Of a DNA stretch of 64,000 nt, positions 1 through 64,000 are shown one piece after another. The stretch is from Platerodrilus igneus. Taxonomy: Eukaryota > Arthropoda > Insecta > Coleoptera > Lycidae. How positions within the stretch are numbered: the first letter of the stretch is position 1; each line of letters begins with the position of its first letter. Location: positions 186,001-250,000 of the forward strand of contig JARFIW010000836.1 in NCBI GenBank assembly GCA_036346225.1, given 5' to 3'. The notes beneath the pieces are model-generated. The model did no database searches. It was given only the letters and a program-made list of their open reading frames with translations, and was not told the origin of the DNA. The translations under genes and the position numbers were made by a program.

Positions 1-1515
1 AACTTTTACGAAGAAACTTAGTGTTGTCAGAATCAATCTTTATCACAATGCCTGGAAAGAATTTTGTTTCATAATTTACAGTGACATAGTCTTTTGCTTT
101 TATATTTTGTATTTTGGTGTTCACTATTTCAGACTTCTTCGATTTTCCCATTTTTTGTTAATTTGCTTTCTTATAACTTTAGCCCTTTTTATTTCTTCTG
201 CTTGTTTATTCTTTTCTTCTCTTTTCATCTTTCTTTCTTTTGTCACTTTGTCATCTTTCTTAATTTTTTTTTCAGTTTTATTTAAATAATAAGCTTTCCA
301 GCTTGCAGATGAGCAAACACTAGGTATTTTTTCTTTCACTCTGTTGGACTTCTTTTGTGTGGACGCTTCTGTCTAAAACATAAGTAACTTAAATGATGAA
401 GGTATAGGTAATGCATGTATAGATTGTAGAGCTGCGTTTGTTGTATTGTTTGCTTGATATTGACAATTAATAGAATCTTTATTTTATTTTTAGTTGAATT
501 GGGGTCTCTCTCTCTCTCTCTCTCTCCTCTATTGTTTGATGTTGAATCTATTTTTTTATTTGTAAAAGGTGCATCTATGCCTATATATTTACTTTATTCT
601 CTTCATCGTTACCTACGTCTGTCACCGTATTCATTAAAACTAGCATTATCTTCTATCTCTTTAACTAGAGTAATTTCATTTGTCTGCCGTCTTTCTTTAA
701 TTGCATATTCTCGCCTGTGATCACTTTCAATATCTGAAATAATTATTTTTTATGGAATCTATGTTCACCTCGTTACCTTTTTCATTATACGTGGAACTTT
801 TGTTCAAATCCATGTCGTCATTTTTTATTTTCTCGTTGTTTATACCATTCACTACATTCCATTTAATCACCAATTCTTCTATCCTTTGTTCGTTATTATC
901 TGGAATTATTTCATTTGCTTTCTGCATGTTTTCAATTTTACTTTTGTTTTCAGTATTGCTTTGCAGATCTGTAAACATTTTCTGTTAGTTACACTAATCT
1001 GTACTTCAGTCGTTATAACTTGAAGCCTATTGTAAATACATATACACTTGGAAATAACCATACATAAACGCTTGAATAGCGTAACTACTTTATACTACCA
1101 TATGCAGTTTTCTAGGTCAAAGGCTCGAGTAATAGAGGTACATATCTATACCTATCTAGTTGCATATCCGAGAAAATAGATTCATCTTACGTTTCTATAG
1201 CATTACAAGCTCCCACTAAATTGTACTGGTTGCTCATATCATTATATTCTGGCGTTTCTAAATAGTCCAAGTGTATTCCAAGTACTGCTTCAGCAGTTCT
1301 AATTTCATTCATTAAATTGGCAACAGTATAATCAACATACCTATCATCAAGTTCAAGAGTATTTCATCAAAGTTCCTAGCGAGTGAGTACTCCTTCGTTG
1401 GTTGCAGCAATATCGGCTGTGTTCTCCTTATCTATAGCTACTTCTGTGTATTTATCCATTTTGTGTATTTCATCATTCCTTTTCTTCCACGCAGCATAGA
1501 GACTTTTGTGTTCTA
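1..1515 (-). pseudogene. Jerky/pogo-like DDE transposase, C-terminal part (severed by LTR insertion)
   Basis: Reading the minus strand leftwards from 1515, the frame continues the transposase of 9375-10742 across the LTR element: the codons at the joint give CDILEHKSLYAAWKKRND once one GTAT duplicate is removed. It runs on with acidic, charged sequence (LDYLETPEYNDM near 1220) to about 1190. Further left are a Lys/Glu-rich stretch (373-150, SASWKAYYLNKTEKK) and a short domain DYVTVNYETKFFPGIVIKID (about 85-25), the kind of tail seen on Jerky-like transposases; it is still open at the window edge. Plausible introns interrupt it: donor AAC|GTAAGA near 1188 with acceptor AACAG near 979, and a 43-bp gap from AAG|GTAACG (776) to TTTCAG (734). 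In-frame stops near 1370 and a frame change near 150 mark it as decayed. The family call rests on the N-terminal half. Confidence 0.6.
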
Positions 1516-1519
1516 GTAT
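1516..1519. repeat. Target-site duplication GTAT, left copy
   Basis: GTAT directly precedes the left LTR, and an identical GTAT follows the right LTR at 9371-9374. A 4-bp duplication suits a Ty3/Gypsy integrase. Removing one copy restores the reading frame of the transposase pseudogene, which confirms both element ends. Confidence 0.85.
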
Positions 1520-3639
1520 TGTAACAAAATTTGTGTTACATTAAATATCTCTAAAGAAAATCATTTCTAACCGTTGTTGTTGCACGAATTTGTCATTTAG
1601 CGTGAAATCGTTAAATAGTTTAATTTATTATAAGTAATTACATCTCTTGCCTTTTTACATTATTTTCACCTATACGGAGTATTTAATAGTGACTCCTACG
1701 CTTTTGATATCGGCAAATACCCAGAACGTAACTTGAGTTGCATAAGTTACAGGCGTTCTGAAGTCCACTAGTGCAATTGCTAGACACAACGCCTGCGCGT
1801 AAAGTGACGCGATAGCTAGGGTGTTGGCAAGGAAGCGAACGAAGCCATCTTGCAAGCAACTACGTGGAGGGACACTTCATTTTGAAGATGGGGAACTTTG
1901 GTTGTAAGTGGGAGCTGAGAATAGCTCTACCATAAAGGAAGGGCTAGAGGTTGCCGTGCGGAGGCGTTACAATAGAGCTCTTGTGATGCTGCCCAGACAA
2001 CCTAGAGCAATAGTAACAACACGTGGTGAGGAAGTCGATTAGTGCACATTTAGGAAACACGTTTGACAATGAGATTGGAACTTGCTTGTGTATTGTGGAA
2101 TTACTCATTTTGAAGCTGTGCGAGGAGCTGCATTTAGTAAAGGCATATTTCGTACCTTTCTAAATTTCAAGCAGATGGAATGTTATGTGTCTTGGTTGGT
2201 CTACTACAATTATCAGCATCACCGTCGTTTAATTAAGGCAAAACCAATCAGGTACTTATAAAACTATTTACTGAGAATTAATTTTACGAACTAATAACGG
2301 TCAAAGCTTTGATTTAACATTTACCAAATCATAAGAAACTTTTGTTAAAAATGTAAATGTCAAGTTTTTTGCAAGATATGTTTATGCTCAAATCCACGTA
2401 AAAATCAGTTTGAGAATTATACCCTAGAAATTTAATAGGTCAAAAACTTTTTTTGTTCAGAACTAAATTTTTTTATAAGAGGAATTTTTGAACTTTTAGA
2501 TTAATTAAATTAAGGTGTTATTCAAGGCACGTAAATGATGCACATGTTAATTGAGAAAATAAGTATAAAGTCCACTTTTAATTGAAAAATGTTTACTTGC
2601 AATATGTTATGTGATTAGTAGAATATCTATGTTGCTTCTAACATATGTTGAACTGACTTTGTTTAATTTCATATAATGCTTAAGCCATATGAACTTTTTA
2701 TGTAACAAGTTCTTTAGAGAATTTTTGTAAGCCAGAACAGATCTGTTTTATGGATGTTAAAGAACCCGACTGTATTAAATAATTTATAAATGCTAAGATC
2801 TCTCTATGTAGAGAAACAAATTCAGAGATTTTTGAAACTTACTTTATGTTGATTACATTGATTATAGAGAAACACACTAAGAAATTTTTGAAACTTATTT
2901 TATATTGATTATTAAATTTTTTTATAAATAATTTTTGCAACAAAAGAGAATAACATTTAAATTATACTTTGATATAAAACTTTCGTCTTTTCATTTCACT
3001 AATTGAAATTAACGTTGTCCAAATTAGATAAGCAAAATTTTGAATGTGGAACTTAGAAAAAAGTTGATACAGTACCAGGTAAAAGAAACAGAGTAAATAA
3101 TTTTCAGCAGAGAATATTTTCATAGGTAAGGTGTTGTTGAGATTTTGAATTCAGGACAGTCAATTTATAAAGACCGAAATATTTTGTTGTCGTAAGACAC
3201 AAACAGTGTCTTATATTTTATTTTTTTGTGTGACATTTTCTTGCAGGTCCGACATTGCAGAAGTTGGAGCAGAGGTCCAAGAGGTTTCCAGAGGTATTGC
3301 TTATTTTGATTTGTATGCTTTTTGATAATCATTATATCCTATAGGTTTCTGCGTCTTCCTGTAGGATACTTTAGTCTTATTTATTGTCTATATAGATGCA
3401 GTGGCGCTCATTCCCCTTTTTTTGTTCCCGTTTATAGTCGAGCCCAACCTATATCCACGCCCAAACTCATTGCTCACCCTTGGGGTAATTTCCAGACTAA
3501 GCCGCGAATATAGTAAAACTCGTGGGTCCACTGAGGTTTTGTTCACTAATTGACTCGCTCCATAATTAAATTAAATAAAGAAAAAATCTAAAGTTTCACT
3601 GGCGCCCATATAAGTTCATTGGCGCCCAAGAAAGTTTCA
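1520..3639 (+). repeat. 5' LTR of the 7.85-kb Gypsy element
   Basis: Begins TGTAACAAAATTTG and ends GAAAGTTTCA, so it has TG...CA ends. It matches 7254-9370 almost base for base. At 2.1 kb it is unusually long for an insect Gypsy LTR. Its last 40 bp contain two primer-site-like motifs (TGGCGCCCA at 3600 and TGGCGCCCAA at 3620), described separately. The 61-codon minus-strand ORF at 1670-1855 looks like a chance reading frame. Confidence 0.85.
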
Positions 3640-3680
3640 CTGGCGCACAATGTGTGAGGCTCGATTTTGTTGGTGCTCGA
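3600..3680 (+). promoter_or_regulatory. tRNA-Lys primer-binding site with repeated PBS-like motifs
   Basis: The first position after the LTR (3641) starts TGGCGCACAATGTGTGAGG followed by CTCGA. This resembles the retroviral/gypsy tRNA-Lys site TGGCGCCCAACGTGGGGC plus T-loop complement CTCGA. Two more starts, TGGCGCCCA at 3600 and TGGCGCCCAA at 3620, lie inside the LTR and are shared by the 3' LTR; a weaker TGGTGCTCGA follows at 3671. The recurring spacer is AGTTTCAC or AGTTCAT. The copy at 3641 is the likely active site because it abuts the LTR end defined by the 3' copy. Confidence 0.65.
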
Positions 3681-3868
3681 TTTGTAAAAATAAGTTATTT
3701 CAATATCCCTTAATGTGTTGGTTTAGTTGGTAAACTCAAAATAGTTTGGTTAAAATTTTTTCATAGTACTCATGTCGTGTCTGGAACCTCAAAGTTTATT
3801 TGATAGTTGTCTAAATGTTGTAGCAGGTATAAATTTGTATTAAAGTAAAATTTTTCGTTATTTCAGAG

Positions 3869-4162
3869 TTGAACTGGTTAAAAAAGGCAGCAGTTATGAT
3901 TTGTGAGCAGAAAAATTATTTTAGTAAGAAAGAGTGGTCAGATTGGTTAAGTGTAGTAAAAAATTTTTGTCATACTAATTCACAACCAAAGACTGATTCA
4001 TTGTTTATTGAAAAATCTGGTGATAATCGACCATATGAGATAGTAAAGTTGTTTGATATAGATAGTACAGGTTTATTTGATGCTGGATGTACTATATCGA
4101 TAGTAGGTTCATCTTCCATTCTTATTAGTTATAATAGTTGTTCGTTTAATTTTTTGATTTAA
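3869..4162 (+). pseudogene. pol: Gypsy pol protease remnant
   Basis: The 97-residue ORF ends in a retroviral-type aspartic protease N-terminus: RPYEIVKLFDIDSTGLFDAG then CTISIVGSS. LFDAGCT matches the L-(F/L/I)-D-(S/T)-G active-site motif with Gly-Ala variation (DAG for DSG or DTG). The 60 residues before it (MNWLKKAAVMICEQKNYFSK) would be the end of gag or the protease leader, and are unrecognised. An acceptor-like TTATTTCAG lies just upstream of the start (3858-3866). The frame stops at 4162, before the protease flap, and no RT follows, so this is a truncated polyprotein. The real frame may start further upstream. Confidence 0.6.
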
Positions 4163-4317
4163 GAAATAATGCTTTAAGAATTTGGTACACAGGTTTTTGC
4201 TGTTGAGGTATTGTTTGAAAATTTGCTCTTGTGCATCGGCACGTTTTTGATTTGATTCGTTTTGGTAGCAATTTTTTTTATTTATATCCGCATTGCAACG
4301 CAGTATGTTGAGAGGTT

Positions 4318-4545
4318 TGTAAGTCTAAGCAAAATTTGTCGTAGTAGTTTGTCAGATAGCGGTATATTAGTCTAGACGAAACTCGTGGAGAGTTGGTCGC
4401 TCAGCATTACATAAGTCTAAACGAGACTCGTGTTAAGTTTGTCGCTCTAGCAGTTCGGTCATCATTATTTGAGGTTAGTTATGATGTAATTTTTAGTCTA
4501 GGTGAGGCTGATAGAGGAGTTTGTCATTCTAGCAAGTTTATGCGT
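4318..4545 (+). repeat. Degenerate tandem repeat (about 75 bp unit) replacing RT
   Basis: Three to four imperfect units share TAGTCTAGACGAAACTCGTG, AGTTTGTCGCTCTAGC and close variants: starts near 4320, 4370, 4410 and 4495. It sits where the RT domain would be expected. It may have arisen during the deletion that removed RT, or be an older minisatellite inside the element. Confidence 0.5.
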
Positions 4546-4709
4546 TGTGAAGCACTTTAGTTTTTCTTAACAGTTTAATTATGAGTAGTGTAAGAGTGTA
4601 CCAAAATATTTAATTATTGTTATTCTCAATGGAAGGTTGGAAGCAATTTAATATATAAATTTATTACGTCTAAAGTTATCATTGTTTGCGAAGTTCATAG
4701 AAAAAGTAA

Positions 4710-6057
4710 AGTTAATGTTGATTCCGATTGTCTTAGTCGTGCAGTTCCAGAAGAACATCATATCGTAAATTTAATAGAGGTCTAGCTTGATAATTTAGAA
4801 AATTGGTATGTGTCGTTGCGTAAGAAAATTTTGGCGTCGCCTGAGAATTACCCTCAATGGAAAGTTGAGAACGAGTTTGTTTTTAAGTTTATTTCGTCAA
4901 ACCTGCCTATGCCGTCAAATGTAGTAGAGTGGAAATATTTAGTGCCAAAAGTTCAAAGAGAAGAAGTCATCAGATCGTGTCATGACCCCTCAGTTGCAGG
5001 ACATTTTGGGTTCTCGAAGACAATTGCTAGAGTCCAAGAACATTATTATTGGCCCAAAATGAATTTAGATGTGTTGAAATTTTGTCGTGCATGTTTAGTG
5101 TGTGGTGCGCAAAAATCTTCTAATGCAGGTCCTTTAGGTTTAATGGGAAAGGAAAAAGAGGCCAAGTTTCCATTTCAAATTGTCGCGTTAGATCTTATGG
5201 GTCCATTCCCTCGGTCAAAATTAGGATTTAAATGGTTGTTGGTAGTAGGAGACTGGTTCTCAAAATATACAATTCCACATCCTTTACGCAGTGCAAAGTC
5301 ACATGTTGTTGAACAGTTTATGGAACAGAAAGTTTTTTTAATGTTTGGTGTGCCCCAATTTATTATTTGCGATAATGGTTCAAATTTAGCTGGTCGAATT
5401 TTTAAGTCATTATGTAATCGGTTTGAAATTCAAAAGATATGGTATAATGCTGTTTATGCGCCACAATGTAATTTTGTTGAGAGGATTAATAGGACGGTAG
5501 GGACAGCTATTCGATCCTATCTCGAAGAACATGATACTTGGGATACTGAGTTAGCGCAGATTCAATTTGCTATTAATTCTGCTAAGCATGAGTCGACGGG
5601 TTATACTCTGAATTTTTTGGTTTTTGGCCGACACGTCCCCATATCCGGTAAATTTTACGGTAGTGGATTTATTCCTGAAGCTGATGTTGAAATCATTCCT
5701 GGTAGTCGCCCATTATATGCTTCAGACCATCAAGGTATTTTTAAGGTATTTGAAGACGTTCGTGCGAAGTTGCATGTAGCTTATCAAAGGTCGAGCAATC
5801 GATATAATCTAAGGAGAAGGAACATTTCATTTGAGGTTGGTAATAAAGTATGGAGGGCCAATAAGGTGTTGTCGAGCGCGGCTAATAAATTTACTGCTAA
5901 ACTTGCTCCAAAATTTGTTTTGAGTGTAGTCAAGAAGAAGTGCTCGAATGTGGTGTACGACCTAATTAATTTAGATGGATCAAAGGCAGGCAGGTGGCAT
6001 GTCAAGGATCTAAAACCCTATTCTGTCGTAGATCCAGAATATGTACCAGAGGACTGA
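4710..6057 (+). CDS. pol: Gypsy RNase H end and integrase
   Basis: This codes for a Ty3/Gypsy integrase, which joins LTR cDNA to target DNA. The reading starts with an RNase H tail (VDSDCLSRAVPEEHHIVNL, 4710-4785), then a TAG near 4784, then an open frame from ATG 4810 to 6057 (415 residues). Within it are an HHCC zinc finger (HDPSVAGH, then CRACLVC; residues about 58-98), and a catalytic core with Asp in VALDLMGPF, Asp in FIICDNGSN and Glu in CNFVERINRT. The second Asp and the Glu are separated by 35 residues, the canonical D-D-35-E. The C-terminus has a basic segment and VYDLINLDGSKAGRWHVKDL, the GPY/F-type end. All catalytic residues are present. The internal ATG at 4810 is probably not the native start, because the domain is normally cut from a polyprotein. 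Confidence 0.85.
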
Positions 6058-7239
6058 TTGGTCGTCTTTAGTATTTGTGTCGCGAAGGATATATTATAAA
6101 TTTAGTTATGGGATAGAGTGGTGATGACTAATTGAAGGCTTTTACCAGTGTTTCGTTGCTGTTAAAGATTAAATTTCTCAAATAGTGTTGTTTTTAAATG
6201 TGCATTAATGGAATATTTAGTAGTAGTAGACGAGAGAGATACAAAAATGTTATTTTGCCCGTGTTGTTGTTATAACCCGTAGTGGAGCGAAACAAATATT
6301 TGTTGCTTCATGTTTGTGGACGTATTTTGATCACGTCATGTGGTGTTATGTTTAGAGTTAGTGAGGAAGATAGGTGCAGTTTGTTTTGTTGATGTAGGTC
6401 GGAGTAAGCTAGTTGGTGAGGCCATTGTAGTATTGAGTAGCTTTTGGTTCGAGATGTTTGGTGTGGCCACAGTAGAGTTGAGGATTTTTTTCTTGAGACT
6501 AGAGTGTCCCAAAGAAAAGAGTAGCGATAGGGCTATGAATAGATATGAGTTGAAGAACCCAAGTATTCACTAGTAAGCTATAATGTATATGGAATATTGG
6601 CTTGATGAGCAGTTTATTTTTAGTAGAAGCAATAATCAAATTTTGCTGAATGTGTTGGGCTGGAATTTTTGAGACCAGCGAATACATAAACATTGTTGGA
6701 AGATTATTGATATTTATGTATATAGATGTGAGTTTTCGATTTACTATTAATATTAGTAAGGTTATCGTGTCAAGGGTAATAGTAAGAAAGTAAATCTTTT
6801 TGTTGTTATTTTGCGATAGTTCGTGTCAAGCATTTTGTTTGAATTTCAGTTTGTATTTTAAAAAGTAGGTTAGTTTTTTAGTTCCCCCGTTTGGTTGCAA
6901 CTCGAGAGTGTTAGACTACAATATTTTGACTTTTACCGATTATGACTTTTTACCGATTATGACTTACCTACATTGATTCCTGACGGATGTGTGGTACGCA
7001 GAGTTACCTACACGCTCATTTGGTTGCACCCCATTTTCCTCTTCTTAATTCAAGAGGTCACTCATAATTTTTTTGGTTCAGAGATCAAAGTTCGAACTTA
7101 CTTTGTTCTTACTTAGATTAGTTATAATGCTTCTTTTTTGTATTTATCTTTTGGTTAAGGCGATGGTTTTCGTCTATAAAAAAAATCTTCTCGGTTATAT
7201 ATATATTAAGATATAATTAACCTCAAAGTTTTTTTCTTT
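6058..7239 (+). other. 3' untranslated interior of the Gypsy element
   Basis: About 1.2 kb between the integrase stop and the purine tract. It has short ORFs only (one of 77 codons at 6340) with no family resemblance and no envelope-like features. A short direct duplication (GACTTTTACCGATTATGACT, twice around 6927-6965) is the only structure I notice. Confidence 0.4.
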
Positions 7240-7253
7240 TTGGTCGGAGGCAG
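7240..7253 (+). promoter_or_regulatory. Polypurine tract of the Gypsy element
   Basis: TTGGTCGGAGGCAG ends exactly at the first base of the right LTR. Its position and purine-rich run fit the plus-strand primer of LTR retrotransposons. Confidence 0.6.
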
Positions 7254-9370
7254 TGTAACAAAATTTTTGTTACATTAAATATCTCTAAAGAAAATCATTT
7301 CTAACCGTTGTTGTTTCACGAATTTGTCATTTAGCGTGAAATCGTTAAATAGTTTAATTTATTATAAGTAATTACATCTCTTTCCTTTTTACATTATTTT
7401 CACCTATACGGAGTATTTAATAGTGACTCCTACGCTTTTGATATCGGCAAATACCCAGAACGTAACTTGAGTTGCATAAGTTACAGGCGTTCTGAAGTCC
7501 ACTAGTGCAATTGCTAGACACAACGCCTGCGCGTAAAGTGACGCGATAGCTAGGGTGTTGGCAAGGAAGCGAACGGAGCCATCTTGCAAGCAACTACGTG
7601 GAGGGACACTTCATTTTGAAGATGGGGAACTTTGGTTGTAAGTGGGAGCTGAGGATAGCTCTACCATAAAAGAAGGGCTAGAGGTTGTCGTGCGGAGGCG
7701 TTACAATAGAGCTCTTGCGATGCTGCCCAGACAACCTAGAGGAATAGTAACAACACGTGGTGAGGAAGTCGATTAGTGCACATTTAGGAAACACGTTTGA
7801 CAATGAGATTGGAACTTGCTTGTGTATTGTGGAATTACTCATTTTGAAGCTGTGCGAGAAGCTGCATTTAGTAAAGGCATATTTCGTACCTTTCTAAATT
7901 TTAAGCAGATGGAATGTTATGTGTCTTGGTTGGTCTACTACAATTATCAGCATCACCGTCGTTTAATTAAGGCAAAACCAATCAGGTACTTATAAAACTA
8001 TTTACTGAGAATTAATTTTACGAACTAATAACGGTCAAAGCTTTGATTTAACATTTACCAAATCATAAGAAACTTTTGTTAAAGAATGTAAATGTCAAGT
8101 TTTTTGCAAGATATGTTTATGCTCAAATCCCACGTAAAAATCAGTTTGAGAATTATACCCTAGAAATTTAATAGGTCAAAAACTTTTTTTGTTCAGAACT
8201 AAATTTTTTTATAAGAGGAATTTTTGAACTTTTAGATTAATTAAATTAAGGTGTTATTCAAGGCACGTAAATGATGCACATGTTAATTGAGAAAATAAGT
8301 ATAAAGTCCACTTTTAATTGAAAAATGTTTACTTGCAATATGTTATGTGATTAGTAGAATATCTATGTTGCTTCTAACATATGTTGAACTGACTTTCTTT
8401 AATTTCATATAATGCTTAAGCCATATGAACTTTTTATGTAACAAGTTCTTTAGAGAATTTTTGTAAGCCAGAACAGATCTGTTTTATGGATGTTAAAGAA
8501 CCCGACTGTATTAAATAATTTATAAATGCTAAGATCTCTCTATGTAGAGAAACAAATTCCGAGATTTTTGAAACTTACTTTATGTTGATTACATTGATTA
8601 TAGAGAAACACATTAAGAAATTTTTGAAACTTATTTTATATTAATTATTAAATTTTTTTATAAATAATTTTTGCAACAAAAGAGAATAACATTTAAATTA
8701 TACTTTGATATAAAACTTTCGTCTTTTTATTTCACTAATTGAAATTAACGTTGTCCAAATTAGATAAGCAAAATTTTGAATGTGGAACTTAGAAAAAAGT
8801 TGCTACAGTACCAGGTAAAAGAAACAGAGTAAATAATTTTCAGCAGAGAATATTTTCATAGGTAAGGTGTTGTTGTTGAGATTTTGAATTCAGGACAGTC
8901 AATTTATAAAGACCGAAATATTTTGTTGTCGTAAGACACAAACAGTGTCTTTTTTTTTGTGTTACATTTTCTTGCAGGTCCGACATTGCAGAAGTTGGAG
9001 CAGAGGTCCAAGAGGTTTCCAGAGGTATTGCTTATTTTGATTTGTATGCTTTTTGATAATCATTATATCCTATAGGTTTCTGCGTCTTCCTGTAGGATAT
9101 TTTAGTCTTATTTATTGTCTATATAGATGCAGTGGCGCTCATTCCCCTTTTTTTGTTCCCGTTTATAGTCGAGCCCACCCTATATCCACGCCCAAACTCA
9201 TTGCTCACCCTTGGGGTAATTCCCAGACTAAGCCGCGAATATAGTAAAACTCGTGGGTCCACCGAGGTTTTGTTCACTAATTGACTCACTCCATAATTAA
9301 ATTAAATAAAGAAAAAATCTAAAGTTTCACTGGCGCCCATATAAGTTCATTGGCGCCCAAGAAAGTTTCA
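7254..9370 (+). repeat. 3' LTR of the 7.85-kb Gypsy element
   Basis: Starts TGTAACAAAATTTTTG and ends GAAAGTTTCA. It is nearly identical to 1520-3639, with scattered substitutions and small indels (for example a shortened T tract near 8950). Like its partner, it carries two vestigial TGGCGCCCA motifs at 9331 and 9351 inside its own 3' end. Confidence 0.85.
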
Positions 9371-9374
9371 GTAT
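9371..9374. repeat. Target-site duplication GTAT, right copy
   Basis: Matches 1516-1519 and marks the right boundary of the LTR element inside the transposase pseudogene. Confidence 0.85.
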
Positions 9375-10742
9375 GTCACACCAAACTGGTTCAAACTTTT
9401 GATTCAGAAAGTCATACAGTAGGTTTTCCTCAATAAAAGATTCAAATGTTTCTAAATGTTGATTTGTAATAAGTGGATTAGGTTTTTTCAAAATCTTATT
9501 TGAAGACTCACTTACTAAAGAATTACATTTTACTATTTTGGGATTATTTACAAGATCGGCGTTAAACGGACACAAACAAACAAACGGACCAGTTGTTCTA
9601 AATGCATTTTTTTAGGATTTTGCCATTAACCTAGAAAGTTGCTAAAACACTTGATTCAACAACTGTGCAAAATCTTTCTTTTTTAGCACCTTTAATTTAT
9701 TTTTATTACGCCAGTTGTAAATTTAAGTTCTCCTTTTACTTTTAAGAGGATGAAATACACCAACATCCATTGGTTGCATGAAGTGGGTAGTATTTGGCAA
9801 TAAGCTTATTAATATTATACCATGTTTAGAACAAAATTCACCTAGGTGGTATGTTACGTGGGATTTGTGGTCATCTACATATAAAATTATTGGTAGTGAA
9901 ATTTCTTTTCGTATGACCCATGGATGAAGGGTGTTTGTATTGTATTCTAAAAAGCTTTTGGATGTCATCCATCTGGTCTTTGATTTCCCTAAATCACATG
10001 TTGGATCTGTACACTTTAAAACAATTGATTTTGGAATGCGTTCATAACTGAACATAATCATAGGTGGTGCGAGTTAACCAGATGCATTTCCTATATACAG
10101 AACGGGCACTATAGTATTCACATGGCCAATGAAACGAGCAATCTACAAACCTGCAGACAGTGTTGCTGTACACTCCTTGTCACTTGCAATAGTTACAGTG
10201 TATACTGTTTTAGCTCTTTTTTTGGCAAGAACTGTTTTACCCTTTCGAGCTAAAAAAAATGCAGCTTCATCTGCATTAAAGATTCTTTTAGGATCTTTAA
10301 TATCTAGATTGTTATGGACAAAATGTTTCTCTATTTCCTCAAATCACTTTTGAATGTTCTCTTCTGAGACATTATAACTGCATTTGGTAAGAGTTTCGGT
10401 CATTCTTTGAGAAATATCTAGATGTCTAGCCAAAAAGTCTTTGTACCAATGTCGCCAAAGTCGATCATTAGTAAATTTAATAGGTCTCTAACTTTTTTAT
10501 TATCATAGCTACATTGTCTAAAAGATTATCTTTAGTTATTGCTTCCTTCGCAAAAGTATGTACAGTATTTATACTGCTTTTACAAACAATGAAATATCTC
10601 CCAGAAACTTTATACATGATAGTACTTCGTGGTATATTAAATTGTTTGGTAGCAGCTATGCAAGGAGTTCCACTTTTAACAGCTTCAACCGCTTTTTTTT
10701 AGATCTTCCAAAAAATAAGTCAAATATACTTTTGATTTAGAT
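9375..10742 (-). pseudogene. Jerky/pogo-like DDE transposase, N-terminal and catalytic part
   Basis: This is a Tc1/mariner-superfamily transposase of the pogo/Jerky kind (DNA cut-and-paste). From 10742 leftwards: start MPSKSKVYLTYFLEDLKK, then after a 1-2 base shift in an A run a Psq-type helix-turn-helix (SGTPCIAATKQFNIPRSTIM). Next comes the DDE domain with its first Asp in RIFNADEAAFFLARKGKTV (about 10280-10240), the second in ILYVDDHKSHVTYHLGEF (about 9880) and the third-acidic region LLPNTTHFMQPMDVGVFHPL (about 9770). A C-terminal piece WRNKNKLKVLKKKDFAQLL (about 9700-9650) and FRTTGPFVCLCPFNADLVNN follow. Several stops and frameshifts break it. The remainder of the gene lies left of the LTR insertion (1-1515). 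Confidence 0.85.
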
Positions 10743-11448
10743 GGCATTTTTATTGCTTAAAATAAGACCAAATTTGAATTTTAAAAATGACTTAAAGTTG
10801 ACCCAACATACTGTATATTTGAAATGGGTGTCAAATTTAGGAAATACATTTCTATACCAAGAAAATAGATTGAAAATTAGTTTTACATATAAATAGGACA
10901 CGTTAAACAAAGAAAATAAATAATTTTTATACAAGGGCCAGTTGTACATATTTTTAGTCAAATGTACAGTAAAGCTTATCAAAGTTGTCCCTAAATTTGA
11001 CACCTATATAATCAAAGATTATTTTTACTTGTTTAACTATTTTAGGTAAAATTTATAATCTCCTAACTATTTCAATAAAGTAAACATAAGAACTGACAAA
11101 AACATAATTATTTATACTTTCTGTCAATTAATGTTTAATATAACTCTTGCAGCACCACCTAAAATACAATGCCTACTAACTAGATTAAAAATGGCCGCCA
11201 TAGTAGATACAGACAAATTGCTATATAATACAATCATTTACCTCTGAAAAATAGTTAAAAGAAGAGCAACTTATTTTAAGGAAGTTGAAATATGTACGAA
11301 AAACAAAAACAAATAATAGTATCTAACAAAATATAAAACATACACTTATTACAATTTGTTACATAAACATATAAGTATCTTACTTACCTTAAACCTTTTA
11401 CATTGTGGTATATTTCTTTTACCAGACGCAAGATAGGTTTTGGGTCTT
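10743..11448. other. Transposon 5' flank; inverted repeat
   Basis: No coding sequence recognised. A perfect 15-bp inverted repeat, GGTGTCAAATTTAGG at 10827-10841 and CCTAAATTTGACACC at 10990-11004, lies just upstream of the transposase start. It may belong to the terminal or subterminal region of that DNA transposon. The element's other end is outside the window, so this could not be checked. Confidence 0.35.
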
Positions 11449-11996
11449 TTGGAGCGTCTTTTTAAAAAGGTTTTTTCCAAAAAAACTCTTTTATCGATTT
11501 TATTTAAACAGAAATTACAATATGGATTTTAATAACAGGTACGTATTGAAATCAAAATATTCTAAGTTGGCAACCACTATTTCATTTAACTAAAATTAGG
11601 GTGAGTAGCTTGAACAACCAACAATATTAAAGTTGTGAAACTCGAGACTGACTGACCTTCCTGGGGTTTCCAGGGTATTTATGTTATCTCTGCTCTTTAC
11701 ATGACTAGTGGGAAACGCAGATCTCACGTCTCTTGTTTCTTTATTCGATACAAAATATTACTTCTTAGTAATCTTATTTCTAACAATAAGTTTCTTATAA
11801 TTTATTGTGATCAGCACCTGTAGTGCCATGTTACGTCTAGAATACAAAGTAGTTGCATCCGTTCTCATGTCTGGTTTATAACCTTCTATTAACCTTTTGT
11901 AATATGTTCTTCAATTATACATTGTAACTATCTATTTTGTAGATTTAGTAGTTCCATTTGATTATACTTACATACTAATTTGGGGGATATGTAACT
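11449..11996 (-). repeat. 3' LTR of the minus-strand errantivirus-like element
   Basis: On the minus strand it starts AGTTACATATCCCCC at 11996 and aligns with 15117-15680 through CTTTTTAAAAAGACGCTCC. Similarity stops near 11449, short of a TAACT end, so its outer end is deleted or replaced. Confidence 0.7.
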
Positions 11997-12009
11997 CCTC
12001 TCGACGTAG
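11997..12009 (-). promoter_or_regulatory. Polypurine tract, minus-strand element
   Basis: CTACGTCGAGAGG on the minus strand directly precedes AGTTA of the LTR. The plus-strand copy has GTACGTCGGGAGG in the same place. Confidence 0.6.
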
Positions 12010-12116
12010 ATGAAAATTAAAAGTTGTACTTAATTTTTAGAACTCATTGTCCTTAAGGGATCTCTTATGATTTCTTTATTTACCTTTGTTTCTTTGTTCT
12101 TATGACTAAAATTTGT

Positions 12117-13290
12117 TTAATTGATTCTATATCTAAGATACATTTTGTACAATAAATACATAGTTAATAAAATTATTACAATAATTGATAAAAATGTGCA
12201 AACACTGATATTATCGTAGTGTAGTTTTGGCACTTTCACTTCATTTAAATGTTTTTTGTAACTGCCCATTAATTTTATGGGTTGGTCGAGGTCGTCTAGG
12301 TCTAGATGTTCTAGTTGCATGGTTTTTTGATGATTTCATCGTCTTCAATTTGTGTAGTCTTGAACTGTAGCTCGGTTAGATTTGCGAATTTCTTCGTATT
12401 GCTGGGTTTTGGTATACCCGAATAATTTCGTTGTTCAATTTTAAATAGCAATCTTCTTTTATTGTGATTACCTTGCTTCCAATTAAAGCTCGACTGTTTT
12501 TGTCTTGGTTGCAATGGGCGGTTGTTAGTACTTCTTGTGGAAATACAGCAATCAATTTGTTGTCCGTGACTTTTTGAATGTTTATGTTTGTAATTTGTAC
12601 TGGTCTTGACTCGCAAATTCTCTTAGTGATTAGAGAATCTTAATAGTTGTATTTCACAAAGGCTATTCGTTTGAATAGCTGTCGTCGTTAATAATGGACA
12701 TAAATATTGGCTGGGTGCACCTTTTTTGCACTTTTCATTCGTGAAGCCATACCTAAATTCATTTAGGAAAAGGAACTTGGTTTTTGGAATAATAACTTAA
12801 CACTGGCTAGCAGCTTTTATGGGGAAAGCAAATAAATGATAATAAGTATAAGGGTTAATTTCTACAATGGGAATTTCTATTAAAAACGCAATTTCATGAT
12901 TCTTTACATAACCTTTTACTATGGCTATTTTTTCAAATGAAAGTATGTTGGATTCTGTTACACCAAAGGTAGTTTACTATTTGTTATGAGTGATCTAATT
13001 CCTAATAATTCATTTAATAAATCAATTGATTCTATAATACTAGCATGTAATGTGTTTAATTTAGCAAATGTTACAGCGTTTTCTAACGTGGCTAAAATTT
13101 GTTGAATTATGGTAATGGTTAATATCATCTGATTGAATATCGTGTTGAATATTATTAAATCTCGCATTCCTAACATTGTGGTTTGCATGTTACTTTCAAG
13201 GGTTATTATTCTGTTAGTTATACTGTCTTGGTTCTTTACTAATTTACTTTACTTTACTCATTGAATTTTACTATGGTCGACTGGGTTAAG
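12117..13290 (-). pseudogene. env: Errantivirus env, ectodomain remainder and membrane anchor (decayed)
   Basis: Continuation of the F-like envelope fusion glycoprotein after frameshifts. Recognisable blocks, each aligning with the env of the plus-strand copy, are: MLGMRDLIIFNTIFNQM (about 13170-13120), ENAVTFAKLNTLHASIIE (about 13085-13030), FANLTELQFKTTQIEDDE (about 12385-12330) and LHYDNISV followed by a hydrophobic membrane span (about 12220-12140), then a short basic cytoplasmic tail ending at 12117. Several reading-frame changes make it non-functional. The first part of the 12311-12616 open frame is out of register with env and is not the real product. Confidence 0.7.
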
Positions 13291-13302
13291 GATATTTGAT
13301 GT

Positions 13303-13965
13303 CTAATAATAGTTTTTGTCATTCTGATTTTCAATTAGCTGTTGTATTGCGTGGTCGTATCGTTTAGCATCTTGGTTGTCTAAATTACTTATAATAGCTT
13401 TTATAATATTATGTAGTCCGTTAATAAATCCTCTTTTCTGTTTTGTGATTTGGTCTGTTGGTATTAATCGATTGAATTTGTCGTTTGTGTTCTTTAAGAC
13501 GTTATCCATTATATTTTTGTAATTAAGCATTTTTATCGCGTATTCTTTTCCGAATTTAGCTGTGTTCATTGATTGTTTCAGTTTGTAGTAATTATCCCTA
13601 ATTATATAAAATTCTCGTTCTAGTTCGGTTATATCAAATTTCTGCGCGAATATCCAGTAATCTATTGTATTTTTCATACTTCCCAATTTTACTGGTAGTA
13701 TACCGGAGTTGTTTTTAATGTCTTCCACTATCGTCATTGTCGTCCGTTCTACCTGGGTGGAGGTTGACGGCAAGGGTGATGGCTGTCTATCTAAAATTAC
13801 AGGGTCTCTTAGATTCCTTAAGTGAATGTATTTTACAATTTTTTCGTTGTCTACTCCGGCTACATTTCTATCTGATATTTTTTTGATTTTAAACGGACCT
13901 AAATTTCTAGGGGCCGTTTTTGTGTCTCTTACTTTTAAAATTTTTCTCATACACGGTTTGTCCTA
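13303..13965 (-). pseudogene. env: Integrase tail joined in frame to errantivirus env N-terminus
   Basis: The 215-residue frame starts with the integrase C-terminal APRNLGPFKIKKISDRNV (residues about 13-30), where GPF is the GPY/F signature. It runs without a stop into the env ectodomain (NTIDYWIFAQKFDITELE). A basic cleavage-like site KQKR precedes GFINGLHNIIKAII, matching the furin site and fusion-peptide position of errantivirus/baculovirus F-like envelopes; DNQDAKRYDHAI follows. In the plus-strand relative the integrase frame stops and env lies in another frame, so the in-frame joint here reflects a small indel. An env splice acceptor (TAATTTTAG) is conserved before the env part. Confidence 0.75.
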
Positions 13966-13991
13966 CTGAAAATCTATTTATATTGGCGTTT

Positions 13992-14347
13992 TCATGTGTC
14001 TAAAGCCATTTCGTCGTGTATCTTCGTCTTTAATAAACGTATGCTCTGGTCTGGTTTTTCGATTGTCACTTTGGTTAAAATTAAGCTCCTCACATTTAGG
14101 CATCTCATACCAAATTGGTAGGGTGATTGATTGGGTTGCATTCGAAGGTTTATTAAGTCTCTCATCGGATATTTGATATTTCTCTGGTGGACGAAATACG
14201 CTATCAATAATCATTTGAAGTCCTCCCACTGTTCTAGGTCATCGCAACTTGCAATTAGTGTTATTGCTCCACCGGTTAATTTGCTGAGAAGCGGGCGTAA
14301 AAACATGACGTTGCAGTCAATGTTGCCTTCTTTATAAAAGAATTTTA
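13992..14347 (-). pseudogene. gag: Errantivirus gag fragment
   Basis: Structural-protein fragment reading leftwards from 14347: FLRPLLSKLTGGAITLIASC, DDLEQWEDFK, a TGA, then LLIAYFVHQRN, LRMQPNQSPYQFGMRC and TKIHDEMALDT, ending at a stop near 13992. The last blocks align with gag of the plus-strand copy near 25990-26130. After MALDT the sequence switches to the integrase tail (NRFSVGQTVYEKNFKSKRHK, about 13980-13920), which fixes the deletion junction. A longer frame at 13978-14229 is a shadow in the wrong register. Confidence 0.75.
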
Positions 14348-15052
14348 AAAATGTCTCTTAAACAGTGATAAAGATACCTAATATTGCTTGATGCCATCAT
14401 ATACCGGGATTGATTCTAAATATAACCGCATGTTTTATGTTCATTGTTTTTATATAAATTAATTCTATAATTATTTTTCAGTCGAGTTTGTATTGTATTA
14501 AAATTGCATTAAAGTTAGTATTCAGTTATTTAAAGAATCACTTATCTATTACGTATAGTTTATATGCAATTATAAAGTGCTATAATTACAATGAAGAATT
14601 CTGCTGCGTAATTGTCTCATCAGTTGCATTAAACTATACATAAACTGTGTGCATTTAAGTGTGTAATTATAACATTTGTAAGATTATAAAGTGATGCAAT
14701 TGAGCTTCAGGTTTTTTTTCTGAATAATTTTATTTCAATAATAGTTTCCTGCAATAAATTGTACAAGAACTGCGTTATAATTATACGCTTTTTGTTTCAG
14801 ACTTTTACTGATTAAATCGTTTTAATAATAAAATTGCTGTAATAAATTGTACATAGACTTGTGCATTTATGCACTTTTGTTATAATTAATTTTCAGACTC
14901 TTTGCTGATTATATTCTTTCATTAATAAATTGCGATAAAATGTAATAATAAATTGTGCAAAAAATGCGTGTATAAATTTTTTTGTTGCTTACTAGCTAAT
15001 ATCAATAATTGAAAACGGTTAGGATAAATGAACTTACAAAATTTCCATTGCC
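14348..15052 (-). other. 5' leader of the minus-strand errantivirus-like element
   Basis: AT-rich with no coding signal. On the minus strand, close to the LTR, it carries GTAAGTTCATTT, the same strong splice donor context found at 24842 in the plus-strand copy; this is presumably the donor for spliced env mRNA. The sequence just inside the LTR end is TGGCAATGG rather than TGGCGCAGTCG, so the primer site has diverged. Confidence 0.5.
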
Positions 15053-15680
15053 AGTTATATCAGTTTCCTTTCTTTGTGTTGTTGAGCTTAGTCGCTTTTG
15101 CGCCTTGTCCAAATTTTTTGGAGCGTGCTTTTAAAAAGGCTTGTTCCAAAAACACTCTTCTATCGATTTTATTTAAACAGAAATTACAATATAGATTTTA
15201 ATAACAGGTACGTTATATTCAGTAACGTATTGAAATCAAAATATTCTAAGTTGACAATTACTATTTAATTCAACTAAAATTAGAGTGAGTAGCTTGAACA
15301 ACCAACAATGTTAAAGTTGTGAAGCTCGAGACTGACTGATCTTTCTGATTTCTTAGGATATTTATGCTATCCCTGCTCTTTACATCACTTGTGGGAAACG
15401 CAGATCTCATATCTATTGTTTCTTTATTCTATACAAAGTATTACTTCTTAGTAATCTTAATTCTAACAATAAGTTTCTTATAATCTATCGTGACCTTCAC
15501 CTGCAGTGTCATGTTACGTTTGAAGTACAAAGTAGCTGCATCCGTTCTCATGTCAGGTTTATGAACTTCCATTAACCTTTTTGTAATATGTCCTTCAATT
15601 ATACATTGTAAAAATCTATTCTTTAGATTTAATAGTTTTATTTGATTATACCCATATACTAATTTGTGGGATATGTAACC
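15053..15680 (-). repeat. 5' LTR of the minus-strand errantivirus-like element
   Basis: On the minus strand it starts GGTTACATATCCCAC (first base changed from AGTTA) and can be followed to ATATAACT at 15053, so the ends approximate AGTTA...TAACT. It matches the 3' LTR over about 560 bp with many substitutions and is therefore older than the LTR pair of the plus-strand copy. Confidence 0.7.
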
Positions 15681-15739
15681 CGTATCATTCTCTTTTTAGC
15701 ATAATTATTTAATAATAGCTTTAAGGATAGGACTCTCCT

Positions 15740-16239
15740 GCCAAAGAATTATATTAGCAAAGTTTTCAGTTTGCAACACTGTCCAATCATCCTCTTCATC
15801 CTCAATTGGATGGAATGGTTGAAAGAATGAACAGGACATTAGGAAAGTACCTAGTCAAAGTTGTTTCTGAACATCAACGAGACTGGACTAATATTTATAT
15901 TTGTTCCTACTGGCGTACCGATCTTCGGAACATGACAGCACAGAATACTCTCCCGCTTGCGTGGTGTTAGGACGTGAATTGGGACTACCATGTGATCTTT
16001 AGTTTAAATCTGGAGAGGAGGTCGCAGATGAAGACTACGTTAGTAAGCTTTGTGAAAGATCAAATAACATTCACGAAAACGTTCGAAAGAATATCCAGGC
16101 GGCAAGCGATCGAATGAAATCACCATATGACACGAAAGCACAAGTAGGTAGTTACCAACCTGAAGATTTAGTGTGGTTGTACAATCCACTAAGAAGATTG
16201 TCGCCAAAATTGTAAAGACAATGAGAAGACTCGTACAAA
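15740..16239 (+). pseudogene. pol: Gypsy integrase core end (macro-domain element)
   Basis: Broken integrase of a third Gypsy lineage. ISKVFSLQ (about 15750) is followed by HPQLDGMVERMNRTLGKYLV (from about 15802), where the catalytic Glu is in MVERMN, then VVSEHQRDWTN and, after frame changes, LPCDL (15990) and the C-terminal linker CERSNNIHENVRKNIQAASD, RMKSPYDTKAQVGSYQPED and LVWLYNPLRRLSPKL. It leads into the open frame at 16240. The 5' part of the element is missing: the errantivirus-like LTR abuts it at 15680. Confidence 0.75.
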
Positions 16240-16608
16240 GTGTTAAAAAGAATTAATGATGTAGTGTACTGGATCAGAAGATCTCCCCGTGGTAAACCGA
16301 AAGTAGTACACTTTGACCGTTTAACATCTTACGCTGACAACTACCAGGAAGACGCGAGTAATGAAAATGGTGTTCGAAGAGTTATTAATCGCGAGCCAAA
16401 TGTAGATTTTGAGAGTTTCATGGCAGCGTATGGTGGTTCCTCTAAGGCGAGATTTGGCGTTGTTGTTGAAAAACAGCAAGATCTGTTTAGAGCACCACAA
16501 GAGTATTTTCTTGCACATTGCGTAGCTCAAGATCTGCAAATGTCAAGGGGAATAGCTGTTATTTGCAGGAAAAAGTTTGGATGTGTGAATAAATTAGTGC
16601 AACAGTAG
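16240..16608 (+). pseudogene. pol: Integrase C-terminus fused in frame to macro domain
   Basis: One open frame of 122 residues contains two unrelated domains. Residues 1-30 are the integrase end (VLKRINDVVYWIRRSPRGKP then KVVHFDRLTSY). After a 30-residue linker (INREPNVDFESFMAAYGGSS) a macro domain begins: FGVVVEKQQDLFRAPQEYFL, AHCVAQDLQMSRGIAVICRK, KFGCVNKLVQQ. It resembles OARD1/TARG1-type ADP-ribosyl hydrolases (which release ADP-ribose from acidic residues), with the usual MGAGIA loop altered to MSRGIA and the lysine of the KKFG segment kept. The ATG at 16240 is internal; the true start is upstream in pol. The TAG at 16606 is the first of several nonsense changes; the domain continues beyond it in the same frame. 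Confidence 0.75.
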
Positions 16609-16911
16609 CCACTTGAATGAAAAGCTTTGGTTCTTTAAGATGGAAATCGTTATGTTTACTATCTGGTCACCAAAAATTCTTCATGGCAGAGACCTAGGTA
16701 TAGACATCTACGGGAGGTTTTGCTGAATCTTAAGGCTCAGATGATAGAAAATGGAGTAACGAGACTAACGGTGCCCAAACTAGACTGTGGACTGGATCGC
16801 TTAGATTGGAGAATAGTTCGAAATATGTAATTGTTGAGAAAAACCAACATCCCGGTTCTTGTTTGTCGCTATCAACCGGTTGCCTATCAAGACCAAGAAA
16901 AGAGTGTTGAC
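16609..16911 (+). pseudogene. OARD1-like macro domain, second half
   Basis: In the same frame as 16240-16608, interrupted by TGA, TAA and TAA codons: DGNRYVYYLVTKNSSWQRPR, LREVLLNLKAQMIENGVTRL, TVPKLDCGLDRLDWRIVRNM, TNIPVLVCRY. CGLDRLDW is the signature around the OARD1 catalytic aspartate (CGLDRLQW in the human protein, from memory). The order and spacing of all macro blocks follow OARD1, so the whole domain was captured and not just a fragment. Every interrupting codon is one transition from a sense codon, as expected for decay after insertion. Role in the element is unknown; removal of host ADP-ribose marks is a guess. Confidence 0.7.
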
Positions 16912-16968
16912 TGTTATTTGTAACGACGTGGTGCATGCATCAGAGGAGATAGCTGCCGATATCGTCAT
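16912..16968 (+). pseudogene. CCCH zinc finger after the macro domain
   Basis: Still in the frame of the integrase-macro ORF: C-Y-L-stop-RRGAC-IRGDSC-RYRH, which is C-x7-C-x5-C-x3-H if the TAA is counted as one residue. GxCxRGxxCRYxH is typical of RNA-binding CCCH fingers. It would be the C-terminal RNA- or DNA-binding module of the polyprotein. After it the frame decays towards the LTR. Confidence 0.55.
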
Positions 16969-17099
16969 CATTCATCGAATTAGCGTCAAAACGTTTTTAC
17001 AATTACGGGACGTAAAGGTTTTAAAGAGTGGCAGTGTTACAAACATTGGGCAACCCGTCAAACACAGCTGCATAACCGAAGTATATTCTACAGGAGTCG

Positions 17100-17201
17100 A
17101 GGACCTTCGAGCAAACACCAGACTATGAATCATCTAGTTAATTTTAGGGTATATATAAGATCAGCGATGAATGTAGATCAGTTAGTCTACATCAAAATAT
17201 C

Positions 17202-17245
<44 letters not shown>

Positions 17246-17554
17246 TCTAGTGTATTGTTAGTTTCTCATTACGTTTTGAAAGGCCTATAGTAAATATAAA
17301 TTTGTGCTATGTGAACGTGCATATTGTACCGCCAGCCTGTACACAAATAGACAAAAGGGAAATAGATAAATTGTAGTAGTGTTTCGTGTTATTAAGAAAA
17401 CTAATGGTAAAGGAATTAGTTTAAGAAGATATTAGTGCTTGTCAATAGCATTAGTTTGATAGTGCTTCATTGTTAATTGTGAATAGTGAGTAATAAAGAC
17501 TTTTGTTATTACTTGTTCTAAATTGGTGAAACGCGTTAATAGTAGCCCGCTACA
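17100..17554 (+). repeat. Probable 3' LTR of the macro-domain Gypsy element
   Basis: Follows the pol frame and has LTR promoter architecture: TATATAA at 17151-17157, an arthropod TCAGT initiator at 17179-17183 (about 30 bp from TATA), a poly(A) signal AATAAA at 17492-17497 and an end near AGTAGCCCGCTACA (17541-17554). The exact start is not determined, since no second LTR is in the window. A (TA)n tract lies between initiator and poly(A) signal. Confidence 0.5.
17203..17243. repeat. (TA)n microsatellite in LTR
   Basis: About 20 uninterrupted TA dinucleotides within the R/U5-like part of the preceding LTR. Confidence 0.95.
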
Positions 17555-20029
17555 ATACTAGTAGTAGTGAAAGTATTTATATTAAACCTAAGGAGACTGA
17601 AAATCGACCAATCTCTTGCTTGGCGTTTATAAAATATGCAGATAAAATCATAATAAAATTTAAAAAAATAGTGTTATGTGTGAACTTATAGTAATTCTAC
17701 TAATAAATTTATTATAAATAATAAACAAAAATCATAGTTGGCAGTGAATCCTTAGTGTACAAATTAAAACGTGTAAACTCCAATAAAGATTGCATGTGTT
17801 AAACGGACAGATCCTTTAAACAGCGAATAGCGTCGTGTTTGTAGGCAGAATTTCCACAATCATTATCTCCATATGTTGGAAATGTCTATTATAATCCAAC
17901 TGTATGGGTACAATACTAAAATAGTTTAATTAATCTAAGTTTCAGAGTTTAATTGCATGAACTTGATGACAAAGGCTTGTAAATACCGCGACTATTCATT
18001 ATCTTTCTACCTGTATTACATGCTCTTAGTCATATTACCAAATTATACATCTAACGATGCCACTTCAAATATCGTAGACGACGATTTAGTGTTTGAATTT
18101 AGGGTATCCTGGTACATCCCCTTTACTATCCGGTCTTGGTTAACCAGATGTTACATAGTCGATTTACTACGACAAAAGTTTTTGGCACTTAATTACACCT
18201 TCGTCTAAGTTCAATTCAATTACTTATTTACGGTCTATTTTAAGTGGCGGTTTTGTTATTAACGCGTGTATTTGAAGATAATAAAAAGTTAAAGATGAAT
18301 GTAAATATTCCAACAAATTTATAATTTGATAGTTATTTACATTGTCAGATTATACCGTCATCACTGTAACATAACTCTTTAGCCATAACAAAAGTTTTTT
18401 GTTATCAATTCTTACACAAACATTTTCGACTACTCGTGGCTACAGCGAAATTCTAAAGCACCCAGGACAATTTATTTGCACTTATTCGCTAACAGTACAA
18501 ATATCAATTTCATAAAAGCTACAATGCTGATCCCCTTAATTACTATCAAAGCACTATAATTAACTAGTAGAGCACTAAACGTTAATTTATATCGATCGCT
18601 ACAATAATTAATATCACGTAGGTTCATTTATTTTAATAGTATGTTACCACTAATTTATTTCATATCACGAATAAAAACTAGTGTTATAATGAATGCATAA
18701 ATTAGAGCTAAAGCAAGTGGTGCCCATGCCGGTAATTTATATACGTAATCAGTATTTCTCGACTATTGTAAAACATACTAAAATTATGCAAATAACATCT
18801 AGAAGATTTCTATTGTTAGCTTAATAAAGTTCCTAAATGTAACCTTTTGTAAACTGTGAATCAAGTAAATTTGAAGTGCCAAGCACAGGGCGGTTATCAA
18901 TTATCTTTTATGTACAGACACCTTGTTTACGTTCAGCTGTATTAGTTTAGTCAAAGGCGGACTAAGTGACGCCTCGTTACATATGTGACCCGGATGCTGG
19001 AAGTCACTGTGGCAGAAGGACAGGAGAAACCATTTCTGGAGTTCCCATTGTAACAATTATTTTTATAAAGGAAAGAAAAATGAAAAAATTCCCTAAAATT
19101 ACTTATTTGGAATCGTAAATATGTTTTCATATTTTATAATACATTTTTAGTTCCAGATGGAAAACAGTAAATAATTTGTTTTTGCCATTAATTCTATTGC
19201 AATTGGTTACTATAACAAATTATATACTTCAGGTGTCTGAAAACTTGTAAAGTCATTAAAATCTTAAGGTAGTTGTTTCAAACAGCATAAAATTGGAATT
19301 GTAAGTAAATACTTTATTATTCTCAAATACATCAAGGTGTTCAAGTTGTTTTATAAACACGGCTCGTGGCTCGTCCTACTTTTGTCAAACATCTATCTTC
19401 ATTTACGTATACTCCGTATAGGTAGGGTTTTCAGGACAAATCGTTCTTTTGAACCGTTAGGGTAATATTAAGTCGTTAATGGTATAACTTAGTTTAAGAA
19501 GTAAGACAGTGCTTTAATCTGTGTTTGTTAACGCAAAACGTGAGGACTATTATTGCCGCTTTTCACTTCAGAGTTATCGGTTGTGAAGTAGTTTGCTCTG
19601 TTTTACGTAAATTCGCCATTGATGAATTTTCATGGTTTGAACCTGGTTAAATCCTGCACCGCAGCAGAGTAGTTCCGTTGAGGTGACTATATACAACTTG
19701 CTATTAAGGACGAGTGGTTTATTCTATTGCTGAATTCGTTAAAGAATTTATGAAAAACCTGTTGTATTAAACAATTTCCTTTAAGGCTTCAGACCTTAAT
19801 ACCCTCGTTTACCGAAATAGAAATAAAACTGCCATCATTTCAGTCCATGCGTTTTTTTTCGTAAAACCAAAATTATATTTAAAATTTCAATTTTGCTAGT
19901 TTAAGTGTTATAGCCTAGTTATCCGAAGGTATACAGTTCTTTATCTTTCCATCTTCTAAGTATATATTTTTAATTTTTTAAAACTGTAAAGCCCTGTAGC
20001 AAGTCTAAAAATAAAACTGTGGACCATGT
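17555..20029. other. 2.5 kb without recognised genes
   Basis: AT-rich, many stops in all frames. The longest frame (83 codons at 17957) has no family resemblance or splice context. A GC-richer patch at 18955-19050 reads GCWKSLWQKDRRNHFW, faintly like a decayed zinc knuckle, but too weakly to call. Confidence 0.4.
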
Positions 20030-20560
20030 TAAAACGATTTTTCTGAATTTCCAAGTGTTTCCCAAACAACTTCCCAATCATGATCACCTCGTCCAAATAT
20101 ACAAGGCACGTTTTCCACTAGCTGGCGCAAGATTCTATCCATTAATCGTTGGAATGTCGCAGTAGCGCCTCAAAGTCCAAATGGCATGGCAGTATTTTGC
20201 CAAAGCCAGTCCTAATAATGAAAGCGGTCTTTTCCTGATCTTTGAGTTCTATATCCACTCACCAGTAACCACTCTTTAAACACAAGGTTGAGAACTACCA
20301 CGACCATGAAAGCGTACTTATGACGTCGTTAATTCTGGGAAGCGGGTAGCTATTCCTTTTGGTCATGTCATTCAATCGTCTATAGTCCATTACAAGCACA
20401 ACAGGTAACGCCCAAGGGTTATCAATGTGCTTAATTATTTCTTGCCCCTCCGTATCTCTAATCATTTCCTCGGCTTCATCACGTTTGGCCAATGGGAGTC
20501 TTTTTGGCTGTTCTTTTGTCGTTCTGGCTTCTCCTGTATCTACCTTGTCTTTTTTTCTCG
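20030..20560 (-). pseudogene. pol: Ty3/Gypsy reverse transcriptase fragment
   Basis: Reading leftwards from 20560: VDTGEARTTKEQPKRLPLAK, DEAEEMIRDTEGQEIIKHID, NPWALPVVLVMDYRRLNDMT, KRNSYPLPRINDVISTL. After frame changes come DIELKDQEKTAFII, ILPCHLDFEATATFQRLMDR and ILRQLVENV (about 20110). These are RT fingers and palm blocks of 412/mdg1-like Gypsy elements. The stretch between VLV and MDYRRL is shortened, the catalytic YxDD is not seen, and stops interrupt it. It is an isolated fragment; no LTR is assigned. Confidence 0.8.
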
Positions 20561-21542
20561 TTATCAGTTGAACACAGCGGACGTATTTTACGGAGCTGCT
20601 GAATGAGTAGCTACAAGTAAGTTGTTATACAGGGATTTTTATATTTTCTACTTTAAAGTTTTGGTTTTTATTGTGTTTAATAGTAATACTGTACAGCATT
20701 AATTTTTCAAACTTAAGGCAGTGAAATTAACTCAAAAGATTTAATCGGTTAATTCATAAAAAAAGTGCGTTTTACTTTGAATTTTTACTAAAATCTGCGT
20801 TTTAAACCAAACAAAATTAATTTTGAGCTTAATAAATCAAAAACCTCATAAATTAGCACGTAAAAACAATTTCAAAAACAACTTAAAAAATGTTTATATT
20901 AAATTTTTATAGCAAAAATCGTGTAAATCGAGTGAAAAATAGCGTAAAGCTAGCAAATAAATTTGTAAAATTTTTGTAGTTTACGTATAATGAAATAACA
21001 ACCCAAAAACCAAAACTTGCGCCCTTTTTAAATCAAATAAATAGCGTAAAAATTGTAATTTTTGCAATAAAATTAAATAAAATATTTCAAAATTTATAAT
21101 TGGTGTACTTGAATAATATTTAAATCCAGCTTTTGGTTTTTAGTGGTGTAATAATTCAATCTTGTTCCAGTCACCGAGTAAGCAAGTAATTGGTAGGTTT
21201 CCGGTAACGCATTTATTGCATGCCATTAACACGTGTTATACTCCTTCATTGAATAGTTAAATTTGAAGAGACCGATCAGTCGAGGATTTTATAAATTTGA
21301 TTTCTTGAACTGGATTCGATTGTTTAAATTTAAATTTTGAATTGGAGATTTGAATTAGAATAAATAAACAAACAAGGTTGTTTGCGGTTTATTTTAAAAG
21401 TGATCGAGTAATTTTTATTGAACCAACTATTTTATTTTGTTGTCGTTGTTATTTGTGACGTCTAGTGATTTATTTTATCTTTGCATTTTTTAAGCGTTGC
21501 AACAATTACTTCGTTTTTTGGCTGGGTAAATGTTAGTTTCTA
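20561..21542. other. AT-rich stretch, possible retroelement leader
   Basis: No coding sequence. The right part has an AATAAA context (about 21358) and GT-rich sequence leading to the small ORF at 21543, which could be an LTR and leader, but no second LTR copy is visible. Confidence 0.3.
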
Positions 21543-21840
21543 TTGTTGTTTTGTCCTTTCTTTGTTATTATGGTGGTCCACCGACGACAAGTCGTTGACA
21601 AGGAGGAAGAGGGGCGACAGGACGGAGTCAGTTTGGTCGGAGCTGAGAGTGCGGTCGGGAAGAAGCTTAAGCACGTGATGTTAGCAACTCAGGAGGAGAG
21701 TGAGATGTCGGAGAAGGAGCCTACAGCTATGGCGGTCGGATTGGGGTAGTCAGAGCCCCTTGTGGAGATTGCGGTGCCAGCATTACCCTCAACAATGAGA
21801 GGACAGCGTAAGACGTCGATTAGGACAACCTTACCTAGAT
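21543..21840 (+). pseudogene. Small gag-like ORF start (unidentified)
   Basis: An open frame MVVHRRQVVDKEEEGRQDGV of 68 codons, followed after a single TAG by SEPLVEIAVPALPSTMRGQR to about 21840. The frame is GC-richer than its surroundings and charged. The neighbourhood suggests the N-terminus of a retrotransposon gag, but I do not recognise the family. Translation could also start at the ATG further upstream in another frame, which I consider less likely. Confidence 0.3.
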
Positions 21841-22289
21841 AAAATATCCATGAATGTAATTAATTATTTATACTTGTAACATTTAATTTATTGTTACTGG
21901 AAAAAGATTACCGTATCTCTAACAAAAACTTATCTAATAAAACACCATTACGTGAACAAGCATAGTTTACCATTAATTCATACGGTCCATACTAATCTAC
22001 AAATAACGTACGGAAATTCAACACATGTATAAGGAATTACCCCATTGTCTCTGTGGTTTACAACTGCTTTCTCTAGCTATTCCTGGGACAAGCACTATCT
22101 CATACAGTCAGCGACCTCGGATCAGTTGTTTTTTCCTTTCAGATATTAGCGTGATATGTACTACTTCTTACTATGCACAATGCCATTATTATCCATACGC
22201 AAAACACGTTGCTTTTTTATTTGATAACGCTGTGTTTCGCATATAACATAAACATTAAAAATTGCTCGTTCATAATTAATAAATGGCGT

Positions 22290-23075
22290 ACACTACAACA
22301 TGGATCGAAATACCGAAAATCAAAGCCAAGGAGCAGCAAAAGACTTAAGAGGTATAAAGCAAAAAAAAATCAGTTTTGTAAATTCGCCGGCATTTATAAG
22401 TTGAATTATCAACGTCATAAACAGATTTTTGAAAATCGTGTTTCAAAGCGAATTTTACTTTCAACAATTGCTCGGATTTACGATCCTCTAGGATTTATTA
22501 CACCATTTATTTTTGTACTCGAGCAACTCATTCAACAATTTTACTTTGGGTTGGGGGGTTGGATTGGGATGATCCTCATGCTGAGTTTATGGCTGTATTT
22601 TGCAAATAATGTTGTTTCTGAATTCTCTTGTAATGATTCAATCAAAATTCTTCGCTATATTCCTATTGACGATACCTGTAATGTACAATTATATGGTTTC
22701 TGTAACACGTCAGAGAAAGGATATTCTGCTATTGCGTACTTTCGTTTATAATATTTCTTTCAGGAAAAGCCTTTATGCTCTTTGTTAGGGCTAAACCAAA
22801 GGTCACCCTTTTGAAATGTTTGTCAGTACCTAGGCTTGAACTATGTGCTACAGTACTTTTATCCTAATTAGTACATTTTGTTAAAACTTCATATGCGCAT
22901 GTATCTTTTGAGAAAATCTGTCTTGATAAATATCAGTCCCTCATTTGACTTTTTTGCAAATTCTAATTCACATCTACATACTGCTTCCAGACACATGCAT
23001 TTGATTTGTTCCTTTGTATTCAATGTTCTTATATCATTCATTAAAACTTTACCAAAAACTTTTAAATTTATTTAA
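22290..23075 (+). pseudogene. pol: BEL/Pao pol fragment (RT end and RNase H)
   Basis: Typical BEL/Pao palm-connection blocks: FENRVSKRILLSTIARIYDP then LGFITPFIFVLEQLIQQFYF (22425-22545), SIKILRYIPIDDTCNVQLYG, FCNTSEKGYSAIAYFR (22630-22740), where the Asp of the RNase H motif FxDAS is changed to Asn (FCNTSE). Further frame-shifted blocks follow: SVPRLELC-like sequence near 22830-22850 and a HFVKTSYAH-like stretch near 22880. Both ends are truncated and no LTR is seen. Confidence 0.8.
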
Positions 23076-23363
23076 GTGATTCTCATAACTACAAACGCGA
23101 GCGTGTAAAACACTCCAATTAAATTATTTAAGAGATCTAATATTGTTTGTTGATCTGTCAATTTGATAAATGACTCTAAACACATCTTTCCCAAAGAAAA
23201 TACTAAGAATCGTATACTATTAAAATTCGTATTTTTAGGTAAACCTCTTAGATTTGGCTTATCTATTAGTATAAAATATTTTATAACAAGAATATATTTG
23301 GGTAGTGATGATGTTGTTAAACAACATTAACTTATAATCGTAAAATACTCTACCTTATTCTTG

Positions 23364-23772
23364 TTAAATATGGGATGACGTCATAATTCAAATAAATGCT
23401 GCGTTGTCATGGTTAAGTTATTTTATGTGTATTTCCTAATCAGAGTAACCATTTCTTGTGCGTGCGAATCCAAATGTTTAAGCATTCTAAATGTTAAATA
23501 CTCGAAACTTGCAATGTATAAAGTGTTTTAGTTCTGAAAAGAACTGTTTCATTTAGCAAATATAAAGCACAAATGATTTACTACAAAACTAAACAATGAC
23601 AATAAAGTGAGAAATGTCAAAGTAATAGAAGTAAAAAATGTTGCAACACCGAACAGAACTGCCAACAGCTACGCACTAAATCCTAATATCATTAAACCTA
23701 CGCTCATAGTTACGTTCACATTTTACAATCTCTAACACTTTATTACTGTTTATGACGTCATCCCATATTTAA
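23364..23772. mobile_element. MITE-like element with inverted ends and TTAA flanks
   Basis: Perfect inverted repeats at 23364-23386 and 23750-23772. Counting TTAA as the target, the ends are TTAA|ATATGGGATGACGTCATAA ... and the mirror image followed by TTAA. TTAA duplication is the hallmark of piggyBac-type insertion. The 409-bp body has no ORF, so it would be a non-autonomous MITE. The terminal repeat contains the palindrome TGACGTCA. The family is not identified. Confidence 0.6.
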
Positions 23773-23993
23773 CGTGAATGGGGTATATGACATAAAGTAC
23801 TGTGATTGGAACTACAATTGCAATACTCTGTAAACGCTTTGTTAATCTCTAAAATTGTATTACTATCATTATGCTTTTAAATATTTTTCCCTAATATATG
23901 TGCGTACGGGCTTGGTGCACGATAGTTCATTGCTCAAGATGAACAAAGATGAATCACGAATAAATTCCATACTAACACATCATTAATTTACAA

Positions 23994-23997
23994 CGCG
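23994..23997. repeat. Target-site duplication CGCG, left
   Basis: CGCG precedes the LTR and is repeated at 30799-30802 after the right LTR. Confidence 0.85.
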
Positions 23998-24569
23998 AGT
24001 TATGTAATCCCCCACCTATTATATCAATATAAAACTAATACTTAAGAAGTTATTAGGAAATGTGCACCAATGTCATAAAAGATAATTTGTTACAATTTAT
24101 TTCAGTTTATAAACGTTCATGAGAATAGAAGCGCTACAAAGTAGCACAAGGATAAGTGACACTGCAGATGTCAGGTCACAGACGGTCGTAGGAAGTCACG
24201 TACCGAGATTACGCAGAAGTAAGCTCGCAACAAAGTATTTACGAATAGCTTTTAAGATAGCAACTATGTATCATGAATAGAGTCAAGTGTAAGCAGACAT
24301 TAGGTGTGCAAGTTCCCACAGAACTGTGAGGGGGTAGGGAGATTATATAAGGCCCGGGAGCTCCACTCGCAGTCAGTTCATCAAACGTTCAGCTTTTGCA
24401 TTGCAGTTCGTAGATAACTCATTGTACAATTAAGTAATTAGATTTAGACTTAGAATAATACTTCAAGATTGTAAAATTCCATTGTTCAAATCTGTTTAAA
24501 TCAAATAAATTTGTTGAAATTTAAAGAAGTCTTTTTAAAAAGGACCGCTCGAAGCCACGAACCTTAACT
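23998..24569 (+). repeat. 5' LTR of the plus-strand errantivirus-like element
   Basis: AGTTATGTAATCCCC to GAACCTTAACT, 572 bp. Promoter: TATATAA at 24344-24350 and a TCAGT initiator at 24373-24377, 31 bp apart. Poly(A) signal AATAAA at 24504-24509, giving a U3-R-U5 layout with R starting near 24375. Confidence 0.9.
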
Positions 24570-24586
24570 GGCGCAGTCGTAACGGA
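24569..24586 (+). promoter_or_regulatory. tRNA-Ser-type primer-binding site
   Basis: TGGCGCAGTCGTAACGG overlaps the last T of the LTR. TGGCGCAGTCG is the site used by ZAM, 17.6 and 297 (tRNA-Ser), as recalled from the literature. The 3' part deviates from that consensus. Confidence 0.7.
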
Positions 24587-24841
24587 TGTCAAAAGGGCAC
24601 TAGCGAATCCATAATCGAGGAACTGGTGGTCCGGGAATTTCAATTCCGAATTTGGCAGAACAAAACAAAAGTTGGGGGCGAAACAAGCATCGTTCAAGTC
24701 CAACAGTTGAAGGAGAAACAAGCATAGTTCAAATTCAACAAAACAAAAATTGGAGGCGATACAAGAATAGATCAAACCCAAGAAACCAAAAGAAAAACCG
24801 AAACAAAGAAAGAAATCAATAAAAGCAACAAAGCAACTAGT

Positions 24842-24850
24842 GTAAGTTCA
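24842..24850 (+). promoter_or_regulatory. Splice donor in leader
   Basis: CTAGT|GTAAGTTCA is a near-consensus 5' splice site in the leader and is conserved in the minus-strand copy. It would serve the spliced env message with the acceptor at 28400. Confidence 0.5.
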
Positions 24851-25159
24851 TTTTCCTTAAACCAATTGAAATTTATTTTATTATTAACAATAACATTTGA
24901 TATTTGCTAGTTTATGATTTATATATGTATATTAACTATTGTTACAACTATTTTATGCAATTTCTTGAAAATAATCGACTTTGCAATTGCTAGAGATTAT
25001 TTTCAAGCTTTTATTATTATTTTACTCTGCATATAAGAAAGATTTATAAGAACTTGAGAAAACTTAGTTTCGAGACAAAGAAACTTGAGAAAAAAAATTA
25101 TTTCTGAGAAATAAAAACTAGAGACAATTAAAAAGTCGCAAAGCGCACAAGAGACTAGA

Positions 25160-25325
25160 TCACGTTTTAACTAACGCAAGAAAATCTTTAGAAACAAAAC
25201 CAAACCTCTAATTCAGCAATCTTAACTGACGCAAGAAATTTTTAGAACTTCTAATTCAACATCTTTAACTAACGCAAGAAACGAATTTCTAATTCAACAA
25301 TAAGAGAATTAACTGGCGCACTAAA
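25160..25325 (+). repeat. Tandem LTR-end/PBS-like repeats in leader
   Basis: Four imperfect units about 45-55 bp apart: TTTTAACTAACGCAAGAAAA (25165), CTTAACTGACGCAAGAAAT (25221), CTTTAACTAACGCAAGAAAC (25263) and ATTAACTGGCGCA (25308), joined by TCTAATTCAACA-type spacers. TTAACTGGCGCA is exactly the U5/primer-site junction of this element (24564). The rest of the leader (24590-25935) is AT-rich without coding signal. Confidence 0.6.
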
Positions 25326-25935
25326 ATAATTTAAATATACCGAGAATAAAAAGCGAAAGCTAAAATCACGAACAATTAAAACTAAAATTCTTATAACCAC
25401 GCAACAATTGAAACGCGAAACGGAATACGATCTATAAATAGACAACGTACAAATCCATTATTAAAAATCAACATTCATCGTATCATCCTTAAAAGTGAAT
25501 AAAAATCTAACCTTGGATAAATACGCATAAATCTAATTATAAATCACTGTACAAAAGCTATTTAAAAACATCGCGAAAACCTTTCAGAATTCAAGCATTA
25601 TAAATTAAATAAAATTACGATCAGAAACTTTATTAAAGTATCAATTTAAATTTACAAAACTACTCAGGAAAGATATAAATAATTACGGTACTGAGAACGC
25701 ATTCCAACGTGAAAATTTTAATTAAATATTTCAGTAAATTAAAGAAGCACAAATTGTATTATTCTCAAACACGACATTGTATATATTGAAACTTCAGAAA
25801 TTAAAATTAAAATCGGTAAATTAAGAGTAAACTCAACCAAACCAATACCAAGCGTAAAACCCATTAAATAACACCGAAAACTACAAAATAAATTAAAAAA
25901 ATTAAAAAAAAAAAAATTTACTTTTTTAATTTTAG

Positions 25936-26860
25936 CATATTTCGGCATCAAGGAAACCTAAAATGTTTAGTAAGAGATTTGACAAACCTTAGGATGGAAC
26001 ACAACCAATCCCCATACCAGTTTGGAATGAAATGCCAAGATGTGAGAAGCTTAATCTTGACAAAACTCAAAATTGAAGAAACCGACCCAATGTAAGACTT
26101 TTAAAAACAAAAATGTACGACGAGATGGCATTAGATACCTATCTAAATGCACTACCCGAACGGCTTTCAGATAAAATTAGATTTCAACATGCCCAAAACT
26201 TAGAAGAAGCAATGAATATGATAATCGAAGAAGAAAATGTAATGTACTATAGAAACCGACTATATAACCCCAACGTGAATAAAAGCTACACGCCAATGAA
26301 AACTATACAACCCGCAAGACAAATAAATCCACAACAAAAATTTAACCCGTTCAATGCACAAACAAACCAAACGCGAACCAATAATCCACATTTTAATAAT
26401 TCAAACTTTAACAACCAATACAAACAATTTTCAAAACCAACGTTTTACCCGAACTTTTCAAAACCCGCATATCAACCAACATTTAACTCGAACTTTTCAA
26501 AACCTGCATTTCAACCGAGATTCAACCAAAATGTAAATCAGCAAAGACCAGCATTCAATGCGAATCCTATTAGAAACTCACCGATAATAAACAATAATAA
26601 TCCCAATAACTATTATAAACCCACACCAATGGATACCTCATCTGGTAACACCAGACCCAACACAAAAATAACACACATTAGACCAAACCCCAATCAAAAA
26701 CGCACTTTCAGTTCAGAAGAGCTATTTCATCAAAAGTAGAAGATTATGAAGATGACCAGAATAATAGCAATGGACCGTGAACGAATAATGAACAGAATCA
26801 ATCAAACCACTATGAACGCGAAGAACCATACGAAACTTACGAGGAGGACGACGAAGAAAA
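25936..26860 (+). pseudogene. gag: Errantivirus gag, N-terminally deleted
   Basis: Structural protein. It begins mid-domain at FRHQGNL (about 25936), then LRMEHNQSPYQFGMKCQDVR, a TAA and a frame change near 26095, and the open frame 26113-26739 (208 residues) starting MYDEMALDTYLNALPERLSD. The second half is Asn/Gln/Pro/Phe-rich with repeats around FSKPTFYPNFSKPAYQP, and has no CCHC knuckle, as usual for errantivirus gag. After the TAG at 26737 an acidic tail continues one frame over (VEDYEDDQNNSN, YEREEPYETYEEDDEENA) to about 26860. The gag N-terminus, still present in the minus-strand copy (FLRPLLSKLTGG), is missing here. Confidence 0.8.
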
Positions 26861-28081
26861 CGCGTGTTCAAATTTTCAAATGGACCACTTTATAAACGAC
26901 CAAACGTAATAAATCTAAATAATATGAATCACCTTGTATTACCCTATATCGAAATACCCCACGCTGAATTTAAATTACTAATTGATACCGGATCTTCAAA
27001 AACATTAATAAGCCCGCGAACAGTAAAGAAACATTATCTAAACTATGTAGAAAGCGAACCCTTCAAAATTAAAACCGCCTATCAAACAACCCTACACCAA
27101 TTCGTAGCAAACATACCTTTACCAAAAACCTTTAACGTAAAGATGAAACACAAATTCTGCATATTTGAATTTAATGACAAATATGACGGACTATTAGGAA
27201 TGGACCTTCTAAGAAAATTAGGAGCCAACATAGATATTAAAAACCGATTATTAAAAACCAAATATGGACGAATCGCCATTAAATTTCAAAACACCCAAAT
27301 TGACGAAAAATATACATTAGAACCCCGAACAGAAAAAAAGATAAGAATCCCCGTAAATTCAAATAATAACTTAGGAATAATAAACCACATAACTTTTCAA
27401 CAAGGAGTAGAAACCCCAACCGCATTAGTAAAAATCAAAAATAATTATGCCACAACGACAATATTAAACTCAAATGATTACCCCGTAGAACTATCTTTAA
27501 CAAACCCGATTAACGTAGAAGAATTAAATTTTAACGATATGGAAATAGACGAAAACCCAAACGAAGATTACGACCCCGTAGAAAACGACGAAATGTTAAG
27601 ACAAAATTTGAATAATATCCCATTTAACCGTCACATAAATCACGAGCAACAAAGAGCAATACAAAAACTATGTTTCGAATACCGCGATATATTCCATTGC
27701 GAAGGAATACCCCTAACCTTTACAAATACAGTTAAGCACAACATTGAGCTAACAGACAACAAAGCATACAGATTACCCCAGGCAAGTCAGGAAGAAGCTG
27801 ACAGACAAGTAGCCGATCTATTAGATCAAGACATCATACAACACTCCAATTCACCATGGAGCAGCCCCGTATTAATAGTACCAAAGAAACTGGACGCATC
27901 AGGAAAACGGAAATACAGAATGGTAATAGATTACCGCAAATTAAACGAAAAAACGGTAGACGATAATACCCGTTACCGAACATAACTGAGATTTTAGATA
28001 AGTTAGGCAAGTGCCAATATTTTTCGACGCTAGACTTAGCATCAGGATACCATACTCAGATTCACGTACCATATACATTAT
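26840..28081 (+). pseudogene. pol: Errantivirus pol: protease and truncated RT
   Basis: The open frame 26864-27985 (373 residues) overlaps the gag tail in the -1 register, as expected for frameshifted Gag-Pol. Protease: LLIDTGSSKTLISP (active Asp, residues about 39-52) and the IxGxD-like GLLGMDLLRKLGA (about 110). A linker leads to RT: YRLPQASQEEADRQVADLLD and SPWSSPVLIVPKK, then KYRMVIDYRKLNEKT (residues about 352-366). A single frame change near 27975 leads to [31 protein letters not shown], and RT then stops short of the catalytic FxDD. The deletion to the integrase tail starts here. Confidence 0.85.
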
Positions 28082-28440
28082 AACAAAGAAATCTATAAGC
28101 AATATGCCAAGGATCACAAAGAGAAACTAAAAATAACTTATGACAAAGTAAAGGACAAGCTAGATAACGATAAAGAACGCATTACCGCGACCCGTAATAA
28201 AAACTCATACCTAAACAAATTTTCCGTAGGACAAACCGTATTCGAAAAAAAATACCAAAGTAAAAGACACAAAACGGCACCGAGAAATTTAGGCCCCTTT
28301 AAAATCAAACGAATATCCGACAAAAACGTAGCCGCAATAGACGACGGCAAGATAACAAAATATGTTCACCTCAAAAATTTAAGACACCCTGTACTTTCAG
28401 ATGGACAGTCATCACCCTTACCGTCAACCTCCACCCAGGT
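28082..28440 (+). pseudogene. pol: Integrase C-terminal tail
   Basis: [20 protein letters not shown], then KNSYLNKFSVGQTVFEKKYQ, TAPRNLGPFKIKRISDKNVA and ITKYVHLKNLRHPVLSDGQ. This is the end of a Gypsy integrase with the GPY/F block (GPF). Zinc finger and DDE core are absent. The frame ends near 28460, overlapping the start of env, and contains a conserved splice acceptor CTTTCAG at 28394-28400. Confidence 0.75.
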
Positions 28441-30144
28441 AGAACGGACACAGAAATTATAATTGAAGACATAAAGAATAACCCCGGTATACTACCAATA
28501 AAATTAGGCGGTATGCAAAACACTATAGATTATTGGACCTTTACACAAAAATTCGATTTAACCGAGCTGAAGCAAGAATTTCAAATAATCAAAAATAATT
28601 ATTTTCGACTAAAACAATCAATGGACACAACAAAATTCGGAAAAGAATACGCAATAGAAATGATGAACTACGACAGTATAACAGAAAGTATTTTGAAAAA
28701 TATTGAAGACAAATTTAATCGACTAATACCTACAGAACAAATGACGAGAAGAAAAAGAGGACTAATCAACGGATTAGGAAACATAATCAAAGCAATTACC
28801 GGAAATTTAGATAATCAAGATGCAGAACGCTATGACAACGCAATACAACAATTGATAGAGAACCAAAACGACATCAAAACCATAATTACTAACCAAATAT
28901 CGTTAACTCAATCAACGATCATCAAATTTAATGAAACTTTAAGAAAATTAGTTAGAAATCAAGATAGTATTGCCAATCGAATACAAACCCTTGAAAATAA
29001 CATGCAAACTACCATGTTAGGCATGCGAGATTTAATCAGATTCAACACGATATACAACCAGATAATATCAACCCTAACTTTAATTCAACAAATCCTAACA
29101 ACATTAGAAAACGCAGTAACCTTTGCAAAATTAAATACCCTACATTCAAGTATCATAGAACCAATTGATCTATTAAAAGAATTATTGAGAATAAAATCTT
29201 TTATAACTAATAGCAAAATACCTTTCGATGTAATAGAATCAAACATTTTAATATTTGAAAAAATAGCTATAGTTAAAGGCTATGTAAAAAATAACGATAT
29301 AACATTTTTAATAGAAATACCCATAGTAGAGATTAACAATTACAATTATTATCGCTTATTTGCTTTTCCAATGAAAATGACTAGCACATACCAAGTTATT
29401 ATTCCAAAAACCAAATTCCTATCCTTAAATGAAAAAAGATATGATTATACGAACGAAAAATGTAATGAAGTCACGCCCAATCAATACTTATGCCAATCAT
29501 TGACAACAACAACAATTTAAGAAGACAGCCCTTGCGAAGTACAACTACTAAAATTTACCAATCACTACGAATATTGTGAAGCCAAACCTGTACAAATCAC
29601 CAACTTGAGAATTCAGAAAGTAACGGAAAATAAATGGATAGCCATTTTCCCCACCGAAGTAATCGCAACAATGTACTGTAATCAAGATGAAAGTAATTTA
29701 GCATTAACCGGAAGTAAATTAATCACCCTTAAGGAAAATTGTCATTTGAAATTAAAAAACGAAATAATTCGAATTTACCAAGATCCCGTACAAAGCAAGA
29801 AATTAGCAAATCTACCCGATTTACAAATCAAGATTACCCAAGACGAAAACGAAGAAATAATTCAAAAACCAATGCAATTGGAACACCTGGAATTAGACAA
29901 CCTCAACCACGCCATGAAACTCATGGAAGATTACAATGAACACCTGAACGAGATCAAGATACCCAAAGTGCACTACGATAATATTAGTGTATGGACAATT
30001 ATATTGATTATATTGACTATTTTATTGAAAATTTATGTAACTTACAAAATATGTATTAGATATAAAAATAATAAAGGAAACAGTTTTAGATTTAAGAAAC
30101 CCAAAGAAACAAATGTACCCCTAGAAAATATGAATTTTAAATGA
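28402..30144 (+). pseudogene. env: Errantivirus env (F-like fusion glycoprotein), one in-frame stop
   Basis: Envelope fusion protein of the errantivirus/baculovirus-F kind, mediating membrane fusion in intact relatives. The frame is open from the acceptor at 28400 to a TAA at 29518-29520 and again in the same register to 30144, so one nonsense codon interrupts about 580 codons. Features: a basic cleavage site RRKR (28747-28758), fusion-peptide-like GLINGLGNIIKAITGN, the conserved DNQDAERYDNAI, a heptad-rich helical region (about 28850-29030), Cys-containing C-terminal ectodomain and a membrane span (about 29985-30045) followed by a short basic tail. The N-terminal signal peptide is poor, perhaps supplied by splicing. 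Internal ATG codons at 28513 and 29605 are not the true starts. Confidence 0.85.
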
Positions 30145-30204
30145 GATTAAACGAATTTAATTTAATTAAAAATCAAGAAATGGTAAAAACCTTTAATTTT
30201 TAAT

Positions 30205-30217
30205 GTACGTCGGGAGG
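30205..30217 (+). promoter_or_regulatory. Polypurine tract
   Basis: GTACGTCGGGAGG directly before AGTTA of the right LTR; it corresponds to the tract at 11997-12009 in the minus-strand relative. Confidence 0.6.
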
Positions 30218-30798
30218 AGTTATGTAATCCCCGCCTATTATATCAATATAAAACTAATACTTAAGAAGTTATTAGGAAATATTAGGAAATGTGCAACAAT
30301 GTCATAAAAGACAATTTGTTACAATTTATTTCAGTTTATAAACGTTCATGGGAGCGGAAGCGCTATAAAGTAGCACAAGGATAAGTGACACTGCAGATGT
30401 CAGGTCACAGACGGTCGTAGGAAGTCACGTACCGAAATTACGCAGAAGTAAGCTCGCAACAGAGTATTTATTAATAGCTTTTAAGATAGCAACTATGTAT
30501 CATGAATAGAGTCAAGTGTAAGCAGACAATAGGTCTGCAAGTTTCCACAGAACTGTGAGGGGGTAGGGAGATTATATAAGGCCCGAGAGCTCCACTCGCA
30601 GTCAGTTCATCAAACGTTCAGCTTTTGCATTGCAGTTCGTAGATAACTCATTGTACAATTAAGTAATTAGATTTCGACTTAGAATAATAATTCAATATTG
30701 TAAAATAACATTGTTCAAATCTGTTTAAATCAAATAAATTTGTTAAAGTTCAAAAAAGTCTTTTTAAAAAGGACCGCTCGAAGCCACGAACCTTAACT
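30218..30798 (+). repeat. 3' LTR of the plus-strand errantivirus-like element
   Basis: AGTTATGTAATCCCC to ACCTTAACT, 581 bp. It carries TATATAA (30573-30579) and TCAGT (30602-30606). It differs from the 5' LTR by scattered substitutions and a duplicated ATTAGGAAAT. Confidence 0.9.
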
Positions 30799-30802
30799 CG
30801 CG
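30799..30802. repeat. Target-site duplication CGCG, right
   Basis: Matches 23994-23997, confirming the right boundary. Confidence 0.85.
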
Positions 30803-33499
30803 TTTTGGTAACAAACACTAATCTGAATTGAATCAAAGTTCCTGCTGCCACCATAAGCGCCTCTTCTTGGTTGAAATTTATTCAAGTTGAATTATTTATA
30901 TAAGCAGACTAACTATAGTTATCGTAGTAACGGTGGCAGCAAAATTTGTAGTAATCGTAAAAATTTATATATTTTATTAGATAATTACTAAATTTAAATA
31001 TTCAGTGTATTACATACATTAAATTGTTACCAGACAACAACCCTCCAACAAACTTAATTCATTTTGCTCCGATGGCCACGCCTGCAATCAGAAGAGGAAA
31101 AACGTATATACACAGCTCACAATCGATCAGAGGTTGAGTCCTTGCAATAGATATTTAGGGACCAGTTCTACCAGCACGATGGCTAATGCTATCCAAGCGT
31201 CGCTATGTACAAGTTACGCTAATTAAACCAAACTCTACACAAGTCAGTGATTGTTATCCTGCTTAAGTACACTTATTCTCTCATTACTCTATTTCTACCC
31301 CAACGGCAATTGTTAGTCCGCCTCACGTTAGTGATTAATATCCCGACAGCACACAATTAGTTTATCTTTACATGTCAGTAATTGACATTCTGTACATAGA
31401 TCTATCACCCGCTTGCACCTGGAAACGCAAAAGTATGATATCGACGAGACCGTCAGTCAGTCAGCTATTGTCAGCAGATTCGCGTAGCTCAGAAATACTA
31501 CCATGAGCTGTAAAGGCACCAGCTTTGCACCGCTACCAATAGCCCCTTTCCAACTGTCTGTATCTTCTTTTCACTAATATTAGTCTTTCATTAGTCCATA
31601 ATAATATTTCATTAGGTTAAGTTTGTATATGATTATATATATTGACGTTATAAAGGGTCTCGAGAGGTTATTGAAACCCAAGTTCTACAAATTTTTTGAT
31701 TATCAATACATTTTTAATAAAAAAATGCTTTTGATTTGCTGTAAATAGCACTATCTTTACGCATTTAACTGCAATCAACGTGTATTTAAAAACCTCAATT
31801 TTCATATTAATTTTATGTACGGAACCAGGAATGCAAATATTTTTATAAAATTCAACCCCTTTTGCATTAAAAAGCAATTAAAGTTTATATTAATTAATCC
31901 ATGGATTACAGTAATTTGTTTTAAATGAAGAATTTTCTAGAATATAAAAAGATGAGTCGCCGCTATTTAAAACTACGTAAATAACTCATTAATAAATACA
32001 CATTTTATTCCAAGAAGCGGCCGAAACGCGGAAAACCCACAAAATATCGGATAAAATCGATTATCTATAGCATTAGTATACAACGCCACAATAATATTAT
32101 ATTTGCAAAACAAGAACAAACAGAACACGTCTCATAACTGGAACAATATTACGTGGAATAAACGCCGCGATTTTAGACGCTTATTAGTTTTTCTGAGATA
32201 TTTACATTATTATGTTCCATACTATTCCACAACATTCTACTAGCTTCTGAAAACAAATAAATTTGAATATATATAGGAAGCGTTTATCAATTAAGGATTC
32301 ATTCGATTCTGAAATTTAAGTCGCGAGCTGTTGCTATGCGAAGATAGTATTTAATTATGCAGTAAGCATACTATATTTTAATAGTTGCGAGGTTGCAATG
32401 AAAATAAAAGTGATGTTTTTTTAAACACAAATTACATACAAAATAAAATTATTAATTACAATGAATGAGGAAAATTCTTCAATATACGGCTATTTTAAAA
32501 ATTCTATTAAATAATTGAAAGGAAGAGTTAAGGATAATGTACTTTGATAACTGCTGTTTGAAATGAAGATTTTTTTAAACATGGAGGAGCTTGTGAGCTG
32601 ATTTGACATCAATTTAAAATAAGAAGATTTTTAATTACGAGGAACATTTTTGTGGATTCTGCAAGTATTATTTTTAGATTTATTTGTAACTGATATTAGA
32701 GTATTTGTATCTAGTTTAAGATATTTTTTTTTATAAACGATTTTTACCATAAGTTTGTGTTCAGAGTTCGAAATACTCTGACCTTTTAGTAGATTGTCTG
32801 TCACAGATTTTTTGGTCAAACAAACCTTACAAACGTGGCAATAATTATAACCAGGTAAACCATCCTTAAAAGAAGAAGTATAATTTTGTAAATTTAAAAT
32901 AAGGTAAAAACTATTTTTTTTTGTGATAAATATTTCTTACAAATTACTTTGTTTGAAAAAAACGATGTTGTAAATGTTCTTTATGCTTTTGTATGTATTG
33001 CTATATCATTTTCATATCTCGCATTTAGCGACCTCAACGCGGGCCTTATTACAGCACTATCTTAGCGTATCGGCACCTCAGTGTGCGGCCTTTTTCATAT
33101 CACCCTTTGAGTAACGCTCCAAAGCGGGTCTTATCATGATAAAGTCAAAACAAATTTATAAACAATATATAAATTTTTGTATGCTATGTATATGCTACGA
33201 GCCTATGATAGGACTGGGATTTAACGTCTGGAATGAGAAAAGCCTAATTACTTTAATAAGGTATTTGTTTTATTTTGAGGTTATCAAAATTCAATTAAAT
33301 TTTTATAAAAGGATTTGTTACTAATTCAAATGATACATTGTAAATACGAAATGAGTTTTGAAAATGTTATATTTATTTTGTGAAAAAAGAGTGTGCTGTT
33401 TTGAGAGTTGAGTTATTTTGTGTGTATGATTGAAGGGAGTGATTTTATTTTAGATGATTACAGAACCCTAGGAGCGGCGCAGTAGCTGAGGTAAGCTAC

Positions 33500-33504
<5 letters not shown>
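30803..33504. other. 2.7 kb without recognised genes
   Basis: No supported coding sequence. A short inverted pair TGCTGCCACC (30843) / GGTGGCAGCA (30931) is visible. 33020-33130 has loosely repeated GCGGGCCTTATTA, GTGCGGCCTTTTTCAT and AGCGGGTCTTATCAT blocks of unknown origin. Confidence 0.4.

Positions 33505-33539
<35 letters not shown>
33505..33539. repeat. (TA)n tract left of solo LTR X1
   Basis: Uninterrupted TA repeats abutting the LTR start. Confidence 0.95.
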
Positions 33540-33542
<3 letters not shown>

Positions 33543-35581
33543 CGCGTAAATTATAGGTTAAGAAGGGTATATAAGGCTAGATAATAAATTTTTAATAACT
33601 GTGTATATAGGAAATAGGAACAATTTATTTAGGCGCCAAATTAATCAGTTTAGATAGTGAAAACGGAAGGATATTAAGATATTTTTGTATTTTTAAATTG
33701 GAATGTAAAAATTGCATAACGGGTAGAAGCTTTAGAGTACATGAAAACTCAAGGATACGCATAATTAGTAGTAAAAAGTTTAAATCAAGCGCATGGGATA
33801 AGAAACGGAGCTTTTGAGTATAGAAAATCAATTAATTTAAACGCATATTTTAATTTAAATAAACGAAACGTTCATTATACAAATCCTAATAAGTGTTAAA
33901 ACTCTGAATTATAATTTTAAAACGGACAATTTACTTCAAAGAAACACCTGATAGTTAAATGTCAAGTTCAAAGAACTGAAATATACGTTGGAACAAAATT
34001 CTACAGAATTGTATGTAACGGTCGGTGCGACAAGCTGGTAAAATAGCAAATGCTTTGAAGACAAAGTGAAATGAAATATCTGTTATGTAAAACGGACAGA
34101 GAACACGTATAATAAAACGTTGGTTACAATACACGTCTAGAATACGCAGTAGATTTGGAGGCCAATCACAATATCGTTTTTCTGTAGCTTGACAGGGGTT
34201 CTAAAAGAGACAATAAATATGGGTGAAACGAAGAAAGGTAGCTAAGGGTTGGACGTTAAAACGGGGGAAAGCAATATAATTGGTCAAAGGCTAGAAGTTT
34301 TGAGAAGCTCTCGTCGGTTAGATGTGGTTGAGCGAATTTCTGTGTAACAGCACGGTAAACTTGAAATTTTTCAGACGTTGAAGTTCGTTACGAACAAAAT
34401 TTTGAGAATCGGTTTGGAAAATAAACTTTCCGATGAGGAGTATTCAAAAGCATATAAATACACTGGGAGAGGTATTAAAGCTCTCTTAGATCTGATATCT
34501 CTTACTTGCTATTACGTGCTCTTACGTCGTACTGATTGTCGTTTATTCGTTGAAAGATCATACAACATCCTATTTAAAAGTGTGTAAAATCTGTTAGTAA
34601 CGTACCAGTAATGTATTAAAAGTATGATTTGCACAAGTGGGTGCTGGCTTATAAAAGGTGCTGTCACTACGCGATACAATCTAAGGATAGGATGGTACAT
34701 GGGTAAGCGAATCGAGAAGTTTGAAACTAGTATGCGTGAAGTGTAGTGGTTATGGAAGGTTAAGCTTGGTCGAGACCATTGTCCGGGTAGAAATACTAAA
34801 AGGGTTGCGGAGATTTGGATAGCTAGTGGACATGAGTTGGATCCAGGTATAATCACGAAGTGTATGGACACAACGACGAGGGTTTTGGAACACATCTTCA
34901 GAGGTAACGATGGACGAAACTTACTCCAGGTAAAGAAAATTAATTTCTTGCTTTTGCTTGAACATTTGTGCTGGTATTTTGTGCTTGAGTGTTTTGACTT
35001 AATGGGGTGTATTTGATTACCATAAAAACTCATTTAAAGGGGTATATGTAAAGGACAATCGATATTGATTATTTAAAAAGGTTTATTAATTACATAAAAA
35101 TGTTGTTGTAAGGAGTAAACGGGTCTTTAGCTTTATTTTAAACAAAAATGCTATGCGTAAAAGAATTTAGAGTAACTGGGTTATACTGAGCTCAAAATAG
35201 ACCAGAATAGAAATTAATTTAGGGTTGCACGACGGACCCATCTACTCGTCTAAAACAAAATTGCTGAGATATATAAAAATCATGAAGTTTTAAACGATTT
35301 AAGGATTGAGATGGTAACATTTTTTTATCAAACTGTATGTACAAATGTGTAAATATTTTCTTAATCATGGAAACTTGTTAATATGTGTAAATAAAAAGGT
35401 TGTATGTCTTGTTGCATTATTTGAGTGGCAATTTCATCTGACTGTATATGTGAGAAAGAGTAAATTTAGAATGGTTGGTATCCAAGAAGCAGATTTAAAA
35501 GCTAGTCAGGGTGTGCAAAAATAAGGAGGCATTCCAAAGGTATAGTAAGAAATTTTTTTGTTTCTTTAAAGAAATCCACTG
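33540..35581 (+). mobile_element. Solo LTR, family X, copy 1 (plus)
   Basis: Starts TGTCGCGTAAATTATAGG and ends near ATCCACTG, with (TA)n on both sides. It is the reverse complement relative of 45592-47702: matched blocks include AGGAACAATTTATTTA near the start, AATCACAATATCG in the middle and AGGGTTGCACGACGG near the end. A TATA-like TATAAATA lies at 34453-34460. Long minus-strand frames inside (such as 34512-35033) are not shared as proteins with copy 2 and look like chance. Calling it a solo LTR is an inference from size, ends and insertion context. Confidence 0.6.

Positions 35582-35584
<3 letters not shown>

Positions 35585-35627
<43 letters not shown>
35585..35627. repeat. (TA)n tract right of solo LTR X1
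   Basis: Uninterrupted TA repeats after the LTR end. Confidence 0.95.
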
Positions 35628-35632
<5 letters not shown>

Positions 35633-35639
35633 ACTTTAT

Positions 35640-35830
35640 CATGTAGTCAAGTTCCGTGTGAAAGAGCTTTTTCAAAATTAAAATATATTTTGAATCGTTT
35701 AAGAAGTTGCTTAACACAAGAACATTTGGAAATTTTTTACTAATATCTATAGAAAAAGATTATTAGTAAATATTAAAAATGTCAGTATTATTCGAGGAAT
35801 TTGTAAAGATAGGTCTAGTCTAAGAAATAT
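35640..35830 (+). pseudogene. hAT transposase C-terminal dimerisation fragment
   Basis: VPCERAFSKLKYILNRLRSC then LTQEHLEIF is the hAT dimerisation motif ((S/P)CERxFSxLKxIxxxLRSxLxxExL). After stops and a frame change, ISIEKD and IKNVSII-like remnants follow. Only the last about 60 residues remain; the catalytic part is absent. The adjacent (TA)n and solo LTR may have truncated it. Confidence 0.75.
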
Positions 35831-37928
35831 TTTATTGTGATTTTTGATTTTTCCAAGTTCTCCTAATATAAAAATAATCAATATTGAATGTTGTTTGCTT
35901 ATATCTTTATAGGTTTTTATATATTTTTATATGCGATATGCGACCAAAATTTATAAACTTATATTATTTCATGTTTCAAGTGGATTCACGGGTTTCCTAT
36001 CACCCTTCATCTAGTGGGCCGATGCAAACAGAAACTCAGTAACCAAAATTTTTGCAATCCGGCACTGGATACATGATCTTATCCTATCTAAGACTTTAAA
36101 TTGTCCATCATTCAATTACTAGTTTTATTTGAAGTAATCATTTAGGTTTTGCATAAAAGTCTGTCATTATTAAGTTGTTGATAAAGAATAAATATTATTC
36201 GCACTAAGGCAACTTGCAAGAGGCAGTAATAAGTAATAAGATATATCCGTAAATTCAACTTTTATGGAAATCATAAATCACAAAAGTTTATCAGTGGTGG
36301 GATTCGAAACCCTTCATACTTCTCATAAACTGGACATAAAATTTTATTACAAGGATTGTTAGCTATTAAATAGAGATAATTATTTGCGCACAGTTTTTCA
36401 ACTTCCCGAACATTCAAAATGTGCACCCGAAAAATTTTGTGTAACTCAAAGTACATTCAACATTTGTCGACATTATTCAAACCTTTAAAGATAATACGAT
36501 GTACATATTGTAATAGATTTATTAAAACTTTAAAACCTACCATTATTAAATCATATTCAAAAAGGTTTGGTAATTTAGAACAAACTTTATTAAGACCTAA
36601 ACAAAAGCGGATTACAATTTATAAATTTATTCTACTTTTTCGTTGCATGGCTTAACGTTCTCGCTTGCTTGGTTGTGATTACAGAATTATTATACTAGGG
36701 AATTATTCATCTCATAACTTTTAATTATAAGTACTTTTTAGTAATTCGGTGTTTACTAAAGCGTGACCGCAAAGTAAAAACTCTGCACAACTTTTTAACA
36801 CGGCATTAAATATATATAAAAACCTTCAAGAGCAAAATGCTTATTTAATTTTTTACTTGGAATTTGTTCAAGTATTAGTCAGTGGCTTCTTTCAACTTTC
36901 TACTCAGTTTTATTCGTTTCGACGTTTCAGATCACTTGAGTTTAAAAGAAACCGGAAATGCTTTCCATTTTTATGGTAGAATTAACAAAGCTGCTTATGT
37001 CATTCTTCATGAGCTTAAATTAAATTTAAAATTTTTTTTAGAGATATATGGGAAAAATACAATGACATTAAGGGAGTTTTGCTTTGAATAACGATAATAT
37101 TAATAATAAAAATAATATCTCTCATATCTTGATGTGGTGAGAGTGTTTACTTTTCTATTCGCGTTGCAGTTAACTGACTCGCTAGCTACTTGGATTGCAA
37201 AACGAGAAACTAAAATATCTTACATCACCTACTCACACTAACATAGAGCACCCACACATTTCACTTTACTTTCTGAATTCAAAACACGCATACGTACATG
37301 CCCATATGCCTCTACGCACACAAAGCTGTACCAACAACTGTTATCTGTTCTGCCAGGTAGTACTTTAATCTTTCAACTCTTATTTTTCCAGAGCCCTCTC
37401 TGGCTATCCGAGGGCGATGAAATATACCTTCAATTTTACAAAAAAGTCTAGATCGTCAGATCAGGAATGTGTTAAGCGCAATATATAGCCTCTGCTCATC
37501 CAAAACCGTTTTTCGCAGTAAAGAGCTACACACTGATCCTTCCGGTTTGCCTGGAAAATAACTATGGCTCTAGAGGTGTTAACCCCGATATAGAATTCCC
37601 CTTGCCAAGGTATTAGCAGCGCCGATGGAATGCACTATCAAGTAGGATTTCGCAAACAGCTTATAGTTATTCTTTAAAACGGAGACCATCTTAATATGTT
37701 GACATATAAAGGTCATCCAATCCCTAATTGATTCAATTTATACAAAACACAAGCAATGAAAATGTTTCAAATGTACCAGGCAGTAGTGTTCTGTCTGGTA
37801 CTGGACGTCAACTCTTTGTTGACAGACCTAGTAGTGACCTGGCACACTCTACGAATTACATTGGGACAAGCTGCAAAAGGTTAGACAGAATGTCTATTGA
37901 AAACCAACCAGCGATTTAAAAAAGAAAC
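35831..37928. other. 2.1 kb without recognised genes
   Basis: Short frames only, for example MASFNFLLSFIRFDVSDHLS at 36882 and MIQFIQNTSNENVSNVPGSS at 37728. The latter directly precedes the ORF1-like fragment and could be its N-terminal part, but I cannot link them with confidence. Confidence 0.35.
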
Positions 37929-38185
37929 CTGGATGGACGAGAAAAAAATTACGCATATGTGAATTGTTCAAATATGGACAGTGAATCGAGATTTTTGAGT
38001 ATAAAGATGTAGTATTTAATAAAATGAACCCGTTTTTTATAGAAAAAGTCTTGTCAAGGGAAATGAGTGAGGTTAAAGCTATCCAAAAAGTACCCGATGG
38101 ACTGTCTATAGCATACTCTACAAGAGACCAGCTTGATAAACTTCTATAAATTAAAAAATTCCATAGTAAAAGAGTTGTAACCTGT
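37929..38185 (+). pseudogene. Jockey/X-element-like LINE ORF1 fragment
   Basis: LDGREKNYAYVNCSNMDSES then RFLSIKM; after a frame change MNPFFIEKVLSREMSEV, KAIQKVPDGLSIAYSTRDQL, DKLLxIKKFHSKRVVT. The pattern PFxIxK(V/A)L...VxxI.(K/R)(x)(R/D)GLL(I/V)...QxxxLLxLKxxxxxxV is that of ORF1 nucleic-acid-binding proteins of Jockey-type non-LTR elements. No zinc knuckles and no ORF2 are seen. Confidence 0.45.
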
Positions 38186-38291
38186 CATCATCATCATTAG
38201 GTTTTCAGTGCTAGAACTAGTTGGATGCGTACCCTCATTGTTTCCTAGTCTGAACCAACCTACACATTTCCCTAAAATTTGCACAATCTGC

Positions 38292-38323
38292 AGATACAGT
38301 TCGGTTCCTCTTCTATTGGTTTG

Positions 38324-38364
<41 letters not shown>

Positions 38365-39136
38365 TACTTCACCGATATTCAGTAGTTGTAAAGGGGGTTA
38401 GTCAGTATGTGACTACCAAGATCCCCCAACACTTGAAAACATTTGCCGAATTAATAGTTTTACAATAAATTCATCTGGACAATCAAGATTAGTTGAAAAT
38501 ATTGCCAGCGGGGATTTTATTTGTCCGGTAAATAAACTTCTCCCTCTCCATTAAATTCAATTTCATTTTTACTTTTTTTATTTGCTTCATTTAGTTTAAT
38601 TTTTACTATGTTCTTCCGTCTCCTTTTGTAAACCCGAGAAACGGCAAGATAACCGTTCCCTTAGTTGAGAGGAAATGCCTAATTATTATTATTCCCCTTT
38701 ATGTTATTTAAATACCCCTCTTACCGCGTTCCTAAAATTCTTCAATTTTAGGTCGGCGGTATGTTCGCGCCACTCCCGGTTCAGCGCGCACATCCACGAA
38801 GTTGTCCGATCATATCGCACGGTCAGCGTATTTATTAGTTCGACAGACTTCGCGATCACTCTCACAATTAGGTTGTATATTAATATCTTTGCATATCCCA
38901 CTTATATTTTTCTTACTCTTCCTCTATCCACCCTTGTGGATTTTGGGTTAGTACTACTCATAGACAAAAGTTAGTGCTACTTATAAACAGTACCGGTAAG
39001 CCGTTCCAGTGGTGCATCACAATAGATGGAACTTTAGTGCAGCAGTTTTGGTGAGTGATCTTTTATCGTGCATATTATTGTCAATATTTACGCCCATCAC
39101 CCCTAAAATACAGTTCACTCCTTTCCCTTTGAAACA
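38292..39136 (+). repeat. Direct repeat copy 1 (LTR-like, about 845 bp)
   Basis: Starts AGATACAGTTCGGTTCCTC and ends near CCTTTCCCTTTGAAACA; 39292-40116 is a close copy. Contains an expanded (AT)n (38327-38362) that is short in the second copy, a TATA-like TTATAAACAG (38981) and a donor-like TTTTG|GTGAGTGATC (39051). The 99-codon frame inside is only partly kept in copy 2, so it is probably not a gene. This could be an LTR pair of a very small element or a plain tandem duplication. Confidence 0.65.
38327..38362. repeat. (AT)n microsatellite
   Basis: About 18 AT units inside direct-repeat copy 1, replaced by a short ATATATAT in copy 2. Confidence 0.95.
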
Positions 39137-39291
39137 GTTTTTGGTTCTTCAAGCCAGATACTAATTAGCCACCTTCACGATTTTACTACATTATTTTATG
39201 TACGGTTAAGCAAGTTACGACATATACTTCCAACACTTGCTTGTGTTTCTATGTTTATTGTGTTTAAACATTGCCGCTGCTCTTTCTTGTT

Positions 39292-40116
39292 AGATACAGT
39301 TCGGTTCCTCTTCTATTGTTTTGTAAATATATATCCTGCTTCACCGATATTCAGTGGTTGTGAAGGGGTTAGTCAGTCTGTGACTACCAAGATCCCTTAA
39401 CATCTGAACATTTGCCGAATTAATAGTTTTCCAATAAATTCTTCTGGGCAATCAAGATTAGTTGAAAATATTGCCAGCGGTGATTTTATTTTTCCGGTAA
39501 ATAAACTTTTCCCTCTCCCCCTCCATTAATTCAATTTTATTTTTACTTTTTTTATTTGTTTCATTTAGTTTAATTTTTACTATGTTCTTCCGCCCCCTTT
39601 GTAAACCCGAGAAACGGCAGGATAACCGTTCTCTTAGTTGAGAGGAAATGCCTAATTATTATTATTCCCCTTTATGTTATTTAAATACCCCTCTTACCGC
39701 GTTCCTAAAAGTCTTCAATTTTAGGTGGGTGGTATGTTCGAGTCACTCCCGGTTCAGCGCGCATATCCACGGAGTTGTCCGATCATATCGCACGGTCAGC
39801 ATATTTATTAGTTCGACAGACGTTCGTGATCACTCTCTCAATTAGTTTATATATTAATATCCTTGCATATCCCACTTATATTTCTTTTACTCCTCCTCTA
39901 TCCACCCTTGTGGATTTCTGGTTAGTGCTACTCATAGACAAAGGTTAGTGCTACTTATAAACAGTACCGGTCCGCTGTTCTAGTGGTGCATCACAATAGT
40001 TGGAACTTCAGTGCAGCAATTTTGGTGAGTGACTTTTTATCGTGCATATTATTAACAATATTTACACCTCTACCTTTCACCCCTAAAATACAGTATAATT
40101 CTTTCCCTTTGAAATA
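39292..40116 (+). repeat. Direct repeat copy 2 (LTR-like)
   Basis: Begins AGATACAGTTCGGTTCCTC at 39292 and ends CCTTTGAAATA; separated from copy 1 by 155 bp of unrelated sequence. It carries the same TTATAAACAG and GGTGAGTGA blocks. Confidence 0.65.
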
Positions 40117-40898
40117 CTAAGCATCCGCTCCAATTAAGTATTATAATATTCTATTAATACAAGACAAATAAAAAGAAAAATGCACGTTGGAAGAATGTTC
40201 AGTAAATAGTTAACTGTATTGGGAATAAGTCGTCATCCATAATACACCACTCTTGTTTTACCAACTCATTATGATGAGAAAACTGTTCGGGTATGAATAT
40301 TAAAGTCGAGCTACAAACCAGGGTTATACACATTCATCCTCTATATACAAAAGTAGTTGTTCAAGCTGCTAGCAAGTTTTAAAGAGAGCGCCACTCTCTA
40401 GAGACATTAAGGAAATCACTATTATAACTGTTCATGCAAATTGAATAATCGTCAATTATGACCTTCTTGGGTTGATTTTACAAGTCACGTTTAAAATTAA
40501 TAATTTGACGTGTAGATGCTCATTGATATTCGAGCCAATAATAACAGTTTACATACAGAAATCAAAGCATCAGGTATAGTAGATTTTACACTGTCGGCTC
40601 TCTGTACTGCTTTTTCGGACCATTCAGCACAGGTCTATTCAATCAATTAAATCTGTATGGAATGTAATCTAGTGGTAGGATTGTATCGCAATAGCAAACC
40701 TGTACATATGTTGCATCAATTCTTTCCTACAGTTGCTGCAGCTTACAAGATTATTCAAAACCTCGTGAACGTCACATATATGCCACGTGCTACACAAACC
40801 ATTGATCGCATCATTTTAAAATAGTGGATCAAAACCGTGATCTCATCATTTTTCATCGAAAAACCATCACGATTAAACTTTATCTAAAGTGTTTTTAA
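40117..40898. other. No recognised genes
   Basis: AT-rich, frames closed. It may contain the decayed 5' part of the protein fragment that follows, but nothing is recognisable. Confidence 0.35.
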
Positions 40899-41111
40899 GC
40901 GATAGAAAACGAAGGTGATTATACGTTACTATGGGATGACGTAGTTTACATCGAGGGTACAATAATTAAGTCAAATGGTGGTGTTACAACTACAGCCGAT
41001 TTTGTCAACAACTGAGTTTTATTTTTATTTGATGAAATTCGCTATAAACTTGGGGGAAAGTTTATTGACCTTGTTCGTAATCCAGATATAACTACAAAAG
41101 GATTTTTTTAA
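40899..41111 (+). pseudogene. Fragment of an unnamed virus-/transposon-like protein family
   Basis: One frame with a single internal stop reads AIENEGDYTLLWDDVVYIEG, TIIKSNGGVTTTADFVNN, then FLFDEIRYKLGGKFIDLVRN and PDITTKGFF. The pattern YIEG...FVNN...(F/M)LFDEIRYxLxGxxID is one I associate with a multicopy, unannotated protein family in insects and hydrozoans, thought to come from viruses or large DNA transposons; I cannot name it safely. About 70 residues remain, and the flanks are decayed. Confidence 0.4.
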
Positions 41112-43097
41112 CACTTTGATACGATTGTTGCGCCTTTTGGCTGCACTAAATTTTATTTTAATATTTGAATTAGGGGATTTTTAAATCCTGCAAAGGAATG
41201 CTTTTCTCCCATCCTTAAATTAAGTTATTACGTGTAAGGTTTGTGAATATTGTTTCTCAAGAACCGTAGGAAAATAACCGCATGATTTATGGCATGCATT
41301 CCGCATATCGAATGTAATGTAGTTAGACGGTTGGTCATGAGAAGCGTGGAATGAAGGAGATACTACAGGATCGTGGTAGCGACTATTTTAAAGGAAAGGA
41401 CTTGACTATCAGCGATCAAAAAGATCGAACGCGTGTTCGCGTTAGATCGGCGAAGTGATCCCGTTCGGTCTTCGTACCTTTCCCTCTTACCTAAAAACTA
41501 TCTTGCGTTTCGTCGCAGTGTAGGCACATTCACACTTGCTTTTAGAATTTGACAACGCACAGAAGACACTACTCCCATGCGACCCTGATCTGAAGATGAG
41601 CGAGGTCGCCTTTGGTTCCAGCGAAAAACCAACGTAAGCCCTTACTTATTGTTATATTTGTTACGTTTATTTCTACCGTAATTAATAATAAATATGCTTT
41701 CGAATAATTTATCGAGTTAAATCCAATTTGCTTTGAAACATAGAGTTTATTATGCGATAAATTAAATCATTTACATCCTGTGTACAATAAAGACGCTTTC
41801 TACAAATTTTCAGGTTGAGCTTATTTAGTTCCAAACAACAAATTTATGGTACAATTAAATAAGTCAATGTCCTGTTTTAAGTATCTCGTTACACCATGCG
41901 ATAGCATGTCATTACTTTCTCTGTGGTTTCATTATAAAACTTCGTCGAAATAGTATATAACCCGGGTTTTTCAGTCAATCGCGCTTCGATTAGCGCGGAT
42001 GCTTGTTTTTCAAATTCGTGTTACTTTAAACTCATTTTAAAATTGGTCTTTGTAGCTTGTGCGTTGATGCACTTGAAAAAATACTACTCGCTCTGTTATT
42101 TCAAAAGCAATGCACGCTTATTGTTTGTTGTTCTACAAGTAAGCGATGGTTTACGTGTATTGGTAAGTTTTCGCGCGTTTACTCATTTTAAACCGATTTT
42201 TGTTTTAGCTTTTTTTAGCTGGGGGCCAAATGGGTTCTTTCGGTATGTAGGCCAGACTGTTCGTTACCATGGAGCAGCTTTTCTTTCTTTGTGTTGATTC
42301 ACTACTGAAATTACAATGACCGTTACGTCGCTGTGTTGACTCAGCCCTCCACGGTAGGCAAGATAGGTACCCGGACACCTACAAGTATGTGATTTTGTTT
42401 CTTTTGTATGCGCCAATGGAACATTTCTTATCAACGTTGGGTGCAGTCACGGGATGAGAAACGTTTGTTACTACAATTCGTGATTCTCGCTCTACAGGTG
42501 CTTCGGGTTATACTTCGGTATTTATTACTACAACGTTGCTGGTATTTAATGCGTAAATTTAACACTTATAATATTGAGAGAATCAGCCTTCACTATTTTT
42601 AAGCTTAACATGTTGCTATTAATAATGAGAAAACCTACATTTAAAATTTACTATCACTATTGTTATTGCGAAAATTTTAAACATTAGTTTTATTGGTTCA
42701 ATGAATTTTATTATCTGTTAGCCGCGAAATGGGCACTTCGAGGATCCACTATCAAATTTGACATTTACAACATCACTAAAATTTAATATTTTTCTTATTT
42801 GTCTATGCGAATTAAGAAATTCTTTTTTCTTTTTATTTATGTTTACTTGTTAGTAGATAAGCGTGGGCGATGTGCTTGAATTTTTTGTGTGCTTAATTGT
42901 AATTTTTTTGGCGTATAGGTAAATTCCCCACTCTCCGCGTTTGATAGCTAGCCTGGTACTTACTTTTCTTCCGGCTACGTCATTGCACGTAACATATTGT
43001 TGACGTTACCTGTGAAGGCAACACTTGCAAGCGAATTTGAGGACGCAACAATTTACGTCCAGGGTAATGCAGTGATTGGTTACGTGAGTAAAGAACT

Positions 43098-43101
<4 letters not shown>
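41112..43101. other. Possible old long LTR or unknown sequence
   Basis: No supported gene. A TATA-like TATATAACCCGGGTT at 41954 resembles TATATAACCGGGTTA of the family R LTRs, and the stretch runs directly into the (TA)n at 43102, so it may be a further diverged LTR in the same cluster. Just before the TA tract a frame reads LPVKATLASEFEDATIYVQG, NAVIGYVSKELN; it looks coding but is unidentified. Confidence 0.3.

Positions 43102-43152
<51 letters not shown>
43102..43152. repeat. (TA)n tract left of solo LTR R1
   Basis: About 25 TA units directly before TACTCATATTTAGACC. Confidence 0.95.
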
Positions 43153-43154
<2 letters not shown>

Positions 43155-45557
43155 CTCATATTTAGACCAGGGTAGAAAATTAAATAAGCACATCAAATAA
43201 TTTTAATCACCGTGTAGAAGCTTTGGGAAAAGATACATAACTCGCGTTATTAAATAACAGCGTGAAGCATAAAAATTCATTCGTTTTATTAAAATTAAGA
43301 GATTTAAATTATTTATAAGACGCTTTATATAAAAGGAAGCAGTATTAGAAAACTTTACGGGTAATTTAATTATCCTAGTAAAGAAACAAAGACCAATTAC
43401 GTGCAAAATTTACATTAATTGATTTAAGTTCTGGGTAACAAGTAGTAGACAAAGTGTACAGATAGTAATTGAATATTTAATTAGGATTCACTAAAAATTA
43501 AAGGGTATTATTTTAATTGAATCGTTAGTAACAGATAATATCTATAGAAACTTGTAAAACCCAATAAAATGCAAATCCTAGAAGTGTTAGTTAGAAGTAG
43601 GATGTTTGAACACACCTGCGTATTTTAAAAGGCAATTTCAGTTTAATTTGTTTAAATAAACATGTCGATTCTAAGGATATTGGAAACGGTCAGATGCTTT
43701 AGCACGAAATACAAAACAGGGTTTATTTAAAAGCTCTGAGAATTAATATTATTTTGAACACCTGCGTAGTTTAAATATCACGTACGGCGAAAATTGTGTA
43801 GATAACAAATGGTTTCAAAGAATCTTGAAGAAACCGTGGCTTAATATTCACGAGAATGTGCGATACGGGGTTATTTAACCCAGATAGTCCACATGGACTA
43901 AAATATAATCGATAATAAAGAATATCAATTTGCACCAATACGAACAGGTTAGAAAAGGAAAGAGAAAATGCGTCAAGCAAAGACACATATAGTAAAAGGC
44001 GTGATTTAAGCAACGTCACGAGGGTCACAATTGGTTGAAAATAGGATGCAAATATCACAGGTAGAAACAACAATTTCTGTACAAAATTAATTAGTTTTTC
44101 TCGGACATGTTTGCGTACCGTGTGAGAATTTCTGAGATTTAAATGGGGCGAGTGAAAATTCGTAAAAACCGACGCGCGAGCGACGGACTGCGAACATGGC
44201 ATGAGAAATTCTTTAGAATTACCCGTTTTGGGGAACAGACCGACAGACAGGCTTTTTGCTATATATACCGGTGGTAATATGAATTTCGGCCTCTTAGACT
44301 TTTGACTATTCGATGCGTTAAAAGCTCTTACATCCGCGACTTGATTCAAGATGTTAAACTGCATTTTAGTTTGATAAAATAATTTAAAATTTTGCTCGTA
44401 TATTTTAGTGATTCAAAATAGTTTGTTATTTACGTGCTAACATGAATGTACTTCAGTGCACTTAGATACAAGGTAATAAAATTTAGTATCACTGTACCAA
44501 TTAGCAAAATTTACAACGACAAATGTATACACAAAAGTAGGCAGTTTTGGCGTATATTGGTGAAAGACGCATGAATTTCTTTGCTATTTTTCGGGGGTGT
44601 TAATAAGTAAATGGTTCAAATACGTGTCTCGATCCACGAAACAAGGGTCAGATATACACAGATGAGTTCCGGAAAAGCCCAGAAACAACTTTAAATAAAT
44701 GGTGATGGAGAAAATTTTAAAAGCGTTGAGAATTAGAAGCCGTAAATATAATCCTGTTGGAATGGTGTGATTAACTAAAGGGACGATGTACATTAAAGCT
44801 ACGAGGACAGTAACCTTCAGGTAAATTATACTATTTTGTTTGACATTTTGGTGTGTGTTGAATAACTTTATAACTGATTTACTCAAAATGGACATTAGTG
44901 AAATTGTACTAACCATAAAATTTTAATTTTAAGATGAAATTTGCTTGTTTTAGTAGAAAGGGTATTTAGTATTGATGTTCTGAATTATGATGAAAATATG
45001 GGTATGTCTTTGAGCTCAATTAGACGAACCTGGTTAATTAACGTAAAGGGGTGGTAGATGCTCCCTTTATACTCAGACTCCGGTCTGCTTATATTGTTAT
45101 ATTAATTAGTAGGCATCCAACAAGGACTTTAATTCTGGATGCACGTTAAAGTGATAATAAAATTAATCTTGAAATTCTTTTAAAACTGAATTTTATGCTG
45201 AAATTTAATTTGAAAATTTAATGTATTCTGAATATTGATGTAAATAGAGTTAACGTTGATGTTTGTGGTAGGAATGTGTTGTTTAATTTTATGAATGAGG
45301 AGGTTTATAAAATTAAGTGAGCGAGCAGCCGAGGCGAAAACAGGATCACAGCAGTTCATGGCACCCAATTCGTGAGGCTCGATTTTAAAATATCACAGCA
45401 GTCTTTGGCGCCCAATTCGTGAGGCTCGAATATTTTTTTTTAGGGCCAGTACCTGCAGAATGAGAGGGATCACAGCAGTTTATGACGCCCAATCTGTGGG
45501 ACTAGAATTTTTTTGTTGAAAGGACCCAGTTCCCGCAGTCACAGAAGAATATCACAG

Positions 45558-45559
<2 letters not shown>
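43153..45559 (+). mobile_element. Solo LTR, family R, copy R1
   Basis: Starts TACTCATATTTAGACCAGGG and ends ATCACAGCA against (TA)n. It is 2.4 kb and aligns with 47745-50009 and 51224-53489 at lower identity, so it is an older insertion. The TATA-like element is at 44261. The 197-codon minus-strand frame at 43771-44364 is broken in the sister copies and is not a gene. Its last 220 bp are an array of primer-site-like repeats (next entry). Confidence 0.7.
45345..45559 (+). repeat. PBS-like repeat array at the end of R1
   Basis: Units start ATCACAGCA and contain TGGCACCCAATTCGTGAGGC (45359), TGGCGCCCAATTCGTGAGGC (45406) and TGACGCCCAATCTGTGGG (45484). A fourth unit is cut right after CACAGCA (45553-45559), where (TA)n begins. 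TGGCGCCCAA..CGTG.GGCTCGA is the complement of a tRNA-Lys 3' end with a 2-base insertion. Confidence 0.75.

Positions 45560-45591
<32 letters not shown>
45560..45591. repeat. (TA)n tract between R1 and X2
   Basis: TA repeats separating the end of R1 from the end of the inverted family X LTR. Confidence 0.95.
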
Positions 45592-45593
<2 letters not shown>

Positions 45594-47702
45594 CCGTGGA
45601 ACTTTCAAAATCTCGCCTCAACTCCTGAATCTAACATAAAATTTTTCTGAAAAAAAATTTTTTTAAATTTCTTACACTACCTTTTGGAACGCCTTCTTAT
45701 TTTTGCTCACCCTGGCTAGCTCAGCAATCGGCTTCTTGTTGAATACCTACCATCCTAAGCACCTTCCTTTTTCACAAACACAGTTAAATGAAATTACCAC
45801 TCAAATAATGCAACAAAACATACAACCTTTTTATTTACACATATTGATAATTATTAAGAAATTATTTACACCTTGGTACAGACAGTTTGATAAAACTGTT
45901 ACCATCTCAATCATTAAATCCTTTAAAGTTCTTGATTTTAATATATTTCAACAAATTTCTCTTAGACGAGTAGATGGGCCCGTCGTGCAACCCTAGATTG
46001 ATTTTATTCTGGTCTATTTTGAGCTTATTATAACCCAGTTCCTCTAAATGTTTTTAAACCTCGCATTTTTATTAAAAATAAAACTAAAGACCCGTTTACT
46101 CCTTACAACAACATTTTATATCATCAATAAACATTTTTATATCATCAATAAACTTTTTTAAATAATCAAGAGTAATTGTCCTGTACGTATACCCCTTTAA
46201 ATGAGTTTTATGTTAATAAATACACCCCCAATAAGTCCAACCACTCATACACAAAAATATCAGCACAAATGTTTAAGCAAAAAGCAGAAAATTAATTTTC
46301 TTTATCTGAAGTAGGCTTCGTCCCTCGGCACCTCTGAAGTTGGGTACCAAAAACCCTCGTCGTTGTGTCCATGTACTTAACGATTATGCCTGGATACAAC
46401 TGATCGCCACTATTCAAATCTCTGTAACCACCTTTAATCTTCTACCCAAATATTTGTCTTGTCCAAACTTAACATTCCATCCTACTACACTTCATGCATA
46501 CTAGTTAAGCTTTAAGATTTGCTTATCCAAGTACCATCCCATCATTCAATTGAGTCGTGTAGTAACGGCACCTTTTGTCTAGACCGTAGCACCCACTCGT
46601 GCAAATCACTTTTATTACTTTTCCGGTACGTTACTACAGCTTGAAATACTTTAAAACAGGATATAGTATGCTATTTTACCGAATACACAATAATTAATAC
46701 ACGTAAAAGCATATACTATCAATTACATTGAAGATCTAAGCGCGATCTCAGATCTAAGGGAAAGAGAGCTTTATTATCTTTCTCAGAGTATTTATCCGCT
46801 TTTCACACCCCTCAAAGAACTTTTCTACATCGAAAAGCGTATTTTTAAAATCACATTTAGAAATTTTAAACGTAACGTCTGAAAAATTCCGAGATCATCA
46901 TAATATTACACTGAAATTCGTTTAATACCTCAGCGGACGCGCGCTTCTCAAAACTGTTCGCCTTAGACCAATGATATAGTTTTCCCCCGTTATAACGCTC
47001 CACCTCTCAGCTATCTTTCTACGATTCACCCATATTTATTGTCTCTTTTAGAAACCCCTCTCAAGCTACAGAAAATCGATATTGTTGTTGGCCTTTACAT
47101 TTCCCCGTGTATTTTAGACGTGACTTGTAACCAACGCTTTCTTATACGTTTCTCTGTCTGTTTTACATTATCGATCGTTCATTTCACTTAGTCTTCAAGA
47201 CACTTGTTATTGTTAGCAGTTTGTCAAACCGACCGCTGCAAACAATTTCATAAAAATTCTGTCTCAACGTATAATCAAGTTTCATGAACCTGACGTTTAG
47301 CTAACATGTGTTTCTTCAAAGCCCATTGTTGTTTAAAATAACAATTCCGAGTTTCTCCCTTTCTTAGGATTTGTAAACGAACGTTTTCGTTTATGTAAAT
47401 GGAAATATGCGTTCAAATTATTGATTTTCTATACTTGAAAGCTCCGTTTCTGCTTTCATGCGCTTGATTTAAAATTATTACAATTTAATTATGCGTATCC
47501 TTGAGTTTTTATGTACTTTAAAGTTCTTCTTTTTGTGCAATTTTAACATTCTAATTTAGAATTACAAAATCTGTTAATAACCGTCCGTCTTCATTATCTA
47601 AACTAATTCGTTTGGAGCGTAAATAAATTGTTCCTATTTTCTATATACACAGTTGATCAAATTTTATTGTCTAGACCTAATTAACCTATAATTCCAACAA
47701 CA
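45592..47702 (-). mobile_element. Solo LTR, family X, copy 2 (minus)
   Basis: On the minus strand starts TGTTGTTGGAATTATAGG and ends TTCCACGGCA; 2.1 kb, with TG...CA ends. It is the inverted relative of 33540-35581, with an extra about 60 bp near its 3' end. (TA)n lies at both edges. A 97-codon plus-strand frame at 45703 appears to be chance. Confidence 0.65.

Positions 47703-47744
<42 letters not shown>
47703..47744. repeat. (TA)n tract between X2 and R2
   Basis: TA repeats with one AA interruption, directly before TACTCATATTTAG of R2. Confidence 0.95.
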
Positions 47745-47746
<2 letters not shown>

Positions 47747-50009
47747 CTCATATTTAGACCAGGGTAGAAAATTAATGAATTACATCAAATAATTTTAATC
47801 ACCGTGTATAAGGAATTTTATTAGATAATACGCTTTATTAAAAAGCCGTGGAGAATAAAAATTCATTCGTTTCATTAAAAATAAGAGATTTAAATTATTT
47901 ACAAGACGGTTTATATAAAAAGAAGCAGTATTAAAATGCTCCACGTGTAATATAATTATTTTGAGTAAAGAAGCAAATGGAAATTACGTGCAAAATTTAT
48001 ATTAATTGATTCGAGTTTGGGTAACAAGTATTAAACAAAAAGTACAGATAATAATTAATATTTGATTAGGAGTCACTAAAAATTAAAGGGTATTATTTTT
48101 AATTGAAGTTAATTGAACCATTAGTAACATATAATATGTATAAAAGCTAGTAAAAACCCAATAATATTCAGATCGTAGAAGTATTATGTTTGAACACCTG
48201 CGTATTTTAAATGTTTTATGTTCTGCGTAAAATTTGCAGATAACAAATGGGTACAGAGAATGTTGGGGAAACCGTTGCTTAAATTTTACGCGAAATGCTA
48301 ATAAGGTGGGTTATTTCACAAGCCCACATGGATTGAAAATAAGTCGATAATAAAGAATATCAATTTGCACCAATAAGAACAGGTTAGAAAAGGAAAGAGA
48401 AAATGCGTCAAGCAAAGACACTAATAAGTAAAAGGCGTGAGTTGAGCAACGTCACTGGGTTGCGATTGGTTGAAAATAAGAGGCAAACTTGAGAGGTAAA
48501 AATAACATTTCTGTATAAGAATTAATTAGTTATTCCCAGGCGTTGCGAGCCGTGTCGAAATTTCTGAGATTTAACTGGTGCGAGTGCAAATTTTATAAGA
48601 ACCGACGCACAGGCGGTCGAGATGGGAATATAGAATGAGAAATTCTAGAAACTGGCCGTTTCGAGGACAAAACCGACCGACAGGCTAACCACTATATATA
48701 ACCGGGTTAATATGAGTTTCTCTCTCTTAGATTTTCGATTTGATTCAATGCGTTAAACAGTGCTTTTTAGTTTTCCGATTTTGATAGAATAATTTAAACA
48801 GTTTGATCGTATATTTTGGTGATTTAAAACAGTTTGTTCTTTACGTGCTACAATGAATGTAATTTAGTGCACTTAGAAAAGAAGATACAAGGTAATAAAG
48901 TCTAGTATCACTGTACCAATTAGTCAAAATTGCAACGACAAATGAATACACAAAAGTAGGCAGTTTTGGCGTATATTTGTGAAAGAAGTATGAATTTCTT
49001 TGCTATTTTTCGGGGGTGTTAATAATTAAATGATTCGTAAACGTGTCTGTATCCACAAAACAAGCTTCAGATATACACAAATGAGTTCCGGAAAAGCACT
49101 GAAACAACTTTAAATGAATGGTGGTGTAGAAAATTTTAAAGGCGACCAGCAATACGAGGACCTAAACATAGCCCAGTTGGATTGGTGTGATTAACAGAGG
49201 ACGATATACATTGAGGCCACGAGTGCATTAACCTTCAGGTAACTTATGCTTTGTTGTTCGTTTTTTTTTGATGTTTTGGTGTGTGTTGAATAACTTTATA
49301 ATTGATTTACTTAAAATGGACAGTAGTGAAATTGTGCTAACAACAAATTTTTAATTTTAAGGTGAAATTTTCTTGTTTAAGTAGAAAGGAGTATTTAGTA
49401 TTGATGTTCTGGATTATGATAAAAATTTGGGTATGTCTTTGAGCTCAATTAGACGAACCTGGTTAATTAACGTAAAGGGGTGGGAGATGCTCCCTTTGTA
49501 CTCAGACTCAGGTCTGCATATATTGTTATATTAATTAGTAGGCATCTATAAGGACTTTAATTCTGGATGCACATTAAAATGATAATAAATTTAATCTTGA
49601 AATTTTATGATACTGAAATTAATGCTGAAATTTAATTTTGGAAAATTTAATGTATTATAAATATTGATGTAAATAGAGTTAACGTTGATGTTTGGGGTAG
49701 GAATGTATTTGTTTTTTTTTATGAATGAGGATGAAAGTTTTAACGAGGGGAGCAGCCGAGGCGATGAACAGAAGAAAGTCAACGGACCAGTTAAGTTAAT
49801 GAATAGCTTTTTGTAGGATTCACAGCATTCTTTGACACCCAAAAGTGAGGCTCGATTTTAAAAAGGTTTCACAGCATTCTTGACGCCCAAATCGTGAGGC
49901 TCGATTCTAATACAGGGAAACACAGCATTCTTTGACGCCAAATCTGTGGAGCTCAAATGTTTTTTTTTTGAAAGGGCCAGTTCCTGCAGATATGAGAGGT
50001 TTCACAGCA
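47745..50009 (+). repeat. Family R LTR R2
   Basis: TACTCATATTTAGACC to TTTCACAGCA, 2265 bp. TATA-like ACTATATATAACCGGG at 48691. The end contains three complete PBS-like units before the junction with the interior. Confidence 0.75.
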
Positions 50010-50038
50010 TTCTTTGGCGACCCAAACGTGAGGCTCGA
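49820..50038 (+). promoter_or_regulatory. PBS-like repeat array at R2 end and active primer site
   Basis: Four units, each CACAGCATTCTTTGGCGCCC-like followed by a variant of AAACGTGAGGCTCGA: 49823, 49869, 49920 and 50003. The last one, TGGCGACCCAAACGTGAGGC at 50015, is closest to the tRNA-Lys complement and lies right after the CACAGCA that marks LTR ends, so it is the probable working site. Confidence 0.7.
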
Positions 50039-50158
50039 GTTCCAAATAAAATTTTTGTGATTTTATTCCAGGAAACTGGCGATCTGAGAGAGAGAGAGTT
50101 TCTGTGTGTGTGTATAAATTTAAGAGTATTTTAGAGTGTGTGAGAGCGATTAGAACGT

Positions 50159-50452
50159 ATGCAGAGAAAAGAGTGGTTAAGGAGTCAAGGAGTGGAAATT
50201 GGAAGTGACGATAGTGCATTGTGTGAGAAAAATTCTAAAATGGAAGAAGCTGGAGGCAGTAGAGATCAGTCGAGGACGGAATCAGGGGATCAAGTAAACG
50301 AGATGATAATGAGAATGCTAGAGAGGATGAACGAAGAATCTAATAGAGCTAGGGAAGAATCCAATAGAAAATTAGAACTGCTAAGCGATGAAGCTAATAG
50401 AGCTAGGGAAGAATCTAATAGAGCTAGAGAAAAATCGAGAATTTTAAAGTAG
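50159..50452 (+). CDS. Family R ORF, gag-like coiled coil (unit 1)
   Basis: 97 residues starting MQRKEWLRSQGVEIGSDDSA. The second half is a Glu/Arg-rich helix with a repeated SNRAREESNR heptad-like module (LERMNEESNRAREESNRKLE, DEANRAREESNRAREK), predicted to be a coiled coil. No other domain. It resembles the N-terminal helical part of some Gypsy gag proteins only in composition. The same ORF recurs at 53635 with a Val-to-Gly change. An overlapping frame (50464 onward, entered through ENFKVVSFGLSAEKE) may be its original continuation after a frameshift that predates the tandem duplication. Confidence 0.45.
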   Translation: MQRKEWLRSQGVEIGSDDSALCEKNSKMEEAGGSRDQSRTESGDQVNEMIMRMLERMNEESNRAREESNRKLELLSDEANRAREESNRAREKSRILK

Positions 50453-50688
50453 TATCGTTTGGTTTGTCGGCAGAAAAGGAAACAATGATAAATAAGAAAC
50501 AGACAAGTGTAGGGACTAAAGAAGAAGCAATAGTTAAAAGTCAGGATAATAGGGATGATAAGTTTATTGTATGTGAGATAATAGGGATGATAAGTATAGA
50601 TATAGAAGGAGGAGAAATAGGGATGAAGAGTATTAGGATGGTAAGAAGAAAGACTTGGAGGGTCAAGAAGAGAGTTAGATTTAAATAA
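50434..50688 (+). pseudogene. Overlapping second frame of family R gag-like ORF (unit 1)
   Basis: Open frame reading ENFKVVSFGLSAEKETMINK, then SQDNRDDKFIVCEIIGM and a basic end VRRKTWRVKKRVRFK, ending 50688. It overlaps the coiled-coil ORF in another register and is repeated in unit 2. No recognisable domain. It is either the frameshifted remainder of gag or a product of frameshifting. Confidence 0.35.
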
Positions 50689-51223
50689 CTTGATGAACAG
50701 AGGAGAGAGATAGGTGAATTTTAGTATAGTTATAGAAAATAAAGCTAGGTATAGGATAAATATGGGAGATAATTAGAAATAGGTTTAGGATGAGAATAAA
50801 GAGTAAATGTAGGAAGAAAATAAGATAGGTTAAGTATAGATATTTCATATAAGATTAGTGGAGAGTTAGGAATAGAGTAAGAGTAGGATAGGCATATAGG
50901 ATTAGGTAGGGGGAAGTAAAGTATAGTGAAGATTAGTTAAAAATTAGGAATAGGATAGGTATATAGGATATATATAGGATTAGATGGATGAGTAGGATGA
51001 AGTTAGGGATAATTTCAGTTTATAAAATTAGGTGAGTTAGGAATAGGATAGGGATATAGGACAGGTGTAAATAATTTTTTTGGATTGGATATAAGTTAGG
51101 TAAGTTAGATAGATAAGGGTAGAGAGAGATAGGCAATTTTTTTGTAAATTTTTTTTTGCAGTCTAAATGCTTTATATTTGCATTCAAATAAGTGGGATTA
51201 TTTGTATTCAAATAGGGGGAAAA
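50689..51223 (+). repeat. Purine-rich tail with GATAGG-type degenerate repeats, and PPT
   Basis: Strongly A/G-biased plus strand with many variants of TAGGATAGG, GTATAGGAT and GAGTTAGG, followed by short T-rich tracts and AATAGGGGGAAAA at 51211-51223, the likely polypurine tract before the next LTR. Recurs at 54165-54699. Confidence 0.6.
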
Positions 51224-53489
51224 TACTCATATTTAGACTAGGGTAGAAAATTAATGAATTACATCAAATAATTTTAATCACCGTGTATAAGGAATTTTAT
51301 TAGATAATACGATTTATTAAAAAGCCGTGGAGAATAAAAATTCATTCGTTTCATTAAAAATAAGAGATTTAAATTATTTACAAGACGCTTTATATAAAAA
51401 GAAGCAGTATTAAAATGCTCCACGTGTAATATAATTATTCCGAGTAAAGAAGCAAATGGAAATTATGTGCAAAATTTATATTAATTGATTCAAGTTTGGG
51501 TAACAAGTATTAAACAAAATGTACAGATAATAATTAATATTTGATTAGGAGTCACTAAAAATTAAAGGGTATTATTTTTAATTGAAGTTAATTGAACCAT
51601 TAGTAACATATAATATGTATAAAAGCTAGTAAAAACCCAATAATATTCAGATCGTAGAAGTATTATGTTTGAACACCTGCGTATTTTAAATGTTTTATGT
51701 TCTGCGTAAAATTTGCAGATAACAAATGGGTACAGAGAATGTTGGGGAAACCGTTGCTTAAATTTTACGGGAAATGCTAATAAGTTGGGTTATTTCACAA
51801 GCCCACATGGATTGAAAATAAGTCGATAATAAAGAATATCAATTTGCACAAATAAGAACAGGTTAGAAAAGGAAAGAGAAAATGCGTCAAGCAAAGACAC
51901 TAATAAGTAAAAGGCGTGAGTTGAGCAACGTCACTGGGTTGCGATTGGTTGAAAATAAGAGGCAAACTTGAGAGGTAAAAATAACATTTCTGTATAAGAA
52001 TTAATTAGTTATTCCCAGGCGTTGCGAGCCGTGTCGAAATTTCTGAGATTTAACTGGTGCGAGTGCAAATTTAATAAGAACCGACGCACAGGCGGTCGAG
52101 ATGGGAATATAGAATGAGAAATTCTAGAAACTGGCCGTTTTGAGGACAAAACCGACCGACAGGCTAACCACTATATATAACCGGGTTAATATGAGTTTCT
52201 CTCTCTTAGATTTTCGATTTGATTCAATGCGTTAAACAGTGCTTTTTAGTTTTCCGATTTTGATAGAATAATTTAAACAGTTTGATCGTATATTTTGGTG
52301 ATTTAAAACAGTTTGTTCTTTACGTGCTACAATGAATGTAATTTAGTGCACTTAGAAAAGAAGATACAAGGTTATAAAGTCTAGTATCACTGTACCAATT
52401 AGTCAAAATTGCAACGACAAATGAATACACAAAAGTAGGCAGTTTTGGCGTATATTTGTGAAAGAAGTATGAATTTCTTTGCTATTTTTCGGGGGTGTTA
52501 ATAATTAAATGATTCGTAAACGTGTCTGTATCCACAAAACAAGCTTCAGATATACACAAATGAGTTCCGGAAAAGCACTGAAACAACTTTAAATGAATGG
52601 TGGTGTAGAAAATTTTAAAGGCGACCAGCAATACGAGGACCTAAACATAACCCAGTTGGATTGGTGTGATTAACAGAGGACGATATACATTGGGGCCACG
52701 AGTGCATTAACCTTCAGGTAACTTATGCTTTGTTGTTCGTTTTTTTTTGATGTTTTGGTGTGTGTTGAATAACTTTATAATTGATTTACTTAAAATGGAC
52801 AGTAGTGAAATTGTACTAACAACAAATTTTTAATTTTAAGGTGAAATTTTCTTGTTTAAGTAGAAAGGAGTATTTAGTATTGATGTTCTGGATTATGATA
52901 AAAATTTGGGTATGTCTTTGAGCTCAATTAGACGAACCTGGTTAATTAACGTAAAGAGGTGGGAGATGCTCCCTTTGTACTCAGACTCAGGTCTGCATAT
53001 ATTGTTATATTAATTAGTAGGCATCTATAAGGACTTTAATTCTGGATGCACATTAAAATGATAATAAATTTAATCTTGAAATTTTATGATACTGAAATTA
53101 ATGCTGAAATTTAATTTTGGAAAATTTAATGTATTATAAATATTGATGTAAATAGAGTTAACGTTGATGTTTGGGGTAGGAATGTATTTGTTTTTTTTTA
53201 TGAATGAAGATGAAAGTTTTAACGAGGGGAGCAGCCGAGGCGATGAACAGAAGAAAGTCAACGGACCAGTTATGTTAATGAATAGCTTTTTGTAGGATTC
53301 ACAGCATTCTTTGACACCCAAAAGTGAGGCTCGATTTTAAAAAGGTTTCACAGCATTCTTGACGCCCAAATCGTGAGGCTCGATTCTAATACAGGGAAAC
53401 ACAGCATTCTTTGACGCCAAATCTGTGGAGCTCAAATATTTTTTTTTTTGAAAGGGCCAGTTCCTGCAGATATGAGAGGTTTCACAGCA
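51224..53489 (+). repeat. Family R LTR R3 (shared middle LTR)
   Basis: TACTCATATTTAGACTAGGG to TTTCACAGCA; nearly identical to R2, with the same TATA region (52171) and the same four-unit PBS-like array (53299-53518). Confidence 0.75.
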
Positions 53490-53634
53490 TTCTTTGGCGA
53501 CCCAAACGTGAGGCTCGAGTTCCAAATAAAATTTTTGTGATTTTATTCCAGGAAACTGGCGATCTGAGAGAGAGAGTTTCTGTGTGTGTATAAATTTAGG
53601 AGTATTTTAGAGTGTGTGAGAGTGATTAGAACGT

Positions 53635-53928
53635 ATGCAGAGAAAAGAGTGGTTAAGGAGTCAAGGAGTGGAAATTGGAAGTGACGATAGTGCATTGTGT
53701 GAGAAAAATTCTAAAATGGAAGAAGCTGGAGGCAGTAGAGATCAGTCGAGGACGGAATCAGGGGATCAAGGAAACGAGATGATAATGAGAATGCTAGAGA
53801 GGATGAACGAAGAATCTAATAGAGCTAGGGAAGAATCCAATAGAAAATTAGAACTGCTAAGCGATGAAGCTAATAGAGCTAGGGAAGAATCTAATAGAGC
53901 TAGAGAAAAATCGAGAATTTTAAAGTAG
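53635..53928 (+). CDS. Family R ORF, gag-like coiled coil (unit 2)
   Basis: Second copy of the 97-residue ORF of 50159-50452, differing by one visible residue (GDQGNEM in place of GDQVNEM). Preceded by the same leader with GAGAGAGAG and GTGTGTG runs (slightly shorter here). Followed by the same overlapping frame (53940-54164). Confidence 0.45.
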   Translation: MQRKEWLRSQGVEIGSDDSALCEKNSKMEEAGGSRDQSRTESGDQGNEMIMRMLERMNEESNRAREESNRKLELLSDEANRAREESNRAREKSRILK

Positions 53929-54699
53929 TATCGTTTGGTTTGTCGGCAGAAAAGGAAACAATGATAAATAAGAAACAGACAAGTGTAGGGACTAAAGAAG
54001 AAGCAATAGTTAAAAGTCAGGATAATAGGGATGATAAGTTTATTGTATGTGAGATAATAGAGATGATAAGTATAGATATAGAAGGAGGAGAAATAGGGAT
54101 GAAGAGTATTAGGATGGTAAGAAGAAAGACTTGGAGGGTCAAGAAGAGAGTTAGATTTAAATAACTTGATGAACAGAGGAGAGAGATAGGTAAATTTTAG
54201 TATAGTTATAGAAAATAAAGCTAGGTATAGGATAAATATGGGAGATAATTAGAAATAGGTTTAGGATGAGAATAAAGAGTAAATGTAGGAAGAAAATAAG
54301 ATAGGTTAAGTATAGATATTTCATATAAGATTAGTGGAGAGTTAGGAATAGAGTAAGAGTAGGATAGGCATATAGGATTAGGTAGGGGGAAGTAAAGTAT
54401 AGTGAAGATTAGTTAAAAGTTAGGAATAGGATAGGTATATAGGATGTATATAGGATTAGATGGATGAGTAGGATGAAGTTAGGGATAGTTTCAGTTTATA
54501 AAAATAGGTGAGTTAGGAATAAGATAGGGATATAGGACAGATGTAAATAATTTTTTTGGATTGGATATAAGTTAGGTAAGTTAGATAGATAAGGGTAGAG
54601 AGAGATAGGCAATTTTTTTGTAAAATTTTTTTTGCAGTCTAAATGCTTTATATTTGCATTCAAATAAGTGGGATTATTTGTATTCAAATAGGGGGAAAA
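53929..54699 (+). repeat. Second copy of family R 3' interior
   Basis: Copy of 50453-51223: overlapping frame to 54164, purine-rich GATAGG-type tail and GGGGGAAAA tract before R4. Confidence 0.65.
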
Positions 54700-56146
54700 T
54701 ACTCATATTTAGACCAGGGTAGAAAATTAATGAATTACATCAAATAATTTTAATCACCGTGTATAAGGAATTTTATTAGATAATACGATTTATTAAAAAG
54801 CCGTGGAGAATAAAAATTCATTCGTTTCATTAAAAATAAGAGATTTAAATTATTTACAAGACGTTTTATATAAAAAGAAGCAGTATTAAAATGCTCCACG
54901 TGTAATATAATTATTCGGAGTAAAGAAGCAAATGGAAATTATGTGCAAAATTTATATTAATTGATTCAAGTTTGGGTAACAAGTATTAAACAAAATGTAC
55001 AGATAATAATTAATATTTGATTAGGAGTCACTAAAAATTAAAGGGTATTATTTTTAATTGAAGTTAATTGAACCATTAGTAACATATAATATGTATAAAA
55101 GCTAGTAAAAACCCAATAATATTCAGATCGTAGAAGTATTATGTTTGAACACCTGCCTATTTTAAATGTTTTATGTTCTGCGTACAATTTACAGATAACA
55201 AATGGGTACAGAGAATGTTGGGGAAACCGTTGCTTAAATTTTACGGGAAATGCTAATAAGGTGGGTTATTTCACAAGCCCACATGGATTGAAAATAAGTC
55301 GATAATAAAGAATATCAATTTGCACCAATAAGAACAGGTTAGAAAAGGAAAGAGTAAATGCGTCAAGCAAAGACACTAATAAGTAAAAGGCGTGAGTTGA
55401 GCAACGTCACTGGGTTGCGATTGGTTGAAAATAAGAGGCAAACTTGAGAGGTAAGAATAACATTTCTGTATAAGAATTAATTAGTTATTTTTGATGTTTT
55501 GGTGTGTGTTGAATAACTTTATAATTGATTTACTTAAAATGGACAGTAGTGAAATTGTACTAACAACAAATTTTTAATTTTAAGGTGAAATTTTCTTGTT
55601 TAAGTAGAAAGGAGTATTTAGTATTGATGTTCTGGATTATGATAAAAATTTGGGTATGTCTTTGAGCTCAATTAGACGAACCTGGTTAATTAACGTAAAG
55701 AGGTGAGAGATGCTCCCTTTGTACTCAGACTCAGGTCTGCATATATTGTTATATTAATTAGTAGGCATCTATAAGGACTTTAATTCTGGATGCACATTAA
55801 AATGATAATAAATTTAATCTTGAAATTTTATGATACTGATATTAATGCTGAAATTTAATTTTGGAAAATTTAATGTATTATAAATATTGATGTAAATAGA
55901 GTTAACGTTGATGTTTGGGGTAGGAATGTATTTGTTTTTTTTATGAATGAGGATGAAAGTTTTAACGAGGGGAGCAGCCGAGGCGATGAACAGGAGAAAG
56001 TCAACGGACCAGTTAAGTTAATGAATAGCTTTTTGTAGGATTCACAGCATTCTTTGACACCCAAAAGTGAGGGTCGATTTTAAAAAGGTTTCACAGCATT
56101 CTTGACGCCCAATTCGTGAGGCTCGATTCTAATACAGGGAAACACA

Positions 56147-56149
<3 letters not shown>
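54700..56149 (+). repeat. Family R LTR R4 (internally deleted)
   Basis: Starts like R2/R3 but lacks about 735 bp: AATTAGTTATT at 55490 joins directly to TTTGATGTTTTGG, which in R3 lies near 52750. The missing part includes the TATA region. It ends AAACACAGCA at the third PBS-like unit, where R2 and R3 continue to a fourth. Confidence 0.7.

Positions 56150-56151
<2 letters not shown>

Positions 56152-56193
<42 letters not shown>
56152..56193. repeat. (TA)n tract right of the family R array
   Basis: TA repeats directly after the CACAGCA end of R4. Confidence 0.95.
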
Positions 56194-56197
<4 letters not shown>

Positions 56198-56376
56198 CAC
56201 TTTTGGGACAGCTACTCTTTAGTCCTTTCAATAAGTGCCCAATTCATAAGAGAAAAAATAGTTGTATATTTCCTTTATTTTTGTACAACGTATTTTAGTA
56301 CTCAAGTATTACATTTTACTAAAATAAGTGAAAATATAGTTTAATCTTAAACTAGATAATATAAAACAGATTTCAC

Positions 56377-56382
56377 TTTATT
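56377..56382 (-). promoter_or_regulatory. Poly(A) signal of arylsulfatase-like gene
   Basis: AATAAA on the minus strand about 100 bp after the stop codon of the exon at 56480, a normal distance for a short 3' UTR. Confidence 0.5.
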
Positions 56383-56479
56383 TGATCTACCAAAATACCG
56401 TCCATGTAGTATAAGCTAGTAAAATTAAAAATCAATTAAGATTAACTAGCACTTAAGCACAAAATTGAGAGATCTTTAA

Positions 56480-56709
56480 TTAAGCGGAACAAGTTGGCTC
56501 AGCACAGTCAATCCATGGATTCCAGGTGTATTTAAAATGTTTAGGATCAGCATTTTCAATGTCAGGTTTCTGATTAATTTGCGGAATTAGTCCAGATTTG
56601 TACTCCACCAAAGCTCGTTTCATCTTTCGAACAACACTTGGAAAGAACTTTGCTAAATTATTTTCTTCGCATGGGTCACTAGGTATGTCGTAAAGACAAA
56701 CTTCGCCAC
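56480..56709 (-). CDS. Arylsulfatase-B-like protein, last coding exon
   Basis: Sulfatases of this group hydrolyse sulfate esters (N-acetylgalactosamine 4-sulfate for human ARSB) in the lysosome or outside the cell. The exon starts after an acceptor TATTTTTGCAG at 56710 and encodes GEVCLYDIPSDPCEENNLAK, FFPSVVRKMKRALVEYKSGL, IPQINQKPDIENADPKHFKY, TWNPWIDC to the stop at 56480. LYDIxxDPCExxNLA, the Pro-containing linker and W(T/N)PW(I/L)D match the C-terminal end of insect arylsulfatase B/I/J proteins. Catalytic residues would be in upstream exons, which I do not find to 64000. The exon is intact, without stops, so this is the best candidate for a live host gene. The in-frame ATG at 56725 is intronic. 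Confidence 0.8.
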
Positions 56710-56710
56710 C

Positions 56711-57640
56711 TGCAAAAATAAACATTTCTTTATATCATTTTTCTGTTACTACAGGGGTAATAAATACAGTAACACTCTCTTTAGACGGACGAGCGTGTAA
56801 GATGTTGCATTTAAATAGAGCACACTGTCATAATAGTCGTTTTTAGTAAGGTGAGAACAGTTTCTTATGAATACGATTTGCTAAAGTAATTGTTTTAAAA
56901 AGAATTTGTGCGAATCGCATCCCAGATAAATATGCTTTATTCTAGGAAAATTTAAACCGTGTGTTTTTATTTATAGCATCAGAACTTATCAACACTGGTT
57001 ATAAAACATTTTTTTGTCAAATTTGACATCCGATCTACTAAAATTTCTTTGTTAAGGCATTTTTAGCTGTTTATATAACACTGCCGAGATTTTTTCGAAT
57101 GAAACTTGTCTTTGAACTAGAATTCAAAAATACAGTCAGCATTAACGTTTAAACAATTTTCATTGCTGTTTATTTATTTAAAATCTTCACCAACATGCGA
57201 TAAGATGAGATGTATCGCTTTACGCAATTTTTACCAACTCTGCGCAACATCCATTAACTCGTTAACGTAATGAAAACCAAAAACGACACAATTTCTAATT
57301 TGCCAGCTGTAAAGGCGGCGGTTAACTTCGATAACCACTGATTGTGAGCTCAGTGGACATGTATACTTAACAATACGAATAGCGGAAACCTTCAAGTACT
57401 TACCTAAGTTATTAGATTTAACGGTGTTCGAAAAACTAGTAGTAAAAAACGTCGACTTTTTACATGAGGTCGTATATGTCTAAAAAAAACCATAGCAGCG
57501 CACAGCATACGTTTAACTAAGTTTTCGCGGTACATCAGTAACACAGAGTAGCTTGAAGGCTGAATCGCGACAAATCTAATGACATTTATTGTCTACAAGG
57601 CGGATGCGAGTTTACCTGCAAGCTTCATCTTATGTTATAA
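56711..57640 (-). other. Intron of arylsulfatase-like gene (inferred), no features
   Basis: Upstream of the acceptor on the minus strand. AT-rich, closed frames, nothing recognised. Confidence 0.4.
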
Positions 57641-57649
57641 CTAACAGTA

Positions 57650-60600
57650 AATTAACTATAAATACAAACAGAACATACAGCCCACCAAAATGCAAGGCAT
57701 TTATGAAAGGAAAATGATTACCAAAGGTGTGACAGAAATGGGAAATGTAGAAAATGCGAACAAAAAGAAAAAATTCAATTAATGCGAAGAAAAACAAAAA
57801 AACAATTAATACGAACAGAACACAAAATTACAAACAAGGTAAAAGACAGAGCTTAGCGACAGGGCGCTTCAGCTCGTCTTGAGCGGTCTTGATGGTGACA
57901 ACGCGAACAACACCATCAGTTCCCGGATGTACCGCCACAACACGGGACCAACGAAGAGGTGGAACGTTCTCGGCTTTAATTAGCACTAGAACTGGAGGAG
58001 AAGTTTTGTGCCACTTGGACCGTTGCTGGAGCGTATGCAAATAGTCCTTAGACCAACGGGACCAAAATCTCGATGAATTCGTTGGAGCAATTGCCAACGA
58101 AAAAGGCAGTTGAGCGGAAAGTCGGAAAGGGCAGGTTGCGGAATAGCGGTTAAAAGTGCCAAAGTCAGAAAGTGACCTGGTGTAAGACAAGTCAAGTTGT
58201 TGGGGTCTCTGCTCATGGGTGTGATAGGACCCGAGTTTAAGATGGACTTAGTTTGAACAAAGACAGTGGCCAATTCCTCGTAAGTCAATACTTGTTTACC
58301 TATGGTACGAAGAAGCAAGGTTTTAACGGACTTACTGTCGGTGGGCACCACCAAAATTGGTGCCGCAGTCACTGTAGAAATTATCACAACAGCCACGCCT
58401 GGCAACAAATAGGCGTAAAACTGCGAGAAATGCGTCAATTGACAGATCAGAAACTAATTAAAGTTGCAGCGCCTTGGTAGCCATGCAAATAAAGAGACAT
58501 AAATACGCTTTTAACACTTTGGCGCCCCTTACTCAAGACATGGTAATAAAAAAGGACTAGCAAAGTCGACGCCCGAACGCAAAAAAAGCTTGACTTGAGT
58601 GAATGCAGGAAGGTTTCCCATAGGAGGTTGCGATGCGGTAAAAGCAGTCTTGCAACAAGTCACACACCTACTTAGAACACAACGAATTGATTGCTTACTA
58701 GAAACAATTCAAAATTGTTGACGGACGATAAAATCAACCATTTGAACACCCGCGTGGAAGTATTTCAAACGGACAAAACTGATATACAAATCCGTAAAGC
58801 GACTTTTACTAGGCAAAAGGACGGTAAATTTCCTTTTAGAGGATTAGGATGCGTGAGATAGCCGGCCACCAACCCGTACGATTCCCTCTTTAATAAAGGG
58901 GGACAATTTGCGAAAATTCTTTTTTAGAACTGATCCAGACTGGAGGGCGTCCAGTTCAATTGAAATATGAGTTTGTTGAGTGTACTTAATCAAAGAGATC
59001 AGAGCATTGTGTAGCTCAAAAGAGGACAAAGGTCCGGTGTATTTTGACAACGGATGTTGTAGGTTATGGACAAAGCGGAGGATCCACACGACAATGCAAA
59101 TAATGAATTTAAAAGAAACATTATTTTCCAAAAATATTTCAATCCAAGAAAAGGACGCGATGGCGGTCAGAACAATAGAACGTTCTACGATGAGAACTTC
59201 AAGAGAATTAAAATGTGGTATATGTGACTGTATTTTTTGAGCAAACGATACAAGGCAGGGGGTGCCGCCCACCATAAAAAACACTGGCTCAAGTCGCTAA
59301 GTAGTAAACCACGTGAGTCGACATCGGCAGGATTTTCATTGGAGGGCCAAGAAGCGCGAGAAGTGTTTTCTTGAATATAGGAGACTCGATAGGCGACAAA
59401 GGTCTTCCAGCGTTGTGGTGGGGACCGAATCCAAGAACGAACCACCATGGAATCAGACCAACAAAAAATTTTATCAAACGTAAGATGGGAATCAAAGGTT
59501 TTGAGGAAAAAGGATAATAGTTTTGATGCCAAGATGGCGGCTAAAAGTTTGAGTCTGGGAAAAAAAAGGGTACGAAGAGGAACAACTTTAGATTTTGCAC
59601 ACACTAAGCAAACCTCAACGGCGAAAGGGATAACAAAGCGAAAATAAACTACAGCATAGTAGCCACGTTCGGAAGCATCAGCAAAGTAGTGAACCTCGCA
59701 CGTAGTAAATTGTGTTGGGATTAGCAAGCGGAGTAAAGCAAAATCCGAAAGAAGTGGTAACTCATGCAAGTATCTTTTCCACAAACGGAGGACGTCGGGG
59801 AGGGGGAGCATCCCATTCTAATTTTAACGACCATAAACGTTGAATTACGTGTTTTGCCAGGAAAGTAACGGAGGATAAAGTTCCCATGTGGTTGAAAATA
59901 CGGGCTAAAGTGGAAAGTAAGTTGCGTTTGGTACATGCTATCGATTGTGGTTGAATTAAAAAACAAAAGGTATCTGAAGTGGGGTTTCTTCCATTAAAGA
60001 CCTAGAACTGTCTCAGGTTGAGTGTCAGAATCCTAAAAAGGAGCGAGGTTGTGCGAATTATTGCGAAGCGGAAAGATTTTTGAGTAATTCAAGTTGATTA
60101 CTAGACCGCTTATGAAGTTCAAAACCACCCAGTTTTAGACGAGCAATTAATTGATTTCGTAAAGCAAGGGTTGATCAATAGAGTCCCCACAATAAGCGAT
60201 ATCATCGATATAGGTGTGATTGCGAAGAGCAAAAGAAGCCAAAGGAAAGAAGCGTGCGTATCGCAAGAAAAGAGCCCCCAAGGAGAAAAACGCCAAACAA
60301 TTCTTCGATAGTCACAATGAGCGGAATTAACAAGGATTCGTCTATACATTTGACAGATATCTGTAGTAATAATATAAGAAAGAAGGCGAAATTGTAAGAA
60401 AATTGCAGTAATATCTAGTTGAAGTTTGGGCCCAACAACCAAATGATCATTTAAGGAGGATCGAGATCGAGTTTTTGCGGTAGCGTTGAAAACTACACGT
60501 AGTTCAGTACTTACACTTTCTGATTTTACAACACAATGATGCGGAATGTAATAAGAAATGCCAGATAGAGAACTAACTTGAACAGGTTGCATGCGTTTGG

Positions 60601-60860
60601 AATTTAAATAGTCGCGCATAAATGAAACATATTGCTCATCAACTGCGGGTTGTTTAATTAAACGATTTTCTAAAGATACAAAACGCTGCAAAGTAAGATC
60701 ACGACTAGCATGAAAGTAAGGTTTTGGATCTTTAAAAGGCAGTGAGACGACATACCGCCCTTGCTCATTGCGGTGAAGTGTCAATAAAATTTTTTTCAAC
60801 TAAGGTTTCATCAGGTATAAAAGGTTTAGCCTCAGGAAAATCTTCAACTTCCCATAATTT
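57650..60860 (-). pseudogene. pol: BEL/Pao pol: RT, RNase H and integrase, decayed
   Basis: A 3.2-kb minus-strand BEL/Pao polyprotein. From right to left: LWEVEDFPEAKPFIPDETLV (60850), frame change, then RNEQGRYVVSLPFKDPKPYF, SYYIPHHCVVKSESVSTELR, VVFNATAKTRSRSSLNDHLV and CQMYRRILV (RT); HYFADASERGYYAVVYFRF, FCWSDSMVVRSWI (RNase H, about 59700-59440); NENPADVDSRGL (59330); IVRVGGRLSHAS (integrase start, about 58850); then LRTIGKQVLTYEELATVFVQ, LNSGPITPMSRDPNNL, LTPGHFL and KAENVPPLRWSRVVAVHPGT, VVTIKTAQDELKRPVAKLCL (to 57830). Several frameshifts and gaps; the RT active-site YxDD region is garbled. No gag or LTR pair. It has the same orientation as the arylsulfatase exon and lies in its presumed intron. 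Confidence 0.85.
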
Positions 60861-60965
60861 AACGACATAAATACAAACGGAACACAAGAAAAGTTGCAAA
60901 CAGACCTTTAATATGGCTTTAGAAATATTTTGCACCATACCGAAGCATAACGAAAATAAGAGCAT

Positions 60966-61088
60966 TGGTAATTACGGCATGAATGTTAGGTGACGTGTAT
61001 TCTTTATTGTAGCAACTAGAAATTTCTTATACTTTAAAATATCACCTTTACCTTAGGTTGAGCAGCAAACGAAGATCCAGGTCAATCA
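60966..61088. other. No features
   Basis: Short non-coding stretch between the BEL fragment and a trinucleotide-repeat region. Confidence 0.4.
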
Positions 61089-61240
61089 TTGGTTACCGTC
61101 ACCGTTGTCATTGTCGTTACCAAAGACGTTTCCGCTGTCGTTGCAGTTGTCGTCGTCGTCGGCGGCGGCGGTGACGTCGTTAACGCTATTGCTAACGTTA
61201 TTGCCAACGCTATTTCTTTTACTATTATTATTGTTACATA
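61089..61240. repeat. GTC/GTT trinucleotide-rich low-complexity region
   Basis: Degenerate triplets (GTCACC, GTTGTC, GTCGTCGTCGGCGGCGGCGG, GTTATTGCCAAC) over about 150 bp, markedly GC-richer than its surroundings. Plus frame gives Val/Ala-rich and minus frame Asn/Asp-rich peptide. Without splice context I treat it as a repeat, though an Asn/Asp-rich exon is possible. Confidence 0.6.
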
Positions 61241-61443
61241 CAAAATGCTAATAACTGCTGCATCGCTGGTACGTAATGCTTTTTAAAACCTGTCTTTCAA
61301 AATTTTTGTAGAAAATATATAAATGCACAAGATCTTCAATTAAAAAAAGTTAATGCACTACAGGTACATGGGCCGCACTGTGTATTAAAGAATAATTTTA
61401 AAATGTGCATATTTCCGACAAGCTCCAAATATAAAACTTATTG

Positions 61444-61647
61444 TTATTGCTGGTAACTTGTTTCAGTTGAGCATCTCATTGAGAACAGGCACTTGTGCGA
61501 CAGGTTGCAACAAAGTTTTGCAGTTATCGTGAGGTGTTGGACTGGTTGTAGAGTTTTGTTTTCGTCCTGACTGGACATTGGAGTGAGATGTTGTTTCCGA
61601 TTATAGAGAAACAACGCATAACCAACTGTCATAGGGTTCGACAGAAA
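61444..61647 (-). other. Possible exon (weak)
   Basis: A good acceptor, TTTACTTTCCTTTTAG at 61648, opens into a minus-strand frame of 66 codons (MTVGYALFLYNRKQHLTPMS...) or an alternative Ser/Thr-rich frame. No family match. It could belong to the host gene or be chance. Confidence 0.2.
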
Positions 61648-61649
61648 CT

Positions 61650-64000
61650 AAAAGGAAAGTAAATTAAGGACACGCACATATCACGATAACGTATAAAAAA
61701 AGATAAAAAGAAACTTTGAAATGTCGTGCTAACTACAAAATCGGAAAGAGGGATGTCCAGAGACAAAGAAAGGACAACGCCATCAAATTTTTATTTACAA
61801 TAAACCAAAAATTTCTGGTAAAAAAAAATTATATTTTATAGACAATTTTTTATAATTGATCCACGAAGTGCATATTTCATTTTGTAACATGTAAAGTTTA
61901 TCGGTAATAAACAAAAAGATAATGCTTATGCTTTAAACAAACCTTTTAAATTAAACATAGTAAATTTAGAACAATTTCTAGTAAGTAATTTAAAAGTAAC
62001 AAGATGCAGTAGAGAAGCTAGTTTCGAAGCGGGTTTTGTAAACTTGCTCCACCCGTGGGAGTAATGTGACTTGAGTTTATTGGTGGTTTATTTGTTACGC
62101 ACCAACATCAAATGTTGATAAATAATTATCTTTTGATATGCAAAAAATGAAATGGTGACATACCTCTGAGTGTCGAAATACTTATCTTGCACCTAAATCA
62201 GATGTGATGAAACAGCTAAACATCTCGATCTCTCTCAACGGTAGCAAGACTCGTTAATGTTGCAAACATAGTTGAACAAAGCAAAAGAACAATGCGCAGA
62301 GAATATAAACGTATCCGATGAGGCGTGCATCACTCTCTCAAATTAACAGCATCAGAAACGCAGAAAATACATGTCAGGACGAAATGCAGAATAAAGGTGA
62401 ATCCAGTAGGAAACGATATGATAATCGATTCAAATATTTGGATACCGCATGTCAAAGAACACGTCTAGAGTATTTCTAATGCATATATAAATTTTAAAAA
62501 AAAAAACGGTAAATTCGAATTCAATCGCCTTCGCTAATCTCACGTAAAAAATCCATTCTATACAAATTTATGGTGCTACTTTTAATAAAGCGAGCAGAAA
62601 GCAAAGATTGTTGATAACTGAAAACATTTGGGATGCTATATCAAACAATAGAGATACATCGAGGTACTTTAACTTAAACTAAGTATTCTACATTTGCAGG
62701 GTGTTGAATAAGCACTTATTCCAATTGCATTAGAACGAGCATTATGGAAACATATTGAATTATTAAATTATAATACGTGATCATGGGCGTCTCCTATAAT
62801 AGATAGTTATACAGAATATCGAAGTGGAAGTGTAGAAATATTTGAAAAAGTCGTAAATCGAACGAAAATATTTAAAATTGAACGTAACACTATATCAAAA
62901 CTCTTTTTCAAATACGAAAAAGACGGGCGGTCTATCAAAACTCATTGTGAGGAATATACCTTTACCAACGTGTCAAATAATGGAAAATAGGAAAGGAAAT
63001 AAATTTTAACAGTTTGACAAGTTTGACAAGTCGTGAACTGTTGGAACCCCTAATTAGTAATAACGATAAATCGCGCAAATTAACAGCTGTAGAATTTACC
63101 AACAACCATTTTATATTTTATTTCTGACGAAAAGCTTTTCTAAAAGCTTCCGTGAATCTATATTGTTTCAATACAGCTTTTGAACTATCCAAAGCGTTCC
63201 CTAGGTACTCTATGAAATAATTTGTTTTAGTTGCTTACAGTTTAAAATTATAGTTGTTATATGCGTTTTGCTACTATTGTAAAACACTCATCCAACTTCT
63301 AACCGACTTTCAAATGTAAGCTAAAACGAAAAACATATTTTCAAAAGTACCAATTTTGAGAAAAAGTTTGTATACATAGCTATTGAAAATCTGGTGGTTC
63401 ATATTTAAATACCTCTTGGTATTGTTTGCAACAATATAAGTTACTAGCCTCCAAAGACTTTCGTTCTGAAAATCTGAAGTAGTAATATAGACTGGGTTAT
63501 TGCGCCCCTATCTTGGAAATTCTAATATCAAACTTAGAAGGTCTTGTTTAATTAAAGATCTTACTTTCCTTTATTAAATAAGTTTCATACCCTTGTAGTT
63601 AGGTTTCGAAACGCTTGAATGCACTAGATGCTGTTTGAAAGTAAAGACAACAACGCTCTACACTAAAATTAAGCTGATATAAAATTAAATCTTGGTTCTA
63701 TCTCCACATACTTATTAAAGAATGCGTTTACAACTAAACTAGTTCGCAGATGTAGTATAAAACGGAGTTAATAGATACGAGCCACAAAAACTTTTTCAAG
63801 CAACTAAGAAAATATGGCGAGTGGTGTTTTATATGTCTTCACAGGTGTTATTTTTAATTCCATATTGTATAATTTCAATATTCTATACAATAATCACATC
63901 ATACGCATTTACGTTACGAAGTGATCACCTCAATCTCCTACATCTGAAACGTTCCATTTGTTGACCGTTTATTATAAAACAATAGTTTAGCAAACATACG
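61650..64000. other. 2.3 kb without recognised features
   Basis: AT-rich, short closed frames on both strands, no repeats shared with the rest of the window that I could see. Confidence 0.4.

What the first reader, a model, noticed from the sequence alone, without database searches (positions are those of the whole stretch)
15790..17130. Gypsy integrase fused in frame to an OARD1-like macro domain and a CCCH zinc finger
From 16240 the integrase GPY/F-type end, a full OARD1/TARG1-like macro domain and a C-x7-C-x5-C-x3-H finger lie in one register (16912 and 16954 are multiples of three from 16240), broken only by single nonsense codons. The KKFG lysine and CGLDRLDW aspartate segments that form the OARD1 active site are kept, while the MGAGIA loop reads MSRGIA. 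A retrotransposon polyprotein carrying an ADP-ribose eraser plus an RNA-type finger suggests counter-defence against host ADP-ribosylation (PARP-type) responses, or a role in integration.
Basis: partly seen in the sequence, partly recalled or inferred. Interest (0 to 1): 0.88.

Follow-up and report, generated by a model that had tools for sequence, protein, structure and literature searches.

The report
Beetle retrotransposon carrying an ADP-ribose eraser
The window holds the broken end of a jumping gene whose integrase runs straight into an enzyme-like domain of the kind that removes ADP-ribose tags and then a small zinc finger; the same join occurs in beetles of several families, so it is a lasting part of this element and not an accident of one copy.

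Summary
A stop-free frame (16225-16605) runs from the integrase p58 C-terminal domain into the first half of an OARD1/TARG1-type macro domain. The second half (16639-16827) and a CCCH finger (16912-16968) follow in the same frame, broken by stops. The copy is a 5'-truncated relic; its own genome could not be searched.

The join is not unique to this copy. Of 130 database proteins fetched, 37 carry integrase part and macro, in that order. The named ones come from seven beetle species of three families. Element-type macro domains form one branch apart from other OARD1-type rows (100/98). The catalytic lysine is kept in 36 of 37, the aspartate in 32 of 33 with that column. The finger is intact in 21 of 29 proteins reaching well past the macro. 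Models of two relatives match human TARG1 at about 1.0 A.

Corrections: the catalytic lysine is in LVTK, not KKFG, and MSRGIA is a loop variant, not clear damage.

Most likely this is a working ADP-ribosylhydrolase module of pol. Whether it erases tags from proteins, from element nucleic acid, or at integration sites is not shown; codon-level selection could not be tested.

The parts
15758..15967 (+). end of integrase catalytic core (HPQLDGMVERMNRT), in a different frame from the rest (frameshift)
   Evidence: translation; tblastn of P0040 and P0066 to 15794-15949 frame 2; Pfam rve_3 only E 0.053
15919..16212 (+). integrase after the catalytic core, frame of 16225, interrupted by stops
   Evidence: tblastn of P0040, P0012, P0032 from 15919 on in frame 1; pieces
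16225..16326 (+). Integrase_p58_C domain, start of the stop-free frame that crosses into the macro domain
   Evidence: PF22938 E 7.2e-11
16327..16446 (+). linker with the motif FESFM..YG..SKARFGV, shared with relatives (P0012 TFEDFMEQYSFGHKARYGV)
   Evidence: alignments; in the model of P0035 helix 33-40, mean pLDDT 96 for residues 31-40
16447..16605 (+). OARD1/TARG1-type macro domain, first half, with AHCVA and MSRGIA (16540-16557)
   Evidence: PDB 2eee E 3.8e-8; coordinates
16639..16827 (+). macro domain, second half; equivalents of catalytic K84 (16672-16674) and D125 (16795-16797)
   Evidence: PDB 2eee E 3.1e-14; coordinates; residue roles PMC6397177 passages
16831..16920 (+). last strand of the macro domain (NIPVLVCRYQP) and SVDCYL, the start of the finger
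   Evidence: alignment with P0002, P0008, P0009
16912..16968 (+). CCCH finger C-x7-C-x5-C-x3-H with a stop at 16921
   Evidence: same spacing as the fingers of relatives
17020..17034 (+). putative polypurine tract TTTAAAGAGTGGCAG; the frame reads FKEWQCY where many relatives read LRRGQC
   Evidence: sequence; relatives' tails; inference
17035..17554 (+). putative 3' LTR TGTTAC...GCTACA with TATA-like and AATAAA-like motifs; no paired 5' LTR found in the window
   Evidence: sequence; no second copy in blastn; inference

Best explanation
This is the 3' end of a 5'-truncated, decayed Ty3/Gypsy-type LTR retrotransposon from a lineage whose pol polyprotein gained, apparently once, a TARG1/OARD1-type macro domain and a CCCH finger behind the integrase. 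In intact copies the module is made as part of pol, delivered with the integrase, and most likely still hydrolyses ADP-ribose linkages through the lysine/aspartate dyad of TARG1. The finger probably holds it on RNA or another nucleic acid. Shown: architecture, frame, spread in beetles, one branch in the tree, kept dyad, predicted fold of relatives. Inferred: catalysis, RNA binding and the use, which I take to be protection of the element's proteins or nucleic acid from host ADP-ribosylation.
Against: The first glycine of the GxG phosphate loop is kept in only 8 of 33 element proteins (A in 16, S in 7), against 72 of 75 others; the window has D there. P0051 has lost loop, lysine and aspartate but keeps the finger; P0050 has R for the lysine and P0062 N for the aspartate. 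P0053, P0061 and P0063 end in tract-like tails without a finger. The finger models poorly: block means 49-61 for residues 201-220 of P0035, under 50 in P0008. Macro and CCCH Pfam scores stay below curated cut-offs in all ten proteins. No nucleotide sequence of an intact fused copy was available, so dN/dS was not measured. Macro and integrase identities hardly correlate (13 proteins, r 0.02, 2200 of 5000 permutations as high; nine better-covered proteins r 0.26, six of them r 0.31), so joint descent after one gain is not shown and exchange between elements is possible. The two profiles were built from 12 of the proteins counted.
Confidence: 0.55

Rival explanations
1. Integration aid: the module sits behind the integrase C-terminus, as the chromodomain does in chromoviruses, and guides or completes integration at chromatin or breaks that carry ADP-ribose.
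For: Integrase part first and macro behind it in all 37 proteins; chromodomains are named among accessory domains of LTR-element polyproteins in PMC6338049 (passage); their place at the integrase end is recalled.
Against: A reader would not need the hydrolytic dyad, which is kept. The linker is poorly conserved (mean identity 0.32), which would allow separation from the integrase. The finger is of a type often found in RNA-binding proteins (recalled).
Confidence: 0.22
2. ADP-ribose reader without catalysis: the GxG loop is relaxed and the module only binds ADP-ribose or RNA.
For: G121 kept in 8 of 33; P0051 lost the dyad and keeps the finger.
Against: K84 36 of 37 and D125 32 of 33; A and S in place of the first glycine are small residues, and G123 is kept in 32 of 33.
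Confidence: 0.15
3. Captured passenger: a host gene piece carried by the element with no benefit to it.
For: Copies without finger and one without the dyad exist. Capture of host genes by LTR elements is known (recalled).
Against: Kept behind the integrase in Lampyridae, Chrysomelidae and Cerambycidae with the dyad almost always intact; macro identity among 12 relatives 0.54 against 0.32 in the linker.
Confidence: 0.06
4. Local accident: a host OARD1 gene next to or inserted into a Gypsy relic only here.
For: The window copy alone would allow it.
Against: 37 of 130 fetched proteins share the join, and aligned relatives share the linker motif.
Confidence: 0.01

Closest known systems
Human TARG1/OARD1/C6orf130 (PDB 4j5r, 4j5s, 2l8r)
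   Different: Joined behind an integrase in a retrotransposon; loop MSRGIA instead of MGAGIA; first glycine of GxG mostly A or S; CCCH finger behind it
DarG macro domain (PDB 5m31, 5m3i)
   Different: 20-25 % identity; bacterial antitoxin against DNA ADP-ribosylation in a two-gene operon (same passage)
Ty3/Gypsy elements with Integrase_p58_C
   Same: Integrase C-terminal part; putative polypurine tract and LTR behind the frame
   Different: The mussel-type element on L001 stops right after this integrase end with no macro domain
Orchid Gypsy elements with an AlkB m6A demethylase (PMC9289625, abstract and outline seen)
   Same: Gypsy-type lineage that fixed an eraser enzyme, proposed to matter in host surveillance of elements
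   Different: Additional ORF, other chemistry, plants, activity shown in vitro
Macro domain ORFs of fish epsilon-like endogenous retroviruses (Basta 2009 as cited in PMC4977317; one passage seen; the 2009 paper not read)
   Same: Macro domain in a reverse-transcribing element
   Different: Retroviruses of fish, additional ORF; class of macro domain not stated in the passage

Membership tests
Ty3/Gypsy-type LTR retrotransposon | integrase with p58/GPY-type C-terminus | tested here: met
   PF22938 E 7.2e-11
Ty3/Gypsy-type LTR retrotransposon | RT-RNaseH-integrase order in pol | tested here: inconclusive
   no RT found upstream of 15758 that could belong to this copy; the copy is 5'-truncated
Ty3/Gypsy-type LTR retrotransposon | paired LTRs | tested here: inconclusive
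   one putative 3' LTR 17035-17554; no second copy in the window
TARG1/OARD1 macro domain | sequence homology to TARG1 | tested here: met
   PDB 2eee E 3.1e-14 and 3.8e-8
TARG1/OARD1 macro domain | catalytic K84 and D125 | tested here: met
   window codons 16672 and 16795; 36 of 37 and 32 of 33 relatives
TARG1/OARD1 macro domain | GxG phosphate loop, as in the TARG1-like pattern TKx(30,35)Px[IL]GxGxD | tested here: not met
   first G is D in the window and kept in 8 of 33 relatives; pattern from PMC6397177 passage. So it is filed as a divergent, element-borne branch that works like TARG1, not as TARG1 proper
TARG1/OARD1 macro domain | macro fold | tested here: met
   models of relatives P0008 and P0035; the window copy itself was not folded
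TARG1/OARD1 macro domain | ADP-ribosylhydrolase activity | not testable with these tools
   needs an assay
CCCH zinc finger | C-x7-9-C-x5-C-x3-H spacing (recalled) | tested here: met
   window 16912-16968 apart from its stop; 21 of 29 relatives
CCCH zinc finger | curated Pfam score | tested here: not met
   relatives only: best is zf-CCCH_3 at 30.4 bits against cut-off 31 (P0041); the window's finger was not scanned
CCCH zinc finger | RNA binding | not testable with these tools
   needs an assay

The most novel reading that the evidence does not exclude
The macro-CCCH module is an eraser of ADP-ribose on the element's own RNA or cDNA ends: the finger holds the nucleic acid and the TARG1-type dyad frees it. 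It would be a retrotransposon counter-measure to a host system in beetles that marks transposon nucleic acid with ADP-ribose, a role for RNA ADP-ribosylation that is voiced as a possibility in PMC7050489 (passage).
Probability: 0.2. Interest if true: 0.88.

Novelty: new variant of a known kind. Interest (0 to 1): 0.66.

Why it matters
Fixation of extra domains in LTR retrotransposons is called rare in the abstract of PMC9289625. A kept ADP-ribose eraser behind the integrase would point to ADP-ribosylation as a barrier to, or a step in, retrotransposition in insects, and gives a concrete protein to assay. It also warns annotators: element pieces are already named as host genes, for example P0055 of Leptinotarsa, named OARD1-like, which carries the integrase domain. 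In nine searches of the held library I saw no listed title or shown start of an abstract that describes a macro domain in an insect LTR retrotransposon. That library lacks most subscription journals, and I looked inside only seven papers, by passages or outline.

Tried and rejected
Own-genome search for other copies: the genome search did not complete in eight tries, so copy number in the window's genome is unknown. Viral contigs were scanned three times with no relative confirmed. Genome contigs gave two loci: L001, a mussel-type Gypsy element without macro domain, and L002, a match to the macro part on a contig of a bacterial bin, not followed. No DNA of an intact fused copy was obtained, so dN/dS was not run.

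Considered and rejected: chance resemblance (E-values); a host-gene junction only here; macro and integrase in different frames in intact copies (alignments). The idea that MSRGIA marks a dead site was dropped: in the 76 other proteins position 42 is K in 33 and R in 6, and S41 occurs in 12. Charge of the macro domain as a sign of nucleic acid binding: no clear difference, p 0.14. Correlation of macro and integrase identities: weak, told under evidence against. The fold of the finger was not resolved by the models.

Counting notes: the two profiles were built from 12 of the proteins later counted. The wider set printed as 55 is 54 proteins, partly picked by hand, plus the window piece. The 29 are those of 54 hand-listed element-clade proteins with a recognisable GxG-region motif and 75 or more residues after it; fingers with the exact spacing were found in 25 proteins in all. 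The 37 rows opposed to the element clade in the trees include a few proteins with long extra parts (such as P0067, P0088, P0112, P0118), so they are called other OARD1-type rows. One search listed only the best 120 of 426 hits, so the spread is a lower bound, and beetle host OARD1 proteins may lie among the unlisted.

Full report
What is in the window. The stretch 15758-17554 on the plus strand reads as the 3' end of a decayed LTR retrotransposon. The integrase core end lies in one frame (15758-15967) and the rest in another (from about 15919), so there is a frameshift. From 16225 to 16605 one stop-free frame of 127 residues starts with Integrase_p58_C (PF22938, E 7.2e-11) and ends in the first half of an OARD1 macro domain (PDB 2eee, E 3.8e-8). 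The second half is the open piece 16639-16827 (E 3.1e-14). A CCCH finger follows at 16912-16968 in the same frame, with a stop inside. Stops at 16606, 16618, 16636, 16828, 16921 and 16981 break this part. No reverse transcriptase that could belong to this copy was found upstream. A repeat pair, 11447-11995 and 15116-15679 (86 % identical), ends just before the relic; between its copies lies a stretch related in reverse orientation to the element at 28-30 kb.

Relatives. A search with the open frame alone found one protein, of the beetle Molorchus minor, with the same join. Searching on with part of it (26 hits at E up to 10) and with a profile of four relatives plus two window pieces (426 hits at E up to 0.01, best 120 listed) gave 130 proteins in all. 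Of these, 37 carry both the integrase part and the macro domain, with the integrase first in all. The named ones among the 37 are from Molorchus, Aromia and Exocentrus (Cerambycidae), Callosobruchus, Gonioctena and Leptinotarsa (Chrysomelidae) and Pyrocoelia (Lampyridae). Proteins of Brassicogethes (Nitidulidae), Aquatica (Lampyridae) and Holotrichia (Scarabaeidae) hold the element-type macro domain and fall in the same branch of the tree but did not pass the integrase profile. All ten species are Coleoptera. Other members are from unnamed samples. Some proteins sit on contigs little longer than their reading frame (P0036, P0051, P0053), which argues against gene-model joins; several beetle models are clearly imperfect, such as P0001, P0007 and P0062.

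The linker is also shared: the window reads FESFMAAYGGSSKARFGV where P0012 reads TFEDFMEQYSFGHKARYGV. In a model of P0035 this part holds a confident helix before the macro domain (residues 33-40, block mean 96).

End of the frame. Of the 29 proteins that reach well past the macro domain, 21 carry a tail motif such as RRGQC or, in another register, KEGAVL. Both would fit one purine-rich DNA followed by TGT, which I read as the polypurine tract and the first bases of the LTR; this is inference from protein. The window has TTTAAAGAGTGGCAG at 17020-17034 followed by TGTTAC, and a putative LTR to 17554 ending GCTACA. So macro and finger would lie between integrase and 3' LTR.

One branch. In a tree of macro domains, 27 element rows stand apart from 37 other OARD1-type rows with support 100/98 and in 99 % of 200 bootstrap trees. 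With the two short window pieces added, the branch holds at 95/74 and both pieces fall on the element side. The root is not inferred, and no beetle host OARD1 was recognised in the set, so the donor is unknown. Integrase and macro identities scarcely correlate; the integrase pieces are short and uneven, so this neither shows nor excludes exchange of the module between elements.

Active site. In TARG1 the nucleophile is K84 and the partner D125, with T83, H32, C33 and S35 at the distal ribose (PMC6397177, passages; PMC7050489, passages, prints Glu125). The 37 element proteins keep T83 in 36, K84 in 36 and D125 in 32 of the 33 with that column; position 42 is R in 30 and K in 4. In the wider set of 54 plus the window piece K84 is kept in 51 of 53 and D125 in 46 of 48. 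The window keeps both catalytic codons. The loop MSRGIA is typical of the element clade but not a sign of loss, since K or R at position 42 is found in 39 of 76 other proteins. The real departure is the first glycine of GxG, kept in 8 of 33 against 72 of 75. P0051 has lost the dyad, P0050 has R for the lysine and P0062 N for the aspartate.

Finger. C-x7-C-x5-C-x3-H is intact in 21 of those 29 proteins. P0053, P0061 and P0063 end in tract-like tails without it while keeping the macro domain; they lie in one starred branch with P0059 and with P0041, which has the finger. This suggests loss of the finger and shows that the macro domain can persist without it. All 25 fingers found have net positive charge. 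Its fold was not resolved.

How it most likely works. The simplest reading is a hydrolase that travels with pol. TARG1 frees ADP-ribose from modified proteins and from phosphate ends of nucleic acid (PMC7050489, passages). With an RNA-type finger attached, either element proteins or element nucleic acid are likely targets. An aid to integration is the main rival because the module sits where other elements carry targeting domains (recalled). None of these uses is shown.

What is known. Accessory domains in LTR-element polyproteins are known (PMC6338049, passages), and an orchid Gypsy lineage carries a working m6A demethylase (PMC9289625, abstract and outline). Macro domain ORFs were reported in fish endogenous retroviruses (PMC4977317, passage). 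I saw no description of this beetle lineage in nine searches of the held library; that is weak evidence of absence. I file it as a new variant of a known kind.

Noticed in passing
window 4786-6057 +: 423-aa open frame with Integrase_H2C2 and rve, a second Gypsy-type pol end; parts of fused relatives match it at 26-38 % identity
   Followed up: partly
window 26816-29520 +: retroviral-type aspartyl protease frame and a Baculo_F-like envelope frame (PF12259 E 5.8e-24), an errantivirus-like element; a related stretch lies reversed at 12081-13980
   Followed up: partly
window 11447-11995 and 15116-15679: LTR-like direct repeat, 86 % identical, ending just upstream of the relic; may mark a nested element
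   Followed up: no
window 47745-52013 and 51224-55489: 4.27-kb direct repeats (98.9 % identical) that overlap, so a tandem array of about 3.5-kb units
   Followed up: no
window 1520-3639 and 7254-9370: 2.1-kb direct repeats 98.3 % identical, on both sides of the second Gypsy pol end at 4786-6057
   Followed up: no
window 22155-22748 + and 59188-59817 -: Pao-type peptidase (PF05380) frames; also a DDE_1 transposase frame at 9726-10073 -
   Followed up: no
window 20543-19965 -: reverse transcriptase stretch on the minus strand, 36 % identical to that of L001; other orientation than the relic, so not its own
   Followed up: no
L001 1257-5327 and 5441-6379: Gypsy-type pol on a contig filed under a Bathymodiolus gill symbiont, probably host DNA; behind pol lies a separate frame that looks like it has zinc fingers (by eye)
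   Followed up: partly
P0055, Leptinotarsa decemlineata: protein named ADP-ribose glycohydrolase OARD1-like isoform X2 carries Integrase_p58_C and lies in the element clade, so it is probably element-derived
   Followed up: partly
P0062, Holotrichia oblita: gene model joining the element-type macro domain to a PF05225 protein (HTH_psq, name recalled), probably two mobile elements in one model
   Followed up: no
P0112 and P0113: proteins from unnamed samples with an OARD1-type domain and a long tail holding VA[IL]DSGSVVHVANPDH, reminiscent of Copia-type polyproteins (resemblance from memory), so a second retroelement fusion is possible
   Followed up: no
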